Shown here: positions 1 to 64,000 of the stretch, piece after piece | How the letters are laid out: each line of letters begins with the position of its first letter | How positions within the stretch are numbered: the stretch's first letter is position 1 | NCBI GenBank assembly: GCA_017517305.1 | Contig: JAFWZV010000020.1 | Span: 62,001 to 126,000, forward strand | Direction: 5' to 3' | Origin: Lachnospiraceae bacterium | GTDB taxonomy: Bacteria; Bacillota; Clostridia; Lachnospirales; Lachnospiraceae | DNA: 64,000 nt | Translations under genes and position numbers: made by a program | Notes under the pieces: generated by a model | The model's input: only the letters and a program-made list of their open reading frames with translations | What the model was told of the DNA's origin: nothing | The model's database searches: none

Positions 1-1
1 T

Positions 2-1231
2 TGTAAATATATAAAACCAGGTGTTAATGATAGCATAGATGCCAACATATTATACTCATTTATTAATAATAGTGTGGATGGTTCTGAGGATGATTATTAC
101 AGACTGGGATATGAATTATTGGGGCCATTGGTAGTGGCATTTTGCAAATGGTTATATGAGAATGTAAAATGTCAGCCTAATTGTAAATTGTTCTTCTGTG
201 CTAGAGATATGCAATTTACTCAGAAGGTATTTAATCAGCTTTTTAAGGACCAGATTGCGAATGAGTACTTATATATTTCAAGGACAAGCGTAGGAAAGCC
301 TATGCTGTATAAAAACAATACCTTCGACTACTTTATGAGTACCCTTACTCCTAAAAACTTACTAATTTCTGAGATGTTAGAAAACAAAGGAATTAACATC
401 TCCAATTTAGATGAATTACTAGAGAAATATGGAATAAATCCTAAGCAGGAATATAATAATAGCACTCTTAAAAATGAAGCCTTTAATAGGTTTTATAATG
501 AGTATGTGTCAAAATATATTGAAGAGAATTTCAAGACAGAGTATGAGAATTTCTTAAAGTATATGGATTCCATAGGCTTTGTTCCAGGAGAAGCCGTTGT
601 GGTGGATTTGGGATGGAATGGAACTATACAGTATTGTCTTCAGAAAATCTATAATAAAGCTGTAAAGGGCTATTATTTAGGTGTTGAAACAGGATTATAT
701 AATAATATGCAAGATAGTATGTCTGGTTATCTCTTTGATGGCAATAGGAATCAAGAAATTTCAAAAAAAGTATATTCTTTCAAATCCTTGTTTGAAGTAT
801 TTTTTTCAGCTACACATGGAACTACCCTTGGATACTCTGCTGACCAAACAAATCCAGTGATATTGGGAGAATATGAGAATTTGAATTCTAATATAATTGA
901 CACAATACAAAAGGGCACAAAGGATTTTGCAGATGGATTTAAATTATATGAGAAGCTTTATGATGAGATAGATATACAGTCTATTCTAGAAGGATTAATT
1001 AATCTGGGAACTAGACCAACCTATGAACAGGCTTGCGATTTTGGGGATCTTAATTTTGATAATTTAACTAAGGGTAAATTCGCAGCACCTAGGAAACTAA
1101 GGTTTTATTTGTTTCACCCCCAAATGCTTAAGAAAGATATGTTTGCTAGTGAATGGAAGATTGGGTTTATGAAGAGATTGCTAAAAATCAAATTGCCGTA
1201 TTATAGTATATATACATGTTTAAAAAGGTGA
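2..1231 (+). CDS. HAD-superfamily (COG5610-like) polysaccharide-locus protein, 5'-truncated
   Basis: The reading frame is open from the left window edge (first full codon at 2) to the stop at 1229-1231, so the start lies outside; the GTG at 74 is internal. The visible ~409 residues are rich in Tyr, Asn and Phe. They contain a LFFCARDM motif followed by YLYISRTS, the RDG...SR-type pattern seen in the C-terminal part of predicted HAD-superfamily hydrolases of COG5610 found in capsule and O-antigen loci. No membrane segment is visible. The next gene starts 8 bases downstream, so they are probably one operon. The family assignment is by motif memory and moderate; the exact reaction is unknown. 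Confidence 0.65.
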   Translation, partial: CKYIKPGVNDSIDANILYSFINNSVDGSEDDYYRLGYELLGPLVVAFCKWLYENVKCQPNCKLFFCARDMQFTQKVFNQLFKDQIANEYLYISRTSVGKPMLYKNNTFDYFMSTLTPKNLLISEMLENKGINISNLDELLEKYGINPKQEYNNSTLKNEAFNRFYNEYVSKYIEENFKTEYENFLKYMDSIGFVPGEAVVVDLGWNGTIQYCLQKIYNKAVKGYYLGVETGLYNNMQDSMSGYLFDGNRNQEISKKVYSFKSLFEVFFSATHGTTLGYSADQTNPVILGEYENLNSNIIDTIQKGTKDFADGFKLYEKLYDEIDIQSILEGLINLGTRPTYEQACDFGDLNFDNLTKGKFAAPRKLRFYLFHPQMLKKDMFASEWKIGFMKRLLKIKLPYYSIYTCLKR

Positions 1232-1239
1232 AGTGTGTA

Positions 1240-2325
1240 ATGAAAAATATTTTGATTGTGGGTATGTCGTCTGTATTAGGAGGCGTAGAGACATATATAT
1301 ATAATTTAATTAAATATATTGATAAGGATGGTCTATCCTTTGATTTCCTAGTTGTGGGAGAAAAGTCGGTTTTTGAAGATGAAATCAACGCAATGTTTGA
1401 TGATGGGAGAAATCATTTCATCTATGTTCAAAATATGAAAAAACATTATTTTAGTACTAACAAAAAACTTAAGGAAATGTTTAACAGCCGTAGATATGAT
1501 TTGATATATATAAATACTGTTACAGCAGCAAGAACAATTTATTGTAAATATGGTATAGAGAAACAGAATATTCCATTGATTGTACATAGTCATTCCAGCC
1601 AGGGTAATTTTTTTAGAAATATAAACAATAATTTATATAAAAGGTACGTTAATAAGCATAGTTGCTTCAAACTGGCATGTTCTGATTTGGCGGGGGAAAA
1701 AGTGTTTGGCAAAAACAAAGAGGAGATTGTGATAGTTCCCAATGGTATAGATGCTTCTCGTTTTAGTTATTCTTCATTATGGAGAGAGGAAATTAGAAAA
1801 GAGCACGGTATAAGTGATAATAAAATTGTAATAGGTCATGTGGGAAGATTTTCCGCAGAAAAGAATCAACAGTTTTTTATAGAGCTGTGCAAAAAATTAA
1901 ATGATGATTATGTTTTTATGTGTATAGGTGATGGTGACACAAAAGAAAATGTAATTAAAATGATTAATGATAATAATCTATCAAATAGATTTATAATACT
2001 GCCGGTAAAATCTGATATAGAGAGATATTATTCAGCTATGGATATTTTTGCTATGCCATCTTTGTTTGAGGGTTTACCTATAGTCGCTGTGGAGGCGCAG
2101 GCATCAGGATTACCTATTATATTATCATCAACTGTTTCAGAACAAACTGCATTAAGTGATAGATGTGAATTTGTATCTATTGATAGTTTAGATGATTGGA
2201 TTCAAGCAATACAAGTAAAAGATATTTCAAGATATGAAGGAAAGAAAGTAATAATTGATAATAAGTTTGAAGTTAATGAAACTGCTGAAATGGTGAGAAA
2301 AATATTTGATGAAGCAATGTTATAG
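1240..2325 (+). CDS. glycosyltransferase, GT4/family 1 (GT-B fold)
   Basis: A 361-residue retaining GT-B glycosyltransferase that would add one sugar to a lipid-linked repeat unit on the inner face of the membrane. The N-terminus has the Rossmann start plus GGVETYIYNL. The C-terminal half has IVIGHVGRFSAEKNQ and the donor-nucleotide site PSLFEGLPIVAVEAQASGLP, including the E-x7-E region typical of GT4. I start it at ATG 1240 because AAAAGGTG sits 9 bases upstream. An in-frame ATG at 1216 overlaps the previous stop and lacks a ribosome site. It belongs to the polysaccharide operon; donor and acceptor sugars cannot be read from sequence. Confidence 0.9.
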   Translation: MKNILIVGMSSVLGGVETYIYNLIKYIDKDGLSFDFLVVGEKSVFEDEINAMFDDGRNHFIYVQNMKKHYFSTNKKLKEMFNSRRYDLIYINTVTAARTIYCKYGIEKQNIPLIVHSHSSQGNFFRNINNNLYKRYVNKHSCFKLACSDLAGEKVFGKNKEEIVIVPNGIDASRFSYSSLWREEIRKEHGISDNKIVIGHVGRFSAEKNQQFFIELCKKLNDDYVFMCIGDGDTKENVIKMINDNNLSNRFIILPVKSDIERYYSAMDIFAMPSLFEGLPIVAVEAQASGLPIILSSTVSEQTALSDRCEFVSIDSLDDWIQAIQVKDISRYEGKKVIIDNKFEVNETAEMVRKIFDEAML

Positions 2326-2402
2326 ATTATACAAGCTAGAATGGAAGAAATAAGTAAGTATAATCATATTTTATAATTCTGTAATTTTGTATCAGGGAGA
2401 GT

Positions 2403-2498
2403 ATGGATATGGTTGCTAATCAAAAGCATGCCTATTTAATTATGGCTCATAATAATTTTGAACAATTAAAAATATTGATTGGTTTGTTAGAGGATTAA
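2403..2498 (+). pseudogene. 31-codon stump of a core-2/I-branching-type (GT14) glycosyltransferase
   Basis: A short frame starts at ATG 2403 behind AGGGAGAG and stops at TAA 2496-2498. Its product contains KHAYLIMAHNNFEQLKIL, which I recognise as the conserved N-terminus of core-2/I-branching beta-1,6-N-acetylglucosaminyltransferase-like proteins common in capsule loci. The remaining ~250 residues are missing; the next gene, a GT2 enzyme, starts 14 bases after the stop. This looks like the 5' scar of a gene replaced during cassette exchange. A functional micro-peptide is possible but less likely. Confidence 0.65.
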
Positions 2499-2512
2499 GT
2501 AGAGAGGTAGTT

Positions 2513-3481
2513 ATGTCAAATAATAATAAATTGGTTTCTGTATTGATACCATCATACAATCATGAGAAATATGTAGGTGATTGCTTGGAGAGTGTATTAG
2601 CACAGACATATTCTAACATAGAGGTTATAATATGTGATGATAAATCTAAGGATAATACATACGAAGTAATTGAAAGATATAGACAGAGATTGGAAGAAAA
2701 GTTTAGCAGAATATGCATTATTGAAAATGATAATAATTTAGGCATAGTTAAAAATTGCAATAAGCTTATATCGTTAGCTAAAGGAGATTATTATAAACTA
2801 TTAGCTAGTGATGACATGCTCCGTCCGGATGGAATAGAAAAATTAGTGTTTTTTTTGGAAAGTCACAAAGAGCATAATATGGTTTATAGTTATGGTGATA
2901 GAATAGGTGAGAATATTACGTTTAAAGATGTTGTTGGAAATTCAATAAATAATCCGATTAAGTATAGTTCTGTATCGGGAAAATCAATAACAAGCCAACT
3001 GATGGCTGAAAATTTTATTTTGGCTCCTTCAGTGTTGATACCCAAAGGAACTGTTGAAAGATGGGGCGTTTTTTCTGAGGAATTTATCTTTGAGGATTGG
3101 GAATATTGGTTGAGGGTTTCTGTTGATGGAAGTATAGGTTATTTAGATGAATCTACAACATATTATAGAGATTTAGAAACGTCAGCTTCAAGATTTATAA
3201 AAAAAGATAGAGATAGATATGAAAAATTTATTGACAATGAGCTGAAGCTGCTGGATAGGTATAAGGAATATATTACATATGAAAGCAAATATAAATTCTT
3301 GAAAAATAAGCTTCGACAGGCATGTTCGGTTGAGGATATTAAATACATAGGCAAAATTCGTAATATTATGATGGAAGAGGATATAAAAGTTTCTATTAAA
3401 GATAGGTTATTAATATTACTAGCCAAGCTGAGAATATATGATAAAGTTAAAAGAGTTTATAGAAAATTCGTGAAAAAATAA
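2513..3481 (+). CDS. glycosyltransferase family 2 (GT-A fold)
   Basis: 322 residues. The N-terminal GT-A domain shows VSVLIPSYNHEKYVGDCLES, QTYSNIEVIICDDKSKDNT (nucleotide-binding aspartates) and the LASDDML metal-binding DxD-type motif near residue 100. The C-terminal ~100 residues are basic and helical and probably contact the membrane or acceptor. It would transfer a sugar from a nucleotide donor during repeat-unit assembly. The start is ATG 2513 with AGAGAGG 8 bases upstream. The GT14 stump precedes it and the ketoisomerase gene follows 27 bases after it, so it sits in the same operon. Confidence 0.92.
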   Translation: MSNNNKLVSVLIPSYNHEKYVGDCLESVLAQTYSNIEVIICDDKSKDNTYEVIERYRQRLEEKFSRICIIENDNNLGIVKNCNKLISLAKGDYYKLLASDDMLRPDGIEKLVFFLESHKEHNMVYSYGDRIGENITFKDVVGNSINNPIKYSSVSGKSITSQLMAENFILAPSVLIPKGTVERWGVFSEEFIFEDWEYWLRVSVDGSIGYLDESTTYYRDLETSASRFIKKDRDRYEKFIDNELKLLDRYKEYITYESKYKFLKNKLRQACSVEDIKYIGKIRNIMMEEDIKVSIKDRLLILLAKLRIYDKVKRVYRKFVKK

Positions 3482-3508
3482 ACATAAATATACGTAGGAG
3501 AGGTATAT

Positions 3509-3916
3509 ATGCAAGTTGTAAAATATGTTTTCCAGCCTCATGGTGATGATAGAGGCCAATTAGTTGCACTGGAGGAATTTATAGACATACCATTTGAGAT
3601 AAAAAGAGTATACTATATTTATGATACTCTTGAGGGTGTTACAAGAGGTTATCATGCTCATAAATCATTAGAGCAAATTATGATATGTATTCATGGCTCA
3701 TGCAAGGTGCTTTTGGACAATGGAAAAGAAAAGAAAATTGTTCCGTTAGAGAAACCATATGAAGGCTTGTATGTGGCTAATAATATGTGGAGAGAGATGT
3801 ATGACTTTTCTCCTGATGCGGTATTGTTAGTGTTGGCATCAGAAATCTATGATGAGTCCGATTACATAAGAAATTATGACGACTTTTTAAAGATGGTTGC
3901 GGAAGGTGAGAAATAA
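3509..3916 (+). CDS. dTDP-4-oxo-6-deoxyglucose 3,4-ketoisomerase (FdtA/QdtA/WxcM-like cupin)
   Basis: 135 residues, the normal size for the single-domain cupin sugar 3,4-ketoisomerases. Signatures are [11 protein letters not shown], the substrate-binding [11 protein letters not shown] with the catalytic His region, [10 protein letters not shown], and the C-terminal [22 protein letters not shown]. The family converts dTDP-4-keto-6-deoxyglucose to a 3-keto sugar for dTDP-Fuc3N or dTDP-Qui3N synthesis. The partner aminotransferase begins 5 bases after its stop, which strongly supports the pathway. Whether the product is the galacto (FdtA) or gluco (QdtA) epimer cannot be told by eye, so no symbol is given. 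Confidence 0.92.
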
Positions 3917-3921
3917 TTATT

Positions 3922-5016
3922 ATGAAAATACCATTTGTTAGTTTTAAAGCAATGGAACAGGAATTGAATGCAGATATCAGAAATGCATTTGAACGAGTAT
4001 TTGAAAATAGTTGGTATATAGGTGGTAAGGAAGATGAGGCTTTCGAGAAAGCATTTGCTGACTATTGTAATGTAAAATACTGTGTAGGTACTGGCAATGG
4101 ATTAGATGCATTAGTATTACTTTTAAAGGCTTTTGGAATTGGTGAAGGTGATGAGGTAATAGTTCCGTCTAATACTTTTATTGCTACTGCTTTGGCAGTT
4201 ACATATGTTGGTGCAACACCTGTTTTTGTTGAGCCGTTTCTTGAAACCTTTAATATAAATCCAGAAAAAATTGTGAAAAAAATAACTAGTAAAACAAAGG
4301 CTATTATACCTGTTCATCTATATGGACAGCCGTGCGATATGGATACTATTATGGACATAGCAAAAAGTCATAAGCTTTATGTTATAGAAGATTGTGCTCA
4401 AGCTCACGGAGCAACATATAAGGGTAAAGTGGTTGGAAGCTTTGGTGATGCAGCTGGCTTTAGCTTTTATCCAGGCAAAAATTTAGGAGCTTTAGGTGAT
4501 GCGGGAGCCATAGTTACAAATAATGAGGAAATTGCAAATAAAGTAAGAGCTTTAGGTAATTACGGTTCGGATTATAAATACCATCATATTTATAAGGGAA
4601 ATAATAGTAGGTTGGACGAGCTTCAGGCAGCTTTTCTTTTGGCCAAACTTCCACATATGAATAGGATGAATGAAGAGAGAAGACGTATAGCTGATAGGTA
4701 TCTAAGTGAGATAAAGAATCCTAATGTTATTCTACCTACGATAATAGATGATGTAGTTCCTGTGTGGCATATTTTCGGAGTACGCTGTGGGGAAAGAGAT
4801 AGATTGGAAAAATATTTGAATGAACATGGTATAGGAACGAATAAGCATTATCCAATTCCGATGCATTTGCAGGAATGTTATAGGGATTTAGGAATAGAAA
4901 AGGGTGAGTTTCCAATTGCGGAAGAAATTAGTAATACAGAGCTAAGTCTGCCTATGTATTATGGTATGAGTGATGATGAGATTGGGTATGTGGTAGAAAT
5001 TTTAAATTGTTATTAA
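3922..5016 (+). CDS. PLP-dependent sugar 3-aminotransferase (DegT/DnrJ/EryC1/StrS family)
   Basis: 364 residues with the full family layout: [21 protein letters not shown] near residue 55, EDCAQAHGA, and [17 protein letters not shown], whose Lys186 should form the internal aldimine with PLP. It would aminate the 3-keto-6-deoxy sugar nucleotide made by the preceding ketoisomerase, using glutamate, to give dTDP-3-amino-3,6-dideoxyhexose (FdtB/QdtB role). The acyltransferase at 9352 could finish the N-acylation. The specific sugar is inferred from the neighbour, not from the enzyme itself. Confidence 0.93.
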
Positions 5017-5036
5017 GTGGAATTAGTGATTAGGAT

Positions 5037-6539
5037 ATGGCACATTCAAAAAAAATAATGAAAAACTCCATATATAGTTTAAGTTATAAATTACTTACAA
5101 TTTTTTTATCATTTTTGATAAGAAAACTTTTTATTGAGTTCATGGGCGTGGAATTATTGGGATTAAATTCCTTATTTGCAGATTTGCTTAGTTTGTTAAA
5201 TTTGGCAGATATGGGTTTGGGTATGGCTTTGCAGTACAATTTATATAAGCCTCTCGCAGATAAAGACAATAAAAAGATAAGCAGTTTATTAAATGCAGCG
5301 AAGAAAATATATAATGCAGTTGGAATATCTATTATATTTGCTGGTTGTATAATGTGTTGCTTTATACAATATTTAATTAAAGATAATCCGTATTCTTTAG
5401 ATTTCTTGAGAATAGTTTTTCTGATTAATGTGGTTAGTAATGCATCTACTTATTTTTTTGTGCATAAAAGATTATTTATGCAAACTGTAGAAGATATATA
5501 TCTAACTAACATTGTAGACGGTATTGTATGTATTTTATCCTCTATTGCTAAGTTAGTAGTTATTATTTTCATGAAAAACTATTACGTTTATGTTGGAATT
5601 GGTGTAATCCAAACGATCGTGTCTAATGTGATAGTAAATTACATGTGCAATAAAAAATATAGCTATCTGTCTAACTCAAAAAAATATAATAGTGAAGATA
5701 TGAAGTTATTAATATGTAATTTAAAAGAATTAATACCTAACCGAGTAGGTTTTTTTATTTTTAATAATACTGATAGCACAATTATTTCAGCTATAATGGG
5801 ATTGACGATGGTTACCTATTATACTAACTATTTCACAATAACATATCAGATATTTTGGATAGCGGTTATTATAGCAAATGTTGTTAAAGTATCTTTTGGC
5901 AATGTTATGCAGGAGGATGAGGAAAGTGAACGGCATATATCGCTTCTTGAAAGTTATCAATTTCTTCAGTTTTTATTTTCATCTGTGTGTGGAGTTCTCT
6001 TGATTTGCTTGCTGGATGATTTTGTGAGTGTATGGTATGGCAGAGAATTTGTTTTATCTCTTCCTTTTGTTATTATATTAACCTTGGATTTTTTTGTTCA
6101 TAGTATGTATCAACCGTTGTCTATTATGGTGGAAGTAATAGGAGAGTTTAAGGTGCTAAAAAATCAGCAATTGATTTGTATGGTGTTAAATATTCTTTTG
6201 TCGATTGGATTAATTTTTCCTTTTGGATTAATTGGACCAATTATAGGAACTATAGTAGTTGATATTATTACATTTTGTTTTAGAATACATACAGTGATAT
6301 ATACTCATTACAACAAGTATTTCAAAGAATACATCAATAAGATAATAAAGTACATAGTAGTTTTTATTGGTCAATATATTTTGATATATAATTTTTCTAA
6401 ATGTATTGAAATAGGTAATGAGTATATCAATATATTTATTAAAGCTATTGTTGTGGGAAGCATTACTTTGTTGCTTGATGTTCTATTGTTTTATAAAACA
6501 GAAGAATATCAGTATATTAAAGATAGACTAAAACTCTAA
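5037..6539 (+). CDS. polysaccharide flippase, Wzx/PST-type (MOP superfamily)
   Basis: 500 residues with about 12-14 hydrophobic segments and the family N-terminus RKLFIEFMGVELLGLNSLF...LLSLLNLADMGLGMAL. In this superfamily the protein flips undecaprenyl-linked oligosaccharide repeats across the cytoplasmic membrane. The ribosome site before ATG 5037 is weak (TTAGGAT); an internal ATG at 5058 is an alternative. No Wzy polymerase is recognisable in the window, so it probably lies upstream of position 1. The gene is very A+T-rich, as is usual for flippases in these loci. Confidence 0.9.
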   Translation: MAHSKKIMKNSIYSLSYKLLTIFLSFLIRKLFIEFMGVELLGLNSLFADLLSLLNLADMGLGMALQYNLYKPLADKDNKKISSLLNAAKKIYNAVGISIIFAGCIMCCFIQYLIKDNPYSLDFLRIVFLINVVSNASTYFFVHKRLFMQTVEDIYLTNIVDGIVCILSSIAKLVVIIFMKNYYVYVGIGVIQTIVSNVIVNYMCNKKYSYLSNSKKYNSEDMKLLICNLKELIPNRVGFFIFNNTDSTIISAIMGLTMVTYYTNYFTITYQIFWIAVIIANVVKVSFGNVMQEDEESERHISLLESYQFLQFLFSSVCGVLLICLLDDFVSVWYGREFVLSLPFVIILTLDFFVHSMYQPLSIMVEVIGEFKVLKNQQLICMVLNILLSIGLIFPFGLIGPIIGTIVVDIITFCFRIHTVIYTHYNKYFKEYINKIIKYIVVFIGQYILIYNFSKCIEIGNEYINIFIKAIVVGSITLLLDVLLFYKTEEYQYIKDRLKL

Positions 6540-6588
6540 TTTATTATAACGATACCAATCCATAATGAGTTTGAAGGATGTGTAAGAA

Positions 6589-7818
6589 ATGAAAATTTGG
6601 CAAGGGTTTATAGAAGGGTTAAAGAAAATAAAAAGAAATTTAGCTGCTGTAGTAAAGAATGCTAGGGCTAGTTTATACTTAAAAAAGAATAAATTTAAGG
6701 TGCCGACAAACGAAATAATTAAGGTCGGATTTTACATTGACTTTCCTCAAGGATGGGACAAACTTTCACCAATATATAAATGTATGAAGGAAAATGAGTT
6801 TTTTTTCCCGCAAGTAATAGTTGATAAAAAAACTGGACATGAACAAATAAAAGCGTTAGAACATGTGGATTTTAGTGAGACTGGAGAGGTGATTTTTAAT
6901 GATGGTCTTCTCAACATAAAAGAATTGGAGTATGATTATTTTTTTTATCAGAGACCATATAACAGTTTTTATCCATCTGAATTAAACGTTAGTAAGGTTG
7001 TGAAGTATACAAATATTTGTTATCTGCCGTATGGATATGCGGGTTCAGATGTGTTTAATTCAGGAAATACGAATAGCGAATTTTTTAGATATGTTTACCT
7101 GGGTTTTATTGAAATTGGAGAGGAACGTAGAATATTAAATGAAAAATTCAAGGTAAATTGTCAAAAAGGATATCAGTATTTTGAAAACCATGGATATCCA
7201 GCGTTTGAGAAATATTTGGATTATAAATCGTCGGGAATTTATTCACATATTTTATGGACTCCACGTTGGGCATTGGGGGAAATTGGTGGGAGCCATTTTC
7301 TTGAATACAAGGATGAGTTTTTAAAGCTTAACGAGGTATTTCCCAATGCACAGATTACTTTTAGACCACATCCATTAATGTTTGGGAATTTTATAAGTAA
7401 AGGTCTTATGACAAAAAATGAGGTAGAAGAATATAAGAACAAAATGTTATCTAATGGGATAATGCAAAGCAGTAATGATTCTGTTGAGGACGATTTTGAT
7501 TCTACAGACATTCTTTTGACGGATTATTCTTCTATTATGATACAATATTTCCTTACGGGGAAACCAATAGTATATTGTCCGGCAGAATATGAATTGAATG
7601 AAGAATATAAACGTATATTAGATGGTGTTTATGTTGCTAATTCTTGGCAGGATGCGGTTGATATTATGAAAAAATTATTGGATGGCAAAGATATATTGAA
7701 GGAAAAGCGAGAAGCGATAATAAAACAATATTTTACGGATGTTAAGGGATCATCAAAAAGAATTGTTACTAGAATTTATGATGATTATATGGAAAGAAAA
7801 AATTTATTTAGGAGGTAA
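6589..7818 (+). CDS. CDP-glycerol glycerophosphotransferase-like (TagB/TagF family)
   Basis: 409 residues. The C-terminal GT-B half carries the family signature: TFRPHPLMF at about residue 257, then DSTDILLTDYSSIMIQYFLTGKPIVYCP at about 303-330, matching the RPHP and TDYSS motifs of TagB/TagF enzymes. It would transfer glycerol phosphate, or a related polyol phosphate, from a CDP-activated donor onto the glycan. The next gene is a TagD-like cytidylyltransferase 5 bases away, which supplies the activated donor. The start ATG 6589 has AAGGATG upstream. It is probably a peripheral membrane enzyme; no TM segment is obvious. Confidence 0.85.
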   Translation: MKIWQGFIEGLKKIKRNLAAVVKNARASLYLKKNKFKVPTNEIIKVGFYIDFPQGWDKLSPIYKCMKENEFFFPQVIVDKKTGHEQIKALEHVDFSETGEVIFNDGLLNIKELEYDYFFYQRPYNSFYPSELNVSKVVKYTNICYLPYGYAGSDVFNSGNTNSEFFRYVYLGFIEIGEERRILNEKFKVNCQKGYQYFENHGYPAFEKYLDYKSSGIYSHILWTPRWALGEIGGSHFLEYKDEFLKLNEVFPNAQITFRPHPLMFGNFISKGLMTKNEVEEYKNKMLSNGIMQSSNDSVEDDFDSTDILLTDYSSIMIQYFLTGKPIVYCPAEYELNEEYKRILDGVYVANSWQDAVDIMKKLLDGKDILKEKREAIIKQYFTDVKGSSKRIVTRIYDDYMERKNLFRR

Positions 7819-7823
7819 GGTAT

Positions 7824-8291
7824 ATGGAAATTGGCTATACGGCAGGTGTGTTTGACTTGTTTCATATAGGACACTTAAATTTATTAAAGAATGCAAAGGG
7901 AATGTGTGACAATTTGGTTGTAGGTGTTACAACTGATGATTTAGTATTATATAAAGGGAAACGGGCGTTGATTCCTTATGAAGATCGAGCTGAAATAGTT
8001 CGTAGCATAAAATATGTGGATGCTGTTGTTCCTCAAAGTGATATGGATAAGCTTACTATGTGTAAGAAAATAGGTGCTTCAATACTTTTTGTTGGAGATG
8101 ATTGGTATGAAACTGAAAAGTGGGAGAACTATGAGAAAGAATTTGAAGAAGCTGGAATAAAAATCGTGTATTTCCCATATACAAAGGGGGTTTCATCAAC
8201 ATTAATCAATCAAGCGTTAGGGCAGGTAAGAGATGATCCTAAGACGGCGATTAAAAGAGAACATATAAATTTAGTTTCTATGGGGGAATAA
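7824..8291 (+). CDS. tagD: glycerol-3-phosphate cytidylyltransferase-like nucleotidyltransferase
   Basis: 155 residues. The N-terminus YTAGVFDLFHIGHLNLLKNAK contains the HxGH motif (HIGH) of cytidylyltransferases, and GVSSTLI near the C-terminus matches the RTxGISTT-like motif in degenerate form. It makes CDP-glycerol from CTP and glycerol 3-phosphate, or a related CDP-alditol, for the preceding transferase. The ribosome site AGGAGG is 8 bases before ATG 7824. The protein is about 25 residues longer than Bacillus TagD (129), with extra sequence at the C-terminus. Close relatives that activate other phosphates cannot be excluded. Confidence 0.85.
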   Translation: MEIGYTAGVFDLFHIGHLNLLKNAKGMCDNLVVGVTTDDLVLYKGKRALIPYEDRAEIVRSIKYVDAVVPQSDMDKLTMCKKIGASILFVGDDWYETEKWENYEKEFEEAGIKIVYFPYTKGVSSTLINQALGQVRDDPKTAIKREHINLVSMGE

Positions 8292-8294
8292 AAA

Positions 8295-9347
8295 ATGATA
8301 GATAAAGATTTTTGCATGAGTTCTTATTTGGCTTTTAGGTATATTGAAAAAGAAGACGTTGAGTTTTATAAGGGTTTGAAACATTATAATTATATACCTA
8401 TACCTGACAATAAAAAGATTCTTGTAGAAAATGCAGATCAAATTGGTGAAGAGATAAAATCGTATCTAGAAGAATTTAAAGATAGAAAAAGGGGCATTCT
8501 TTTGTCAGGAGGAATGGATTCTGCGATTTGTGCGTCCTATATGAATGGTTGTGATGCATATACATTTAGATTTTTGGGTGGTGATTTCCAAAGTGAAGAG
8601 TTGGAGAGAGCTAAGTATTATGCTGACTTCTATAAACTGAATTTGCATTATGTTGATATTGATTGGGATACAGTGGAGAAATATGTTGAACCTGTAATGA
8701 GAGCTAAGGGAGCTCCGGTTCATTCTATAGAACCACAAATTCTCCAGGCTGCGTTACAAGCAAAAGATGATGGAATAGAAATTATGGTTGTTGGTGAAAG
8801 TAGTGATTTAGTATTCGGAGGGATGGACGGTTTACTTTCAAAGGATTGGACTTTTGATGAATTTATGGATAGATATATTTTCACAAAACCGGAGGATGTT
8901 TTAAAAAACGCAGTTGATATGTCATACTTGTTTGAAAGATATCGTAAAGGGGAAATGGTGGATTTCTTGACTTTTATGGATGATGTTTTTTCCGTAGAGT
9001 CATCAAGCTCATATATGAATGCTTTTGCTGTTGCTGATATGCCTTACATTGATCCATATGCGAGATTAAAAATGAAAAATGAACTTGATTTAAACAGGAT
9101 ACGTAATGGGGAACCTAAATACTTGATTAGGGAATTAATGGCTAAGAGGTATCCTGACATATCTGTTCCAAATAAAGTGCCTATGCCAAGGCCAGTGGAT
9201 TATTATTTTGCAGAGTGGCAAGGTCCAGTACGACATGAATTTAAAAATAATCTTGATATGAGTAAGTTTAGTGGAAATCAAAAATGGCAAATGTACTGTT
9301 TGGAAAGATTTTTAGATTTGTATGAGCCAGAGATAAGAGGGGTTTGA
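8295..9347 (+). CDS. asparagine synthase-like ATP pyrophosphatase without glutaminase domain
   Basis: 350 residues. GILLSGGMDSAICASYM (residues ~68-84) is the PP-loop SGGxDS motif of the AsnB synthetase domain, and MVVGESSDLVFGGMDG follows as the acceptor-side loop. The usual N-terminal class II glutaminase domain is absent, so ammonia must come from a partner or from solution. In glycan loci such proteins are thought to amidate sugar carboxylates or carry out related adenylation chemistry; the substrate here is unknown. It begins 3 bases after the cytidylyltransferase stop and is followed 4 bases later by the acyltransferase, so translation is probably coupled. Confidence 0.8.
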   Translation: MIDKDFCMSSYLAFRYIEKEDVEFYKGLKHYNYIPIPDNKKILVENADQIGEEIKSYLEEFKDRKRGILLSGGMDSAICASYMNGCDAYTFRFLGGDFQSEELERAKYYADFYKLNLHYVDIDWDTVEKYVEPVMRAKGAPVHSIEPQILQAALQAKDDGIEIMVVGESSDLVFGGMDGLLSKDWTFDEFMDRYIFTKPEDVLKNAVDMSYLFERYRKGEMVDFLTFMDDVFSVESSSSYMNAFAVADMPYIDPYARLKMKNELDLNRIRNGEPKYLIRELMAKRYPDISVPNKVPMPRPVDYYFAEWQGPVRHEFKNNLDMSKFSGNQKWQMYCLERFLDLYEPEIRGV

Positions 9348-9351
9348 TTTT

Positions 9352-10176
9352 ATGTTATCAAATAGTTGCACTATAGGATTAAATGTAAAGCTGGGAGTTA
9401 ATGTTTCTATTGGACACAATTGTATTGTTGAAGACAATGTTATCTTGGGAGATGACGTTTTTTTAGATAGTAATACAATTGTTCGTAGCGGAACGGTTAT
9501 AGGAGATAATTCTTTTATTGGAGCTAATTGTATAATAGGAGAATATCAGATGAATAACTGCAAAAGGAGTAATAGAGGTGATTATTCTTTGAATATTGGA
9601 GCAAATGCTCTTATTAGAAGCGGTACAATTATTTATTCTAATTCAAAAATTGGGAACAATTTTCAGACTGGTCACAGAGTTACTATAAGAGAAAAAAATA
9701 CAATAGGAAATAATGTAAGTATTGGTACATTGTCTGATATACAGGATAATTGTAAAATCGGAAATTATGTACGACTTCATAGCAATGTTTTTTTAGGTCA
9801 ATTAGCAACGATAGAAGACTATGTTTGGATATTTCCACATGTTATATTTACAAATGATCCAACACCACCATCAAATGAATTGATGGGAGTACATATAAAA
9901 TCATTTGCTATAATAGCTGCTGGTTCGATTTTATTGCCTGGAATAACAATCGAGGAAGATTCTCTGGTTGGAGCGGGTTCGGTTGTAACAAAGAATGTAG
10001 AAAAGTATTCCATAGTTGTTGGAAATCCAGCAAAATATATGGGAGATATTAGGAATGTGAAGAATAAAATAACTGGAGAAAATGCATATCCGTGGAGAGA
10101 ACATTTTGAACGTGGAATGCCATGGAGTGGCACCGGATATGACAAATGGATAAAAAATCAAGGAGCTGATTGTTAA
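9352..10176 (+). CDS. left-handed beta-helix acyltransferase (hexapeptide repeat, sugar N-acyltransferase type)
   Basis: 274 residues built from many [LIV]-G-x4 hexapeptide repeats (for example IGHNCIVEDNVILGDDVF and IGNNVSIGTLSDI) that form a left-handed parallel beta-helix trimer. FIFTND-type turn VIFTNDPTPP and the late coil GSVVTKNV precede a C-terminal tail YPWREHFERGMPW. Enzymes of this length include QdtC, which acetylates dTDP-3-amino-sugars from acetyl-CoA. With the ketoisomerase and aminotransferase in the same locus, that role is likely but inferred. The end of the gene forms the 5' arm of the terminator that follows. Confidence 0.88.
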   Translation: MLSNSCTIGLNVKLGVNVSIGHNCIVEDNVILGDDVFLDSNTIVRSGTVIGDNSFIGANCIIGEYQMNNCKRSNRGDYSLNIGANALIRSGTIIYSNSKIGNNFQTGHRVTIREKNTIGNNVSIGTLSDIQDNCKIGNYVRLHSNVFLGQLATIEDYVWIFPHVIFTNDPTPPSNELMGVHIKSFAIIAAGSILLPGITIEEDSLVGAGSVVTKNVEKYSIVVGNPAKYMGDIRNVKNKITGENAYPWREHFERGMPWSGTGYDKWIKNQGADC

Positions 10177-10198
10177 TACAATCAGCTCCTTGATTTTT
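10153..10198. terminator. bidirectional rho-independent terminator between the polysaccharide and purine operons
   Basis: A 16-bp perfect inverted repeat (10158-10173 with 10178-10193, arms TCAAGGAGCTGATTGT and its complement) has a 4-base loop. It is flanked by AAAAA on the left and TTTTT on the right, so it can stop transcription from both strands. The 5' arm overlaps the last codons of the acyltransferase gene. Confidence 0.9.
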
Positions 10199-10211
10199 GT
10201 ACACATAGATA

Positions 10212-11390
10212 TTAATGATGGAACAATCTAATCCCAGTAAATGCCATTGCCATTCCGTACTTATCACAGCACTCAATAACAGCGTCATCTCTGATAGAAC
10301 CGCCTGGCTGTGCGATGTACTTAACACCACTCTTTTTAGCTCTCTCAATGTTATCTGAGAATGGGAAGAATGCATCTGAACCAAGAGCAACATCCTCCAT
10401 CTGATCTAACCAAGCACGCTTCTCCTCAGCAGTGAACACCTCTGGCTTCTCCTTAAATACTCTCTGCCAAGCACCCTCTGCAAGAACATCCATGTACTCA
10501 TCACCGATGTAGTTATCGATGGCGTTATCTCTGTCTGCACGTCCAATAGTGTCAAGGAATGGAAGGTTAAGAACCTTTGGACACTGACGAAGTAACCAAT
10601 TGTCTGCCTTCTGACCAGCAAGTCTTGTACAGTGAACTCTTGACTGCTGACCAGCACCGATACCGATTGCCTGTCCACCCTTAGCGTAGCATACTGAGTT
10701 TGACTGAGTATACTTAAGAGTGATAAGAGCGATAATAAGGTCAATCTTAGCTGACTCAGGGATATCCTTGTTAGCAGTAACAACATTTGCAAGAAGCTCG
10801 TTGTTGATAGGAAGCTCATTTCTTCCCTGCTCGAAGCTAATACCGTATACCTGCTTAGTCTCAAGCTGCTCTGGTACGTAGTTTGGATCTATCTGAATGA
10901 TATTGTAGTTACCCTTTTTCTTCTGCTTAAGAATCTCAAGTGCTTCTGGCTCATAGCCTGGAGCAATAACACCGTCTGATACCTCTCTCTTAATAATCTT
11001 AGCTGTTGATACATCACATACATCTGAAAGAGCGATGAAATCTCCAAATGAAGACATTCTGTCAGCACCTCTTGCTCTAGCGTATGCTGATGCAAGTGGT
11101 GATAATTCACCTAAATCATCTACCCAGTAAATCTTTGCAAGAGTCTCATCAAGTGGAAGACCTACAGCAGCACCTGCTGGTGATACGTGCTTAAATGAAG
11201 TAGCAGCAGGAAGACCAGTTGCCTCCTTTAACTCCTTAACTAACTGCCAGCCGTTGAATGCATCAAGGAAGTTGATGTATCCTGGCTTGCCTGATAATAC
11301 CTGGATAGGAAGGTCCTGTCCGTTTGCCATATATATTCTAGATGGCTTCTGATTTGGGTTACAACCATACTTTAATTCTAATTCGTTCAT
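10212..11390 (-). CDS. purH: AICAR transformylase (PurH formyltransferase domain only)
   Basis: 392 residues corresponding only to the 10-formyl-THF:AICAR formyltransferase half of bifunctional PurH; the MGS-fold IMP cyclohydrolase half is absent. Visible motifs are the N-terminal [24 protein letters not shown] (the Lys-His catalytic pair), [30 protein letters not shown] and the C-terminal [25 protein letters not shown]. It converts ZMP (AICAR) to FAICAR in the last-but-one step of IMP synthesis. The missing last step is supplied by the PurO-type gene 79 bases upstream, and both lie behind a ZTP riboswitch. Confidence 0.96.
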
Positions 11391-11469
11391 GATTAATATA
11401 TTCCTTTCTTAAATGATCATTTGCTATACTCGCAGTCTGGCAAGACAAACCTGCAAACTGCCGTTATAC

Positions 11470-12183
11470 CTACTGGTTTTTATTGATTATTCTTGTCTCA
11501 TACTCACCAGTTGCAATATCAATAAATCTTACGAAGAGAGATACCTTGTTCTCTTCATTTAAGTTTGCCCAAAGCATATTAGTAAATGTATCGATGTCTC
11601 CATCAATCTCAACCCACTTTGGCTCACCCTCGAAACTTGGAAGTGGATTTCCATCATGCATATATGTGTGGATGAAATGTCCCTCACCAGCTACAGGGTT
11701 TTCATATGCAAATGTGTATCTGTTGCAAGCATCTGGATTACCGTTGTTGCTCTTTAAGATAGACATAGCATAGTTATAAGTACCATTTTCGATGTGCATA
11801 ACACCTGAGATTCTAGGAGTGTAGTTAGGACCATCTGGCTCAAACTCTCTAACTCTTAAGCTCTGCTCAAATGTAAGCTGCTTATCCATACCATCATAGA
11901 TAGTATCAGTCTGGTCACCGTTAGTTACGATTGTCTTGTTGCCAAGTACTCTAACAGGAGCGTAGATAATAAGTGATGGGTCAACAAGCTTTGAAGGGTC
12001 AAATGCCTGTGTGCGGATTCCCTCTCCGTCCTCTACGAATACTCTGTTACGGCTGTTCTCACTTCTACCCATAATAAAGTAACCAGTTACGGCCTTCTTG
12101 CCATCCTTTGACTTACCGATTACGATACCACGTCCTGGGTATGCATTGCTACTTAACTCAGTTGCTAGATTCTTCATCTCCAT
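11470..12183 (-). CDS. purO: IMP cyclohydrolase, PurO-type
   Basis: 237 residues matching the archaeal-type IMP cyclohydrolase family (a distinct Ntn-like fold, unrelated to the PurH N-terminal domain): YPGRGIVIGKSKDGKKAVTGYFIMGRSENSRNRVF at the N-terminus, then NYTPRISG. It closes FAICAR to IMP and thus complements the formyltransferase-only PurH downstream. Start ATG 12183 has GAGG 8 bases upstream; an in-frame ATG at 12177 is also possible. First gene of the operon, under the ZTP riboswitch. The symbol follows archaeal usage. Confidence 0.93.
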   Translation of the reverse strand: MEMKNLATELSSNAYPGRGIVIGKSKDGKKAVTGYFIMGRSENSRNRVFVEDGEGIRTQAFDPSKLVDPSLIIYAPVRVLGNKTIVTNGDQTDTIYDGMDKQLTFEQSLRVREFEPDGPNYTPRISGVMHIENGTYNYAMSILKSNNGNPDACNRYTFAYENPVAGEGHFIHTYMHDGNPLPSFEGEPKWVEIDGDIDTFTNMLWANLNEENKVSLFVRFIDIATGEYETRIINKNQ

Positions 12184-12274
12184 GGTTTATACCTCATTTC
12201 TTTAATTATATTTTAGGGTAAAAAGAAAGCCTACCCCATAGCCAAAGATAGCCACGCTTAAAGCATAGCTTAAT

Positions 12275-12363
12275 CTTGCCCAGGCGGTCGGCTAAAAAAT
12301 CATAGAAAATATGATTGGTGTACTCCACGTGGTTGATTCCACTTATCCGTCAGTCATACACCT
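12275..12363 (-). promoter_or_regulatory. ZTP/ZMP riboswitch (pfl motif) aptamer
   Basis: Read on the minus strand, this leader has the hallmark of the pfl/ZTP riboswitch: a first domain closed by GGTGTA/TACACC (12357-12362 with 12317-12322) containing GACTGACGG and CCACGTGG, then a linker, then the highly conserved GCCGACCGCCTGGGC (12292-12278). These RNAs bind ZMP/ZTP, the folate-starvation signal that is also the PurH substrate. It ends about 94 bases before the purO start. The expression platform (12184-12274) has a GC-rich part followed by CTTTCTTTTT on the minus strand, suggesting transcriptional attenuation, though I cannot fold it reliably by eye. Confidence 0.92.
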
Positions 12364-12368
12364 TTTTA

Positions 12369-12397
12369 AACATAACATTTAAGGGGATATATTTCAA
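12369..12397 (-). promoter_or_regulatory. sigma-A-type promoter for purO-purH
   Basis: On the minus strand TTGAAA (12397-12392), a 17-base spacer and TATGTT (12374-12369) lie just upstream of the ZTP aptamer, so transcription would begin about where the aptamer starts. Confidence 0.6.
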
Positions 12398-12509
12398 GTC
12401 TAAAACGAAAGTTTTCGACAAAAACTAACCATAATTTTTCTATAAAATATAAAGAGCGTATGGTATTATTTCCCTATAAATTATTCTTAGCTGATTCTTA
12501 ACCATATAG

Positions 12510-12520
12510 GGTGGTATAAT
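12510..12520 (+). promoter_or_regulatory. extended -10 promoter element upstream of the KdpDE-like genes
   Basis: TGGTATAAT fits an extended -10 (TGnTATAAT); no good -35 is visible at 16-18 bases. It would leave a ~100-base leader before the histidine kinase gene at 12630. The rest of 12398-12629 shows no gene and no further structure I can name. Confidence 0.45.
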
Positions 12521-12629
12521 CAATTCGAACATAATTCGACATAGATATAGCTCTTAGCCATGTGCAGAGTTTTAACTAACCGTAATCAAATATGGTGTAA
12601 GCATGGTGCTAGGGGAAATGGGGGATATT

Positions 12630-13700
12630 ATGAAATATAATAGTAAATTATGGATGAATCTGAGAAATATTTTAGTCACCATTCTGATTATAGTAGTATG
12701 CTTTATTTTATGTATAGCTGTAGAAAAATGGTTGAATACATATGTTCCAATACCGGCTATATTTACCTTGGGAGTATTTTTGATTTCTCTTATTACAAGG
12801 GGCTTTATATTCGGTATAGTGGCATCCTCAATTAGTGTATTAGCTCTGAATTATGCATTTACATTTCCTTATTTTAAATTCAACTTTACCATACCAGAGA
12901 ATTTGGTATCGGCAGTGGTAATGCTTATTGTAACTATGGTGTCCAGTGCACTTATCACTAAGGTTAGAAAGGCGGAGGAGGTCAGGGCGGAGTCCGAGAA
13001 GGAAAAGCTTAGAGCTAATCTACTTAGGGCAGTATCTCATGACCTTAGAACTCCACTTACTACTATATATGGCTCAGGTGCAGGTATAGCAGATAACTAT
13101 GACAGCTTGGATAAAGAAGAGATAGTGGAACTGGCACAAGGAATCAAAGAGGACGCTCAGTGGCTTATTAATATGGTGGAGAACCTGTTATCAGTAACTA
13201 AGATTAACGGACAAGGCGTTGCTTTGAAGAAGACACCTATAGTTTTGGAAGAGCTTATTGATACAGTTCTTGTGAAATTCAAATCCCTTAATTCTAATAT
13301 TAATGTGGAAGTTGACATACCAGAGGATTTTGTGATTATTCCTATGGATCCTGTGCTTATAGGACAGGTATTGATGAATATATTGGAGAATGCTGTACGC
13401 CATGGGGAAGATCTTACATACATAAATATTAAGGTTAGAACCTTAGGAGACAGAGCTATATTTGAGATATCTAATGATGGAAGAGAAATTCCTAGGGAAA
13501 TTATAGATCATGTTTTTACAGGCTATTATGAGAAGAAGAATAAGCCAGTAGATTCTAAGGAAGGTATGGGAATTGGTCTTTCTGTGTGTCATTCCATAAT
13601 TAAGGCACATGATGGAGATATTACAGTAGAGAATATTAAGCCTAGAGGCTGTTGCTTTAGATTCTGGTTAGGTTTGGAGGCAAATGATAATGAGTGCTAA
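12630..13700 (+). CDS. KdpD-like sensor histidine kinase (truncated form)
   Basis: 356 residues. Four N-terminal membrane segments (about residues 10-105) resemble the DUF4118 region of KdpD. A HisKA domain follows with AVSHDLRTPLTTIYG (phospho-acceptor His137), then an HATPase_c domain with GQVLMNILENAVRHG (N box) and EGMGIGLSVC (G box). The cytoplasmic KdpD and Usp domains found in full KdpD (~890 residues) are absent. Start ATG 12630 is chosen for the GGGGGAT site 5 bases upstream; ATGs at 12603 and 12618 are weaker. The response regulator overlaps its 3' end. No kdpFABC genes are in view, so the stimulus is unknown. Confidence 0.9.
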   Translation: MKYNSKLWMNLRNILVTILIIVVCFILCIAVEKWLNTYVPIPAIFTLGVFLISLITRGFIFGIVASSISVLALNYAFTFPYFKFNFTIPENLVSAVVMLIVTMVSSALITKVRKAEEVRAESEKEKLRANLLRAVSHDLRTPLTTIYGSGAGIADNYDSLDKEEIVELAQGIKEDAQWLINMVENLLSVTKINGQGVALKKTPIVLEELIDTVLVKFKSLNSNINVEVDIPEDFVIIPMDPVLIGQVLMNILENAVRHGEDLTYINIKVRTLGDRAIFEISNDGREIPREIIDHVFTGYYEKKNKPVDSKEGMGIGLSVCHSIIKAHDGDITVENIKPRGCCFRFWLGLEANDNEC

Positions 13701-14397
13701 ATATAAGATATTAATTGTAGAGGATGAAAAAAATATTAGGAATTTGGTTAAGACCATTTTGAAGGCTAATGGATATCAGGTGTTTGATGCAACTAATGGT
13801 AGCACTGGTATGATAATGTATAATTCTCATTGTCCGGATTTGATTATCTTAGACTTAGGTCTTCCTGATATAGATGGTGTACAGTTTATTAGAGAGATTA
13901 GACAGGTGTCACAGACACCTATTATAGTTCTTTCTGCACGACATAAGGAAAGTGATAAGGTAAGTGCCTTAGATCTTGGTGCTAATGATTATGTGACAAA
14001 ACCCTTTGGTATGGAGGAGCTTCTTGCTAGAGTGCGTGCAACCCTTAGAAATACCTTAATCAAGGAATCTGGTGGTGATTTTAAAGGGGTTAAGTTTACT
14101 GTAGATAACCTCACCTTAGACTATGATAAGAGAAGAGTTATGATTGATGGGGGAGAGATTCATCTCACTCAGACAGAGTATAACATAGTTGAATATCTTA
14201 GTATTCATTCGGGTAGAGTTCTTACATATGCTGATATAGTGAAGAAAATCTGGGGATTCTCAGATTCGGGAAGTATTAAGAAGCTTCAGGTTAATATGGC
14301 AAATATTCGTAAGAAGCTTAATGAGAAGCCTGGTGAGAATAGATATATTACCAATGAATTAGGTGTTGGATATAGAATGAATAGTGATGATAAATAA
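13690..14397 (+). CDS. KdpE-like OmpR-family response regulator
   Basis: 235 residues. An N-terminal receiver domain has ILIVEDEKN acidic pocket, the phosphorylation-site segment LIILDLGLPDIDG and PIIVLSARHKESDKV, with ANDYVTKPFG. The C-terminal winged helix has LTQTEYNIVEYL and GVGYRM. It should bind DNA as a dimer when phosphorylated by the overlapping kinase. ATG 13690 is preferred over 13684 because GGAGG then lies 9 rather than 3 bases upstream. The gene overlaps the kinase by about 11 bases, which suggests translational coupling. Confidence 0.93.
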   Translation: MSAKYKILIVEDEKNIRNLVKTILKANGYQVFDATNGSTGMIMYNSHCPDLIILDLGLPDIDGVQFIREIRQVSQTPIIVLSARHKESDKVSALDLGANDYVTKPFGMEELLARVRATLRNTLIKESGGDFKGVKFTVDNLTLDYDKRRVMIDGGEIHLTQTEYNIVEYLSIHSGRVLTYADIVKKIWGFSDSGSIKKLQVNMANIRKKLNEKPGENRYITNELGVGYRMNSDDK

Positions 14398-14420
14398 AAT
14401 CTAACAGAGGGGGAATTGTT

Positions 14421-14519
14421 ATGTGGATGGATATAGCAGTAGGGATTATGGCGGTTGTTGCCTTTGGAATAAGTGCAATATGTTATTTCGAAGGATTAAA
14501 GGATCACGACGACAAGTAA
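14421..14519 (+). CDS. 32-residue single-TM small protein
   Basis: A short gene missed by length cut-offs: ATG 14421 behind GAGGGGGAATTGTT, stop TAA 14517-14519, then a strong terminator. The product has one hydrophobic helix (DIAVGIMAVVAFGISAICYF) and a charged tail KDHDDK. Size and position next to KdpDE-like genes recall KdpF-type or other small membrane regulators, but no sequence match to KdpF is evident. It is probably cotranscribed with the two-component pair and shares their terminator. Function unknown. Confidence 0.7.
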   Translation: MWMDIAVGIMAVVAFGISAICYFEGLKDHDDK

Positions 14520-14545
14520 GCTTAAGTATTAATATAATATCGAGT

Positions 14546-14575
14546 GACCAGGAGACCTTTCTCCTGGTCTTTTTA
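14546..14575 (+). terminator. rho-independent terminator after the KdpDE-like operon
   Basis: The 10-bp perfect stem GACCAGGAGA / TCTCCTGGTC with a CCTT loop is followed by TTTTT. Confidence 0.93.
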
Positions 14576-14616
14576 GGTGTGTTTGTATTTTAATACTTAT
14601 TTCAACATATGTTTAG

Positions 14617-14645
14617 TTGATAATGACTTAAATTTGGAATATTAT
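14617..14645 (+). promoter_or_regulatory. promoter for the second two-component system
   Basis: TTGATA (14617-14622), a 17-base spacer and TATTAT (14640-14645), 65 bases before the response-regulator start. Confidence 0.6.
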
Positions 14646-14709
14646 ATTTATTAAATTAGGAATTATTGTGCATATGATTTTGATGATTTATGCGCTATGG
14701 AGGAATATT

Positions 14710-15381
14710 ATGTTTCAGATACTAATAGTTGAAGATGATGGGGAATTAAGACAGCTTTTTTCCAGAGTTCTTACCAAGAATGGATATGCAGTAACTGGTG
14801 TTACAAATGGCAAGGAAGCATTAGATGCTTTAGATAAAGGATATTTTGATGTTATTATATCAGATATTATGATGCCGGTTATGGATGGTTATGAGATGGT
14901 AAGTGCATTGAGAGAGGCTGGTAATACAACTCCTGTGCTTATGATTACTGCTAAGGGAGAATTCGATGATATGCGTCAAGGCTTTCTCTCAGGAACTGAT
15001 GATTATATGGTAAAGCCTGTAAATGTGAATGAGATGGTGCTTCGAGTTGGGGCACTTCTTAGACGTGCTCAGATGATAAACGAGAGAAGACAGGTTATAG
15101 GCGATACAGTCCTTGAATGTGATTCCCTTACTGTTACCTGTAATGGAGAGAAGACTATCTTGCCACAGAAGGAGTTTATGCTACTTTACAAGATGGCATC
15201 CTTCCCAGGGAAAATATTTACTAGACAGCAGCTTATGGATGATATCTGGGGATATGAGTCAGATACGGATACACATACCATAGATGTTCATATTGGAAGA
15301 CTTAGAGACAAATACGGGGATAATAAGGACTTTAAAATTGTTACCATAAGAGGCGTAGGTTATAAGGTGGTTAAGTTATAG
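14710..15381 (+). CDS. OmpR-family response regulator
   Basis: 223 residues: receiver domain with ILIVEDDGELRQL, phospho-acceptor segment VIISDIMMPVMDGYEM, TPVLMITAKGEFDD and TDDYMVKPV; then a winged-helix output domain with LPQKEFMLLYKMASFPGKIFTRQQLMDDIWG and the DxHIGRLRDK recognition helix. Start ATG 14710 follows GGAGGAATATT; an upstream in-frame ATG at 14668 lacks a ribosome site. The cognate kinase begins 10 bases after the stop. The target genes are not indicated by the sequence; such pairs in Firmicutes often respond to cell-envelope stress. Confidence 0.95.
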   Translation: MFQILIVEDDGELRQLFSRVLTKNGYAVTGVTNGKEALDALDKGYFDVIISDIMMPVMDGYEMVSALREAGNTTPVLMITAKGEFDDMRQGFLSGTDDYMVKPVNVNEMVLRVGALLRRAQMINERRQVIGDTVLECDSLTVTCNGEKTILPQKEFMLLYKMASFPGKIFTRQQLMDDIWGYESDTDTHTIDVHIGRLRDKYGDNKDFKIVTIRGVGYKVVKL

Positions 15382-15391
15382 GTGATTTCAT

Positions 15392-16441
15392 ATGAAGTTA
15401 ATTAGACGTAAGAGGAAAAAAGGATTTATACTATCAAATATTAATATTTTTTTCACCATACTTGTGTTGGTTGAGTTTATATTTACCATAGCATTTGCAT
15501 CCTTTGTTCAGTGGATATTAGAGAGCGTTTTACAGATAACTATTCCCACTACATTATTCCTGCTTTTGGTTGGTGCATTCATGGGTAGTGCTATAGCATT
15601 CCTGGTTAATAGAATATTCTTTGAACCTATACAAAAGCTTAAGGATGGAATGAACGATGTGTCTGATGGGGATTTTACTGTAAAGATAGATACCAACAGT
15701 CCTATCAATGAGGTGAAGGAGTTATATGATAGCTTTGATCTTATGGTGAAGGAGCTTTCGGCAACAGAAATTCTTCAGAGTGACTTTATGTCCAATGTTT
15801 CTCATGAGATAAAAACTCCCGTTAATGCTATAGAGGGATATGCTATGCTTCTTGAAAGTGAAGAGATTACACCTGAGGAGCAGCAGGAATATGTGGAGAA
15901 GATACTATTTAACACCAAAAGATTATCTGAGCTTGTGGGAAATGTGCTGTTGCTTTCAAAGATTGATAATCAGGCCATACCTAAGAACGAGAAGAAGTTC
16001 AGATTAGATGAGCAGATAAGACAGTCCATCATGCAGCTTGAAACTAAGTGGACAGAGAAGGATATAGAGCTTGATGTGGAGCTTGAACGTACAGAATTTA
16101 TAGGTAATGCAACGTTACTCATACACGTTTGGGATAACCTGATTAATAATGCTATTAAGTTCAACAATCATGGTGGAACAGTAAAGCTTAGGCTAAGCAG
16201 CAATGCTGACCGTGTAACATTTACCATAGAAGATAATGGTCCGGGAGTAAGTGAGGATGCAATAAAGCATATATTTGACAAATTTTATCAGGCAGACAGT
16301 TCTCACAGACAGGAAGGTAACGGATTAGGACTTGCTCTTGTTAAGAGAATAGTGGATTTGTATGAGGGAGATATTAAGGCTGAGAATCTTCCTGATACAG
16401 GCTGTAGGTTTACAGTAGTTCTTCCGGCAATGCAGGAGTAA
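15392..16441 (+). CDS. sensor histidine kinase (2 TM, HAMP, HisKA, HATPase_c)
   Basis: 349 residues. Two adjacent N-terminal membrane helices (about 18-75) leave almost no extracellular loop, so it probably senses within or at the membrane. A HAMP domain (about 75-125) follows, then HisKA with NVSHEIKTPVNAIEGYA (His138) and HATPase_c with WDNLINNAIKFN, FTIEDNGPGV and EGNGLGLALVKRI. It pairs with the preceding regulator. A small extracellular loop is typical of intramembrane-sensing kinases of Firmicutes. Confidence 0.94.
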   Translation: MKLIRRKRKKGFILSNINIFFTILVLVEFIFTIAFASFVQWILESVLQITIPTTLFLLLVGAFMGSAIAFLVNRIFFEPIQKLKDGMNDVSDGDFTVKIDTNSPINEVKELYDSFDLMVKELSATEILQSDFMSNVSHEIKTPVNAIEGYAMLLESEEITPEEQQEYVEKILFNTKRLSELVGNVLLLSKIDNQAIPKNEKKFRLDEQIRQSIMQLETKWTEKDIELDVELERTEFIGNATLLIHVWDNLINNAIKFNNHGGTVKLRLSSNADRVTFTIEDNGPGVSEDAIKHIFDKFYQADSSHRQEGNGLGLALVKRIVDLYEGDIKAENLPDTGCRFTVVLPAMQE

Positions 16442-16483
16442 ATTAAGTAAATATGGATTATTATAGTCCAAGAGGATGTTGAG

Positions 16484-16520
16484 GAGACTTATCTACGATA
16501 TGTAGGTAGGTCTCGTTTTT
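16484..16520 (+). terminator. rho-independent terminator after the second two-component operon
   Basis: Stem GAGAC..ATCTAC pairing with GTAGGT..GTCTC (two bulges), followed by GTTTTTATTT. Confidence 0.8.
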
Positions 16521-16556
16521 ATTTGTCAATAAATGTAAACGATTGTTGATTTTTGG

Positions 16557-16586
16557 TTGAAGTTTAGTTGCAAATTTTCATATAAA
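16557..16586 (+). promoter_or_regulatory. promoter for the plsC-like/ligase/ACP operon
   Basis: TTGAAG (16557-16562), 18-base spacer, TATAAA (16581-16586), 30 bases before the TTG start. Confidence 0.5.
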
Positions 16587-16615
16587 ATCAGGGAAATTAT
16601 AATGGAGGGGATATT

Positions 16616-17266
16616 TTGGTTAAGGATAAAAAAATAAAAAAAGATAACAATCCTATGATTATTTTACTTTCTGGTATATTGCGAGGCATATTGCGTTTGT
16701 ATGTGTATGTGGCGTATAGACCAAAGGTTATATATGAGAATAAAGAAACTAAGAAATATATTAAACGTAATCCGGTAATATTTATTCCTAATCATGTAAG
16801 TGCTCAGGATGGACCGGTGTGTTATTTTCTGTTTCCAAACAGCGCACTTATGGTAGCCAAGGATTGGTATGAGAAAAAATGGATTCGGTTTGCTGTTTAT
16901 AGCAGACCTGCTATTTCACTTGACAGACATAATCTTGATACGGCATGGCTTAGAGATGCGGTTGCTATGATAAAAGCGGGAAAGAATGTGTTTATCTTCC
17001 CGGAAGGACATACCAATAAAACCGGAGAGATAGATGAGTTTAAGGCAGGCTTTGCAATGCTCTCCGTTATGACTGGAGCACCGGTGGTGCCTATGTATAT
17101 TAATGGAGAGTATAATCCGGTGATAGGAAAAAGATTAAGGATTTATGTTGGAGACCCTAGGGAGCTAAGTCCGGAAGGAAAGGGTATGAACTCGGTATAT
17201 CTTAATGGAGAGTGTGAGCGATTTAAAAATATTGTGGTTTCCATGAAGAATAAATACAAAGAATAA
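16616..17266 (+). CDS. PlsC-like 1-acyl-glycerol-3-phosphate acyltransferase
   Basis: 216 residues. FIPNHVSAQDG holds the catalytic Hx4D motif (His60), and VFIFPEGHTNKTG is the FPEG substrate-binding motif of the LPLAT family. A hydrophobic helix at 15-35 anchors it to the membrane. It would move an acyl group from acyl-ACP or acyl-CoA onto a lyso-lipid. The start is TTG 16616, preceded by GGAGGGG at the right distance; no ATG fits. The following adenylate-forming ligase and acyl carrier protein could provide its acyl donor, making this a self-contained acylation operon. Confidence 0.88.
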   Translation: MVKDKKIKKDNNPMIILLSGILRGILRLYVYVAYRPKVIYENKETKKYIKRNPVIFIPNHVSAQDGPVCYFLFPNSALMVAKDWYEKKWIRFAVYSRPAISLDRHNLDTAWLRDAVAMIKAGKNVFIFPEGHTNKTGEIDEFKAGFAMLSVMTGAPVVPMYINGEYNPVIGKRLRIYVGDPRELSPEGKGMNSVYLNGECERFKNIVVSMKNKYKE

Positions 17267-17291
17267 GTATAGGAAAGGGACGAAGGAAAGA

Positions 17292-18779
17292 ATGAAGGAC
17301 AATTATTTTTACAATATGGTAGACCCGGAGGAGATGGCAACCTTTGAGTATTTGCCTACCTATGTGGAGCTTCTTAAAAAGTGCGAAAGGGACTATCCGG
17401 ACTATCCGGCTATAAGTGATAAGATAACAACCTATACATATAAGGAGCTTGTAAAAAGAGTAGCCAGAAGAAGAGATTTTATTTACAGTCAGGGACTTAC
17501 GCCAGGTGCAAAGATTGCTGTTATGGCTAGGAATGATTTGGATGCCATGGAGTTACTTCTTGCCATAGCAACTGCAGGCTATACATACATTATGTTGCCA
17601 AATGCACTCAATGCTCAGGCTGTTATGGGAATATCCATGAAGTTTGGATTAGAGGGAATATTTGTAGCTGAGGAATTTATGCCCCTTGCTGAGGGACTTA
17701 AGTGCAAGGTTTGGTCAACAAAATCCATAGGTGATAATGAGGCAGATTACGCTCAGGTAACCAAGGATACAGTGGCTGCAATATACTTTACAGGTGGTAC
17801 CACAGGAGCTCCAAAGGGAGCGGTCATGACTCACGGAGCTATGATGAGAGGTGCATTTAACGGAGTATTCCAGCCTGGAAAGGTTATGCATAAGAGATAT
17901 CTGCTTATGCTACCGTTATCACATATCTTTGGTTCCATTAAAAGCTTTTTGGGGTGTCTTTACACAGGCTCTCTGGTGTACGGATGCACGGATATGAAGG
18001 CTGCGGTAGGAGATATACCTGTTGTAAGACCACATGTTTTGGTATTAGTGCCAGGATTGGTTGATATCATATTCAGTATAGCCAAGCTGAAGGGTAAGGA
18101 ATTCCTAGGTGATTTGGAAACACTTGTTGTTGGTGCGGCACCTGTTCCACCTCGTCTTATGAAGATTGCGGAGGAGATGGGTATATGTCTCTGCGCAGGC
18201 TATGGTTTGACTGAGACTGCTAATCTGTCCTTTGCCAATGCAGAAACTGATAAATATCCTGAATCTATGGGTAAGCCATATCCAGAGCAGGAATACAAGG
18301 TTGTAGACGGAGAGCTTTGGCTTAAGGGCGATAATCTTATGCTTGGTTACTATAACGAACCTGAACTTAATGCCAAGGTATTCGAAGATGGCTGGTTTAA
18401 AACAGGTGACCTGGTGGAGTTTGATGAAAAAGGATATATATACATAACAGGAAGAATTAAGAATCTGATTATTCTTGGCAATGGTGAAAATGTATCTCCA
18501 GAGGAGATAGAGGAGCTGTTCTACAAGAATTCCCTTGTTAAGGACTGCCTGGTAAGTGAGATGGATAAAAATGGCCAGAGCGTTATAGGAATAGAGATAC
18601 TTCCATATGCTCCAGAGACAGCCGGGATGTCAGATGAGGAGATTAGAGCTAAGCTTCAGACTATAGTTGATGAGGTTAATTCTAATTTGCCACCATATAA
18701 AAGAGTGCTAAAGCTTGTTGTCAGAACAGAAGACTTTAAGAAAACAGGGGCACTTAAAATAGATAGAAATCAAAATTAG
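17292..18779 (+). CDS. acyl-activating enzyme (AMP-dependent synthetase/ligase, acyl-ACP synthetase-like)
   Basis: 495 residues of the ANL superfamily: P-loop motif AAIYFTGGTTGAPKGAVMTH (about 162-181), CAGYGLTETANLSF (A5), GWFKTGDLVEFDEKGYIYITGRIKNLI (A7-A8) and a C-terminal catalytic Lys in KTGALKIDRN. It adenylates a carboxylic acid, probably a fatty acid, and loads it on the carrier protein encoded 25 bases downstream. The start ATG 17292 has GGAAAG upstream. Substrate is inferred from the PlsC-like and ACP neighbours only. Confidence 0.9.
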   Translation: MKDNYFYNMVDPEEMATFEYLPTYVELLKKCERDYPDYPAISDKITTYTYKELVKRVARRRDFIYSQGLTPGAKIAVMARNDLDAMELLLAIATAGYTYIMLPNALNAQAVMGISMKFGLEGIFVAEEFMPLAEGLKCKVWSTKSIGDNEADYAQVTKDTVAAIYFTGGTTGAPKGAVMTHGAMMRGAFNGVFQPGKVMHKRYLLMLPLSHIFGSIKSFLGCLYTGSLVYGCTDMKAAVGDIPVVRPHVLVLVPGLVDIIFSIAKLKGKEFLGDLETLVVGAAPVPPRLMKIAEEMGICLCAGYGLTETANLSFANAETDKYPESMGKPYPEQEYKVVDGELWLKGDNLMLGYYNEPELNAKVFEDGWFKTGDLVEFDEKGYIYITGRIKNLIILGNGENVSPEEIEELFYKNSLVKDCLVSEMDKNGQSVIGIEILPYAPETAGMSDEEIRAKLQTIVDEVNSNLPPYKRVLKLVVRTEDFKKTGALKIDRNQN

Positions 18780-18804
18780 GCAAAAAGCTAAGGAGGACGA
18801 TACT

Positions 18805-19032
18805 ATGATATTTGAAAAGCTTAAAACTATATTTGAAAGAGTTATGCCACAGGTTGATACAGCAGATATAAAGCCAGAGACTGTGCTTACATCAGACTTA
18901 GGAGTTGATTCTTTGAATATGCTACTTCTCGCAGTGTCTGTGGAAGAGGAGTTTGGAATTAACTTTGAGCCTTCCGCTAAGATAGATACTGTAAAGGATA
19001 TCTGCGATTACGTAGAGGGACAGCTAGCGTAG
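18805..19032 (+). CDS. acyl carrier protein
   Basis: 75 residues, the standard ACP size. TSDLGVDSLNMLLLAVSVEEEFG contains the DSL motif whose serine accepts 4'-phosphopantetheine, followed by acidic helix III. It is the third gene of the PlsC-like/ligase/ACP operon and likely carries the acyl chain between ligase and acyltransferase. Start ATG 18805 with AAGGAGGACG. It is probably not the housekeeping fatty-acid-synthesis ACP, which normally sits with fab genes. Confidence 0.93.
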   Translation: MIFEKLKTIFERVMPQVDTADIKPETVLTSDLGVDSLNMLLLAVSVEEEFGINFEPSAKIDTVKDICDYVEGQLA

Positions 19033-19092
19033 CATTTATTATATAGAATTATTAGGTATAGATGTAGTTGCATCAGGAGGATATAGATAATT

Positions 19093-19803
19093 ATGAATGT
19101 ACTTGTAATAAATGGAAGTCCTAAGGGGAAAGCTAGCAATACAATGAAGCTTACTAATGCATTGTTAGAGGGTATTGCAGAGAATAAAGATAATATTATA
19201 AAACAGCTAACTGTCAAGGATATGGATATTACTCCATGTTTAGGCTGTATGAGTTGTTGGGGAAAAACTGCAGGTAAATGTGTAATAGATGATGTTATGA
19301 CACAAGTTTATGAAGATATAATGCAGGCTGACCTAGTAATAGAAAGCTTTCCGTTATATTTCTTTGGTATGCCCGGTCCAATGAAAACATTTACTGATCG
19401 TATGATGCCTCTTATGGAAACATATAAGGGCGAATGTATGACTATAGGGGACAATGCATTTCATGCTCCAAGATTTGATATGTCCGGCAAGAAGCTTGTG
19501 CTTGTTTCTACATGCGGATACGCACGAACTGAGGAGATATATGATGCATTGATTAAGGAATATAATTTTATCTGTGGTAAGGGTAAATATATATCTTTGT
19601 TATGTCCACAGGGAGAGATGTTTGCTATACCACCCCTTAAGCCTCAGATAGAAGCATATCTTAACAGATACAGAGAAATCGGAAGATTGCTGGGCAGAGG
19701 AGAAAATGTTTCGGTTGAGCTTATAAATAAGGCGTCGGAGCCTATTTTACCTCAGAAGGCATTTGAGACATTGGTTAATAATTATTGGAATTCAATTCAA
19801 TAA
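19093..19803 (+). CDS. iron-sulfur flavoprotein / NADPH-dependent FMN reductase family
   Basis: 236 residues. The N-terminal VLVINGSPKGKASNTMKL is the FMN phosphate-binding loop of the flavodoxin-like reductase fold. CLGCMSCWGKTAGKC (about 50-64) supplies the four cysteines of an Isf-type cluster in compact form. SFPLYFFGMPGPMKTFTDRM is the second flavin loop. It probably moves electrons or detoxifies oxidants in an anaerobe. Start ATG 19093 follows AGGAGG. The gap to the next gene (19804-19978) holds a good TATAAT at 19889-19894 but no convincing -35. Confidence 0.9.
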   Translation: MNVLVINGSPKGKASNTMKLTNALLEGIAENKDNIIKQLTVKDMDITPCLGCMSCWGKTAGKCVIDDVMTQVYEDIMQADLVIESFPLYFFGMPGPMKTFTDRMMPLMETYKGECMTIGDNAFHAPRFDMSGKKLVLVSTCGYARTEEIYDALIKEYNFICGKGKYISLLCPQGEMFAIPPLKPQIEAYLNRYREIGRLLGRGENVSVELINKASEPILPQKAFETLVNNYWNSIQ

Positions 19804-19978
19804 TTTACTACAAATTTTTGCTAGATAAAAAATCAACAATTGTTGAAGTTTCAGATAAAAAATTATAACACATTGTTAATATGATTATGATATAATGCGT
19901 ATTAGAATTTTTTGTAGTAGTGTTTATTGTGATATAAAAAAGGAAATAATCGTTATATATATTCGGGAGATATTGACA

Positions 19979-20860
19979 ATGAAGAAAATTGGAATTATTA
20001 CAGACAGTCACAGTAGTATAACTAAAGAAGAGGCGGCAAGGCTTGGAGTGACAGTTCTTCCTATGCCGTTTTATATTGAGGATGAATGCTACCTTGAGGA
20101 TGTAACCTTAACAAGAGATGATTTCTTCAAGTATTTGGAGGAAGGCAAAACTGTATCAACCTCACAGCCATCTCCAGAGGATGTTATGAATGCTTGGAGA
20201 GAAGGTCTTAAGGAGTATGAGAAGATTCTTTATATTCCTATAAGCAGTGGACTTAGTGGTGGATGTGAAACTGCACAGGGCTTGGCTTGCGACAGTGAGT
20301 TTAAGGATAAGGTGTTAGTAGTGGATAATGGACGTGTATCTACACCTTCTCACTGTGCTATCATAGATGCACTTAATATGATTGACAAGGGTTATTCTGC
20401 TGAAGAGATAAAGACTACCTTGGAAGAGTACAAGGACAAGGAAACAATTTATCTGGCTGTAAAGACATTAGAATATTTGAAAAAGGGTGGAAGAATATCC
20501 CCAGCCGTTGCACTTATTGGTACAGCCTTGAATATTTCACCTGTACTTAAGTTAGATATTGGTAAGCTAGATTCCTATAAGAAGTGTCGTGGCTTTGTTA
20601 AGGCTAAGAAGATAATGCTTGAAGCTATAAGGAATGACTTGGAGAATCGTTTTAAGGACTGGTATGAAAAGGGCGAAATCTATCTACTTGCTGCATCGGC
20701 AGGTACTAAGGAGGAGACTGAGCAGTGGATTAAGGAGATTCAGGCAGAATTTCCTGATATGGAGGTTATGTGTGATAACCTATCTCTAGGCGTATGCTGT
20801 CATACAGGACAGGGTGCCTTAGGAATTGGATGTTCTTGCAAGCCTATTTTGGACAGGTAG
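19979..20860 (+). CDS. DegV family fatty-acid-binding protein (FakB-like), copy 1
   Basis: 293 residues of the DegV fold: IGIITDSHSSITKEEAARLGVTVLPMPF at the start, TSQPSPEDV, IPISSGLSGGCETA, LEYLKKGGRI, and a conserved C-terminal SLGVCCHTGQGALGIG. DegV/FakB proteins bind a fatty acid and present it to FakA kinase for phosphorylation and entry into lipid synthesis. I start it at ATG 19979 with CGGGAG upstream; an ATG at 19895 adds an unrelated N-terminus. A second DegV follows 52 bases later, and an acyl-activating operon lies nearby. Confidence 0.93.
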   Translation: MKKIGIITDSHSSITKEEAARLGVTVLPMPFYIEDECYLEDVTLTRDDFFKYLEEGKTVSTSQPSPEDVMNAWREGLKEYEKILYIPISSGLSGGCETAQGLACDSEFKDKVLVVDNGRVSTPSHCAIIDALNMIDKGYSAEEIKTTLEEYKDKETIYLAVKTLEYLKKGGRISPAVALIGTALNISPVLKLDIGKLDSYKKCRGFVKAKKIMLEAIRNDLENRFKDWYEKGEIYLLAASAGTKEETEQWIKEIQAEFPDMEVMCDNLSLGVCCHTGQGALGIGCSCKPILDR

Positions 20861-20912
20861 GGGTATCTAATTTACAGTTTTAATTCAAAATAATAGAAAG
20901 GATATAATTGAA

Positions 20913-21767
20913 ATGACAGTTAGAATTGTAGCGGACAGTACCTGTGATTTGTCCTTTGGAATGGTGCAGGATCTTGGCATAACTATAGTGCCACTTCATA
21001 TTGTATTAGGTGAGAAGGAATATTTAGATGGTAAGGATATTACACCGGATAAAATATATAGGTGGTCAGATGAGCATAATGACACACCTAAGACCTCGGC
21101 AGTTGGCCTTAGAGAGGCTATGGAGGCCCTTGAAGTAATTCAGGATACAAATGATGAGATAATAGTTTTCACTATATCTGAGAAAATGTCTGTGACTGCA
21201 AATGCATTTCGCATAGCTGCAGAGGAGCTTGAATTAGCGGATAGAGTAACAGTTATTGATTCTGCTAATTTATCTACTGGTATAGGTCTTTTGGTAGTAG
21301 AGGCTGCCATGATGGCTAAGAAGGGTATACCTAGAGAAAAGATTGTTGCAGAGATTGAAAGGTTAAAGCCTATGGTTAGAGCAAGCTTTGTAGTAGATAC
21401 ACTTACATATCTTCACAGAGGAGGTCGATGCACAGGAGTTGCTGCATTGGCAGGTGGTGTGTTAAAGCTTCATCCTATGATAGTAGTTAAGGATGGTGCT
21501 ATGGAGGCTGGTAAGAAATATAGAGGTAAGATGGAGATTGTCATTAAGGAATATGTGAAGGATTTAGAACCTCAGATTAAGGCGGCTAAAAAGGATAGAA
21601 TCTTTATAACTCATTCAGGCTGTAAGAGTGAGGTGGTAAGCTCAGTATATAATTATCTGGTGAAAATGGATTACTTTGAGGAGGTTATAGTAACTAGAGC
21701 TGGTGGAGTTATATCATCTCACTGTGGACCTGGTACTTTGGGAGTTTTGTTTATAGAGGGTGAGTAA
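20913..21767 (+). CDS. DegV family fatty-acid-binding protein (FakB-like), copy 2
   Basis: 284 residues, a divergent paralogue of the preceding gene: VRIVADSTCDLSFGMVQDLGITIVPLHI, TSAVGLREAMEAL, TLTYLHRGGRCTG and VISSHCGPGTLGVLF. Paired DegV genes commonly bind different acyl chains (saturated or unsaturated); that division here is inference. Start ATG 20913 is preceded by GAAAGGATATAATTGAA. No terminator is visible after it before the next promoter at 21858. Confidence 0.93.
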   Translation: MTVRIVADSTCDLSFGMVQDLGITIVPLHIVLGEKEYLDGKDITPDKIYRWSDEHNDTPKTSAVGLREAMEALEVIQDTNDEIIVFTISEKMSVTANAFRIAAEELELADRVTVIDSANLSTGIGLLVVEAAMMAKKGIPREKIVAEIERLKPMVRASFVVDTLTYLHRGGRCTGVAALAGGVLKLHPMIVVKDGAMEAGKKYRGKMEIVIKEYVKDLEPQIKAAKKDRIFITHSGCKSEVVSSVYNYLVKMDYFEEVIVTRAGGVISSHCGPGTLGVLFIEGE

Positions 21768-21857
21768 GCTTCATAAGGTTCAAATAATGATTATTAAGAA
21801 TTATTTAAGTTTAATAATTAGACTTGATTAATTAGAGTAAAGGCATTATCATAAATA

Positions 21858-21887
21858 TTGACAAAATATTACACCAGTGGGTATGTA
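21858..21887 (+). promoter_or_regulatory. promoter with overlapping inverted repeat, upstream of lipoprotein
   Basis: Perfect -35 TTGACA (21858-21863), 18-base spacer, TATGTA (21882-21887). CACCAGTG inside the spacer (21872-21879) is mirrored by CACTGGTG at 21906-21913, a possible operator. Confidence 0.6.
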
Positions 21888-21949
21888 TGAGTATTCATAG
21901 ATTTTCACTGGTGAGTTTATGTCAAAATATGTTTAAGGGAGAAAATAAT

Positions 21950-22708
21950 ATGAGAAGACAGATGAAGAAGCTGGTGCTAGGGGTGGCGCTGGTGGTTGCT
22001 GCCATATCTATGGTGGCATGTGGAAAGGACAGTGGGGATGTAAAGGTTGAGGTTGAAACCGGGGATGTGGAAGCTGATGTTAAGGTTGAAACTGGGGATG
22101 TGAAAGCTGATGTTGAGGTTGAAACTGGGGACGTGGAAACTGATGTTGAAGTTGAAGTAGGCGATGTGGAAAAGGATAGTCGTAAAATTACCATTGAAAA
22201 GTATGTAGGGGGAACAGGTAAGGCTATTAATGACGCTGGCTATAAATATGTAGGATACTCTGGCAGAGCTGGAAGATATGTTGTTCAGTACATAATGTAT
22301 GATATTGAGCCTGACATTAAGTCAGAGTTTTATGAGATTCAGGGTTCAAATATTGCTAAGCTTCTAATAAAGGATGATACAATAGGTCTTGGATATGAAC
22401 CTAATGGAGATAAGTACAAGTTTAAGCTTACATCAGGCTCTGTCTATATGAACTTTGAGCTTGTAGGAAGTGAGCTAATATTTGAGCAATATAGAGAGGT
22501 AGAGCACAAGAAGATTAGAGATATGGGAGAACTTCATTCCATGCCAATAGTTAATCTTCAGGTGGATTACATGTATTGCTACGCTGTGTTTGATGAGTCG
22601 GGAAGTGCAATTATAGAGACCGACAACTTTACCGAAGAATCTGCTCAGGAGATGCTTTCAAGCTGCACAGTTGTAGATTTCTATTATGAGTATGGATTAG
22701 CTGACTAG
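21950..22708 (+). CDS. lipoprotein with Asp/Glu/Val-rich tandem repeats
   Basis: 252 residues. The signal peptide MRRQMKKLVLGVALVVAAISMVAC ends in a lipobox with the lipidated Cys at about residue 24. Residues ~35-77 are four 11-residue acidic repeats (consensus VETGDVEADVK). The C-terminal ~170 residues form a globular domain, including KYVGYSGRAGRYVVQYIMYD, that I do not recognise. It should be anchored on the outer face of the membrane, with the acidic repeats as a spacer or cation-binding stalk. Start ATG 21950 has GGGAG 8 bases upstream. The repeat region is more G-rich than its surroundings. Confidence 0.88.
   Translation: MRRQMKKLVLGVALVVAAISMVACGKDSGDVKVEVETGDVEADVKVETGDVKADVEVETGDVETDVEVEVGDVEKDSRKITIEKYVGGTGKAINDAGYKYVGYSGRAGRYVVQYIMYDIEPDIKSEFYEIQGSNIAKLLIKDDTIGLGYEPNGDKYKFKLTSGSVYMNFELVGSELIFEQYREVEHKKIRDMGELHSMPIVNLQVDYMYCYAVFDESGSAIIETDNFTEESAQEMLSSCTVVDFYYEYGLAD
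22052..22180 (+). repeat. four in-frame 33-bp tandem repeats within the lipoprotein gene
   Basis: Units begin at 22052, 22085, 22118 and 22151. Each starts GTTGAAACYGGGGA, except the last, which is degenerate (GTTGAAGTAGGCGA) and three bases shorter. Confidence 0.9.
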
Positions 22709-22728
22709 AGGAATGTCGTGTTCCCGGC

Positions 22729-22755
22729 TTGATACTAGTTACAGAATGGTATCAA
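22729..22755. terminator. weak hairpin between convergent lipoprotein and dus genes
   Basis: TTGATAC (22729-22735) pairs with GTATCAA (22749-22755) across a 13-base loop. There is no strong T-run; it may act as a weak convergent stop. Confidence 0.3.
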
Positions 22756-23698
22756 ATAAATGATTAATTACTGAGGTGTATTCTGAAATAGAGGATACAC
22801 CTCTTATTTTTCTCATCATTTCTAATTCAATGCATAGATACTGATTCCAGTAGGTCCACATTTCCTGCATTTTGTGTAGAAAATGTTTTTCCTTCGCTAC
22901 AATTTCATGGTAGCTTTCGTAGATGTGGTCATGAAAACTGATAAATTCTTCTCTTGTCATCTTATTTCCACCTTTAAGCTCTCTAAATAAGGCAGGGTTA
23001 GATAGAGCGCCACGACCACACATAATACTGGAAATATATGGAAACTCTTGGATTATGTTGTCTCTGTCAGTTTTTGAATTGATATTTCCGTTGTAACAAA
23101 TGCTAATGTTATGTAAACTGTCTTCGCAGCAATTATCAATCAATTGCTGTACCTTATTAAATTCGTCAAGTCTAGGCTCCCCACTATAGAAGTCACTTCT
23201 ATATCTAGGATGTATAGTAAGCTCGTTGATAGGAAATTTGCTATAAACCTTAAGCAAATCGTCGAAATCAGAATTATCAGTTAATCCAAGTCTGGTTTTA
23301 ACTGTAATTTTGGCTTTCCAGTTATGGGTGAAAATTGTATCTAAGAATAATTCTAAGGAATCTAAATCTGCAAGCATACCTGAGCCTTTTCCTTTAGATA
23401 CTATAAGTCTAACAGGACAACCAAGATTAAGATTGATTTCCTCATAGCCCATATCCTCTAGGATTTCGCCAACCTGAATAAAGCCTACAGCATCACGTGT
23501 TAGAATCTGTGGTACAGTAGGAATTCCTTTGTTGTTTTCAGGACATATTTCGTTATATTCCTTAGGGACGATAACAGGCTTTTCATTAGGCTGGATGAAT
23601 GGTGCATAAAGCTTATCTGCATATGGAAAATGCTTCCATACAATCTGTCTATATATATAATCTGTTATACCTTCCATAGGGGCAAAATAATAATTCAT
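22739..23698 (-). CDS. tRNA-dihydrouridine synthase
   Basis: 319 residues of the Dus TIM-barrel: N-terminal YYFAPMEGITDYIYR, then INLNLGCPVRLIVSKGKGSGML, where the Cys in GCP is the catalytic acid, ITVKTRLGLTD, LTIHPRYRSDFYSGEP and IMCGRGALSNP. It reduces specific uridines in the tRNA D-loop using FMN and NADPH. The ribosome site GAGGAG lies 5 bases before the start. Among DusA/B/C classes I cannot choose by eye; the PRYRSDFYSG variant recalls a Firmicutes-specific group. Confidence 0.94.
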   Translation of the reverse strand: MNYYFAPMEGITDYIYRQIVWKHFPYADKLYAPFIQPNEKPVIVPKEYNEICPENNKGIPTVPQILTRDAVGFIQVGEILEDMGYEEINLNLGCPVRLIVSKGKGSGMLADLDSLELFLDTIFTHNWKAKITVKTRLGLTDNSDFDDLLKVYSKFPINELTIHPRYRSDFYSGEPRLDEFNKVQQLIDNCCEDSLHNISICYNGNINSKTDRDNIIQEFPYISSIMCGRGALSNPALFRELKGGNKMTREEFISFHDHIYESYHEIVAKEKHFLHKMQEMWTYWNQYLCIELEMMRKIRGVSSISEYTSVINHLFDTIL

Positions 23699-23784
23699 AG
23701 CTACTCCTCGGTGGTTTTTCTATAATAATAAATCTTATCTATAATAACATACTACATCTTTTTATGCACTTATAAAAATCTTTC

Positions 23785-23814
23785 TTGCCTAATATGAGGT
23801 TTATCGACTATAAT
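23785..23814 (+). promoter_or_regulatory. promoter for the NhaC-type antiporter
   Basis: TTGCCT (23785-23790), 18-base spacer, TATAAT (23809-23814). Confidence 0.6.
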
Positions 23815-23847
23815 TGACACAGATTATATTGAGAGAGGAGACTACTA

Positions 23848-25533
23848 ATGAAGAAGAAAAGTATTATATTTCTTATTTCAACAATTGTAATTGCAGCTAT
23901 ATTTATAGCGCTTACACTTAACACACCAGGTAGTGTGGATCCTGAGACCTACTCACCAAAGGTGTATTCAACTATAGGTGCTCTTTTACCACCTGTTTTG
24001 GCAATTGTGCTTGCTCTTATTACCAAGGAAGTGTACTCATCACTTTTTGTAGGTATTGTAGCAGGTGCACTTCTTTACGCAAATGGTAACCTAGAGCTTA
24101 TGCTTAACACCATGCTTTACAATGGCGATGGTGGTATGATTTACAAGCTGGCTGATAGCTGGAATGTAGGCATCCTGGTGTTCCTTGTAATTCTTGGAAT
24201 TATGGTTGCACTTATGAATAAGGTTGGTGGCTCAGCTGCATTTGGTCAGTGGGCTTCAACACATATTAAGACTAGAGTTGGAGCACAGCTTGCAACTATG
24301 GTTTTAGGTGTACTTATATTCGTAGATGATTATTTCAACTGTCTTACAGTTGGTTCAGTTATGAGACCTGTAACTGACAGACATAGGGTGTCACGTGCAA
24401 AGCTTGCATATCTTATCGATGCTACCGCAGCTCCTGTGTGTATTATCGCACCTGTATCAAGCTGGGCAGCAGCTGTAACATCTTCTGTACCGGATGGCTC
24501 AGAAATTAACGGTTTTTCAATGTTCCTTCAGACAATTCCATACAACTTCTATGCAATTGGAACATTATTTATGATCATTCTCTTGACAACCATGAAGGTT
24601 GATTTTGGTCCTATGAAGCTTCATGAGAGAAATGCTATGTATAATAACGATTTATTTACTACAGCAGCTAGACCATATGGTGATGCTGATGATAATAATA
24701 CCATTCAGGTAGGTAAGGTTATTGATCTTGTATTCCCTGTAATTGTTCTTATTATCTGTTGTATAATTGGTATGATTTATACAGGTGGTTTCTTCCAGGG
24801 CGAGTCATTTATTGATGCCTTTGCTAATGCAGATGCTTCTATGGGACTTGTATTTGGTAGCTTGGTAACTCTTATTATTACCTTCTGTTTCTATATGATT
24901 CGTGGAGTTATGACCTTTAAGGATTTTGCTGATTGTATTCCAGAGGGCTTTAAGGCTATGGTTGCACCAATTCTTATCCTTACTATGGCTTGGACACTTT
25001 CAGGTATGACAGGACTTCTAGGTGCTGATATCTATGTAGAGGCATTAGTTGCAAACTCAGCGGGAGCCCTTAAGATGTTCCTCCCATGTATCATCTTCCT
25101 TGTGGCAATATTCCTTGCATTTTCAACAGGAACAAGCTGGGGAACCTTTGGTATCCTTATACCTATAGTTTGTCCATTGTTTGCAACAGCAGATACTAAG
25201 GAGATGCTTATTATATCTATAGCAGCATGTCTTTCAGGAGCGGTTTGTGGTGACCATTGTTCACCTATATCTGATACTACAATAATGGCATCTGCAGGAG
25301 CACAGTCAGATCACGTAAATCATGTATCTACACAGCTTCCATATGCATTGTTATCTGCTTTCGTAGCATTTGTTGGATTCCTTGTAGCGGGAGTTATTGG
25401 ATACTTAAATAATAGTAAGATGGCTCTTGTATCACTTCCTATAGTACTCTTTGTTATGGTGGGAGTAATCTTCATAATTAAGACCGTTACTAAGAAGGAT
25501 ATGCTTGACGAGGTTCGTCTAGAAGACAATTAA
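23848..25533 (+). CDS. Na+/H+ antiporter, NhaC family
   Basis: 561 residues with about 12 membrane segments. The pattern includes IVAGALLYANG, VLIFVDDYFNCLTVGSVMRPVTD, APVSSWAAAV, FSTGTSWGTFGILIPIV and SGAVCGDHCSPISDTTIMAS, which are typical of NhaC-type carriers. The charged pocket residues in the DD and SGD/HCSPISDT motifs are the likely ion sites. It would exchange Na+ for H+, or a solute as in some amino-acid-linked relatives. Start ATG 23848 after GAGAGGAG. The DMT transporter gene starts 18 bases downstream. Confidence 0.92.
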   Translation: MKKKSIIFLISTIVIAAIFIALTLNTPGSVDPETYSPKVYSTIGALLPPVLAIVLALITKEVYSSLFVGIVAGALLYANGNLELMLNTMLYNGDGGMIYKLADSWNVGILVFLVILGIMVALMNKVGGSAAFGQWASTHIKTRVGAQLATMVLGVLIFVDDYFNCLTVGSVMRPVTDRHRVSRAKLAYLIDATAAPVCIIAPVSSWAAAVTSSVPDGSEINGFSMFLQTIPYNFYAIGTLFMIILLTTMKVDFGPMKLHERNAMYNNDLFTTAARPYGDADDNNTIQVGKVIDLVFPVIVLIICCIIGMIYTGGFFQGESFIDAFANADASMGLVFGSLVTLIITFCFYMIRGVMTFKDFADCIPEGFKAMVAPILILTMAWTLSGMTGLLGADIYVEALVANSAGALKMFLPCIIFLVAIFLAFSTGTSWGTFGILIPIVCPLFATADTKEMLIISIAACLSGAVCGDHCSPISDTTIMASAGAQSDHVNHVSTQLPYALLSAFVAFVGFLVAGVIGYLNNSKMALVSLPIVLFVMVGVIFIIKTVTKKDMLDEVRLEDN

Positions 25534-25551
25534 TAAAGGACTTGAATAGAT

Positions 25552-26499
25552 ATGAAAACCACAGATAAATCACTACAAAGACGCAATTCATGTATACTTA
25601 TATTTACATCCTTTGTATGGGGAATATCATTTGTGGCACAAAGTGAGGGCGGAGATGCTATTGGACCACTTTCCTTTAACAGCATCCGTTCTATCATAGG
25701 TTCACTGGTTTTAATGGTGGTTATAGCTATTTTAGATAGAGTGGGAATAATTACCAAAAAGCCAGAGACGAAAGAGCAGCAGAGAACTCTTCTATTAGGA
25801 GGAGTTCTCTGTGGCTTTGTTCTGTGCACTGCCACAAATCTTCAGCAGCTGGCTATAAGCCTTGGTTCTCCTGTAGGAAAGGCTGGATTCTTAACTGCTT
25901 GCTACATTCTTCTAGTTCCCATACTGGGAATCTTTTTTAAGAGAAGATGTGGACTAAATGTATGGATAGGAGTATTAATAGCAATAGTTGGTCTATATCT
26001 TCTTTGTATAGATGGTGAGTTTGTTATCAAGACACCGGATATATTGCTTATGCTATGTGCTTTATGTTTTTCCTTCCATATAATGGTTATAGATCATTTT
26101 TCTCCTAAGGTGGATGGCCTTAGAATGAGCTGTATACAGTTTATGGTTACAGGAGTAATTACAGCAATACCTATGTGTATATTTGAGATAAAGGGAGATT
26201 TTAAAACCTGGATAGGTGGATTTGGAAATCTGGATGCTTGGATACCTCTTCTCTATGCTGCAATATTCTCCTGTGCAGTGGGATATACCTTACAGATTAT
26301 TGGACAGAAGGGACTTAATCCTACTATAGCATCTCTGCTTATGAGCTTGGAGTCTGTATTCTCAGTGTTGGCTGGATGGGTGCTTCTTAAGGAGAAGCTT
26401 AGCCCTAAGGAATTACTGGGCTGTGCACTTATATTTGTAGCAGTTGTGTTGGCTCAGCTACCTGGCAGAAAGCAAACTGGAAAAGGTGTAGAGGAGTAA
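25552..26499 (+). CDS. EamA/DMT-superfamily transporter
   Basis: 315 residues with ten predicted membrane helices in two EamA repeats: FTSFVWGISFVAQ... in the first and YTLQIIGQKGLNPTIASLLMSLESVFSVLAGWVLLKEKLSPKELLG in the second. Family members export or import small metabolites such as amino acids or nucleosides; the substrate is not deducible. It is probably cotranscribed with the NhaC-type gene, and a strong terminator follows at 26559. Confidence 0.92.
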   Translation: MKTTDKSLQRRNSCILIFTSFVWGISFVAQSEGGDAIGPLSFNSIRSIIGSLVLMVVIAILDRVGIITKKPETKEQQRTLLLGGVLCGFVLCTATNLQQLAISLGSPVGKAGFLTACYILLVPILGIFFKRRCGLNVWIGVLIAIVGLYLLCIDGEFVIKTPDILLMLCALCFSFHIMVIDHFSPKVDGLRMSCIQFMVTGVITAIPMCIFEIKGDFKTWIGGFGNLDAWIPLLYAAIFSCAVGYTLQIIGQKGLNPTIASLLMSLESVFSVLAGWVLLKEKLSPKELLGCALIFVAVVLAQLPGRKQTGKGVEE

Positions 26500-26558
26500 T
26501 TTGGGGAATTTTAAACTACAGGTTTAATGACTTTGTGAATAATATGTAGTATTATTTT

Positions 26559-26600
26559 GTTTGGTGGCAGTATTTGTTGAATACACCACCAAACTTTTTT
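26559..26600 (+). terminator. rho-independent terminator after the transporter pair
   Basis: GTTTGGTGG-C-AGTATT pairs with AATAC-A-CCACCAAAC, followed by a TTTTTTT run. Confidence 0.88.
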
Positions 26601-26623
26601 TCTCTCGGATGATTAAAATACTC

Positions 26624-26653
26624 TTGACTACACTGAATAGAATATGATATATT
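26624..26653 (+). promoter_or_regulatory. promoter for small HTH regulator 1
   Basis: TTGACT (26624-26629), 18-base spacer, TATATT (26648-26653). Confidence 0.6.
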
Positions 26654-26749
26654 CGAGAAACCGCACTAGCTATATCAGTGATAAGGAGACTGATATGCAG
26701 AGGGAGAGTAACTACATATTGGCACCAAATTCACATAGGAGGCGATGAC

Positions 26750-27022
26750 GTGAGAGATTATCCAGTAATTAACACAGAAGCAACCGGTAAGAGAATTAAG
26801 GAACTTTGTAGACACAACAACATCTCTGTTAACGACGTGAAGGAATTTATGGGATTTGAGAATCCTCAGGCAATCTATAAGTGGCAGAGAGGAGAGACGT
26901 TGCCGAATATCGACAACTTTTTCGCATTAAGTAGATTACTTAACGTACCTATAGACAGTATTATTATATCAGAGGATGATTCAAGAGGGTCATCCTCTGA
27001 ATTTATACATTTACACAAATGA
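26750..27022 (+). CDS. small XRE-type HTH protein, paralogue 1 of 3
   Basis: 90 residues. The helix-turn-helix reads RIKELCRHNNISVNDVKEFMGFENPQAIYKWQRGETLPNIDNFFALSRLLNVPIDSII, a Cro/CI-type fold. The acidic, Ser-rich tail is short. I choose GTG 26750 because AGGAGGCGATGAC stands directly before it; the longer frame from 26678 adds a basic stretch with no ribosome site. Two close relatives lie at 35675 and 37705 with the same MGFxNPQAIYKW core. No ligand or metal domain is present, so it is a bare DNA-binding protein. Confidence 0.85.
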   Translation: MRDYPVINTEATGKRIKELCRHNNISVNDVKEFMGFENPQAIYKWQRGETLPNIDNFFALSRLLNVPIDSIIISEDDSRGSSSEFIHLHK

Positions 27023-27088
27023 TTTTGGTTAAATTGTATACATTTATTAAAAATAACAAAAAAATATGTGGTATTTGCATAATTTTTC

Positions 27089-27117
27089 TTGAATATATAT
27101 GGCATATAGAGTACAAT
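27089..27117 (+). promoter_or_regulatory. promoter for EF-G-like gene
   Basis: TTGAAT (27089-27094), 17-base spacer, TACAAT (27112-27117); gives a ~145-base leader. Confidence 0.65.
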
Positions 27118-27142
27118 ATATTTTAGAAACTTTATTGACACT

Positions 27143-27192
27143 GCACCTAAACTTTGACAACCCCATATAAGTTGGTTGAGAGGCTTAGGTGC
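27143..27192 (+). promoter_or_regulatory. structured 5' leader hairpin of EF-G-like gene
   Basis: Outer stem GCACCTAA / TTAGGTGC (27143-27150 with 27185-27192) encloses an inner stem CAACC / GGTTG (27158-27162 with 27174-27178). TGTTTTGCATT follows, so it could be an attenuator. It lies wholly inside the predicted leader. Confidence 0.55.
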
Positions 27193-27269
27193 TGTTTTGC
27201 ATTATGGGGATTTTTTATAATTCCCATGCGAAAAAGTAACTTATTATTTAGAATCAGGAGGTAGCTAGC

Positions 27270-29360
27270 ATGAATGTTTACACAACGGACAAGATTAGAA
27301 ACGTAGTTTTATTAGGTCATAGTGGATCCGGAAAGACAAGTTTAGTGGAATCTATGGCTTATCTGGCAGGAATTACCAATCGTATGGGTAAAGTGGAAGA
27401 TGGTAATACCGTAAGTGATTTTGGTAAGGAAGAACAGAAAAGACAGATTTCAATTAGTACCTCTGTGGTTCCTATAGAGTGGAATGGTGTTAAGATTAAC
27501 GTTCTTGATACACCTGGATATTTTGATTTCATCGGCGAGGTTGAGCAGGCTATAAGCGCAGCAGATGCAGCTATTATCGTAGTTAGTGGTAAGGCTGGTG
27601 TTGAGGCTGGTACAGAGCGCGCATGGGAGCTTTGTGAGAAGTATAAGCTTCCTCGTATGATTTATGTTACAGGTATGGATGCGGATAACGCTTCATTTAA
27701 GAATGTTGTAGAGAAGCTTACAGAGATGTATGGTAAGAAGATTGCTCCATTCCATTTCCCAATTAGAGAGAATGAAAAGTTTGTAGGATACATCAATGTT
27801 ATCAGTGAGACTGGTAACCGCTGGGAGGGCAAGGAGGTTGTAGAGTGCGACATCCCTGATTACTCCAGAGAAAATCTTGAGCTTTACAGAGAGACATTGT
27901 TAGAGGCAGTTGCTGAGACTAGCGAAGAGTTTATGGACAGATATTTCAGCGGAGATACCTTCTCTGAGATGGAAATTAGAGCAGCTCTTCGTACAAATGT
28001 TATAGAGAGTAGCATAGTTCCTATATCTATGGGTTCAAATACACTTTGTCAGGGTACATTTACTCTTATAGATGATATTGTTAAGTATCTTCCAAGTCCT
28101 GAGAATAAGGAAATTGCAGGCTTTAACATGAAGACTAATGAAGTGTTTGAGGCTAATTATGATTTTGCCAAGGCTAAGTCAGCTTATGTATTCAAGACTA
28201 TTGTGGATCCATTCATTGGTAAGTATTCTCTTATTAAGGTTTGTTCAGGCGTATTCAAGGCTGATGATATGATTTACAACAAGGATAAGGATATTGAGGA
28301 GAAGGTTAACAAGCTTTATGTGCTCCAGGGTGGTAAGGCTATAGAGGTGCCAGAGCTTCATGCAGGAGATATTGGTGCAATAGCTAAGCTTACTGCAGCT
28401 AGAACTGGTAATACACTTTCCACTAAGGCTTGTGTAATTGAGTATGGTAAGTTCGAGATATCTAAGCCATATACATTTATGAGATATAAGGTTCCTAATA
28501 AGAACAATATCGATAAGGTAGCACAGTCACTTCAGAAGATGACTCATGAGGATCAGACTCTTAAGGTTGTAAATGATGCTGAGAATAAGCAGCTTCTTCT
28601 CTATGGTATCGGTGAGAAGCAGTTAGAGATTGTACAGAGCAGACTTCAGAATGAATATAAGTGTGACATAGAGCTTTCTAAGCCAAAGATTGCATTCAAG
28701 GAGACAATTAAGAAGAACTCAGACGTTGAATATAAGTATAAGAAGCAGTCTGGCGGACATGGTCAGTATGGACATGTAAAGATGAGATTTGCACCACTTG
28801 GTGAGACTGACAAGGCTTATGAGTTTAGTCAGGAGGTTGTAGGAGGTGCAGTTCCTAAGAACTTCTTCCCAGCAGTTGAGAAGGGTATTCAGGAGGCTTG
28901 TGAGAGAGGTCCTCTTGCAGCTTATCCTGTTGTTGGAATTAATGCAGTATTATATGATGGTTCATATCATGCAGTTGATTCATCAGAGATGGCATTTAAG
29001 AAGGCAGCATCACAAGCTCTTAAGAAGGGTATTATGGAGGCAGGTCCTGTTCTCCTTGAGCCTATTATGAGTCTTAAGGTAGTGGTTCCTGAGAAGTACA
29101 CAGGTGACGTTATGGGTGACTTAAATAAGCGTAGAGGTAGAGTTCTTGGTATGAATCCTGCAGGTAAGGGTAAGCAGCAGATAGAGGCTGATATTCCTAT
29201 GATGGAGCTTACAGGATATTGTACAATTCTTCGTGCCATGACTGGAGGTAGAGGAGATTACTCTTATGAGTTCGTAAGATACGAGCAAGTACCTAGTGAT
29301 ATCCAGAAGGCAGAGGTTGAGGCAAGAGCTAGTAAGGTTGCTGAAGGCGCAGAGGATTAA
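27270..29360 (+). CDS. elongation factor G-like GTPase (non-canonical EF-G paralogue)
   Basis: 696 residues with all five EF-G domains. G1 is GHSGSGKTS (16-24), G3 is DTPGYFDF (80-87), and domain IV contains SGGHGQYGHVKM and GSYHAVDSSEMAFKKAA. The G4 motif, NKMD in true EF-G, reads TGMD (134-137), and the switch I sequence RGITI is RQISI, so guanine recognition and hydrolysis may be altered. Such EF-G-like proteins occur beside a canonical fusA and have unclear roles. Start ATG 27270 follows AGGAGG. Its codon use is highly optimised, suggesting strong expression. Confidence 0.93.
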   Translation: MNVYTTDKIRNVVLLGHSGSGKTSLVESMAYLAGITNRMGKVEDGNTVSDFGKEEQKRQISISTSVVPIEWNGVKINVLDTPGYFDFIGEVEQAISAADAAIIVVSGKAGVEAGTERAWELCEKYKLPRMIYVTGMDADNASFKNVVEKLTEMYGKKIAPFHFPIRENEKFVGYINVISETGNRWEGKEVVECDIPDYSRENLELYRETLLEAVAETSEEFMDRYFSGDTFSEMEIRAALRTNVIESSIVPISMGSNTLCQGTFTLIDDIVKYLPSPENKEIAGFNMKTNEVFEANYDFAKAKSAYVFKTIVDPFIGKYSLIKVCSGVFKADDMIYNKDKDIEEKVNKLYVLQGGKAIEVPELHAGDIGAIAKLTAARTGNTLSTKACVIEYGKFEISKPYTFMRYKVPNKNNIDKVAQSLQKMTHEDQTLKVVNDAENKQLLLYGIGEKQLEIVQSRLQNEYKCDIELSKPKIAFKETIKKNSDVEYKYKKQSGGHGQYGHVKMRFAPLGETDKAYEFSQEVVGGAVPKNFFPAVEKGIQEACERGPLAAYPVVGINAVLYDGSYHAVDSSEMAFKKAASQALKKGIMEAGPVLLEPIMSLKVVVPEKYTGDVMGDLNKRRGRVLGMNPAGKGKQQIEADIPMMELTGYCTILRAMTGGRGDYSYEFVRYEQVPSDIQKAEVEARASKVAEGAED

Positions 29361-29399
29361 TGTTAGTTTACATAACACAGTGCGATTAATTTGATATGT

Positions 29400-29437
29400 A
29401 CCCTCTTTACTGGGCACCCAGTAAGGAGGGTGTTTTT
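29400..29437 (+). terminator. rho-independent terminator after EF-G-like gene
   Basis: ACCCTC-TTTACTGGG pairs with CCCAGTAA-GGAGGGT around a short loop, followed by GTTTTT. Confidence 0.9.
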
Positions 29438-29547
29438 ATGTTATTTTAAATAATAATGGTTAAAGTCCGTTTTAATGGACATTTCATCTATTATAATTCA
29501 AATCAGTAAAGCAAACCACGTGATTAAATGAAAGAGAGGAAACCATT

Positions 29548-29955
29548 ATGAAGAAGAACGAAACAACCACAATCCCAGAGAGAATTACAACAACCTTTGA
29601 CAGACAGGATATTGATATTAAGAGATTTGCCAGACAGCAGATGGAGTTTTACAGAGATGTGAAGCAGCACATTTACAATCTTAAGATTGACATAGCTGAG
29701 ATTGGTGCAGATATTGAGAATATTCTGTATTTGATTGAGTCAGAAAACTATAAGACAGTAGACAGTTATAAGGTATTCAAGGAGCTTAAGCTTCTTAGAA
29801 ATATGAAGAAGTCTAAGGAGAGAGAGCTTGAGTGCTGTATTCAGATGACTAGAAAGATTGACTGTGACAGATTGGCTAAGATTCTTGAGAATAGCTATAG
29901 CAAGGTGTTTGAGGTTCACACTGAGGAAGTAGCTACTACTACAAACGTAGCATAA
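29548..29955 (+). CDS. hypothetical helical protein
   Basis: 135 residues, not recognised. It is strongly charged and helical (QQMEFYRDVKQHIYNLKIDI, ELKLLRNMKKSKERELECC), with Thr-rich ends (ETTTIPERITTTF and VATTTNVA). It is probably a small cytosolic coiled-coil-like protein. It stands alone between two terminators, with AGAGAGGAAACC before ATG 29548, so it is a monocistronic and well-translated gene. TATAAT at about 29491-29498 may be its -10. No function can be proposed. Confidence 0.8.
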   Translation: MKKNETTTIPERITTTFDRQDIDIKRFARQQMEFYRDVKQHIYNLKIDIAEIGADIENILYLIESENYKTVDSYKVFKELKLLRNMKKSKERELECCIQMTRKIDCDRLAKILENSYSKVFEVHTEEVATTTNVA

Positions 29956-29962
29956 TTATAAG

Positions 29963-29995
29963 AGCGTTTGCTTGTTAATAAGCAAACGCTTTTTA
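29963..29995 (+). terminator. rho-independent terminator
   Basis: Perfect 11-bp stem AGCGTTTGCTT / AAGCAAACGCT with GTTAAT loop and TTTTT. Confidence 0.95.
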
Positions 29996-30082
29996 AAATT
30001 ATGCATTACAAACTAAGCAATAGATGATATAATTTCATATAGGTAGGTAATCAAATATGTAATCTAGAAAGGAATAACATTT

Positions 30083-31234
30083 ATGAAAATAACAGAAGAT
30101 ATTTTGTATATAGGAGTTAATGACCACAACATCGATTTGTTCGAGGGTCAGTACATTGTGCCTAATGGTATGGCATACAATTCATATGCAATTATAGATG
30201 AGAAGATTGCTATTATGGATTCTGTTGACGCATCCTTTGGCGAGGAGTGGCTTGGAAATATTAAGAATGCCTTGGGAGATAGAACACCGGATTACTTAAT
30301 AGTTCAGCATATGGAGCCTGACCATTCTGCTAATATTGTAAGCTTTGTTAAGGCATATCCTGAGGCGAAGATTGTATCTTCTGCTAAAGCATTTGTTATG
30401 ATGAAGAATTTCTTTGGCACAGATTTTGCTGATAAGCAGGTTGTTGTAGGAGAAGGAGACAAGCTTTCTCTAGGAAAGCATGAGCTTACCTTTGTGGCAG
30501 CACCTATGGTGCATTGGCCAGAGGTAATAGTTACCTATGACAGCACCGATAAGGTTTTGTTTTCTGCAGACGGCTTCGGCAAGTTTGGAGCTCTTGATGT
30601 GGAGGAGGACTGGGCTTGTGAGGCAAGAAGATATTATATCGGTATTGTAGGAAAGTATGGACTTCCTGTACAGACCTTGCTTAAGAAGGCGGCAACACTA
30701 GATATTCAGATAATCTGTCCTCTTCATGGACCTGTGCTTAATGAGAATTTGGGTTACTATATCAACCTTTATGACACCTGGTCAAGCTATAAGCCTGAGG
30801 AAGAGGGGGTTATGATTGCCTACACCTCAGTATACGGTAACACTAAGAAGGCAGTTATGGAGTTAGCAGAGCATCTTACTAGAAATGGTTGCCCAAAGGT
30901 TGTGGTTAATGATCTTGCCAGAGAGGATATGGCAGAGGTGGTTGAGGATGCATTCCGATATAGTAAGCTTGTGCTTGCAACAACTACCTATAACGGTGAT
31001 ATCTTCCCATATATGAGACAGTTTATGGATGCCATTACAGAGAGAAATTATAGCAACAGAACAGTTGCATTTGTTGAAAATGGTAGCTGGGCACCAACTG
31101 CAACAAAGGTGATGAAGAGTATGTTAGAAAAGAGCAAGAACTTAACCTATGCTGAGGCAGAGGTTAAGATTATGTCTGCATTAAATGATGACAGCAGAGC
31201 GCAGCTAGAGGCATTAGCTAAGGAGCTTGCATAA
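30083..31234 (+). CDS. fprA: FprA-family flavodiiron protein
   Basis: 383 residues. The N-terminal metallo-beta-lactamase-like domain binds a di-iron site through HMEPDH (H-x-E-x-D-H, about 75-80) and further ligands in PMVHWPE, SADGFGKFG and CPLHGPV. The C-terminal flavodoxin domain begins MIAYTSVYGNTKKAV and has the FMN loops ATTTYNGDIF and NGSWAP. The family reduces O2 to water or NO to N2O and protects anaerobes. Start ATG 30083 with AGAAAGGAA. It is followed by the HTH/nuclease-like gene after 14 bases, possibly read-through. Confidence 0.96.
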   Translation: MKITEDILYIGVNDHNIDLFEGQYIVPNGMAYNSYAIIDEKIAIMDSVDASFGEEWLGNIKNALGDRTPDYLIVQHMEPDHSANIVSFVKAYPEAKIVSSAKAFVMMKNFFGTDFADKQVVVGEGDKLSLGKHELTFVAAPMVHWPEVIVTYDSTDKVLFSADGFGKFGALDVEEDWACEARRYYIGIVGKYGLPVQTLLKKAATLDIQIICPLHGPVLNENLGYYINLYDTWSSYKPEEEGVMIAYTSVYGNTKKAVMELAEHLTRNGCPKVVVNDLAREDMAEVVEDAFRYSKLVLATTTYNGDIFPYMRQFMDAITERNYSNRTVAFVENGSWAPTATKVMKSMLEKSKNLTYAEAEVKIMSALNDDSRAQLEALAKELA

Positions 31235-31248
31235 TAAGAGAGTACAGT

Positions 31249-32001
31249 ATGACTTCAGACAATATGATTTCCAATAAAATATATGCTCTGATATGTAAAT
31301 CGGATGGTATTAAAGCCAAGGATATTGCCAGAGAATTAAAGGTAGACCGTACCACAGTAAATAGGTTATTGTACTGCTATCCATTTATTCATGACCTGTG
31401 CTATAGAGATAAGGATTATAGATGGCATGGATATATTAAGCAGGTGAGACCCCATATAGGCTTGGGAGAATACAGTGGCTATTATTCTACAGCCCAGGAG
31501 TTTCTAGAGTTGTCAGAGGAGGAGTGGTTTGAGACCCTTAAAGAAGGCTGTAAAAATATTGGGCGAAACCTAAATGATACTAGAGGCCTATTTCATTCCT
31601 TTAAGGATGCCAGAGAAACCATGATTAATCTCTTCACAGATTTGCAGGAGCATGTGGACTACAAAGACTGGGAGATAGTATTTGAGCTTAGAATTAAAAG
31701 GTCTAAGGCTATACGAATATATGCGGATGTTTTAGTAATAACTGACAGATATGTATTTTCTCTTGAATTTAAGATGAAGGACAAGATTGAAGCAGAAGAG
31801 GTATTGCAGGCTGGAAAATATAGTCAGTACCAAGAGGTTATATTCGGAACAGATTATGATGTGATTCCCGTATTGGTTTTAACTAGAGCTTCTGATTTGT
31901 ATAGGTATGTACCTATAGGCAATTCTACAGCAGAACTGCCAGTGTGCTCAGGTGATATGCTATTTAATATATTTGATGAGTATCTAGGATTTTTGGATTA
32001 A
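31249..32001 (+). CDS. HTH protein with PD-(D/E)XK nuclease-like C-terminal region
   Basis: 250 residues. The N-terminus (10-45) is a winged-helix/HTH: IKAKDIARELKVDRTTVNRLL. Towards the C-terminus, YADVLVITDRYVFSLEFKMKDK shows D-x(n)-E-x-K spacing on predicted beta strands, followed by AEEVLQAGKYSQYQEV, the helix typical of PD-(D/E)XK nucleases that act in helicase-linked systems. So it may be a sequence-guided nuclease or a regulator with a dead nuclease fold. No ribosome site is strong (GAGAGTACAGT). It is the first gene of what looks like an accessory island. The nuclease assignment is tentative. Confidence 0.75.
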   Translation: MTSDNMISNKIYALICKSDGIKAKDIARELKVDRTTVNRLLYCYPFIHDLCYRDKDYRWHGYIKQVRPHIGLGEYSGYYSTAQEFLELSEEEWFETLKEGCKNIGRNLNDTRGLFHSFKDARETMINLFTDLQEHVDYKDWEIVFELRIKRSKAIRIYADVLVITDRYVFSLEFKMKDKIEAEEVLQAGKYSQYQEVIFGTDYDVIPVLVLTRASDLYRYVPIGNSTAELPVCSGDMLFNIFDEYLGFLD

Positions 32002-32027
32002 ACTACAAGTTTAGTGACAAATACTTT

Positions 32028-32081
32028 GTCCTCCTTTATGATTACATCAGTGACAAAAATGATGTGATTATAAAGGAGGAT
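32028..32081 (+). promoter_or_regulatory. long hairpin that buries the Shine-Dalgarno of the next gene
   Basis: Arms 32030-32049 and 32060-32079 pair over 20 bp with only two G-U wobbles and no bulges (CCTCCTTTAT... with ...ATAAAGGAGG); one or two outer pairs extend it. The loop is GTGACAAAAA. The 3' arm ends in AAAGGAGG, the ribosome site of ATG 32088, so translation should be blocked until the stem opens. Confidence 0.9.
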
Positions 32082-32087
32082 TTTATT

Positions 32088-32750
32088 ATGAGTGAAAAGA
32101 TGTTAGTGACACAGGCACTTGATGAGAGAGACCTTCTGGTTAAGAAGATAGCAGATAAGATTGCTAAGGCAAGCTTCGTTGATACCATTAAGCCTAATGA
32201 GGATAAGGTATACGACAAGCGCATTAGCAAGGAGGAATACACTAAGGAGGCTGAGGCTTCCTACCAGCAGATTATGGATCTTATGGATCGCTTCCAGAGG
32301 ATTGACGCTGCTATAGTGGATTCTAATGCGAAGACACAGATAACAACCTCATACGGTACATTTTCCGTAGCGGGAGCTATATCTCTTAGAAGCAGACTTA
32401 AGGGACAGGGAGCTTATAATGGCGACGCCGACTTCGAGGGTAAGCTTCTGAAGAAGATGGCTCACGAGTATAGTGAGAGAGTTAGGTTCGCAGATCTAAA
32501 GAACTCACAGCTTAACTCTACAGCTGAGGAGATGCGCTTAAGCATTCTTGGAAGAGACGCCAAGACCAAGGATGATAAGCCACTTGGAGTGGTGGAGGCT
32601 TACGTTAAGGAGAATACTACTGAACTGGTAGACCCACTTGATGTAAAGAAGAAACTGGAGACTATCGACGAGAAGAGAAATGCTCTTTTAACTGAGCTAG
32701 ATACTCAGATAAAGGTGTCAAATGCTACAACCTTAGTAGAGATTGCATAA
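32088..32750 (+). CDS. hypothetical protein, possibly DIP1984/DUF6847-like
   Basis: 220 residues, acidic-basic and mostly helical. ALDERDLLVKKIADKI near the N-terminus and DAAIVDSNAKTQITTSYGTFSVAGAISLRSRL in the middle faintly recall the DIP1984 family, but I am not sure of this. There is no signal peptide or membrane segment. Start ATG 32088 follows a perfect AAAGGAGG that is hidden in the hairpin described above, so expression is probably conditional. The tRNA-like gene lies 107 bases after its stop. Function unknown. Confidence 0.78.
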   Translation: MSEKMLVTQALDERDLLVKKIADKIAKASFVDTIKPNEDKVYDKRISKEEYTKEAEASYQQIMDLMDRFQRIDAAIVDSNAKTQITTSYGTFSVAGAISLRSRLKGQGAYNGDADFEGKLLKKMAHEYSERVRFADLKNSQLNSTAEEMRLSILGRDAKTKDDKPLGVVEAYVKENTTELVDPLDVKKKLETIDEKRNALLTELDTQIKVSNATTLVEIA

Positions 32751-32775
32751 GTAATATTTGCCTGCATTACGAAAA

Positions 32776-32821
32776 TCTATTACCCGGCTTCCCTGTAACA
32801 GGGTTAAGTTACAATAATAGA
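32776..32821 (+). other. closed stem structure upstream of tRNA-like gene
   Basis: TCTATTA (32776-32782) pairs with TAATAGA (32815-32821), a 7-bp stem. It encloses a tight hairpin CCCTG-TAA-CAGGG (32791-32803). It could be an RNA element or the remains of one. Confidence 0.4.
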
Positions 32822-32857
32822 AAATATATATCTATGGTGGATTATTTACGAAAAGCG

Positions 32858-32943
32858 ATCAGTATGGTGAAAGGGAAGACACGCTAGATTATAAATCTGG
32901 TATCCGCTAGGATGTGCAGGTTCGAATCCTGCTACTGTTGCCA
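32858..32943 (+). tRNA. class II tRNA-like gene, anticodon position reads ATA
   Basis: An 86-base cloverleaf with encoded CCA. Acceptor 32858-32864 pairs with 32933-32939 at six of seven positions (T2 faces T71). The D arm is GTG..CAC with a Leu-like loop containing GGG and AAGA. The anticodon stem CTAGA/TCTGG holds loop TTATAAA, so positions 34-36 are ATA. The long variable arm is ATCC-GCTA-GGAT, and the T arm GCAGG-TTCGAAT-CCTGC is perfect. The discriminator is G. The body looks like tRNA-Leu and the discriminator like tRNA-Ser. An AUA anticodon would read UAU (Tyr), so identity is unclear; it may be a pseudo-tRNA or decoy. Confidence 0.65.
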
Positions 32944-32984
32944 ATAATTCAACGGTTTTTGATTTTCTATTAATGGTTAAAGGT

Positions 32985-33022
32985 TAATCGTTAACGATTA
33001 TTTACCTTAAACTGTAAACAGT
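32985..33022. other. 16-bp palindrome and adjacent 12-bp palindrome
   Basis: TAATCGTTAACGATTA (32985-33000) is a perfect palindrome. ACTGTAAACAGT (33011-33022) is a second, imperfect only at its centre. They are possible operator sites between the tRNA-like gene and the candidate small RNA. Confidence 0.5.
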
Positions 33023-33052
33023 AAAGTGACAACTTTCCTGTAGACATATAAT

Positions 33053-33182
33053 ATGTGTCGAAATCCATGATAAAGGTTAAGCGGTAAGTCGGTTGGCTTT
33101 AGGTTCCCTCGTGGCTGTAATGTAGGCAATATAATAAAATAGGATGCATGCTGTGATTGTACAGTATGCATCCTATTTTTGT
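33053..33182 (+). ncRNA. candidate small RNA ending at a strong terminator
   Basis: TATAAT at 33047-33052 (with GTGACA 15 bases upstream, short spacing) could start a ~120-base transcript. The transcript has no credible reading frame, contains the G/T-rich segment 33080-33125, and ends in the strong hairpin at 33136-33180. This is speculative; the terminator alone may serve the convergent tlpA gene. Nothing else is seen in 32751-33199 beyond the elements listed. Confidence 0.3.
33136..33180. terminator. bidirectional terminator
   Basis: AAAATAGGATGCAT.CTGT pairs with ACAG.ATGCATCCTATTTT (one G/T mismatch), with A-run and T-run flanks. It serves tlpA on the minus strand and any plus-strand transcript. 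Confidence 0.88.
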
Positions 33183-33199
33183 TTGTTATAATCCTATGT

Positions 33200-33892
33200 T
33201 TAGTTTTCCAATATCATATCTATTCCCTTCTGAAGGGTTGCACCATCTATAGCACCTGCAGCATAAGCTACCATATATCCTTCCTTATCTATAAAGTAGG
33301 TGGTAGGTAGTGAGTACACGCTATAAAGGTATGCTGCATTGGACTTAGTATCGTAAAAAACTGGAAATGTATAGCCTTGATCTGCGATAAATTCTGAAGC
33401 GATTTCAACAGTTTCCCTTCCACCATCAGTCATATTAACCATAAGAAATTGCACATCAGCATTTTGCTCCTTGTACTTTTCTTCGAATTCAGGCATCTCG
33501 CTCTTGCATGGTCCACACCAGCTAGCCCAAAAATTCAATACAATGGGCTTGCCCACAAAATCGGAGAGATGAACTTCATTGCCATCTATATCGTATACCG
33601 TAAAATCAGGCGCCAACATTTTGTCTTCGCTGGTATCCTCCTGTTGGGTGTCTGTGGCAGTATTATCTGTATCGTTGGTATCTGCTACAGTGGTATCTGT
33701 TTCAGTGGTGTTAGCTTCTGTATTCGATGAGTCTGTGGATTCTGTGACCTCATTATGTTCCATATTTTCATTCTGTGTAGCCAGCTGTTGTCTGTCTACG
33801 TTTTTACCCAGCTTATTATATAAAAATGCTGCCCCGCACATGAATACTACAAATATTGCAATAATTATTATTAGCTTTTTCTTATTGTCCAT
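33200..33892 (-). CDS. membrane-anchored TlpA/ResA-like thioredoxin
   Basis: 230 residues. An N-terminal anchor (IIIIAIFVVFMCGAAFLY) is followed by a long Thr/Asp/Glu/Ser-rich linker (about 35-90) and a thioredoxin domain with FWASWCGPCKSEMPEFEEKY, whose CGPC is the redox site, and the cis-Pro segment SLPTTYF. It would reduce extracytoplasmic disulfides using electrons from the CcdA-like protein encoded just upstream. The ribosome site AAGGAGG precedes the start. The two genes are 9 bases apart, a compact reductive pathway. Confidence 0.94.
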   Translation of the reverse strand: MDNKKKLIIIIAIFVVFMCGAAFLYNKLGKNVDRQQLATQNENMEHNEVTESTDSSNTEANTTETDTTVADTNDTDNTATDTQQEDTSEDKMLAPDFTVYDIDGNEVHLSDFVGKPIVLNFWASWCGPCKSEMPEFEEKYKEQNADVQFLMVNMTDGGRETVEIASEFIADQGYTFPVFYDTKSNAAYLYSVYSLPTTYFIDKEGYMVAYAAGAIDGATLQKGIDMILEN

Positions 33893-33901
33893 AAATCCTC
33901 C

Positions 33902-34564
33902 TTAACTAAGCACACTTAGCAACTTTCCAAGGGTTCCTGTGGCCATCATTATACCTATTATAATAAGCAAGCCTCCGCACACCTTATTGATAATCTCATA
34001 ATTTTTCTTAATAAAATCAAAAGCATCTTTTAAATATTCAATCAAAACAGCACTTAGGATAAATGGAATTCCCAGTCCCAAAGAATAGGTAAGTAGCATA
34101 AGCATACCCTCCACCATATGGGCTTGCTGAGATGCCAGCATTAAAGCAGAACCTAAGAACGCACCTACACAAGGAGTCCAGCCTACAGAGAATATAACTC
34201 CGAACACTAATGCAGTAAAAAAGTTCATATTATCTGTATTAACGGAGCTCTTACTTCCCTTAAATAGCTTTATCTTAAATACTCCTAAGTAGCTTAATCC
34301 GAAAATTATAACTATAGCCCCTGATACAATATCAACTACGGTTTTATGTCTAGATAATAGACTTCCAAATGTACCTGCCAAACCACCCATAGCTACAAAT
34401 ACAGTAGTAAAGCCTAACACAAAACCGCAAGCACACAGCAAGGTTTTCTTAGTATTTCTTACTCCACCACCTGCAAAATATGAAATATATATAGGTAGCA
34501 TAGGTAATAAGCAAGGAGATATAAAGGTTATAACGCCCTCTAAAAATGAAATAATATATTGCAT
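33902..34564 (-). CDS. ccdA: CcdA-type cytochrome c biogenesis / thiol transport membrane protein
   Basis: 220 residues with six membrane helices. The two conserved cysteines that relay electrons appear in FISPCLLPMLPIYISYFAGG and VGWTPCVGAFLGSAL. CcdA passes reducing power from cytoplasmic thioredoxin to membrane-anchored thioredoxins; here the partner is the TlpA-like protein that follows. Start ATG 34564 with AAGGATGG. The intergenic 34565-34720 should hold divergent promoters for this operon and the HAD gene; I cannot place them with confidence. Confidence 0.93.
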   Translation of the reverse strand: MQYIISFLEGVITFISPCLLPMLPIYISYFAGGGVRNTKKTLLCACGFVLGFTTVFVAMGGLAGTFGSLLSRHKTVVDIVSGAIVIIFGLSYLGVFKIKLFKGSKSSVNTDNMNFFTALVFGVIFSVGWTPCVGAFLGSALMLASQQAHMVEGMLMLLTYSLGLGIPFILSAVLIEYLKDAFDFIKKNYEIINKVCGGLLIIIGIMMATGTLGKLLSVLS

Positions 34565-34720
34565 AATAATACCATCCTTAATCTTAACTAGTCACATATG
34601 ATTATATTTTAAACCCTAGGTTTAATGCAATAAAAATCTGTGATTGATATAATTAAAGTATGTTACTATGCAAAAATATTATACGGAAATTCATTAATAT
34701 AAAATTAGGAGGGATGCTAT

Positions 34721-35398
34721 ATGTTTGACATAATAGGCGCAAAGGAACGTAAGAAGTTAAAGGATAATAAGAACAAAAAGCTGGTTGTATTTGATTGGGG
34801 CGATGTTTTGCTTGATGTTAATTCACCAGTCTATAATTCATACACAGCAATAAAAAATATAGGACACGATATGGGTTTTGACCAGCATTCATTTATAACC
34901 TTTCTAAAGAAGAAGGAATTTTGGACTACAGAGGGCGAAAAGTTAGAACTATTAATTAATGAATATTTAGAAGAGGTTAATTCTGAAAAGACAGTGGAGG
35001 ATTTTAAGGAATGCTATCTAAAACATTTTAGACAAATCACGTGGTTTGAGGATATGATAGAATTTTTGACATCTCTTCATGACCAAGGAGTATGTACAGG
35101 AATAATATCAAATCTATGTCAGTTGGACGGAGAGCTGTTAGCGGAAAAGCTTCCTATGGATAAGATAGACTATAGATTTTATTCATACAATCTAGGTGTA
35201 GAAAAGCCTGATTCAAAAGTTTATGAGATAGTAGAAACTGTTAGCGGCTGTAGTCCAGAAAATATATTCTTCATGGATGATAAGCAGAAGAATATAGATG
35301 CTGCAGTTGCAAGAGGTTGGAGAGGAATCTGTGCCACGGGGGATGAAATAACCAAGATAAAAGAAGAGGTTTATAGATTTATAAATACAGAGCATTAA
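34721..35398 (+). CDS. HAD-superfamily hydrolase (HAD-IA)
   Basis: 225 residues. Motif I appears as VVFDWGDVLLDVN, where the usual DxD is DWG, so the second catalytic Asp is replaced by Gly. Motif II is GIISNLC, the motif III Lys is in GVEKPDSKVY, and motif IV is NIFFMDDKQKNIDAA. Loss of the general-acid Asp may change activity; DxGxV variants occur in several HAD-IA enzymes. The helical cap lies between residues 25 and 95. Start ATG 34721 with AGGAGGGATGC. Substrate unknown. Confidence 0.88.
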   Translation: MFDIIGAKERKKLKDNKNKKLVVFDWGDVLLDVNSPVYNSYTAIKNIGHDMGFDQHSFITFLKKKEFWTTEGEKLELLINEYLEEVNSEKTVEDFKECYLKHFRQITWFEDMIEFLTSLHDQGVCTGIISNLCQLDGELLAEKLPMDKIDYRFYSYNLGVEKPDSKVYEIVETVSGCSPENIFFMDDKQKNIDAAVARGWRGICATGDEITKIKEEVYRFINTEH

Positions 35399-35432
35399 AC
35401 TGTTAGTTCAATACAAAATGTATAAAAATCCT

Positions 35433-35451
35433 GTATCATATTTTATGATAC
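35433..35451. other. small palindromic hairpin
   Basis: GTATCAT / ATGATAC around ATTTT. There is no T-run after it, so it could be an operator. The rest of 35399-35674 shows no gene. Confidence 0.4.
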
Positions 35452-35674
35452 GGTACGAGAATATACACCAGATGAAATTTTTTTTCAAAGAGAGTTTTTT
35501 GGGACAATAAAACCTCTATACTGAAACTGTAACAATCGTGATGACCGAGCTATGTGTATTATTCGCATAACATAAGCCTTTCAATTTTTGTGTGAAATGC
35601 AATACTATGAATGGTTTATTATGTATATGTCGCAAGTGATACATAAAGCAGATGCAACAGAGAGGAGTGATCTT

Positions 35675-35947
35675 ATGGATCCAATATATGTATCAATCCA
35701 GCAGGAGCAGACAGGCAATCGTATCAAGGAGTTAATATCTAATGAGGGATACTCAGTTAGAGACATTCAGGAGTTTATGGGATTCGATAATCCCCAGGCC
35801 GTCTATAAGTGGCTAAAGGGAAAGTCTATGCCAAGCATTGACAACCTCTTGATACTCAGTAAAGTGTTACATACTAGCATTGATGAGCTTATCGTTTACA
35901 CAGGAGATGATAAGCTTGGCGCTAACACAAAGCGTCCTAGTAGATAG
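35675..35947 (+). CDS. small XRE-type HTH protein, paralogue 2 of 3
   Basis: 90 residues. NRIKELISNEGYSVRDIQEFMGFDNPQAVYKWLKGKSMPSIDNLLILSKVLHTSIDELIVY is the same HTH as paralogues 1 and 3. I start it at ATG 35675, which has GAGAGGAG 8 bases upstream; the extension to 35588 has no ribosome site. It lies between the HAD gene and the RtcB gene and is followed by a hairpin terminator. Together with paralogue 3 it brackets rtcB, so it may regulate that module (inference). Confidence 0.85.
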   Translation: MDPIYVSIQQEQTGNRIKELISNEGYSVRDIQEFMGFDNPQAVYKWLKGKSMPSIDNLLILSKVLHTSIDELIVYTGDDKLGANTKRPSR

Positions 35948-35953
35948 CTTAAT

Positions 35954-35990
35954 ACCGCTTATCTTTGCAAACATGCAAGGGTAAGCGGTT
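35954..35990 (+). terminator. hairpin terminator after HTH paralogue 2
   Basis: ACCGCTTA.CTTTGCA pairs with TGCAAGGGTAAGCGGT; a weak T-rich tail follows. Its arm ACCGCTTATCTTTG recurs in the next terminator at 36316. Confidence 0.65.
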
Positions 35991-36106
35991 AATTTATTTT
36001 ACAAATTATACCACAAGTATAATTGACCATTTAAGAAATTGGTGCTATAGTACCATATATGATTAAGAAAAAAGGGCAAAGTGCGTTGCCCGGAAAGGAA
36101 AAAGAT

Positions 36107-36247
36107 ATGAGCACAATAATTTTAAGCCTTAATAAAATAGTTGAACGCCATTTTGACGCTATGCTTGGGTCATCAAAGCAGGGCTTTGATTGCGTGTACT
36201 CATATAAGGATAAGATAAGTAGGGATACTGAAGTATATATAATGTGA
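36107..36247 (+). CDS. 46-residue small protein upstream of rtcB
   Basis: ATG 36107 behind AAGGAAAAAGAT encodes a short protein starting STIILSLNKIVERHFDAMLG, amphipathic and slightly basic. I do not recognise it. It is bracketed by two terminators with shared arms and precedes rtcB. It could be a real small protein or a leader; coding confidence is moderate. Confidence 0.45.
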   Translation: MSTIILSLNKIVERHFDAMLGSSKQGFDCVYSYKDKISRDTEVYIM

Positions 36248-36315
36248 TTGCTTCGGTAGGAAAAGATTTATAGTATTATAGATTACATACATTTGTAATT
36301 TTAGAATAAATTATT

Positions 36316-36358
36316 AACCGCTTATCTTTGTAAATTATAGAGATAAGCGGTTTTTGTT
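36316..36358 (+). terminator. rho-independent terminator before rtcB
   Basis: Perfect 12-bp stem AACCGCTTATCT / AGATAAGCGGTT with TTTTTGTTTTT tail. It lies only ~25 bases before the rtcB start, so rtcB needs read-through or a promoter inside the stem region. Confidence 0.88.
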
Positions 36359-36386
36359 TTTATTATAAGTTCAAGGAGGTGAAAGT

Positions 36387-37589
36387 ATGTTTGAAATAAA
36401 AGGAAAGGTAAATACAGCACTTTGCTATGCAAAGGTTGTAGAGGATGAAGCTATAGAGCAGGTACGCAGAATGTGTGACTACCAGTTTACACAGGGGTCA
36501 CAAATTAGAATTATGCCGGATGTACATTCAGGAAAAGGCTGTACTATAGGTACCACCATGACAATTATTGATAAAGCGGTACCAAATGTTGTTGGCGTAG
36601 ATATAGGCTGCGGAATGCTTACTATAAATATTGGAAAGGGGAAAGTGGACTTTGAAAAGCTTGATGAGGCTGCACACTATATTCCAAGTGGAATGCGAGT
36701 GTGGGAAGGAAGAAAGGAAAAATTCGATTTTCAGGCCTTAAAGTGCTACAGAGATCTTAAGAAGACAAATTGGTTAGAGAAAAGTCTTGGAACCCTTGGA
36801 GGAGGCAACCATTTTATCGAGGTGGATGAAGCTACAGATGGAACACACTATTTAATCATACATACTGGTAGCCGTAACCTTGGTAAGCAGGTTGCTGAAA
36901 TCTATCAGCAGCTGGCAGTGGATCTTAATAAAGGCAAGGAGACATATTTCCAGCAGAGAGAAGAGATTATAAAAACATACAAGGCGCAGGGAAGAAGAAA
37001 TGAGATTGAGTCAGCCTTGAAGCAGATTGCTTGGGAGAATAGACAGGCTACAATCCCTGAGGATCTCTGTCACTTATATGGTACATTTTTTCAGGACTAT
37101 CTTCACGATGTGGAGATTTGTCAGCAATTTGCAAAGCGTAATCGTGAGCTGATTGCAGAGATTTTAATGGAGCGAGCAGGACTTAAGGGCACCGATGCAT
37201 TTCATACAATTCACAACTATATAGATGTGAAGGAGATGATTCTCAGAAAGGGCGCAATAGCAGCTCACAAGGGGGAGAAGGTGCTTATTCCAATTAATAT
37301 GAGAGATGGAAGCGTGCTTGCAATAGGCAAGGGTAATCCAGAGTGGAATTACTCAGCACCACATGGTGCAGGACGAGTTATGTCCAGAACAAAAGCCAAG
37401 AATCAACTTAATATGGAGGAATATAAGGAAGTAATGTCGGGAGTATATACCACCTCTGTCAATGAGGCTACTCTGGACGAGGCACCTATGGCATACAAGA
37501 GACTTGAGGACATTATAGATGTGATTAAGGAGTCTGTGGATGTTGTAGATGTTATGAAGCCTGTTTACAACTTTAAGGCTTCTGAGTAG
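36387..37589 (+). CDS. rtcB: RtcB-type 3'-phosphate/5'-OH RNA ligase
   Basis: 400 residues, near the usual RtcB size. Metal-binding and guanylylation motifs are visible: MPDVHSGKGCTIGTTM, VGVDIGCGML (Asp and Cys ligands), GTLGGGNHFIEV, HTGSRNLG and the C-terminal SAPHGAGRVMSRTKAK, whose histidine is GMP-bound in the family. It seals RNA ends left by ribotoxins or other nucleases using GTP and Mn2+. Start ATG 36387 with AAGGAGG. A terminator sits directly upstream, suggesting conditional expression. The PARG-like gene and further repair-type genes lie downstream. Confidence 0.96.
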   Translation: MFEIKGKVNTALCYAKVVEDEAIEQVRRMCDYQFTQGSQIRIMPDVHSGKGCTIGTTMTIIDKAVPNVVGVDIGCGMLTINIGKGKVDFEKLDEAAHYIPSGMRVWEGRKEKFDFQALKCYRDLKKTNWLEKSLGTLGGGNHFIEVDEATDGTHYLIIHTGSRNLGKQVAEIYQQLAVDLNKGKETYFQQREEIIKTYKAQGRRNEIESALKQIAWENRQATIPEDLCHLYGTFFQDYLHDVEICQQFAKRNRELIAEILMERAGLKGTDAFHTIHNYIDVKEMILRKGAIAAHKGEKVLIPINMRDGSVLAIGKGNPEWNYSAPHGAGRVMSRTKAKNQLNMEEYKEVMSGVYTTSVNEATLDEAPMAYKRLEDIIDVIKESVDVVDVMKPVYNFKASE

Positions 37590-37652
37590 TACCGTTACCA
37601 ATCCGAAGCGAATGCGAAGGGGAGGTCCCGCTACTCAGAAAGTAGAAGAAAC

Positions 37653-37698
37653 ATCCTCCATGAATATTGAAGAAATAATTACAAACATTTTGGAGGAT
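37653..37698 (+). promoter_or_regulatory. hairpin covering the ribosome site of HTH paralogue 3
   Basis: ATCCTCCA (37653-37660) is complementary to TGGAGGAT (37691-37698), which is the ribosome site of ATG 37705. The loop is 30 bases, so the structure is weaker than the one at 32028. Confidence 0.5.
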
Positions 37699-37704
37699 TA
37701 GATT

Positions 37705-37959
37705 ATGTTTAATATACCAACTATAGATATGGTTAGAACAGGACAAAATATATTATTTTTACGGCAGAGAGCAGGTCTTTCTGTAAGAGACCTGCAGGAT
37801 ATATTCGGATTTGCAACACCACAGGCCATCTATAAGTGGCAGCATGGAACAGCACTTCCAACCATAGACAACTTAGTTGTTCTTGCAGCTGTATTAGGTG
37901 TAGCAATTGATGAGATACTTGTAGTAAGTGCTGATACAAGAAGTCTGTTCAGTGCGTAA
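37705..37959 (+). CDS. small XRE-type HTH protein, paralogue 3 of 3
   Basis: 84 residues. NILFLRQRAGLSVRDLQDIFGFATPQAIYKWQHGTALPTIDNLVVLAAVLGVAIDEILVV is the same fold as paralogues 1 and 2, with an SVRD helix and PQAIYKW recognition helix. ATG 37705 follows TTGGAGGAT. It lies between rtcB and the PARG-like gene in the same direction. It may be the local regulator of this repair module; the target sites are not identified. Confidence 0.86.
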   Translation: MFNIPTIDMVRTGQNILFLRQRAGLSVRDLQDIFGFATPQAIYKWQHGTALPTIDNLVVLAAVLGVAIDEILVVSADTRSLFSA

Positions 37960-38065
37960 AATCCTATGAGATTAAACTGATGGTTGATATTAATTTTACA
38001 CATTCATGCTATAATTTGATTAACTAATAAATATTATATTTTATAAATTGATAGGAGAAGAAATT

Positions 38066-38908
38066 ATGGGAAGAACAGAAAATGCTGAAATATTTAGAAA
38101 CACGGAGAAGCTTTATAAGAACAATGCTATGCTAAAGGAATCTGTTGCAAATTCCATTAATAAACAGAAGCTAGTTTTAGAAGGTGAACAACTACCTGAT
38201 ATAGAGAAAAATCTATATGAAGAGCCAGCCAAGCTTGTGGTTTCCAAGAAGAGAAGCTATGAAGCAGCACAGGGTTATAAGGGACAGAAAGTGTGCGTGC
38301 ACAACTTTGCATCTGCATCAAATCCTGGTGGGGGTGTGGTAAATGGAGCCTCAGCACAGGAGGAATGTCTATGTAGATGTTCAACTCTATATCCATGTCT
38401 GTCTACAGATGAGTTGAGGAAGAAATTTTATGAGCCTCATAGAAGGGCACATGATCCTATACATAATGATGATATTATATATACACCTGATGTGACTGTA
38501 TTCAAGACAGACACTGCAAATCCTATCCTTATGGATGAGGAGGATTGGTATCAGGTGAATGTGGTTACCTGTGCTGCGCCAAATCTTAGAGCCGTTCCAA
38601 GCAACTCATACAACAGTGGAGATGGCAACAAGTCTGTGAAGGTATCAGACAAGGAGCTTCAGGCAATTCATGAGAAGCGTCTTAGAAGAATTCTAGATGT
38701 AGCACTTATGAATGGTGATGAGGTGGTTATACTTGGTGCATTTGGCTGTGGAGCATTTATGAATGATCCATATGTGGTTGCCAGAGCATGTAAGACCGTA
38801 ATCGCTGAGTACAGGAAGGCATTTAAAGTTATAGAATTTGCAGTGTACTGTAGTCCTAGAGACGACAAGAACTTTAGAGTGTTTGAGGCTACTATGAAGG
38901 GAAGATAG
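38066..38908 (+). CDS. TIGR02452-family macrodomain / PARG-like protein
   Basis: 280 residues. HNFASASNPGGGVVNGASAQEE holds the poly(ADP-ribose) glycohydrolase signature GGG-x(6-8)-QEE, preceded by the N-terminal TENAEIFRNTEKLY pattern typical of TIGR02452. LGAFGCGAFMNDPYVVA is the second ADP-ribose-binding loop. The family removes ADP-ribose from proteins or nucleic acids. Being close to rtcB suggests repair of modified or damaged RNA, or reversal of a toxin's ADP-ribosylation; this is inference. Start ATG 38066 with AGGAGAAG; ATG 38048 is less likely. Confidence 0.93.
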   Translation: MGRTENAEIFRNTEKLYKNNAMLKESVANSINKQKLVLEGEQLPDIEKNLYEEPAKLVVSKKRSYEAAQGYKGQKVCVHNFASASNPGGGVVNGASAQEECLCRCSTLYPCLSTDELRKKFYEPHRRAHDPIHNDDIIYTPDVTVFKTDTANPILMDEEDWYQVNVVTCAAPNLRAVPSNSYNSGDGNKSVKVSDKELQAIHEKRLRRILDVALMNGDEVVILGAFGCGAFMNDPYVVARACKTVIAEYRKAFKVIEFAVYCSPRDDKNFRVFEATMKGR

Positions 38909-38921
38909 TAGTAAAAAAGAA

Positions 38922-39022
38922 GAAGCCATGACGGTGGTAAAAGCCACTGTTGTGGCTTCATTTTTATTCAACCACAGGTTGAATGACGTGGGAAAGATAA
39001 TGGTTTAATATAAAAATATATG
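38922..39022 (+). repeat. 100-bp direct repeat, copy 1 (contains a terminator hairpin)
   Basis: It begins GAAGCCATGACGGTGGTAAA and is nearly identical to 42594-42692. The first part folds as GAAGCCA..GTGG / CCAC..TGGCTTC followed by ATTTTT, so it ends transcription of the PARG-like gene. The second part, with CAACCACAGGTT, is conserved but not part of the hairpin. Confidence 0.88.
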
Positions 39023-39073
39023 TTTTTTACATTTATAAAGTGTAGATTATATGATGAGGAGGTATGTGTGGCT

Positions 39074-40540
39074 ATGGCAGATAAGGCTGATAGAATGAGG
39101 GAAGATATGTATTATATAGCTGGTAAGGTTAATGTGCCAGAGGAGAAGAGAGAGGAATTTAACCGATATGTACTAGAGCTATTATATAAGTGTGGTATTA
39201 GAAGATTGGTTAAGCGTAAGGTTAATGGCAGAAGCTTCAACCTAGTCGAACCGCCTAAGCCAGATAAGAATGGTATAGTAAAATTTAATTACTCTATATT
39301 TGAGCAAAAGGAAAGAAAAATAAATACCTATAATATGAACACATGTGAGCTGGTGACACCTGATAGAGGGTATAATGAGTTTGGAGTAGTTATGAATCTT
39401 ATTATGGTCTTGCAGGAATGCTATAGTGATGGTTCCTGTTATTTTATGTCAGAGGGAATTCCCTGTGATTATGTGGATGGATATCTGGAGATACTACATT
39501 ATTTATTTGGAGTTGTATTCGATATGCCTCATAGAAGGAGAGAGTGGGAGATTGTACATTTTTTTGGAACCGTATGTCCAGATGAAGATGTAGATAAAAT
39601 TATTGATAATATGTTTGCTTCCGTACCATATATGAATGGTATGTACAAATATGATTCTGCGGAGGTAATGTCTACGTTATATTTGCAGGATGATAAAATC
39701 CATATTAGAGAAGCAACTTATGCTATGGAGAGAAGTGATATAAATGAAAATAGTATAGGCCACTTACATGAGCTTTTATACATGAAGATTACGGATTTGC
39801 TTAAAAATGGCCAGGATAAGGTAGGGGATTATATAGGAAGACTGATTACCATGGATAAGAAGCATAGAGAAGAGCTTGCTAAGAGAGAGGATGAATTTGG
39901 TATAATTGCTGAGATTTCCTTGTATGTGTTACCACCTGTCTTGGTGCATGCCTATGGGGTGGCTATAGGTAAGAGCTTTTGGAATGTATGGAATGCTTAT
40001 GGTATAGATGGACCAGGATATAGAGATATTATTAGAAAAACAGGAGTGAACATAAGGGATGAGTCTAAGGCTGAGGACTATATGCTTCCATATTACAAGG
40101 CTATTCGAAGAGAAAATCAGGATGAATTCTTGGAATTCTGGGACGGAGATAATCTGCTCTTGTCTGAGGATATGGAAGCTACTATAGAGGATTGGCAGGA
40201 GAGCTTTCGAGAGCTTCAGGTGCCTGGTAATTATGACACAGAGAAGGAATTGGCAGATATATTGACAGAGCTGGATGAGTTTTGGAATCGCAGATATGTG
40301 GATCTGGAATTTGTCAAAGAGGTTAAAAAGTATAAGAAGGATGATAATTACAAGAAAGCATTGATGGTGCTTAAGAGTACTATGGATGAATATGCTACGT
40401 GGTTTCCGGAATTAACCAGAACCCAGGCTAATAGATGGGTAGCCAAGGGTGGTATGGATGTCATTGGATATGTGAAGATGCAGGCATTTACATCGTTGAT
40501 GATTAATCATAAGCAACGTAAGAATATATTTGGATTTTAG
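39074..40540 (+). CDS. large hypothetical protein, tandem paralogue A
   Basis: 488 residues, unrecognised. It is acidic, rich in Tyr, Trp and Met, with no signal peptide or membrane segment. Near the N-terminus it has YIAGKVNVPEEKREEFNRYVLELLYKCGI, mirrored in the next gene. It ends in QRKNIFGF, matching KLREKYFGF in its partner. GAGGAGG at 39056-39062 supports ATG 39074 or GTG 39068. The two genes are 10 bases apart and bracketed by the 100-bp repeat. No catalytic motif is evident. Confidence 0.82.
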   Translation: MADKADRMREDMYYIAGKVNVPEEKREEFNRYVLELLYKCGIRRLVKRKVNGRSFNLVEPPKPDKNGIVKFNYSIFEQKERKINTYNMNTCELVTPDRGYNEFGVVMNLIMVLQECYSDGSCYFMSEGIPCDYVDGYLEILHYLFGVVFDMPHRRREWEIVHFFGTVCPDEDVDKIIDNMFASVPYMNGMYKYDSAEVMSTLYLQDDKIHIREATYAMERSDINENSIGHLHELLYMKITDLLKNGQDKVGDYIGRLITMDKKHREELAKREDEFGIIAEISLYVLPPVLVHAYGVAIGKSFWNVWNAYGIDGPGYRDIIRKTGVNIRDESKAEDYMLPYYKAIRRENQDEFLEFWDGDNLLLSEDMEATIEDWQESFRELQVPGNYDTEKELADILTELDEFWNRRYVDLEFVKEVKKYKKDDNYKKALMVLKSTMDEYATWFPELTRTQANRWVAKGGMDVIGYVKMQAFTSLMINHKQRKNIFGF

Positions 40541-40550
40541 GAGGGGTGTT

Positions 40551-42068
40551 ATGGGTACATTTGCAGGATATTATGGGGAGATGAGTATTCCTGAGGATAA
40601 GAGAGAGCTTTTTACTAGTCAGGTGATGAAAATACTTAATTATGGTGGTATGGTTAGCTTTGAGAAGGTTAATATGTTTGGACATCAGATTAATCTGATA
40701 AGTCCTGTGGAGGTTAAGCAGGGGGAAGAAGTACATTTTCACTATAATTATTTTGAGGACGATGGTTGGGAAACCGCCGGCTACTGTAGTGATAGCTGTA
40801 GGTTTTACTCTAATAAGATAGGAAGCGATGAATTTGGTGATGTAATAGCAGCTGTGTATAGTTTGTATGAGCTATGGGATGATAAGTGTGGGCTTCCGGA
40901 GGTTAACGGCGAGGTTTTAGATACTTCCATTTATACAGGTTGGATTAACAATGTGCTTGGAACCGATTATTCTATGAGCTCCAGGTTTAAGCTGTGGGAT
41001 AATGCTGAATTCTTGGTATTTAATAGAATGGAAGATGGATATGACGATGAGGAGCTGGAATATAGACAGCTTATGCAGATTATTCCCATAGAACTGCGTA
41101 AGGCAGCGGGTGGTACAGAGTTTACTGATTTGCTTTACATAATTAATGGTACAGACACATTGCATGAGGATGATCTAATAGAAGGTACATATCCATGGGA
41201 TGTATATAGCTGTAAGAAGGCTATAGAAGAATACCTCAGCAACAATCAGGAGGATGACCAGGCAGTAAATAAGCTTTGGGATTTAATCAAGAAAGACAAG
41301 TTCAGTAGAAGCAAGGTTAAGGATAAGTGGCTTAAGGCAATTGCAGAGCATACCATGAAGCTTCCTGCTAGAGTAATAGTGTATCTTACCTGTGAACTAA
41401 AGAAGCTCCAATTTTGGATGGAGTGGAAGGAGATAGTGGGGGATGTATATCATGATGAAATTATGCGTGAGTATGCTTCAAAGGAGTTGCAGGAAAAAAG
41501 ATTAGAGATGATTCAAGAACCGGTAGAACCAGTGTCTACCACTGAATTTCTATATCAGGGTGGTTACTTTACTTTCTGGGGAACACCGGATGAACTAAAG
41601 AATAAGCCTAAGTATTATATTTCTGATGCTGATAGATTATATTGGTGGGATGGAAGTGACGAGGTAAAGATTTCTAAGGAAACAGATAAATGGATTAAAG
41701 GATTAGTTGAGGATTATAATGAAATAATTGAAGCTATGGAGGAAAATATAGACAACAAGGACTTTATCAAGGAGTTAATAGAGACAATAGCTGACGCAGA
41801 TGAATATTACAAGCGAATATTTCCTTTCCAGACTATGTTCTATGAATTTATTCAAAATAGTCACCTAAAAGAGTATAACGCTGCGGTTAGATTATTTAAA
41901 AAAGTCATAGAGGACAATAAAAAGGAGGGCGCAGCCATAGAGTACCTAAATGGTAGCTGGGGTGTGGCAAGCAGAAAGATTACTCATAATCCTGGTAGAA
42001 TTAATATTAAGAGATTCCTTGGTCTTATGGCTAATAAAAAGCTTAGGGAGAAATATTTTGGATTTTAA
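40551..42068 (+). CDS. large hypothetical protein, tandem paralogue B
   Basis: 505 residues, homologous to the preceding gene at both ends (YYGEMSIPEDKRELFTSQVMKIL at the start, FGF at the end) but divergent in the middle. It is acidic and Trp/Tyr-rich. ATG 40551 follows GGAGGGG, and the previous stop is 10 bases away. SRKITHNPGRINIKRFLGLMANKK near the C-terminus is basic and may contact nucleic acid. Family unknown; duplication followed by divergence suggests a heteromer or different targets. Confidence 0.85.
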   Translation: MGTFAGYYGEMSIPEDKRELFTSQVMKILNYGGMVSFEKVNMFGHQINLISPVEVKQGEEVHFHYNYFEDDGWETAGYCSDSCRFYSNKIGSDEFGDVIAAVYSLYELWDDKCGLPEVNGEVLDTSIYTGWINNVLGTDYSMSSRFKLWDNAEFLVFNRMEDGYDDEELEYRQLMQIIPIELRKAAGGTEFTDLLYIINGTDTLHEDDLIEGTYPWDVYSCKKAIEEYLSNNQEDDQAVNKLWDLIKKDKFSRSKVKDKWLKAIAEHTMKLPARVIVYLTCELKKLQFWMEWKEIVGDVYHDEIMREYASKELQEKRLEMIQEPVEPVSTTEFLYQGGYFTFWGTPDELKNKPKYYISDADRLYWWDGSDEVKISKETDKWIKGLVEDYNEIIEAMEENIDNKDFIKELIETIADADEYYKRIFPFQTMFYEFIQNSHLKEYNAAVRLFKKVIEDNKKEGAAIEYLNGSWGVASRKITHNPGRINIKRFLGLMANKKLREKYFGF

Positions 42069-42142
42069 TGAAAAGTGGTATTAGTTTGGTGGATAATATA
42101 GAGAATTCTAAGATTTTTGTTGATAGGTTTTGTAGCCAATAG
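42068..42142 (+). CDS. possible 24-residue coupled micro-ORF
   Basis: An ATG overlaps the previous stop (TAATG) and opens a 24-codon frame ending TAG at 42140-42142. It may be only a coupling artefact; no family features. Confidence 0.2.
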   Translation: MKSGISLVDNIENSKIFVDRFCSQ

Positions 42143-42159
42143 TTGATAAAGAGGTGACC

Positions 42160-42579
42160 ATGATGAGAAAATATAAAAGTCTTACACAGTATATTGAGAT
42201 ATTTGAAGATATGTCAGATTTTGGTACATATCATGGTTGCGAGGAGGTTGGGAGAGCTGAAAGTGGAATTCCTATCTTAAACTTGCCGTGGGTAGAGTAT
42301 AATGAAACAGTAAAAGATTTCATTAGGGAGGTACATAGGTTTGATAAGAAGCATCCATTTTATGGTTTAAAGCATTATGGAAGAGTGCTTCAACATTTGT
42401 GCCCTGAGGATACCTATGTTGATGAGGTTGACGAAAGGTATTTGTCAGGCAAAGAACTAATGGCATTCATATATGGAACTATCGTGGAGGAACGATTAAT
42501 TGATGGCAATATCAAGCAAACCTTGGAAGAAGGAACAATGCTAAGGTGGCTTAGAAGATTGCGAGAAATTGATGGTTAG
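42160..42579 (+). CDS. hypothetical protein, DUF6508-like
   Basis: 139 residues. The order LTQYIEIFEDMSDFGTYHG, ILNLPWVEYNETVKDFIREVHRF resembles the DUF6508 pattern (aromatic, Tyr, then V..FI). The C-terminal half, ELMAFIYGTIVEERLIDGNIKQTLEEGTMLRWLRRL, is a helical domain also found in such small proteins. Start ATG 42160 with GAGG 5 bases upstream; GTG 42154 lies inside that site. It is the last gene of the repeat-bracketed block. Function unknown. Confidence 0.75.
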   Translation: MMRKYKSLTQYIEIFEDMSDFGTYHGCEEVGRAESGIPILNLPWVEYNETVKDFIREVHRFDKKHPFYGLKHYGRVLQHLCPEDTYVDEVDERYLSGKELMAFIYGTIVEERLIDGNIKQTLEEGTMLRWLRRLREIDG

Positions 42580-42593
42580 TTTAAATAAAAAGT

Positions 42594-42692
42594 GAAGCCA
42601 TGACGGTGGTAAAAGCCACTGTTGTGGCTTCATTTTTTCAACCACAGGTTAAATGACATGGGACAGATAATAATTTAAAATATAGATATATG
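42594..42692 (+). repeat. 100-bp direct repeat, copy 2 (contains a terminator hairpin)
   Basis: The same element as 38922-39022: GAAGCCATGACGGTGGTAAA, hairpin and ATTTTTT, then CAACCACAGGTT. It differs by a few substitutions. The pair brackets three genes (39074-42579). Confidence 0.88.
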
Positions 42693-42815
42693 GATTTGAG
42701 AAGTAGTTCCACAGGGAAGGATAGGAGCATTATAGTAAAGCTTCTTGAACGCATAAAAAATGTGTATATGGGTAGAACTACCAGACTAAGAAATGATATG
42801 GAGGACTTATCATGA
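42690..42815 (+). CDS. possible 41-residue small ORF overlapping the LRR gene
   Basis: ATG 42690 opens 41 codons ending TGA 42813-42815, which overlaps the next start as ATGA. The product is basic (LLERIKNVYMGRTTRLRND). There is no clear ribosome site, so it may be a leader for coupling or not translated. Confidence 0.3.
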   Translation: MDLRSSSTGKDRSIIVKLLERIKNVYMGRTTRLRNDMEDLS

Positions 42816-43336
42816 GAAGAATATTGATAGAAAATGAATATGTTAATCCAAGGGAGTGCTCTTATGGATTTCCTTGGGATAGTGATGGAACATGTTATAA
42901 TTTTAAAAGCCCAAATGAATGTGTAAAGAGTAGTGAGATAGATACTATAGAGAATCTAGAGGATGTAGAGACGCTGGTTATAGGCTGTGATTTGCAGGAT
43001 TATGGATTCATCTCTAGGTGCAAGAACCTTACTCAGCTATACATTTATAATGGAAGTAATATTATAGATTTGAGCTTCCTAGAGAAGCTATATAAGGTGA
43101 ACCATCTTTATATCGGTAGATCAAAGGTAAACTCTTTGGAGCCACTAGAGAGACTGGTGGAGGAAAAGAACAGACTTATGAGCGAGACAACAGATTTATG
43201 GACCAAAATATCTTATGGATTAGAAGGGGTTTACATAGACTCTGTGGTTGAATTGGATATTGCATCGGTGAAGGATGATGAGCATTGTATTATGGAGCTG
43301 ATTGTAAATGGAAAGGCTAAGAGGGCGTATAGATAG
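42812..43336 (+). CDS. leucine-rich-repeat-like small protein
   Basis: 174 residues. The middle shows repeated LRR-like strands: VETLVIGCDL, CKNLTQLYIYNGSNIIDLSFLEKL and VNHLYIGRSKVNSLEPLERL, which fit short LRRs of ~22 residues. The N-terminus ENEYVNPRECSYGFPWDSDGTCYNF has several Cys and aromatic residues. It is cytosolic by appearance and would serve as a protein-binding scaffold. Start ATG 42812 with GGAGG. It is followed by the zinc-ribbon gene 10 bases later. Confidence 0.8.
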   Translation: MRRILIENEYVNPRECSYGFPWDSDGTCYNFKSPNECVKSSEIDTIENLEDVETLVIGCDLQDYGFISRCKNLTQLYIYNGSNIIDLSFLEKLYKVNHLYIGRSKVNSLEPLERLVEEKNRLMSETTDLWTKISYGLEGVYIDSVVELDIASVKDDEHCIMELIVNGKAKRAYR

Positions 43337-43346
43337 GAGGCCATTT

Positions 43347-43565
43347 ATGAATAAACAAGTGGAGAAAAAAACAGTATACAACATATCACAAGAATCAATT
43401 TTGTTAGCGAAGAAAACTAGGACAGAATTGATGGAAAAAGGACAGATAACAGTAATTTGTCCGAAATGTCAAGAGCATCCAGAGATTATTACGACTCCAA
43501 GGGGTGAGAGAACTATGGTGACTTGTAAATGTGGCTATATTATTAGTGTTGATATTAATTTATAA
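43347..43565 (+). CDS. small zinc-ribbon protein
   Basis: 72 residues. The C-terminal half contains ICPKCQEHPEII and VTCKCGYIISV, two CxxC/CxC knuckles forming a zinc ribbon. The N-terminal part is basic and helical. Start ATG 43347 directly follows GGAGGCCATTT; a longer frame from 43308 lies inside the previous gene and is rejected. It may be a nucleic-acid-binding accessory to its neighbours. Confidence 0.82.
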   Translation: MNKQVEKKTVYNISQESILLAKKTRTELMEKGQITVICPKCQEHPEIITTPRGERTMVTCKCGYIISVDINL

Positions 43566-43588
43566 TTATGAAGGAGAATTAAGCAAAG

Positions 43589-43789
43589 ATGAATTTAGAT
43601 GGCAAACATATAAAACTAAGAGGTTCGTTAAACGATATGAGAATTAATGTAGCTTAAGTGATGCAGGAGGCTTATAAAATTGATAATGAGGAGAAAATCA
43701 TTATTATACCAGAAGAGGACGATGAGGATTGTATGGGCGGTTGTCCTATCCGACCAGAGATAGTTTTATGTGAAGGCTGTAGAGGATAG
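43589..43789 (+). pseudogene. small Cys-containing gene broken by an in-frame stop
   Basis: A single frame from ATG 43589 to TAG 43787-43789 is cut by TAA at 43655-43657 (codon 23). After the stop the frame goes on with VMQEAYKIDNEEKIIIIPEE and a Cys-rich end (CMGGC, CEGC). Either the gene is broken or translation restarts at GTG 43658 or ATG 43661, giving 42 residues. The upstream part has AAGGAGAATTAAGCAAAG as ribosome site. Confidence 0.55.
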
Positions 43790-43856
43790 ATATACGATGG
43801 CAATATCCATTTGGATATGATACAATCATACCAGATTACCCTCAAGGAGGCTAGGT

Positions 43857-44648
43857 ATGAACAGTGTAGAGCAAATCATCCATGACCACAACCGAATATG
43901 CTGGTATCCTTCAGCCGGAGCTGATTTTAGAGAACTACTTTTCTTATCTAAACAATTTTGTGCATGGAAGGATGTTCCTATAGCAGCCCACGAACTGCCG
44001 GATTTATTTATCCTGACAGATTGCAATCCTAGTGATACACCCTATGGATATTGCACTGGAGATACGTATATTGAACAAATCAATGGCAATTCCTATGATA
44101 AGATGAAGTATCTATTTAAAGCTATCAATAATTGTACTGTGATAACTGTAAATGATAAGGTTGAATTTGTAGAGAAGCTAGATGTTCAGTTTAATCAGGA
44201 GCTTTATAAGTTTGATGTATCAGATAACTATGGAAAAGCGTTTTATTTTTCTGTTCACATTGCCTCCAAGCAGTTAGGGGAATGGGATGTGAATGTTTTG
44301 TACATATTAGTTGAAAATACTAGCTTCGCATTTGATTATCTGGTTAAGAATAATGTAACTGTAGACTACATTGTAAAGGTAAGATATGGAGACCAATTTG
44401 GTGAAAGCAATGTGTCTGGGGATTGGCTTGCAAAGTTATTAAAGCCACTTAAAACAAAGTACTATCTGAGAAATGCATTTTCTCTGAGAAAAGCTTGCGA
44501 TGCTATAGTAGAACTAAAGGATAAGTTTCCTACAAGTGATATAGTTAATGACGATGTTTCTACATTGAAGCTAGAGCAGATATATCGAGTTAATGGAAGT
44601 CTTTGGTCGGGGCAGGGAGATATTTATTGGTATAAGGTTAAAAGTTAA
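43857..44648 (+). CDS. hypothetical protein
   Basis: 263 residues. The N-terminus HDHNRICWYPSAGADFRELLFLS...HELPDLFILTDCNPSD is a distinctive motif that I recall from uncharacterised proteins in accessory regions, but I cannot name the family with certainty. The C-terminal part is mixed alpha/beta with no catalytic signature. There is no membrane segment. Start ATG 43857 after AGGAGGCTAGGT. It lies between small unknown genes and the radical SAM gene and ends at a good terminator, so it may form a unit with the small genes before it. Confidence 0.82.
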   Translation: MNSVEQIIHDHNRICWYPSAGADFRELLFLSKQFCAWKDVPIAAHELPDLFILTDCNPSDTPYGYCTGDTYIEQINGNSYDKMKYLFKAINNCTVITVNDKVEFVEKLDVQFNQELYKFDVSDNYGKAFYFSVHIASKQLGEWDVNVLYILVENTSFAFDYLVKNNVTVDYIVKVRYGDQFGESNVSGDWLAKLLKPLKTKYYLRNAFSLRKACDAIVELKDKFPTSDIVNDDVSTLKLEQIYRVNGSLWSGQGDIYWYKVKS

Positions 44649-44669
44649 CATTTAAGATGAGCATAAACT

Positions 44670-44700
44670 CAGGCAGTAGCATTGCTACTGCCTGTTTTGC
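44670..44700 (+). terminator. rho-independent terminator
   Basis: CAGGCAGTAG / CTACTGCCTG around a short loop, with TTTTG. Confidence 0.9.
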
Positions 44701-44836
44701 TTATATCGATATTTGCTCCCTGAATGATTAAACCGCTGGTTTATAGATTTCCCTCTCACCCGATGATAATATACATATGTAGGAGTGTACGGTAAATGAT
44801 TCTTATGCAAGAATAATACAAAGTTAGGAGAACAAC

Positions 44837-46405
44837 ATGAAAATATTTTATAAAAAGGATTATATAACATGGACCAAATTGAATAAATGTGTAAACAAAG
44901 ATATAGCGCAGACTTATGAGATTATTTTCCCAGATGGAGATTTAAGTGCTCAGGAGTCAGATTGCGAGAATGCAATACGTTTGTGGGATGAGAAGAAGCA
45001 TGGTGATAAGGTAAAATATTATATAATGTGTGGACAGGGTAGGAGTGAACTATTTTTAGACTCGCTGGCAGAGGATTATTTGTATAAGATAGATGAGGCT
45101 GTTGGAGATGAGAAGGATGTTGTTTTAGCCATTGACGGTTGTAAAGTGCAATTTACTCAAGAGATGGTGGAGTATTTTCTTGGTCTTAAAGAGAAACGAG
45201 GCTTTAGATTACATATAATGGCTCATCTATTTGTGAGTGATATTGTTAAATCACATAACACATATAATATAGATAGGTTATTGCTTCCATATCTTGACAA
45301 TATTGAGCAATTTGACTCAGTTGCATTTTTTAATCCGGCAAAGCTAAAAGATGCCAGCTGCCGTAGTACAATGGATGCTAAGGCTCGTATGGAGGACGAT
45401 TTAATAATCGAGGAAATATTTGCGCAGGAGCTGGACGGCATATTAACTATGGCTAAGGAATTAGACCAGGTGGACGAGGAGCATCTGTGGTTATATGACT
45501 GGGATAAGAGAGCATATCAGCAGATAGAGCTTTTACCACAGGATTTAAGTGATAGACCTAGGTCAAGGAAAACATTTCAAGAGATTGCACCTAATGATGG
45601 CAAGGAGACCTGTAAGCGACTAAGAGAGCTAAGGGATGAATTTAGGAGAAAATATGGTCTAAAACTTAGAGAGAAGCCATGTAACTATTCTGGTGAATGT
45701 AAGGGTAGCTGTTCCTTCTGTGAGGATTATGCTACTACCTTATGGCGAGAAGCTTATGAACATCAACAGTATGATAAAACAATCGAAAGGTATTACGCTG
45801 ATCCAGTACCTATATGTGGCATTAGTAGATTGAGATGGGATTCTGATGGTCCAGGTATTCGAACCCTAGTGCTTATGGATGGCTGTCATATGAGCTGTAA
45901 GCATTGTATTAACAAGGATATAATCAACGATGGTCTTGCGGGCTATATGTTCACAGATGAGCTATATGAGATGATTGAGAAGGATAATCTATACTTTGAG
46001 ATGACTGGCGGAGGTGTTACATTTGGAGGTGGAGAACCGCTTATTCATTCAGAGTTTATAGGCGCATTTAAGGCTAATAATCCTAAGCTTAATGTGGCAG
46101 TGGAGACATGCCTTAATTCTTCCTTTGAGAGTGTTTCAGAATTGGTATTTTTGGTGGATTATTGGATTATAGATGTTAAGGATATGAATGATGATATATA
46201 TCGAAGCTATACAGGTTTGACCAATTTTTCTATGAAAAGAAATCTTAAGTACCTGCTTAGTCATGTGCCTGCTGAGAAGATATTATGCAGGGTGCCATTA
46301 ATTCCTGGATTCAATATGCTAGAGGATGTAGAAAAATCTGTACAAGAACTTAATGAGATGGGAGTAACTAATATAGAGCGTTTTGAGTACAAGGTAGGTG
46401 AATAG
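44837..46405 (+). CDS. radical SAM protein, glycyl-radical-activase-like, with large N-terminal extension
   Basis: 522 residues. The C-terminal ~200 follow the pyruvate formate-lyase activase pattern: DSDGPGIRTLVLMDGC, the [4Fe-4S]/SAM motif CHMSCKHC (Cys350, 354, 357), and EMTGGGVTFGGGEPLI. Just before it Cys282, 288, 292 and 295 (CxxxxxCxxxCxxC) may hold another cluster. The first ~270 residues match no domain I know. No glycyl radical enzyme is present in the window, so this is not an ordinary activase pair. Start ATG 44837 with AGGAG. The next gene begins 2 bases after the stop and is probably its partner. Confidence 0.88.
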   Translation: MKIFYKKDYITWTKLNKCVNKDIAQTYEIIFPDGDLSAQESDCENAIRLWDEKKHGDKVKYYIMCGQGRSELFLDSLAEDYLYKIDEAVGDEKDVVLAIDGCKVQFTQEMVEYFLGLKEKRGFRLHIMAHLFVSDIVKSHNTYNIDRLLLPYLDNIEQFDSVAFFNPAKLKDASCRSTMDAKARMEDDLIIEEIFAQELDGILTMAKELDQVDEEHLWLYDWDKRAYQQIELLPQDLSDRPRSRKTFQEIAPNDGKETCKRLRELRDEFRRKYGLKLREKPCNYSGECKGSCSFCEDYATTLWREAYEHQQYDKTIERYYADPVPICGISRLRWDSDGPGIRTLVLMDGCHMSCKHCINKDIINDGLAGYMFTDELYEMIEKDNLYFEMTGGGVTFGGGEPLIHSEFIGAFKANNPKLNVAVETCLNSSFESVSELVFLVDYWIIDVKDMNDDIYRSYTGLTNFSMKRNLKYLLSHVPAEKILCRVPLIPGFNMLEDVEKSVQELNEMGVTNIERFEYKVGE

Positions 46406-46407
46406 CT

Positions 46408-47196
46408 ATGAAGCAGGAATTTAAACTAAGAGATTGGTGTGTGTATGAATACTATGGTGAATACAAAATTAGAGGACTAGTGGATTATGTACCCGAATAT
46501 GGGCGATATGTGAAGCTTAATATAAGTCTAAAGGAATTTGCTCATAACATAACTGATGATGTGCTTGTCTGCGAGACAGAGGAGAATAGATATGTATGTC
46601 CGCTGAAATATTTTGACATAAGATATAACTATAATTATATAGATGGAGCATATGTTAAGAAACTTAAAGATAAAATGAAGAAAAGTGGTAGCGAAATGGA
46701 CGCCTTAGCTTTGGCTACAGGAGAGCTGGTATTGGATAAGCATAAGAGTACATACACAAAGCACATCCTAAAGCTTGCAGAGGAAGGACGTAAGGAACTT
46801 GAGCTAGAAGATAGTGCATTTCGCCAAAATCTTATAGACCAGGCAAATGAATATGATAACTCCATATACATAGCGTGGTACAACGTAGACGATACTAATA
46901 TGCTGGCATATCATCTTGGCGATGAATTAGGAATTGTTACACCTGAGCTACATGTAGGAACCATTCAGGACAGTGTGCTATATACTAAGTATCCGGACAA
47001 ACAGGATGATGAAAAACTTGATTTTAGATATTTTCCGCGAGGTTTTAGTACTTATACAACTTACCTGTGGTCAGAGAATATTACTCATGCAGTTATCAAG
47101 AATTGTATGGAATGGAATATAACCTTTAATGGCAGAGTGATAGCTCCGGGTGAGGTAGTTGTAATTCCAAGAGAGGATGGGAGATTGTATCTGTAG
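46408..47196 (+). CDS. hypothetical partner of the radical SAM protein
   Basis: 262 residues, unrecognised. The N-terminal region (LRDWCVYEYYGEYKIRGLVDYVPEYGRYV) looks like a beta-barrel. The C-terminal part (SENITHAVIKNCMEWNITFNGRVIAPGEVVVIPREDG) is also beta-rich. A charged helical middle lies between. There is no glycine-radical motif, so it is not an evident activase substrate of the PFL type. It is tightly coupled to the radical SAM gene. A palindromic hairpin (ATACCCTAGC/GCTAGGGTAT, 47201-47224) follows. Confidence 0.8.
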   Translation: MKQEFKLRDWCVYEYYGEYKIRGLVDYVPEYGRYVKLNISLKEFAHNITDDVLVCETEENRYVCPLKYFDIRYNYNYIDGAYVKKLKDKMKKSGSEMDALALATGELVLDKHKSTYTKHILKLAEEGRKELELEDSAFRQNLIDQANEYDNSIYIAWYNVDDTNMLAYHLGDELGIVTPELHVGTIQDSVLYTKYPDKQDDEKLDFRYFPRGFSTYTTYLWSENITHAVIKNCMEWNITFNGRVIAPGEVVVIPREDGRLYL

Positions 47197-47200
47197 GATA

Positions 47201-47224
47201 ATACCCTAGCTTTGGCTAGGGTAT
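47201..47224 (+). terminator. hairpin after the radical SAM pair
   Basis: ATACCCTAGC pairs perfectly with GCTAGGGTAT around TTTG; it lacks a strong T-run, so a weak terminator or mRNA stabiliser. Confidence 0.5.
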
Positions 47225-47343
47225 GGATTAGCATGTTAATAAAATGTATTAGATATAAACTTTATTAGATGATAGACTATAGTTTTTTGAATTGATAAAT
47301 GGTGCAATAATATTTAAGTACTAGAAAAATAAGGGAGGTACAT

Positions 47344-47445
47344 ATGAATAATAATTCTAATAGCACTATTGAGATAATATTTGCAGTACTAGATGATAGT
47401 ATTTTGGCATTAGGAGAGAGTACATTAGAAGAATTATCAAGATAA
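47344..47445 (+). CDS. 33-residue small protein
   Basis: ATG 47344 has a perfect AAGGGAGG site 6-7 bases upstream. The product is acidic with a helical ending (STLEELSR). No family is recognised. It has no near neighbours, as the next gene starts 83 bases later. The clear ribosome site supports translation. Confidence 0.5.
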   Translation: MNNNSNSTIEIIFAVLDDSILALGESTLEELSR

Positions 47446-47527
47446 AATATATACATATCGATATGTTACCCTCCATAGAGTTAACCTATAATTGAAAAAG
47501 ATAATTAAAAGGATGGTGTGATATTGT

Positions 47528-47980
47528 TTGTATATATTTCTTGATATTGATGGAGTTTTAAATAAATCATCTCAATGGAAACGAATGTATTCCTTAGATG
47601 AGGATTGTGTAAGAAGCTTCTGTAGTTTTGTTACACAAGTGAATGGGCAGATTATATTAACGTCTTCGTGGCGTAGTGGATTTGTAGACACCCTAAGCAA
47701 GGAGAATACACCCCAGATCAAAACCTTAGAAAATATGCTGCTAGTACATGGAATAAAAATAATGGACAAGACTCCTTACTTGCCAGGACGAAAGCGAGAC
47801 AAGGAGATAGAACGATTTCTATATTTGAAGGAATTTGATGCTATGCATGAGGATTATATCATTATAGATGATGATAAGGATGAATTTGGGGTTGTGGGGA
47901 AGAAGAATTATTTTACAGACCCTGCTCAGGGATTTTGTAAATTGGATGTAAAGCAATGCTTGAAATTATGTAGGAGGTAG
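47528..47980 (+). CDS. HAD-like phosphatase domain protein of the RNA-repair-linked type
   Basis: 150 residues. YIFLDIDGVLNKSSQW carries the DxDGV motif I; ILTSSWR is motif II; and DYIIIDDDKDEF supplies the acidic motif IV. This compact HAD form is the type found fused in 'Swiss Army Knife' RNA repair proteins (PF18143), where it trims RNA-end phosphates. Here it stands alone. The start is TTG 47528 with AAGGATGG upstream; no ATG fits. Its position in the same island as rtcB supports an RNA-end role, but that is inference. The next gene starts 4 bases later. Confidence 0.82.
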   Translation: MYIFLDIDGVLNKSSQWKRMYSLDEDCVRSFCSFVTQVNGQIILTSSWRSGFVDTLSKENTPQIKTLENMLLVHGIKIMDKTPYLPGRKRDKEIERFLYLKEFDAMHEDYIIIDDDKDEFGVVGKKNYFTDPAQGFCKLDVKQCLKLCRR

Positions 47981-47984
47981 CCCA

Positions 47985-48317
47985 ATGGAAGAACTATATA
48001 ACAAATTACGTGCAATACCAGGTTCGCATTTTGGCTTTGTTATGGGGATATTAAATTATGCAAAGAAGAAATCAGATAGAGTAGAGAAGCTTTTGAATTA
48101 TATTAATTCTAATAACGATTTAACTGTATCTGATGTAGTTATGTTTGTATCAACACAACCTGATTTTTTTGAGGATGATGGAGAAATTCCAGAAGTATCA
48201 AAAGAAGTAGACTTAAACAAAGAACTGAAAAAAGGGGTTGAAGACATGCTTTCTGTAAATGTTAAGGATGCAAGGAAAGTATTTGATGATATACGTAAAG
48301 ATTATGGATTAGATTAA
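47985..48317 (+). CDS. hypothetical acidic helical protein
   Basis: 110 residues. It begins with EELYNKLRAIPGSHFGFVMGILNYAKKK, then an acidic middle (FFEDDGEIPEVSKEVDLN), ending in VKDARKVFDDIRKDYGLD. I do not recognise it. It is tightly coupled to the HAD gene (GGAGG spans the HAD stop), so it is probably its partner or regulator. Confidence 0.75.
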   Translation: MEELYNKLRAIPGSHFGFVMGILNYAKKKSDRVEKLLNYINSNNDLTVSDVVMFVSTQPDFFEDDGEIPEVSKEVDLNKELKKGVEDMLSVNVKDARKVFDDIRKDYGLD

Positions 48318-48373
48318 TAAAATGCGACAGATATTGAAGAAGTATGAGGGTATGTAATACGAGAGGAATTATT

Positions 48374-48514
48374 ATGACAGACACAACTGTAGTAAACGAG
48401 AGACATGAATCTATAAACGAACTTAAAGATAGATTAGAAAAAATAGAATTATCTATCATCGTAAATGGTACATTGTCAGAGGAGGAAGTCGAATTGTTGT
48501 TAGATAGGGTATAG
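48374..48514 (+). CDS. 46-residue small protein
   Basis: ATG 48374 behind GAGAGGAATT opens a 46-residue acidic helical protein (INELKDRLEKIELSII then SEEEVELLLDRV). It may be an antitoxin-like or accessory peptide of the HAD-containing operon. Family unknown. Confidence 0.5.
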   Translation: MTDTTVVNERHESINELKDRLEKIELSIIVNGTLSEEEVELLLDRV

Positions 48515-48529
48515 GAGTATAAGAGGTAC

Positions 48530-48553
48530 GCAATTTGCATTTTTGCAAATTGC
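48530..48553. other. palindromic hairpin GCAATTTGCA / TGCAAATTGC
   Basis: A perfect 10-bp inverted repeat with TTTT loop, just upstream of repeat copy A. It may be an operator or part of a terminator cluster. Confidence 0.6.
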
Positions 48554-48569
48554 AAATTCGGAAAAACTA

Positions 48570-48638
48570 GGTTGTGGCGTAGTGTGGAAAGCAATCTCAG
48601 CTGCTGAGGCGGTTGGGGTTGCTTTTTTGTTATAAAAT
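48570..48638 (+). repeat. terminator-like repeat, copy A
   Basis: It begins GGTTGTGGCGTAGTGTGG, has a stem AGCAATCTCAGCTGCTGAGGC.. and a T-run. It is almost identical to 50141-50206 on the other side of the DUF4143 ATPase gene. It probably terminates transcription; the two copies bracket the gene. Confidence 0.85.
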
Positions 48639-48641
48639 GAG

Positions 48642-48743
48642 TATATTTCGGCTAAAATATAATCATAATAAAAATTAGCCGAAATATACTTGATTTTTGT
48701 GTGACATTCGGCTAAAATACAATTAGATTACAAATTAGCCGAA
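48642..48743. promoter_or_regulatory. doubled palindromic operator of the DUF4143 ATPase gene
   Basis: Two 37-bp units, TTCGGCTAA-N19-TTAGCCGAA, at 48647-48683 and 48707-48743, with start points 60 bp apart. Arms are identical in both, and both spacers are 19 bases and A+T-rich. The first unit's symmetry extends by five more bases on each side. The second ends 15 bases before the ATPase start codon. The layout suggests binding of a dimeric or multimeric repressor across two sites; self-regulation is possible. Confidence 0.75.
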
Positions 48744-48757
48744 AGAGGGTAGACGGT

Positions 48758-49981
48758 ATGAATTATATAAAGAGAAATTTGGAGAACGTAGTTAGTCAAG
48801 TTACAAAGGAATATCCTGTGGTGTTAGTCACAGGACCAAGACAGGTTGGTAAGACTACTATGCTTCAGAAGTTAATGGAAGGAACAGATAGAGGATATGT
48901 TACCTTGGATGATTTGAATGAAAGAAATATTGCAAAGACTGATCCGGAATTATTTTTGCAGTTGCACAAGCCACCTGTGATGATTGATGAGGTACAATAT
49001 GCACCAGAATTATTTACTTATATAAAAATGCACGTAGATAAATATCATGAGCCAGGTGCATTTTGGCTTACGGGTTCTCAGGTGTTTAAACTAATGCGTG
49101 GAGTACAAGAATCATTAGCAGGAAGAGTAGCTGTGCTGTCGCTTACATCTTTATCTCAGGCAGAAATTTCAGGTGGTGATATGGAACCATTTATAATAGA
49201 TATGGAGGCTTTATCCACTAGAAAGAATGGAAGAAAAGAAGCAGACACAAGAGCTATTTTTGAACGAATATATAAAGGATCAATGCCAGCAATTGTAAGT
49301 GGTGCGAATAGTAATAGTCAGATATTTTATAGCAGTTATTTGTCAACTTATATTGAGCGTGATGTAAAGGAATTGTCGGATGCTATTGATTCACTTAAGT
49401 TTCTTAGATTTATTACCGCAGTAGCAGCAAGGTGTGGTCAAATGCTGAATATGGCAGAGGTTGCTAGAGATGCAGATATAAATCAGACACAGGCAAAGAA
49501 CTGGTTGGGGATTTTGGAAACCCTGGGAATTATATTTTATCTCCACCCATATTCCAATAATTTACTAAAACGTCTTGTGAAAACTCCTAAATTGTATTTT
49601 TATGATACAGGAATGGTATGTTACCTAACCAAGTGGAGTAGTGCTGAAACTTTAGAGAGTGGTGCTATGAATGGTGCAATTTTAGAAAATTATGTGGTTG
49701 CAGAGATTATGAAAACTTACTTGAATTGTGGAAAGGAACCTTACATTTACTATTATCGAGATAAGGATTATAAGGAAATAGATATTGTTCTAGAACATGA
49801 TGGGGTTTTGAATCCAATAGAAATTAAGAAAACTTCCAATCCTGGAACAGAGCTGACAAAGGTATTCGGTTTACTGGATAAGTCATCAACACCACGTTCG
49901 AAGGGGGCTGTTATATGTATGAAGCCAGGTCTTAGTGCAATTGATAGAGATAATTATATTGTTCCTGTTTGGATGATATAG
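48758..49981 (+). CDS. DUF4143-family AAA ATPase
   Basis: 407 residues. Walker A is VLVTGPRQVGKTTMLQ (residues ~23-38), Walker B VMIDEVQYAPEL, and sensor WLTGSQ. The C-terminal DUF4143 part has a PD-(D/E)XK-like pattern, YYRDKDYKEIDIVLEHDGVLNPIEIKKTSNPG (D-x(n)-E-x-K). Members are widespread single genes near mobile or defence regions with unknown substrates. Start ATG 48758 after AGAGGG. It sits behind the doubled operator and is enclosed by two terminator repeats, so it looks like an inserted cassette. Confidence 0.93.
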   Translation: MNYIKRNLENVVSQVTKEYPVVLVTGPRQVGKTTMLQKLMEGTDRGYVTLDDLNERNIAKTDPELFLQLHKPPVMIDEVQYAPELFTYIKMHVDKYHEPGAFWLTGSQVFKLMRGVQESLAGRVAVLSLTSLSQAEISGGDMEPFIIDMEALSTRKNGRKEADTRAIFERIYKGSMPAIVSGANSNSQIFYSSYLSTYIERDVKELSDAIDSLKFLRFITAVAARCGQMLNMAEVARDADINQTQAKNWLGILETLGIIFYLHPYSNNLLKRLVKTPKLYFYDTGMVCYLTKWSSAETLESGAMNGAILENYVVAEIMKTYLNCGKEPYIYYYRDKDYKEIDIVLEHDGVLNPIEIKKTSNPGTELTKVFGLLDKSSTPRSKGAVICMKPGLSAIDRDNYIVPVWMI

Positions 49982-50140
49982 TTGATAAATGGCTATATGT
50001 TGGATGATTGATGTTTAGTGAATCAAGTAGCCAATGCCACGGCAGCATCGGTTGTTTGAGGTGAGAAGATAGGAATATAAAGGGTTTGAGGCGGTGTAAA
50101 GGGCATTTTATGCCAGGTTTATGCCAGAAAAATTAGATAG

Positions 50141-50206
50141 GGTTGTGGCGTAGTGTGGAAAAGCAATCTCAGCTGCTGAGGCGGTTGAGGTTGTTTTTTA
50201 TAAAAT
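50141..50206 (+). repeat. terminator-like repeat, copy B
   Basis: Second copy of 48570-48638: GGTTGTGGCGTAGTGTGG, hairpin and TTTTTT. In 49982-50390 I see no gene; besides this repeat and the promoter at 50274 there is nothing recognisable. Confidence 0.85.
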
Positions 50207-50273
50207 TATATAGAGTGTGATTTGATGAAACATATCAGTCTAACTTCAAGGGGCTGACTGGATATTGAAATGA

Positions 50274-50302
50274 TTGAGAGAATGAGAACAGTTTGATATA
50301 AT
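50274..50302 (+). promoter_or_regulatory. promoter for the HEPN-like pair
   Basis: TTGAGA (50274-50279), 17-base spacer, TATAAT (50297-50302). Confidence 0.65.
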
Positions 50303-50390
50303 TTGAATTAGAAAAAATTATGGACAAGTTGAACCATATCATTATGTAAGTGAGAAAATAAAAAATGCAGTAAAAAGGAGAATTATATTT

Positions 50391-51161
50391 ATGACGAAGG
50401 AAGAAATATTAGAATACTTTTATTGTGAAACAGAAGGGATTGTTGCAACAGAAGTTGTTTTAGTGGAGACAAAATCATCCTATCTATGGCAAATGGATTG
50501 TTATAAGATAAGTACAGAGCAAGGAACGTGTTTTTATGTATTTGATAGTGATATGCTTCCGGTAAACATATATCCAATTAGAGAGGGTGAAACATTGGAT
50601 GAATGTTATTATAAACACATCGGTTTCATGACGGAGTTGTGCTCGTCGTCTATTGATAATAATTTTATTTTTAATTTTATTGAAGACTATTCTATTTTTC
50701 CTATATTAGATAGGCGTATTAATGAAATTGAAAAAGATATTACGTTAGATAAAAATGCTAATCAGTTTTCTGGCATTGCTAATCAAATTAGGGATTGTTA
50801 TTTGAATCTTACTGATTATTTAATGAACAGAATGCGAACGAACAATCCTGAATTTAAAAATGATAATTTTACTTCGAATTTAGAAGAATTTTTGAAATTA
50901 ATCATTCCGGGAAAACAATCTGAAACTCGAAGAAATACAATTAACGGTATTGCTCAAAAAGGATGGAAATTCAACTCGGAACTGGTACATAAAGATTCAA
51001 TTACAGTGTTTGATATACTTATTTCAATAAATATTTTACGCTTGTTGGTGTCAACGGTTAGTAATTTAATTGTCGGGAATAATATGCCTTTTAACAAGGT
51101 GAAATGCCCTCATTGTCATAGTGAGAAATATACTATGGAACAAAATTCAATGTTTTATTAG
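50391..51161 (+). CDS. hypothetical protein, HEPN/Abi-like with C-terminal zinc knuckle
   Basis: 256 residues, Asn/Ile-rich and more A+T-rich than the genes before. The mid-region NQIRDCYLNLTDYLMNRM and GWKFNSELVHKDSITVFDILISINILRLL resemble helical HEPN-type or abortive-infection proteins (the LVHxDS ending). C-terminal CPHCHS is one zinc knuckle; its partner Cys pair is missing before the stop at 51161. Start ATG 50391 with AAGGAG. A second HEPN-like gene follows. Function inferred as defence; confidence in the fold is low. Confidence 0.7.
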   Translation: MTKEEILEYFYCETEGIVATEVVLVETKSSYLWQMDCYKISTEQGTCFYVFDSDMLPVNIYPIREGETLDECYYKHIGFMTELCSSSIDNNFIFNFIEDYSIFPILDRRINEIEKDITLDKNANQFSGIANQIRDCYLNLTDYLMNRMRTNNPEFKNDNFTSNLEEFLKLIIPGKQSETRRNTINGIAQKGWKFNSELVHKDSITVFDILISINILRLLVSTVSNLIVGNNMPFNKVKCPHCHSEKYTMEQNSMFY

Positions 51162-51230
51162 AAGAAATTATGAAAAAGATATAAATAATATATAGTTTTG
51201 TTGAAATTTAATCTTGATATGTTCGATTTG

Positions 51231-51259
51231 TTGAAAAATGGATAAGTAGCTTACTATAA
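51231..51259 (+). promoter_or_regulatory. promoter for HEPN gene 2
   Basis: TTGAAA (51231-51236), 17-base spacer, CTATAA (51254-51259). Confidence 0.45.
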
Positions 51260-51286
51260 GATTAGTATTTGTTCGGAGGGATGTAA

Positions 51287-51955
51287 ATGCGTTTGTATGA
51301 TAAAGGAGAGGTTATAGATTACATATGGCAATATTCAAGGTTTTATGGCAATAAATTAGGAGAATGTGAAAGATATTTTGCAGATGGAGAAGGTCATACA
51401 GCAATAATCTTGCTATTTGAAATAACGGAAAATATCTGCAAATCTGTTGTGGGGGATTATGAGAGCAGTTTTTACAAAATAGTTTGTAAATTAATGGAAA
51501 AAGGGGTTATAACAGCAGATGAGGAAGTGTTTTTAAGTAGTGGGGAGAATAGTGTGCGTAATATTAGAAATCTTTTTGCACATGCTAATCTAATGACGAT
51601 AAATATTGTAAATGTTGAAGATGAACAAGAAATACTGTATCCGCTGACGGAGGAAGATAGTTGTTTGCTTTTGTATGAAAAAATATCATATCTTCTATTT
51701 AATATGCTTCTTAAAATTGTTGTGATAGGGAAAATAAATATTGAATTGGAATTTGATTTTGGGGAAATATTAAAGGCATTTGAATTGCGAATAAGAAAAT
51801 TAACATCAAGTGAGATGCTTCGTTATTTGGGTTTGAACCAAAATACAATTGAAAGTATGAAAGCACTTGTGGATGAAAAAGATTTGCAACGTCTAGCAGA
51901 TAATAGTAGCAATGTTAATGTATTGAAAGCAATTTTTGAAAAAATCAAAGGGTGA
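51287..51955 (+). CDS. HEPN-domain protein (putative RNase)
   Basis: 222 residues, all-helical. NSVRNIRNLFAHANLM carries the HEPN motif R-x4-H (Arg94-His99), the catalytic signature of many RNase toxins and abortive-infection proteins. The C-terminal ~60 residues (FELRIRKLTSSEMLRYLGLNQNTIESMKAL) look like a helical DNA- or protein-binding module. Start ATG 51287 with GGAGGG. It has its own promoter and stands before the methyltransferase-helicase pair. A paired antitoxin is not obvious. Confidence 0.78.
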   Translation: MRLYDKGEVIDYIWQYSRFYGNKLGECERYFADGEGHTAIILLFEITENICKSVVGDYESSFYKIVCKLMEKGVITADEEVFLSSGENSVRNIRNLFAHANLMTINIVNVEDEQEILYPLTEEDSCLLLYEKISYLLFNMLLKIVVIGKINIELEFDFGEILKAFELRIRKLTSSEMLRYLGLNQNTIESMKALVDEKDLQRLADNSSNVNVLKAIFEKIKG

Positions 51956-52112
51956 AGGAATGCTAGATGAGAGAGTGTATGATTATTACATAGCCAAAGA
52001 ACTGTAAGAGCTATTATGTTATGTTTTAATTACTTCCACCACTCCCAGTATATTTTCCCCTCAAAATGTTATATAATATCCTCATAATAACCCACCAAGG
52101 AGGAACAATTGT

Positions 52113-52706
52113 ATGAAACTCACACCAACCCTAAACTACTACAACGAAAATGCTAAAGAATTCACAGCTAGCACAATATATGTGGACTTTACAAGCGTTC
52201 AGGACAAGTTCTTGAATAAACTCGCTTCAAGCTCATCCATATTGGATTTCGGTTGTGGAGCAGGGCGTGATACAAAGTATTTCCTGGAGAAAGGTTACAT
52301 AGTTGAGGCAATAGATGGTTCGGAAGAACTATGTAAGCTTGCCAGTGAGTATACTGGAATAGAAGTGAAGCATATGCTTTTTCAGGAGCTTTATGATGTT
52401 GAAAAATACGATGGGATCTGGGCTTGTTCTTCCATATTACATCTTCCGTACGAAGAATTGGTGGAAGTAATGAAGAAGATGAAAGTGGCACTTAAGGACA
52501 CAGGAATCATCTACACATCCTTCAAATACGGAAGCTTTGAAGGTGTTAGAAATGGTAGATATTTTATAGATATGACAGAAAAATGTTTAGAGAAATTACT
52601 TCAGGATGTGGGTGGACTTGATGTAGAAGAGATGTGGGTAACATCCGATGTAAGACCGGGTCGAGGTGAAGAAAAATGGTTGAATCTCTTTCTCCGAAAG
52701 AAATAG
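52113..52706 (+). CDS. class I SAM-dependent methyltransferase
   Basis: 197 residues. Motif I is SILDFGCGAGRDTKYFLEKG, followed by VEAIDGSEELCKLASEY (acidic residue at end of strand 2) and IWACSSILHLP. It is the small TehB/UbiE-like type that methylates small molecules, proteins or RNA caps; there is no target-recognition domain, so not a restriction methylase. ATG 52113 follows AAGGAGG. Its end overlaps the helicase start by about 31 bases in another frame, so the two are likely translated together. Confidence 0.88.
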   Translation: MKLTPTLNYYNENAKEFTASTIYVDFTSVQDKFLNKLASSSSILDFGCGAGRDTKYFLEKGYIVEAIDGSEELCKLASEYTGIEVKHMLFQELYDVEKYDGIWACSSILHLPYEELVEVMKKMKVALKDTGIIYTSFKYGSFEGVRNGRYFIDMTEKCLEKLLQDVGGLDVEEMWVTSDVRPGRGEEKWLNLFLRKK

Positions 52707-55156
52707 TTGAATATCCAAATGGTGGAAAGAGTTATTTCTATGTTGTTGATCAGACAGCAATTATTGTGGATGAGGGGATTTGCAAATGTAGTTCGGAAGA
52801 AGATGCATTTCCCTACACTTTGATTACTGAAAAGCAGAACTCTTATATGCATCGATATGGTAAGGTGTATAGATTTCTACGTGAAGACGAGGATGCTATT
52901 GAGAGCTTTTTGGAGAATGCTGATGACAATACAGACATTAATTTTTCTATACGCACTGTGAATCGTGAAGAAGACTCAAATGCATCACCATTGGAGTTTT
53001 TGTTCGAAGAGAAATTTACAAATGTATATGGCATGGAAGGCCTAAAATATTTAAGGAAGGAATATGGCGTTGTTGATAAGGACGGTCATAATTTCTTTCT
53101 TGATTATTATGCCCAAAAGGATGATGGTGGAGTTGCGGTAGAAGAAAATGGTGTGTCATATCACCATCCACAGATAATAGGAATTGATAGATATAGAAAC
53201 CAGTTGCTAAAGCAAAACACCTGTACCAAGTGGGGCATTAAGCTGTATAGATTTTCTACAGAGGATTGTCAGTTTGACAATCGTATAGAGGACGATATTC
53301 GTACATTCTTTGGAGATGATATAAGCAAATATGAAGAAAATGGATTGATTATAGATAGACCTGTGGAATTGTATGATCACCAGTTGGTTACTCTTCAGGC
53401 CATTGAGCAGAAGAGATTGGCGGGGGTAAAAACATTTCTGATTGTATTTCCAACGGCAAGTGGAAAGTCAAAGATTGTAGAAGAGGACATACAGGCATTT
53501 GCAGCGGGAAGAGAGAAGTTTAAGGCCTTGGTGTTGGCACCAAATATAAATATTGTAGAAGACTGGAGACATAGGATAGAAAATTCCTTGAAGAAATATA
53601 AGGACTGTATACAGGTAAAAACATTTGCGAACATAGTAAGAAACTATACGAACATTTCGCCAAATGAGTATGATTACATAGTAATAGACGAGGCCCATCA
53701 TGCAGTGGCACCTATGCTGAAGAGAGTGATACAGTATTTTACGCCAGAGTTTATGATAGGACTTACTGCCACGGACCAAAGACCGGACAAGAAAAAGCTT
53801 GAAAGTGTATTCGGTAGCTACAAGACTGGACTATCCTTGGTTCAGGCCATGGAAGAGGGAATAGTGGCACAGGCAAATGTGTACCGTGTAGAGACCAATA
53901 TCAATCTAAGTCAGGTGCGATTTAACGGTAAGGATTATGTGAATGCAGACCTGGAGAAAAGCATTCGTGTTACTTCCAGAAATGAGTTGATTGTAAATGT
54001 ACTTAAGGAATATTTTTGTGAAGGTGAAGTAGCTAATCGACAGGGTATTATATTCTGTGTAAATACTAAGCATACCATAGAGATGGAAAAGCTTTTAAAT
54101 GAAGCTGGCATTAGTGCAAAATCCTATACAAGCAAGACAAAGAATGCTGATAAAGTGATGGCGGATTTTAAGGAGAAGAAGATTCGTTTTCTATGTGCTT
54201 GCAGCATGATTTCAGAAGGTTGGGATTACCCAGAGCTTGGGATTCTTGTTATGGCAAGACCAACCCTTTCTAAGGTGCTTTACTTGCAACAGATAGGTAG
54301 AGGCTTGCGTAAGACCGACACCAAGAAAAATGTATTCATAATCGATGTGGTTGATGAGTATGGAGCTATGGCGAGACCATGTTCTATGCACAGTATATTT
54401 CAAAATGCTATGTATGTTCCATTTGGAAATATTACAAACAGGTCCTACTCTGTGGGAGATATGATTGAGATTGACGGAATTAAAGAACGAGTAGAACGTA
54501 TAGTAGAAATTGATATCAATAGCTTCGAAGATAAATATGGTGATTACCTAAGTCAGGAGCAGCTGGCTAGGGAATATTATGTCAGCACAGGCACCATAAC
54601 AAGTTGGATAAAGAAGGGCAAGATTAAGCCTACAGTTTCCTATCCGTTTGGTAATAAGCAGATATATCTATTTAGCCCAGAGGATGTAAATAACATAAGA
54701 AATGAATTAAACATCCCAGAGCATACCGAAGAAACCATAAAGAAAGACTTCTTTGATTTCTTGGCTGAGAGAGATTATTCACTATCCTATAAAATGCCAT
54801 TTTTGCTATCCTTTATTAAGAATATGAATTCCATAGGGGATGCAAATATTGAGGCTGTGATGGATGATTATATTGCATTCTATGAGGATAGAATTGCGCG
54901 AGGTCTGCCGGTAGATAGACCATCCTGTCCATATAATGCAGAGACATTGAAGGATAGGAAAATGATAAAAACAAATATGTTGACTAATCCTTTTGAAAAG
55001 TTTGAGAGAAAGAGATTCTTGTATCATTCCAAAGATTTGGGTGTTATCTCTATGAATCATGCACTGTTTTCACGTATGGGAGAGGAAGATTTTCAGAAGG
55101 TGAAGGAACAGATGCTGGAGGATGTGAAGAATTACTATAGGGATATGGGTGTGTAG
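52676..55156 (+). CDS. Vsr/DUF559-like nuclease - SF2 helicase - HTH fusion
   Basis: 826 residues. Residues ~135-200 (FLDYYAQKDDGGVAVEENGVSYHH...GIKLYRF) fit a DUF559/Vsr-like PD-(D/E)XK fold. Residues ~250-560 are a superfamily 2 helicase: Walker A FPTASGKSK, DEAHH, GLTATDQRPDKKKLE, and motif VI QQIGRGLRK. Residues ~620-675 are a MerR-like HTH: LAREYYVSTGTITSWIKKGKIKP. The order nuclease-helicase-DNA binding suggests a DNA-targeting defence protein. It overlaps the methyltransferase gene and would act with it (inference). Start ATG 52676 with GAGGTGAAGAAAA. Confidence 0.88.
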   Translation: MVESLSPKEIVEYPNGGKSYFYVVDQTAIIVDEGICKCSSEEDAFPYTLITEKQNSYMHRYGKVYRFLREDEDAIESFLENADDNTDINFSIRTVNREEDSNASPLEFLFEEKFTNVYGMEGLKYLRKEYGVVDKDGHNFFLDYYAQKDDGGVAVEENGVSYHHPQIIGIDRYRNQLLKQNTCTKWGIKLYRFSTEDCQFDNRIEDDIRTFFGDDISKYEENGLIIDRPVELYDHQLVTLQAIEQKRLAGVKTFLIVFPTASGKSKIVEEDIQAFAAGREKFKALVLAPNINIVEDWRHRIENSLKKYKDCIQVKTFANIVRNYTNISPNEYDYIVIDEAHHAVAPMLKRVIQYFTPEFMIGLTATDQRPDKKKLESVFGSYKTGLSLVQAMEEGIVAQANVYRVETNINLSQVRFNGKDYVNADLEKSIRVTSRNELIVNVLKEYFCEGEVANRQGIIFCVNTKHTIEMEKLLNEAGISAKSYTSKTKNADKVMADFKEKKIRFLCACSMISEGWDYPELGILVMARPTLSKVLYLQQIGRGLRKTDTKKNVFIIDVVDEYGAMARPCSMHSIFQNAMYVPFGNITNRSYSVGDMIEIDGIKERVERIVEIDINSFEDKYGDYLSQEQLAREYYVSTGTITSWIKKGKIKPTVSYPFGNKQIYLFSPEDVNNIRNELNIPEHTEETIKKDFFDFLAERDYSLSYKMPFLLSFIKNMNSIGDANIEAVMDDYIAFYEDRIARGLPVDRPSCPYNAETLKDRKMIKTNMLTNPFEKFERKRFLYHSKDLGVISMNHALFSRMGEEDFQKVKEQMLEDVKNYYRDMGV

Positions 55157-55319
55157 GGAAATTAACGGCAATTGTAAGTGTTATATTTATAATTTTAAAA
55201 GTTCAAAAAAGAGATAAATAAGCCCATAAATGTATAATATTCGAACGATAGTTTTCTTGTGGGATAATACTAATTATGATATTCTAATCTTCGATTGGAA
55301 AAGGAGGTGCTAATTATAT

Positions 55320-57707
55320 ATGATGAAAATAGTAGATTCAGGATATAAAATAGATTTGCATATACACTCTATTAGTTCAAGTTTGAAAGATAAAGCAAAA
55401 GTTTCTTTTAACACATTGCAAAATATTAATGTATTAGCAGATAGATTAAATGAGAATGGCGTTCAAATATGTGCAATAACAGATCATGACACCTTCGATT
55501 ATGATATGTATAAAGAATTAAAAAAATATGAAAAAGATGCAACCAGCTCAATGGAAAAAGTTTTTCCAGGGGTGGAATTTTCTGTAGAATTTGATGGAGA
55601 TAATGGAAAAAATGTTTTACATGTCATAGCCATTTTTAATGATGAAGATGAAACAAAAGTAAAATCAATACAAACTTTTTTGATAAATGAAAAAGGAACT
55701 GTTGCTTATGATAGAGGTATGTCGTTTTCGGAAGAAAAGTTTTTATCTATATTAAGAAATATTGATATTGATACGGTATTAATTGCACATCAAAAAAGCT
55801 CTTTAACATCTTCAAGAGCATATCAACATGATGCTAAAACTGTAGGGGATATTAAATTTAATGAATTTGTATATACAGATTACTTTGAGGCGTTTGAGTT
55901 TAGAAATAAGAAAAATGAAGTTTTTAACAAAAGCTTTTTGAATTTTACAAATCAAACAGAAGCTATTCGATTTATTACTGGCTCTGATTGTCATGATTGG
56001 AGATATTATCCTAAAACAAAGGAAAGTGATAATGATGAATTCATATATACTTATGTTAAATGTTTGCCTACTTTTCGTGGATTGGTAATGGCTATTACGG
56101 ATCATAGACGAATAAAAACTGTTAATAGCTTTTTTAGTTCAAGTGAAACGTACATAAAACAAATAGATATGAAAATCGATGGACAACCATATTCGATTCC
56201 GTTATCTAGAGGATTAAATGTAGTAATTGGTGATAATTCCGTAGGAAAGTCATTGTTACTTCATAGAATGACAGGATATTGTAAGAAGCAAGAAAAACTG
56301 CTAAAAGCGTCAGTAATTGATGGATATACAAAATATTTGAAAGAAAACAAAATAGAGATAGAAACTGAAATTTTAAATACAGATATATTTGCTTTTGATA
56401 TGCAAGGTGAAGTGCGTGAAAAATTTGAGAAGAAAAAGATTAAATCAGTAGATTTTTTACGCACATACTATCCAGATCCAATTAGTGTTGAGTCATATAA
56501 GGAAAAGGTAAAAAGAAAACTTGAGAAAATTTTTACTTATTTGGAAAATAAATTTGAAATAGAAATTGCTGAAGCGAAACTGGGAAAATTTATTATTTAT
56601 GACGAAGAATCGACAGGTGCTGAGAGTTTGACATTTGTAGGGAATAAATCAAAAGATAATAAAAAAGTCTCAGGATACAAAGGAATTGTAGAGGATATTG
56701 ACACCATAATTGAAAAAATTGAAGACTTAATGGATGATAAATGGATTGAAGAAACCGATGTGAAAAGTTTGGAATATATTATTGAACAATTGGATGGAAT
56801 TTCAATGAAGTACAATAAAAAGAGAAAAGAAGTGGAGTTCGAAAATGACAAAATAGCATTATTTCAAGCAGTTATGTTGGATTTTAAACAACAATATCAA
56901 GCATCTGTTTCTGACACTCAAAAGAAATTCTCTCTGTATAATGAAAATATCAACAAAGCGACGGAAAATATAACTGAGTTAATACGGAAAAGAAATGAAA
57001 ATCTTAAACCGGATTTTTATATTGATACACAAAAAATAGATTTTCTAACTAACAGGGTATACAATTATGATTTCAATAGTCGTGTTTCGATTACGGAAAT
57101 TAGCGAAGAATATATAAAAAGATTATTTGAGGCTGTTTTTAACAAAAATGTTAAATGCGTTTTAGATATGACACAATCGGAATTAGCTGAAGCAATATCA
57201 TATTATGGTGGATTAGATTATGAAGCCTTAGAAGTCTTAAAGACCAAAATATATGAACAAATGGAAAAAGATTTTGCTAATAAGTTTACTATAACAGAGG
57301 CAGGAACTGATAGAACGAAAGAATTATCATCAGGATTCAACTCTAAAATTTATTTTGATTTATTATCGTATGAAAGTAATCATGAGGGGATATATATTAT
57401 AGACCAGCCAGAGGATAACATTTCACAAAAATCCATTCGTGAATATTTGTTGGATAGATTCAAGGTAATGGGAGAAAATCGACAGGTGATTATTGTGACG
57501 CATAACCCACAATTTATTGTCAATCTAGATGTAGATAATGTTATTTATATAGGTAAAGATGATGGACGAGTAACTGTTCAATCTGGGGCATTGGAATACA
57601 AAAATGATAGATATAACATTTTAGACATAATATCGAATCATATAGAAGGTGGGCTTGATACTTTGAAAAGGAGATGGAAAAGATATGAAAAGAATAATTC
57701 GATTTAA
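55320..57707 (+). CDS. PHP-domain ATPase (TrlF-like/SMC-type) putative defence protein
   Basis: 795 residues. The N-terminal PHP phosphoesterase domain has YKIDLHIHSIS (HxH), ITDHDTFDY and GSDCHDWRY. The ABC/SMC-type ATPase follows: Walker A VVIGDNSVGKSLLLHRM (~303-310), a long coiled coil (~355-590), signature ELSSGFN, Walker B YIIDQPEDN and the H-loop VTHNPQF. Such PHP-ATPases (TrlF family) occur in defence islands and are thought to be nucleases triggered by nucleic acids. The gene is very A+T-rich compared with 52113-55156, a sign of separate transfer. Start ATG 55320 with AAGGAGG. Confidence 0.9.
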   Translation: MMKIVDSGYKIDLHIHSISSSLKDKAKVSFNTLQNINVLADRLNENGVQICAITDHDTFDYDMYKELKKYEKDATSSMEKVFPGVEFSVEFDGDNGKNVLHVIAIFNDEDETKVKSIQTFLINEKGTVAYDRGMSFSEEKFLSILRNIDIDTVLIAHQKSSLTSSRAYQHDAKTVGDIKFNEFVYTDYFEAFEFRNKKNEVFNKSFLNFTNQTEAIRFITGSDCHDWRYYPKTKESDNDEFIYTYVKCLPTFRGLVMAITDHRRIKTVNSFFSSSETYIKQIDMKIDGQPYSIPLSRGLNVVIGDNSVGKSLLLHRMTGYCKKQEKLLKASVIDGYTKYLKENKIEIETEILNTDIFAFDMQGEVREKFEKKKIKSVDFLRTYYPDPISVESYKEKVKRKLEKIFTYLENKFEIEIAEAKLGKFIIYDEESTGAESLTFVGNKSKDNKKVSGYKGIVEDIDTIIEKIEDLMDDKWIEETDVKSLEYIIEQLDGISMKYNKKRKEVEFENDKIALFQAVMLDFKQQYQASVSDTQKKFSLYNENINKATENITELIRKRNENLKPDFYIDTQKIDFLTNRVYNYDFNSRVSITEISEEYIKRLFEAVFNKNVKCVLDMTQSELAEAISYYGGLDYEALEVLKTKIYEQMEKDFANKFTITEAGTDRTKELSSGFNSKIYFDLLSYESNHEGIYIIDQPEDNISQKSIREYLLDRFKVMGENRQVIIVTHNPQFIVNLDVDNVIYIGKDDGRVTVQSGALEYKNDRYNILDIISNHIEGGLDTLKRRWKRYEKNNSI

Positions 57708-57963
57708 TGAAGTAGATGACACTTATATTTGTAAGGAAAATGATGAAAATATTTTTTGTATCTCAAAATCTGAATTAAAATTTGATGTGAAAAAGTTTTA
57801 TGATGCTTTTTATGGTAATGATAAAGATTTTAGTGAGATAGTTTTAGAGAACTGTATTCAGAGTGATAAATCTGCAAATAGAATTTTTAATTGTATTGAA
57901 AAATTGGTCAATGGAATTAATGAAAAACTATCTGAACTAGAGCAGGAAGATGTAGATGAATAG
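57685..57963 (+). CDS. small partner of the PHP-ATPase
   Basis: 92 residues, overlapping the ATPase gene by ~23 bases in another frame, so coupled. It is acidic with a beta-strand start (RFNEVDDTYICKENDENIFCISKSELKF) and helical end (CIEKLVNGINEKLSELEQEDVDE). It has no recognisable domain. Likely a regulator or immunity-type component of the PHP-ATPase; inferred only from coupling. Confidence 0.8.
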   Translation: MKRIIRFNEVDDTYICKENDENIFCISKSELKFDVKKFYDAFYGNDKDFSEIVLENCIQSDKSANRIFNCIEKLVNGINEKLSELEQEDVDE

Positions 57964-57971
57964 AAGAAATG

Positions 57972-58017
57972 CTTAGTAGTCACTACCCCCTGTTTGACTA
58001 CTAACCTGACTACTAAG
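57972..58017. other. CTTAGTAGTCA inverted and direct repeats
   Basis: CTTAGTAGTCA (57972-57982) is the exact reverse complement of TGACTACTAAG (58007-58017). TGACTACTAA also occurs at 57995-58004 as a direct repeat. It marks the end of the PHP-ATPase operon and may be an operator, a terminator-like fold or an integration scar. Confidence 0.6.
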
Positions 58018-58144
58018 AGGCGGTAATAGCTTGCTGAAATTTGCTATAATCTGCCTCGACGACACACTAACAAAAGATATGAAAAATAGCCAAGAAACCC
58101 CGCAAAACTGGGCATTTCACGGCATTTTAAGGAGATTGAAATCT

Positions 58145-58621
58145 ATGATTAAAATATTATTCATCTGCCACGGCAACATTTGCCGTTCACCTATGGCAGA
58201 ATTCGTCCTAAAGGACATGACCCAAAAACAAAATATCTCCCACCTATTCCACATAGCCTCCTGCGCCACCAGCACTGAGGAAATCTGGAATGGAGTAGGA
58301 AACCCAGTGTACCCACCAGCTAAAAAGGAACTAGCTAAGCATGGAATTTCCTGCGAGGGAAAGCGAGCAGTTCAGCTTCGCAAGGACGACTACAGCAAGT
58401 ATGACTATTTAATCTGTATGGACTCTGCAAATGTTCGCAACTCCCTTCGAATCCTTGGAGGTGACCCTGATAACAAAATCAAGATGTGCCTAGAGTTTGC
58501 AGGTATTAATCGTGATGTGGCGGATCCTTGGTACACAGGTCGCTTTGAGACAACCTATAATGATGTGGTTATGGGTTGTGAGGGGTTACTGGATTATCTT
58601 CGTAAGCAAGGGAAGATATAA
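58145..58621 (+). CDS. low-molecular-weight protein-tyrosine phosphatase
   Basis: 158 residues, the usual size. The phosphate-binding loop is FICHGNICRSPMAEF (C-x5-R), and the general acid Asp is in VADPWYTGRFETTYND. It removes phosphate from tyrosine, often on capsule-synthesis or stress kinases, or from arginine in some Firmicutes. Start ATG 58145 with AAGGAG; a longer frame from 58031 includes unrelated sequence. Its codon use is richer in G+C than the PHP-ATPase before it, marking a return to chromosomal backbone. Confidence 0.94.
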   Translation: MIKILFICHGNICRSPMAEFVLKDMTQKQNISHLFHIASCATSTEEIWNGVGNPVYPPAKKELAKHGISCEGKRAVQLRKDDYSKYDYLICMDSANVRNSLRILGGDPDNKIKMCLEFAGINRDVADPWYTGRFETTYNDVVMGCEGLLDYLRKQGKI

Positions 58622-58648
58622 GGTTGGTTAATTAACCAGAGGAGGACT

Positions 58649-59365
58649 ATGATGATGGATAATCTGGAAGATAGAGTATATACAACCTGTGATGTGTCCT
58701 TTCAGCATGATTTGGATTATGTGATGAATAAATCCCTACGAGGCTATTCCTTTAGAGAAAGCAAGGATAGCTCTTTGGTTCAGGTGGACTCTAAGAAGAA
58801 TCAACTTCAAAGTTATGAGAGGACCAAGCAAAACAACAAATTTGTGGTGGGTGCTGCAACGCTTGTGGTGATGTTTGGGTCTGCAGGTATATTAGAGCTG
58901 TTTCATCTGACTGATAATACAGTGGGCGTTGTGGTTGTGATAGCTTTAACAATTATAACAGCGGTGGTGTCACATTTGATGGTGAGTGGCCCTAGTGATG
59001 TGTTTGTAATGAAGATTGATAACACTAATTGTAGACTGTACCAGCTTAGAGTTTTGGCCGATGATAAGTGGTGTATAGTCTGTGGTGCCAATTTTGATCA
59101 CCATAATAATTTGATAAACCATGATTTTATAGCTGAGGTTGAGGCAACCTATTCTGATTTAATTATAATGGATCAGATGGAATCAGTTGAGGAAACTGAT
59201 GAAGGTATTATTATTCATGCCAATACAATTCTTAGAAAGTATGAGCCAGACAAGCCATTTAACAAGTATACAGAGTTAGAAGGTATGCTTCGGATGGATA
59301 TAGTTATACAGCGTGGAGTATATCCAGAGAACATGCTTGACGAAATTGCAGAAGAGATAAAATAG
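58649..59365 (+). CDS. two-TM hypothetical protein, tandem copy 1
   Basis: 238 residues. A basic cytosolic N-terminus (~70 residues) is followed by two membrane helices (FVVGAATLVVMFGSAGILELF and VGVVVVIALTIITAVVSHLMV) and a cytosolic domain with KIDNTNCRLYQLRVLADDKWCIVCGANFD and ATYSDLIIMDQMES. Homologous to the next gene over most of its length. Start ATG 58649 or 58652 after GAGGAGGACT. No known family; it may sense or signal at the membrane. Confidence 0.82.
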   Translation: MMMDNLEDRVYTTCDVSFQHDLDYVMNKSLRGYSFRESKDSSLVQVDSKKNQLQSYERTKQNNKFVVGAATLVVMFGSAGILELFHLTDNTVGVVVVIALTIITAVVSHLMVSGPSDVFVMKIDNTNCRLYQLRVLADDKWCIVCGANFDHHNNLINHDFIAEVEATYSDLIIMDQMESVEETDEGIIIHANTILRKYEPDKPFNKYTELEGMLRMDIVIQRGVYPENMLDEIAEEIK

Positions 59366-59389
59366 TACATATAGATATGGAGAAATACT

Positions 59390-60124
59390 ATGTCAAATAA
59401 CCTAATTAGCAAACCATATACTCAAGCTCCAACTACCTTTCAGCAGGACTTGGATGCATTGCTTAACACCTCCACACAGGCCTACACATTGGTTGAAAGT
59501 CCAGAGCATCCAGTTCAGGCTATTAATAGAAAGAGGCGTTGGAGTGAATTGCAGGAAAAATATGATAACACCCGATACTTATGGGCTTCTACAATTGGTG
59601 GAGTTGGAATAGCATCAGCCTGTGTGTTGTTGTTTATGTTTTTGTCCAATGTGATGTATGGAAAGGACATTGATTCACTTGTTGCCATTACATGTCTCAT
59701 TTTTGCATTAGCTTCTCTGGCAACTGTGACAGTGCTGAATCTTTTAAAATGTAACCAATTTGATATATTCATAACTAATCAAAATGATGAGTTTTATCAG
59801 TTTAGATTTTTGCCTGATGACAAGCTTTATATCATAGGTGGTGCTAATTTTGACGAGAATGGTGATACCTTGGCTATGAACTATATTACAGAGATGGAGC
59901 CTATATATTCTGACTTAATTATTATGGATAAAATCAAAAGTATAAGTCAAGACAGTGATGGAGCTGTAATTAAGGGTATTGCCAACTTCAGATCCTATAG
60001 GATTAATAACGGCGCCAGAGTATACATTGAATTGGAGAAGAAACAGCATATGACTATATTCATTCAAGATGGAATCTATCCTGAGGATATGCTGGAAACT
60101 ATTAAAGGTAAATATAATATTTAA
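59390..60124 (+). CDS. two-TM hypothetical protein, tandem copy 2
   Basis: 244 residues, a paralogue of the preceding gene. Shared landmarks are TTFQQDLDALLNTSTQAYTLVES, two helices (~65-115), DEFYQFRFLPDDKLYIIGGANFDENGD and PIYSDLIIMDKIKSI, and the ending QDGIYPEDMLETI. Divergence is high in the N-terminus. It is followed by a terminator, so the pair is one operon, separate from the LytTR gene. Start ATG 59390 with weak GGAGAAA. Confidence 0.82.
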   Translation: MSNNLISKPYTQAPTTFQQDLDALLNTSTQAYTLVESPEHPVQAINRKRRWSELQEKYDNTRYLWASTIGGVGIASACVLLFMFLSNVMYGKDIDSLVAITCLIFALASLATVTVLNLLKCNQFDIFITNQNDEFYQFRFLPDDKLYIIGGANFDENGDTLAMNYITEMEPIYSDLIIMDKIKSISQDSDGAVIKGIANFRSYRINNGARVYIELEKKQHMTIFIQDGIYPEDMLETIKGKYNI

Positions 60125-60132
60125 GCACTCTC

Positions 60133-60168
60133 AAAGCTTCGACGAAAATTATCGTCGGAGCTTTTTAT
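60133..60168 (+). terminator. rho-independent terminator
   Basis: AAAGCTTCGACGA pairs with TCGTCGGAGCTTT (one mismatch), followed by T-rich TTTATTTTG. Confidence 0.85.
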
Positions 60169-60268
60169 TTTGCTCTCTTATTTCTACATATTTTTCAATT
60201 AATTTCCCTTATACTCCCTATACGTCCATATTTTTCGGTGGAGGATATATTCGTGGGAGGTATATATA

Positions 60269-60793
60269 GTGTTTGTCATAGGGATTCCCCGCGGCAGTTC
60301 CGAAGCTACCGCGGAGCTAGAGGACAAGCTTTCAGGCATATGCGAAAGCTTCGGCTTCAAGCACCGAATTTGCACTTATGATGATACTGAAGAACTAAGG
60401 ACATTTCTTGAAAATGTATATATAGAGGAGGGGGATTCATCATCACAGGAAAATGAACATAACCAATACATAGAACTTTTTTATCAGAGATTCAAGTACC
60501 GAATAAGGCGTAAGGATATTAAATATATAGAGGCGTATAACGGCTACACTGAATTCCTTGTGGGGAACAAACGATTCAGAAGAGAAGAGTCGCTTAAGGA
60601 GATAGAACAGATGCTGGATATGTCTTTATTCGTTAAAATCCAGAGAGCCTATATAGTTAATTTGGCACACGTAAAAAGCTACGAGAATATGGAGGTTTTG
60701 GTAGGTGAAGAAAGACTTGCAGTGTCTCGCAGAAGGAGACGGGCCTTCGAGGAAATCTACACCAAATACCACATTTCTACAGAGGGGAAATGA
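60269..60793 (+). CDS. LytTR DNA-binding regulator without receiver domain
   Basis: 174 residues. The C-terminal LytTR domain spans RIRRKDIKYIEAYNGYTEFLVGNKRFRREESLKEIEQML and FVKIQRAYIVNLAHVKSYENMEVLVGEERLAVSRRRRRAFEEIY. The N-terminal ~75 residues are too short and lack the phospho-Asp motif of a response regulator, so it may be activated by other means. Start GTG 60269 behind GGGAGG. LytTR-like direct repeats lie 10-60 bases downstream at the RiPP promoter, so it probably controls the cluster. Confidence 0.9.
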   Translation: MFVIGIPRGSSEATAELEDKLSGICESFGFKHRICTYDDTEELRTFLENVYIEEGDSSSQENEHNQYIELFYQRFKYRIRRKDIKYIEAYNGYTEFLVGNKRFRREESLKEIEQMLDMSLFVKIQRAYIVNLAHVKSYENMEVLVGEERLAVSRRRRRAFEEIYTKYHISTEGK

Positions 60794-60802
60794 ACAAAAC
60801 TG

Positions 60803-60855
60803 ACCATTTAAGGACTTATGGAACCACTAAAGGAGTTATCATTGAACAGCTAAAA
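60803..60855 (+). promoter_or_regulatory. three LytTR-like direct repeats
   Basis: ACCATTTAAG (60803), ACCACTAAAG (60823) and ACAGCTAAAA (60846) are spaced 20 and 23 bp and resemble the LytTR/AgrA consensus ACAGTTAAG. The last overlaps the -35 region. Confidence 0.55.
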
Positions 60856-60870
60856 TCACCTTGCTACAAT
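60842..60870 (+). promoter_or_regulatory. promoter for the RiPP cluster
   Basis: TTGAAC (60842-60847), 17-base spacer, TACAAT (60865-60870). Confidence 0.65.
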
Positions 60871-60886
60871 CCTATATAGAAGATGA

Positions 60887-60915
60887 AGTTAATTACACAA
60901 AACAAGTAATTAACT
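60887..60915 (+). promoter_or_regulatory. 5'UTR hairpin of the RiPP transcript
   Basis: AGTTAATTAC pairs perfectly with GTAATTAACT across a 9-base loop. No T-run follows, so not a terminator; it may stabilise the mRNA. The 85 bases after it hold only a 13-codon frame from 60930, probably not meaningful. Confidence 0.6.
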
Positions 60916-61000
60916 AGGGGAAATCTTTTATGGGGATTCTATTATCGGCTTTAAGGAGGTCGGTATTATAGGATAAATAAAGTGGAAAGGAGAAATGGCT

Positions 61001-61156
61001 ATGGGTTGTTCAAATGACGCAGCAGTAGTTGCAAGCTGTGGTATCGCTTGTTTAGCAGGATGTGGCGCAAGTGCTCTTTTAACTTTAGGAATGGGTACAG
61101 CAGTTCTTGCAGTAGCAGGTACTTCAGGCGGAGCTTTAGGTTCAGTAACAAGCTAG
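61001..61156 (+). CDS. RiPP precursor peptide, sactipeptide-like (CxxxCxxxC)
   Basis: 51 residues from ATG 61001 (AGGAG 8 bases upstream; ATG 60995 is too close). Cysteines are at 3, 13, 17 and 21: ASCGIACLAGCGAS is the CxxxCxxxC layout of thuricin CD peptides (compare CGTVC and CVIGCIGSC there). The remainder, to residue 51, is Gly/Ala/Val/Leu/Ser/Thr-rich and could accept thioether bonds at alpha carbons. The leader before the first core Cys is unusually short (~12 residues) and lacks a clear cleavage motif. The radical SAM maturase follows. A CXXX-repeat peptide class is an alternative. Confidence 0.82.
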   Translation: MGCSNDAAVVASCGIACLAGCGASALLTLGMGTAVLAVAGTSGGALGSVTS

Positions 61157-61252
61157 TAATAGCTACATAGTAACCTGAGATGGGCGGACAGGCTTCCTTG
61201 ATACATTGGATCTGTTCGCCTAATTTCAAATATGAATATACGGGGGTGAAGA

Positions 61253-62767
61253 ATGAGTAACAAGAGCCTTTATTATGACAGGTTTAAAACACTGTCGGGG
61301 AATACATATTTATATGATGGAGTTACCTCAGTGGTAGTTCCGGACAATGGTATATTAGAACAAATTATTAGATTAAAGCATCAGGGAAGTAGTGACCAGG
61401 AGGTTATGAGTCAGTTGTCTGACACAGATATCTCCCCTAAGGAGCTTGAAAGCGCATTGATGTTTTACAATAGATGGGAGAGAAATTTTCAAGGCTTTTC
61501 TCTAGCTAGAAAGGAGCATCACATTCCGAAGGTTACAGCCCAGGATATAAAGGACACTTTAGATCAGGGAGACATTTACATATTGATTCTAAATGTAACT
61601 GAGGATTGTAATTTTCGTTGCAAATATTGCTACCTGTCTGAAGCCTATGACTACACCAGGAACAGGACGACTAAGCGAATGAGCTTCGAGACAGCTAAGG
61701 CTGCTATAGATTATTATTACAAGCTTTTAGATGACTATAAATTTAAGAAGCCTAATAAAAGGGTGAATATCAATTTCTTCGGTGGAGAGCCACTTTTGGA
61801 GTTTGAGCTCCTTAAGAAGTGTGTGGAATACGCAAAGGCTAATACCACCAGGGAAGTGGCATTTAACATTACTACCAATGGTTATCTTTTGACGGACAAA
61901 ATCAGTGACTTTTTGGTGGAGAATAATTTTTACATATCAGTAAGTCTTGATGGAGCTAGAAAGAATAACACACAGAGGGTTATGGCAAATGATATTCCTA
62001 CCTTTGACCGAATAGTGGACAATCTTAAGAGTTTTAAGAAGCGTTATCCGGATTACACAAATATTGGAATATTGTCTGTCTATGATATTAATACGGACCT
62101 AGATGAGAATGTGGATTTCTTTGGTGACCCTGAGCTTCCACCTGTGCTAAGAGCAACAGGTGTGTCAAATAATAATACAGATTATTATGACCAATTTCAG
62201 GATTCGGATTATGAAAAATTTAGAGAGACTATGTATAGACTTCGTAAGGAGTATCTTGATAAGAAGATGAAAAGTCAGCCTATGTCGGGATACCTTCAGG
62301 TGTTCTTTGAATCGGAGCTTTTCACTGTTCTTATGAGAAAACGCCACAGAGATGATAATACGGGATCCATAATTCCATATACCGGAACCTGTGTGCCAGG
62401 CATAAGACTAAGCGTTAGAGCAGATGGTACATTGGATATCTGTGAGAGGATGAATCAGGAGTTCCCTATCGGAAATGTGCATACGGGTTATAACTACGAA
62501 GCCCTAGCGAATATCGTTAACAAGTACAATGAGAGCATTACCGCAAGCTGTCGTGAGTGTATCGGCAACAAGATATGTCAGATATGCTTTGCTCAGGTTG
62601 CCGGGGACAAGTGCTTTAATTATAAGCCGGAGATATGTAAGCAGATTCAGGAGATGATTAAGAATGGTAATTCCATAATATACAGCATTCTTGAGGAGAA
62701 TCCGGAAGCCTACACTCTCGAGGGTATGGAAAAGGTAATCGAGAATATGATTAAGTTTGAGGGATAA
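61253..62767 (+). CDS. radical SAM/SPASM peptide maturase
   Basis: 504 residues. An N-terminal ~90-residue part resembles a peptide-recognition (RRE-like) region. The radical SAM core has DCNFRCKYCYLSEAY (Cys119, 123, 126), FFGGEPLLEF and ITTNGYLL. The C-terminal SPASM domain supplies auxiliary cluster cysteines: CVPGIRLSVRADGTLDIC, then CRECIGNKICQICFAQVAGDKC. It would abstract hydrogen from the precursor and form Cys-to-alpha-carbon thioethers. Start ATG 61253 with GGGGGTGAAG. No protease or transporter is yet visible. Confidence 0.93.
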   Translation: MSNKSLYYDRFKTLSGNTYLYDGVTSVVVPDNGILEQIIRLKHQGSSDQEVMSQLSDTDISPKELESALMFYNRWERNFQGFSLARKEHHIPKVTAQDIKDTLDQGDIYILILNVTEDCNFRCKYCYLSEAYDYTRNRTTKRMSFETAKAAIDYYYKLLDDYKFKKPNKRVNINFFGGEPLLEFELLKKCVEYAKANTTREVAFNITTNGYLLTDKISDFLVENNFYISVSLDGARKNNTQRVMANDIPTFDRIVDNLKSFKKRYPDYTNIGILSVYDINTDLDENVDFFGDPELPPVLRATGVSNNNTDYYDQFQDSDYEKFRETMYRLRKEYLDKKMKSQPMSGYLQVFFESELFTVLMRKRHRDDNTGSIIPYTGTCVPGIRLSVRADGTLDICERMNQEFPIGNVHTGYNYEALANIVNKYNESITASCRECIGNKICQICFAQVAGDKCFNYKPEICKQIQEMIKNGNSIIYSILEENPEAYTLEGMEKVIENMIKFEG

Positions 62768-62780
62768 AGGAGGAGATAAA

Positions 62781-64000
62781 GTGAGCTGGTTAAGATTTTA
62801 TCCGGATGTAATTTTGAAGAAGGGATATGTTAATTCCACCCTTTATTTTCTCGGTGAGAAGAAGACCATTGTTCTTACCGGAAGAGAAAGTGAATTGCTG
62901 AATTATCTACTGGACCACTCTGTGGAAGATGCCAAGGAGGCTTTTGGGGATGAACTTGTGGATGTTGCCGTGGACAAAGTACTTTCTAGTGGTATGGGAA
63001 ATCTATATTCAGCAAAGGTTTTCGCAGAGAAATACAAGCCCAATATAGACTTTTTCGTGGAACAGTTTTTCCAGGATAGCTTCGGAATATATGAGTTTTG
63101 TGTCCAGCTTCCCGTGGAAGAGCATTCAGAGTACAGAGCCCCCAAGGACGTGTTAATTCACGAGGGTTGTAACTCCTATTTTGTTCAAGATATCGATGTT
63201 ATGTCAGCCCAAAATTACAGGGAATTGCTAAGTAATAATTTGAAGCTGATACGAGGAGTGGCTGTCAATCATTTCACTATACAGGGCGGCAATCCTATGC
63301 GTAACTGGCCTCTCGTAATAGAACTTTTAGATGAGGTGTCAGAAGGCTTCAGATGTATGACTGAACTTGTATTCCCTAATGTTCCTATAGACAGACACTA
63401 CATAGAACAGCTTAAGTCATACAACGTGATGATTAAGCTAAGTGTCATGGCAGGGGATATTGTATTAGGTGACCAAACCTTTATAGATAATGTGAATATG
63501 TTATTTCAGGAGGATATGGATGTTAAGGTCAACGTTATCTATGATACAAAGACAAACATTTATCCAAATGGGGTTAATGAGATATTGAATCAGATGGGAA
63601 TTGATAATACGGACTGTACCCATCTGATTGCAAACCCAAAGGACAAGCTACTTGCCCTTAGCACAGGCATAGATAGAGTGGAGAATATAGGTCCTGAAAT
63701 CTATTACAGAAAGCGAAGCTGTATGTTTGGCAGGATTGCGGTTACGGCAGATGGCTATATTAGACCATGTAGTTTCAGCTCTCACGTAATAGGATATCTA
63801 AGTCATGGTATCATGACGGTGTTTGAAAAGGACTTCCACAGCAAGTACTGGAGGCATTCCAAGGAGGATGTGTCTAGATGCAGTGGCTGCGAGAATCGTT
63901 TCGCCTGCATGGACTGTGCCAACATAGAGGAACTTATCGAAGGACAATGTGACTACCTGAAGGTGTTATGTGATTACAATCCGGAGGAAGGTCAATGGGC
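62781..64000 (+). CDS. maturase-like radical SAM pseudo-enzyme, 3'-truncated by window
   Basis: At least 406 residues, running off the right edge. Start GTG 62781 after AGGAGG. The barrel layout resembles radical SAM proteins (VAVNHFTIQGGNPMRNWPLVIELLDEV in place of the GGEP strand), but I see no CxxxCxxC in the expected region. The C-terminal part has SPASM-like CMFGRIAVTADGYIRPC and CSGCENRFACMDC. So it may bind auxiliary clusters and the precursor without making a SAM radical, acting as a partner to the first maturase. It begins 13 bases after the first maturase ends. Confidence 0.85.
   Translation, partial: MSWLRFYPDVILKKGYVNSTLYFLGEKKTIVLTGRESELLNYLLDHSVEDAKEAFGDELVDVAVDKVLSSGMGNLYSAKVFAEKYKPNIDFFVEQFFQDSFGIYEFCVQLPVEEHSEYRAPKDVLIHEGCNSYFVQDIDVMSAQNYRELLSNNLKLIRGVAVNHFTIQGGNPMRNWPLVIELLDEVSEGFRCMTELVFPNVPIDRHYIEQLKSYNVMIKLSVMAGDIVLGDQTFIDNVNMLFQEDMDVKVNVIYDTKTNIYPNGVNEILNQMGIDNTDCTHLIANPKDKLLALSTGIDRVENIGPEIYYRKRSCMFGRIAVTADGYIRPCSFSSHVIGYLSHGIMTVFEKDFHSKYWRHSKEDVSRCSGCENRFACMDCANIEELIEGQCDYLKVLCDYNPEEGQW

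Follow-up and report, generated by a model that had tools for sequence, protein, structure and literature searches.

In general, sactipeptide enzymes recognise an N-terminal leader, which is cut away afterwards (PMC8172795). For the thuricin CD enzymes TrnC and TrnD, complex formation has been reported, mutants with the RRE deleted give no thioether crosslinking, and an AlphaFold 3 model has the leader bound by TrnD, the RRE of which is without a winged helix (PMC12093266). Mutation of the CxxxCxxC motif of TrnD reduced activity only slightly (PMC12093266). Leaders can be short, at nine residues in thurincin H and gnavucin D (PMC13239113), and the structural genes found by mining for thuricin CD in 2011 mostly carry GG motifs, with no first cysteine at residues 2–5 in the part of that report drawn on here (PMC3132745). 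The portion of main text drawn on from a Hungate1000 bacteriocin survey contains neither 'leaderless' nor 'radical SAM' (PMC13289728), and no leaderless sactipeptide, ranthipeptide or RiPP was found described among the openly licensed PMC papers listed in searches.

The locus considered here is best described as encoding a new, leaderless form of thuricin CD/huazacin-type radical-SAM peptides. It lies in a stretch of 64,000 nucleotides from a Lachnospiraceae bacterium (contig JAFWZV010000020.1), referred to throughout as the window, and forms a cassette in one direction that comprises a LytTR regulator, precursor, hairpin, maturase, partner, ABC ATPase, ABC permease and 150-aa protein. Its features are as follows, the last three in the coordinates of L002, from the window's own genome.

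60269..60793, + strand: LytTR-domain regulator, GTG start, 174 aa (Pfam PF04397, E 1.8e-15)
60988..60992, + strand: ribosome-binding site AGGAG, 8 nt before the ATG at 61001
61001..61156, + strand: precursor peptide gene, leaderless, ATG start, TAG stop, 51 aa, Cys3/13/17/21
61181..61222, + strand: RNA hairpin between precursor and maturase genes, predicted fold
61253..62767, + strand: radical SAM/SPASM maturase, 504 aa (Pfam PF04055)
62781..64000, + strand: degenerate radical-SAM/SPASM partner, 418 aa, N-terminal RRE-like fold, coding part ending 34 bases past the window (full match G000:C20:124781-126034)
L002 8031-8762: ABC ATPase
L002 8772-9491: ABC permease
L002 9484-9936: 150-aa protein after the permease

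The original prediction placed a precursor with cysteines at residues 3, 13, 17 and 21 at 61001–61156, and the sequence bears this out from the ATG start to the TAG stop. The translation, MGCSNDAAVVASCGIACLAGCGASALLTLGMGTAVLAVAGTSGGALGSVTS, is 61% Gly, Ala, Ser or Thr. The start at 61001 is preferred to an alternative in-frame ATG at 60995, which adds only Met-Ala (53-aa form), because AGGAG stands 8 nt from the former and 2 nt from the latter. An in-frame TAA nine codons 5' of the start makes a longer leader impossible from a standard start codon. The ORF exceeds chance expectation: a filter for ATG ORFs of 40–70 aa, with at least four cysteines in the first 25 residues and at least 45% Gly/Ala/Ser/Thr, matched this ORF alone in the whole window (at both its starts) and nothing in 100 first-order Markov resamples of it. 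Across 143 loci (1.506 Mb), the filter returned the six leaderless cassettes set out below with duplicate loci, an internal start in L014/L011, and the unrelated L097 and L129. A different filter served to look for precursors beside related maturases. It missed the L152 precursor and the L150 pair, both found otherwise, and picked up additional cysteine-containing ORFs: five in L150, two in L155 and one each in L002 and L059, together with a single further ORF in L013 and, in L013 and L057 alike, one that overlaps the precursor but is read in a different frame.

The orthologue from the same genus (L140) is 94% identical to the window precursor (dN 0.027, dS 0.193) and has in common with it the stretch AAAGGAGAAATG-[G/A]-CTATGG at the precursor start. 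The region 5' of the ATG differs between the two by gaps of 11 and 1 nt, and hence holds no hidden leader under conservation. As a separate observation, 43 of 51 third codon positions are the same in the precursor gene (window 61001–61153 against L140:6356–6508), and 21–38 of 51 are the same per 51-codon stretch of the adjacent maturase gene. This points to a strong constraint on the precursor gene at the codon or RNA level. All six leaderless precursors have Gly, Ala or Cys directly after Met, which is not significant by itself. The specificity of methionine aminopeptidase would permit removal of Met before any of these residues, and residues 2–51 are the proposed mature product of the window precursor.

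The original prediction looked to profile searches of the precursor to place it, and these returned no match for the 53-aa form among Pfam and NCBIfam profiles at E up to 10, the huazacin profile NF037972 included; support for the family comes instead from the maturase and its neighbours. The maturase has the radical-SAM motif CNFRCKYC at residues 119–126 and a seven-cysteine SPASM region (Cys 380, 397, 433, 436, 442, 445 and 462), so that the adjacent radical SAM/SPASM enzyme of a sactipeptide system, with CxxxCxxC and a two-auxiliary-cluster motif, is present. Its SPASM spacing of Cx11Gx4Cx35Cx2Cx5Cx2Cx16C differs from the Cx11Gx4Cx36Cx2Cx5Cx2Cx14C of TrnC in two spacers, 35 and 16 against 36 and 14 (PMC12093266). 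The best NCBIfam match, to TIGR04068 (CcpM), scores 234.2 bits against a cut-off of 500. Because the precursor stands directly 5' of a maturase so close to TrnC, and because relatives of this maturase adjoin huazacin and two-peptide GG-leader precursors, the window peptide is in all likelihood a sactipeptide-like precursor modified by a radical-SAM enzyme. To this extent the original likening to sactipeptides and thuricin CD holds; the leader that such precursors carry is what the window peptide lacks. As an N-terminal leader to be recognised and removed is absent from all six cassettes of the clade, and the chemistry is predicted from sequence, membership of the sactipeptides is not claimed.

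In an AlphaFold2 model of the maturase (mean pLDDT 86.2), residues 8–79 form three strands and three helices, the layout of a canonical RRE (PMC12093266), and a retained leader-binding RRE domain is predicted at about residues 7–80. The closest solved fold to this model is CteB (5why/5wgg). Conservation is lower in the RRE than in the core both within the leaderless group (29 against 47%) and within the leadered group (20 against 36%), so there is no sign of RRE loss in the leaderless clade. Two maturases had been foreseen, and both genes are present, but the second encodes a degenerate radical-SAM protein that is without CxxxCxxC and has the TrnD-type CxxCx5C at Cys 367, 370 and 376. Its model is weaker than that of the maturase (pLDDT 76.1) and has an RRE-like N-terminus in which helices follow the strands, at variance with the TrnD RRE and its missing winged helix; its fold matches, SuiB, CteB, TigE and SkfB among them, reach TM-scores no higher than 0.5. 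At the partner's radical-SAM site CxxxCxxC is missing in the window, L140 and L059 and is kept in L057, L012 and L013. Given how mild the effect of the TrnD cluster mutation is, the window lineage appears to have arrived naturally at the state of that mutant, and by analogy the thuricin CD mutants suggest that the partners of this lineage and of Coriobacteriales could tolerate the loss of their radical-SAM cysteines. The partner at L047:7149-8360, outside the leaderless clade, is also without a CxxxCxxC match; motif loss in partners may therefore have occurred more than once.

Searches with the precursor sequence failed, returning its own match and four weak ones in 200 family genomes and nothing in wider genome contigs, and the maturase and partner were therefore used as queries. 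L004, the best of these weak hits, falls within an open frame of 797 aa. Among 397 family genomes, 26 had a maturase match at E up to 1e-25 and three, own included, at below 1e-100. Three of 392 order genomes matched at E up to 1e-70, own included, and there were seven matches in 398 phylum genomes and two in 37 genus genomes, again each with its own; the four genome sets overlap. Wider genome contigs yielded at least 594 stretches, at least 545 of them confirmed as related, from which the best 80 were kept; precursors were inspected in a minority of these best 80 loci and of the 42 family-genome matches listed. Plasmids and phages, searched with the maturase, the partner or the L059 precursor, gave only distant maturases and one relative of the R. 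albus cassette, and viral contigs gave 52 radical-SAM loci, of which the best by E-value has 29% identity.

Five leaderless cassettes related to that of the window were found among the matches listed, given here with the position of the first cysteine, the distance to the upstream in-frame stop and the cysteines in a 4-residue register.

L140, same genus: first Cys 3; stop 6 codons upstream; Cys 13, 17, 21 (as in the window)
L059, Coriobacteriales bacterium OH1046: first Cys 5; stop 5 codons upstream; Cys 10, 14, 18, 22
L057, Eubacterium ruminantium FB3002: first Cys 5; stop 20 codons upstream; Cys 5, 9, 17, 21
L012, same family: first Cys 3; stop 3 codons upstream; Cys 9, 13, 21, 25
L013, same family: first Cys 2, peptide beginning Met-Cys; stop 2 codons upstream; Cys 2, 6, 10, 18, 22

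With the window precursor included, the six peptides are 50–55 aa long, have their first cysteine at residues 2–5 and are all preceded by a Shine-Dalgarno-like site. The sole other ATG, GTG or TTG between start and upstream stop is the ATG two codons up in the window and L140. The original prediction allowed a leader of about 12 residues and saw in its shortness an anomaly. Such a length would not be unusual beside the nine-residue leaders of thurincin H and gnavucin D, and the window peptide is better read as having none: with the first cysteine at 2–5 in all six there is no room for a leader. Of the two outcomes then offered, unusual processing is disfavoured and activity of the whole peptide favoured. 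One 4-residue register per peptide takes in 23 of the 29 cysteines, and a tail of 28–31 residues follows the last cysteine of the N-terminal half in each. The precursor gene precedes the maturase in the window, L140, L059 and L013 and follows the permease in L012 and L057. Identity to the window precursor is 29–33% for relatives other than L140 between low-complexity sequences, so that precursor homology, L140 apart, rests on the neighbouring genes. A Defluviitaleaceae MAG (L056/L141, one contig, 7001–8452) has an interrupted maturase frame, a partner with CxxxCxxC and apparent ABC genes, and no precursor was found there.

The six leaderless systems fall on one side of a branch in three maturase trees. 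Its support is 98/95 with 23 rows, 94/93 with 24 rows and 92/88 with 24 rows and the RRE region removed, and thus weakens as the alignment is altered in rows and columns. All trees leave out L056/L141; L050a, L051b, L053a, L053b and L055 are in the 23-row tree and left out of the 24-row trees, which added L150–L155. Beside 17 of the 18 other related maturases in the final tree stands a candidate precursor, picked by position, cysteines and ribosome-binding site, with its first cysteine at 16–46; none was found beside the L047 maturase. Judged from these sequences, a single leader loss is the simplest account, not a proven one. The 77-aa precursor at L014:7160-7393 (- strand) is placed with the leadered ones, yet an ATG inside it, with AGGAG, would give a leaderless form with its first cysteine at residue 5. 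A second origin or a dual start is possible there, and if L014 is counted as leaderless the tree needs two changes.

Several of the leadered relatives belong to described families. The precursors on plasmid pRUMAL03 of R. albus 7 match the huazacin family (NF037972) with a score of 50.1 against a cut-off of 35; the two genes there (L143:7193-7399 and 7438-7644) are identical, and a CPBP protease gene lies in the cluster. The L150–L154 precursors are huazacin-like by eye, and unusually long leaders, with the first cysteine at 40–46, were seen in one other family of the phylum (L151:6535-6813, L153:5451-5732, L154:3200-3478 and L152 near 6784). At L155, adjacent GG-leader CxxxCxxxC peptides (6275-6412 and 6440-6574) sit beside a maturase and an intact partner; this looks like a thuricin CD-type two-peptide system and groups with the leadered relatives in the tree. 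L048 has a CLI_3235-type precursor (TIGR04065) with 20 residues before the first cysteine, and its maturase group is on a separate branch. ORFs of repeated FGSLMDIDKLT and VSLSISIREPK on two strands at L152:10013-12177 are probably the chance translation of a CRISPR array.

Between precursor and maturase genes, the hairpin has a minimum free energy of -20.7 kcal/mol for 61165–61225 (z -2.8), with a z-score of only -1.6 for the longer 61154–61255. Its stem is kept in L140, where by eye one pair is changed on both sides. A hairpin 3' of the precursor was found in all four cassettes folded (the window, L140:6509-6615, L013:10130-10250 and L059:6795-6900), with z-scores of -1.6 to -5.0 that vary with cassette and stretch; its probable function is to limit readthrough or to make the precursor RNA more stable. 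No Rfam family reached its gathering score in 54000–64000, and a search for a guessed direct-repeat operator upstream gave no match with a pattern whose spacer is probably wrong. No relation could be detected between the 150-aa protein after the permease and its L059 counterpart. Elsewhere in the window, neighbouring genes at 58649–59365 and 59390–60124 encode 238- and 244-aa proteins in which similar segments can be made out by eye; neither matches a family above cut-off, and one gene of this type lies at the same place in L140. A 522-aa ORF at 44837–46405 with CHMSCKHC and GGGEP is, by eye, probably another radical SAM protein, to which a long N-terminal part is fused.

Our results provide a working model for how such a peptide is made. 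We consider it probable that the cassette produces a leaderless thuricin CD/huazacin-type radical-SAM peptide which is modified by the maturase/partner pair, exported whole and most likely a bacteriocin. The 51-residue product would be translated without a leader, while the TrnC-like maturase and TrnD-like partner would pair through their N-terminal RRE domains. A leaderless substrate cannot use the contact between TrnD and leader of the published AlphaFold 3 model in the same way, and, lacking a leader to read, the enzyme pair must find its substrate through the core; it is proposed to hold the peptide by its hydrophobic, cysteine-spaced N-terminal half. As the sole bearer of a radical-SAM cluster in the pair, the maturase would then link the cysteines, set in a 4-residue register as on one face of a helix, to the Ala/Gly/Ser/Thr-rich C-terminal half, giving a hairpin like that of thuricin CD and presumably longer. 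The partner, its radical-SAM cysteines lost in the window lineage, would serve as a scaffold, and the retained RREs, for which there must be another use when no leader is present to bind, may join the two enzymes or bind the peptide N-terminus. The peptide, probably minus its start Met, would leave whole through the ABC transporter. Whole export fits the absence of a recognised peptidase: Pfam named none among those non-maturase products of the six cassettes that were scanned (ABC, permease, regulator and accessory proteins), although several of them have no match at all and a peptidase may be encoded elsewhere. Peptidases do occur near leadered relatives, a CPBP protease in R. albus and signal peptidase II near KNHs205. 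By analogy an antibacterial role is likeliest, the product being most likely a narrow-spectrum bacteriocin under LytTR control.

Readings that depart from this model differ mainly in what becomes of the two ends of the peptide. Residues 1 to about 12 might form a short leader cut by a protease encoded elsewhere, with only Cys13, 17 and 21 bridged, and Cys3 of the window does fall outside the 4-residue spacing of the other three. There is a precedent in the 47-aa precursors of two B. thuringiensis strains, which have CxxxCxxxC from Cys12 and whose cleavage site puzzled the authors (PMC3132745). The reading is nonetheless improbable, as all of Cys2, 6, 10, 18 and 22 of L013 and Cys5, 9, 17 and 21 of L057 are in register and a common cut near residue 12 would discard cysteines that likely form bridges. 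Removal at the other end, of part of the Ala/Gly/Ser/Thr-rich tail as a recognition element, is very improbable: no peptidase is named in the cassettes, and the tail is probably core, since the acceptor residues of sactipeptides are typically found in the core's C-terminal portion (PMC12093266). What speaks for such a follower is its precedent among RiPPs (PMC8172795) and the 28–31 residues available after the last N-half cysteine. The tail of thuricin CD is shorter than this, a further point in favour of a follower.

With the whole peptide retained, the chemistry or the role might still be of another kind. Ranthipeptide beta or gamma thioethers, epimerisation, or too few links for a sactipeptide would be in keeping with CteB, the closest solved fold, being a ranthipeptide enzyme (PMC12093266), and with best NCBIfam matches that mix the CcpM, RumMC and PapB families, all below cut-off. 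The maturase relatives, however, adjoin the NF037972 precursors of the huazacin family and the GG-leader CxxxCxxxC pair of L155, and a cysteine-rich N-terminal half with a Ser/Thr-containing C-terminal half fits the sactipeptide hairpin, which leaves other chemistry doubtful but deserving of some weight. That the modified peptide is a signal feeding the LytTR regulator is unlikely. LytTR genes do adjoin the cassettes of the window, L140 (at the same place), L013 and L057, those of the last two with a receiver domain, and LytTR+GHKL pairs adjoin those of R. albus and L057; against this, Pfam found no receiver domain in the window regulator and named no kinase domain among the window proteins scanned at 52676–60793. 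Bacteriocin clusters are often LytTR-regulated too, and fifty hydrophobic residues are long for a signal, both of which count against that role.

More broadly, the six cassettes may represent a leaderless class of radical-SAM RiPP in which the core is captured directly by an RRE maturase together with a catalytically dead partner that also bears an RRE, the RREs now acting as the pairing interface and the peptide being secreted without proteolysis, with a single origin from leadered thuricin CD/huazacin-type ancestors and passage between Bacillota and Actinomycetota; we hold this to be about evenly balanced. A system that has lost its leader and kept the RRE would separate two jobs of that domain, leader binding and the joining of enzymes, and would stand as nature's equivalent of the TrnD cluster mutant in the literature. 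Thioether-bridged antibacterial peptides would also be convenient to make and engineer from a precursor in one piece, with nothing to trim. Genes of this kind could escape precursor finders built around a leader.

The known systems each share part of this arrangement. Leaderless class II bacteriocins and microcin C are likewise made without a leader. Radical-SAM modification is not known among leaderless class II bacteriocins, and the window, with no leader and no named peptidase, has an adjacent maturase that argues for modification. Microcin C differs in being a heptapeptide to which a nucleotide is added, its enzyme reading the formylated N-terminus of that substrate (PMC6495379). Of the CLI_3235/CcpM family (TIGR04065/TIGR04068), TIGR04068 is the best match for the window maturase, yet below cut-off, and the CLI_3235-type precursor of L048 is leadered. 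Thurincin H and gnavucin D resemble the window in their very short N-terminal extension, but have nine-residue leaders and, in gnavucin D, a 29-residue core, against a first cysteine at 2–5 and 50–55 aa in the window family. The huazacin/thuricin Z family on pRUMAL03 of R. albus 7 has LytTR regulator, precursor(s), maturase, partner, ABC ATPase and permease in the same order as the window; its precursors, unlike that of the window, have 18 residues before the first cysteine, and its partner motif is intact. With thuricin CD (TrnA/TrnB, TrnC and TrnD) the window has in common the two-enzyme arrangement, a TrnC-type seven-cysteine maturase and TrnD-type CxxCx5C partner, CxxxCxxxC, a Gly/Ala/Ser/Thr-rich C-terminal half and an ABC transporter, likeness to TrnC and TrnD being judged by published motifs and the trees carrying the look-alike L155. 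In place of the two peptides with GG-type leaders of thuricin CD, however, the window has a single 51-aa peptide with four cysteines and no leader, a partner without CxxxCxxC and no recognised peptidase.
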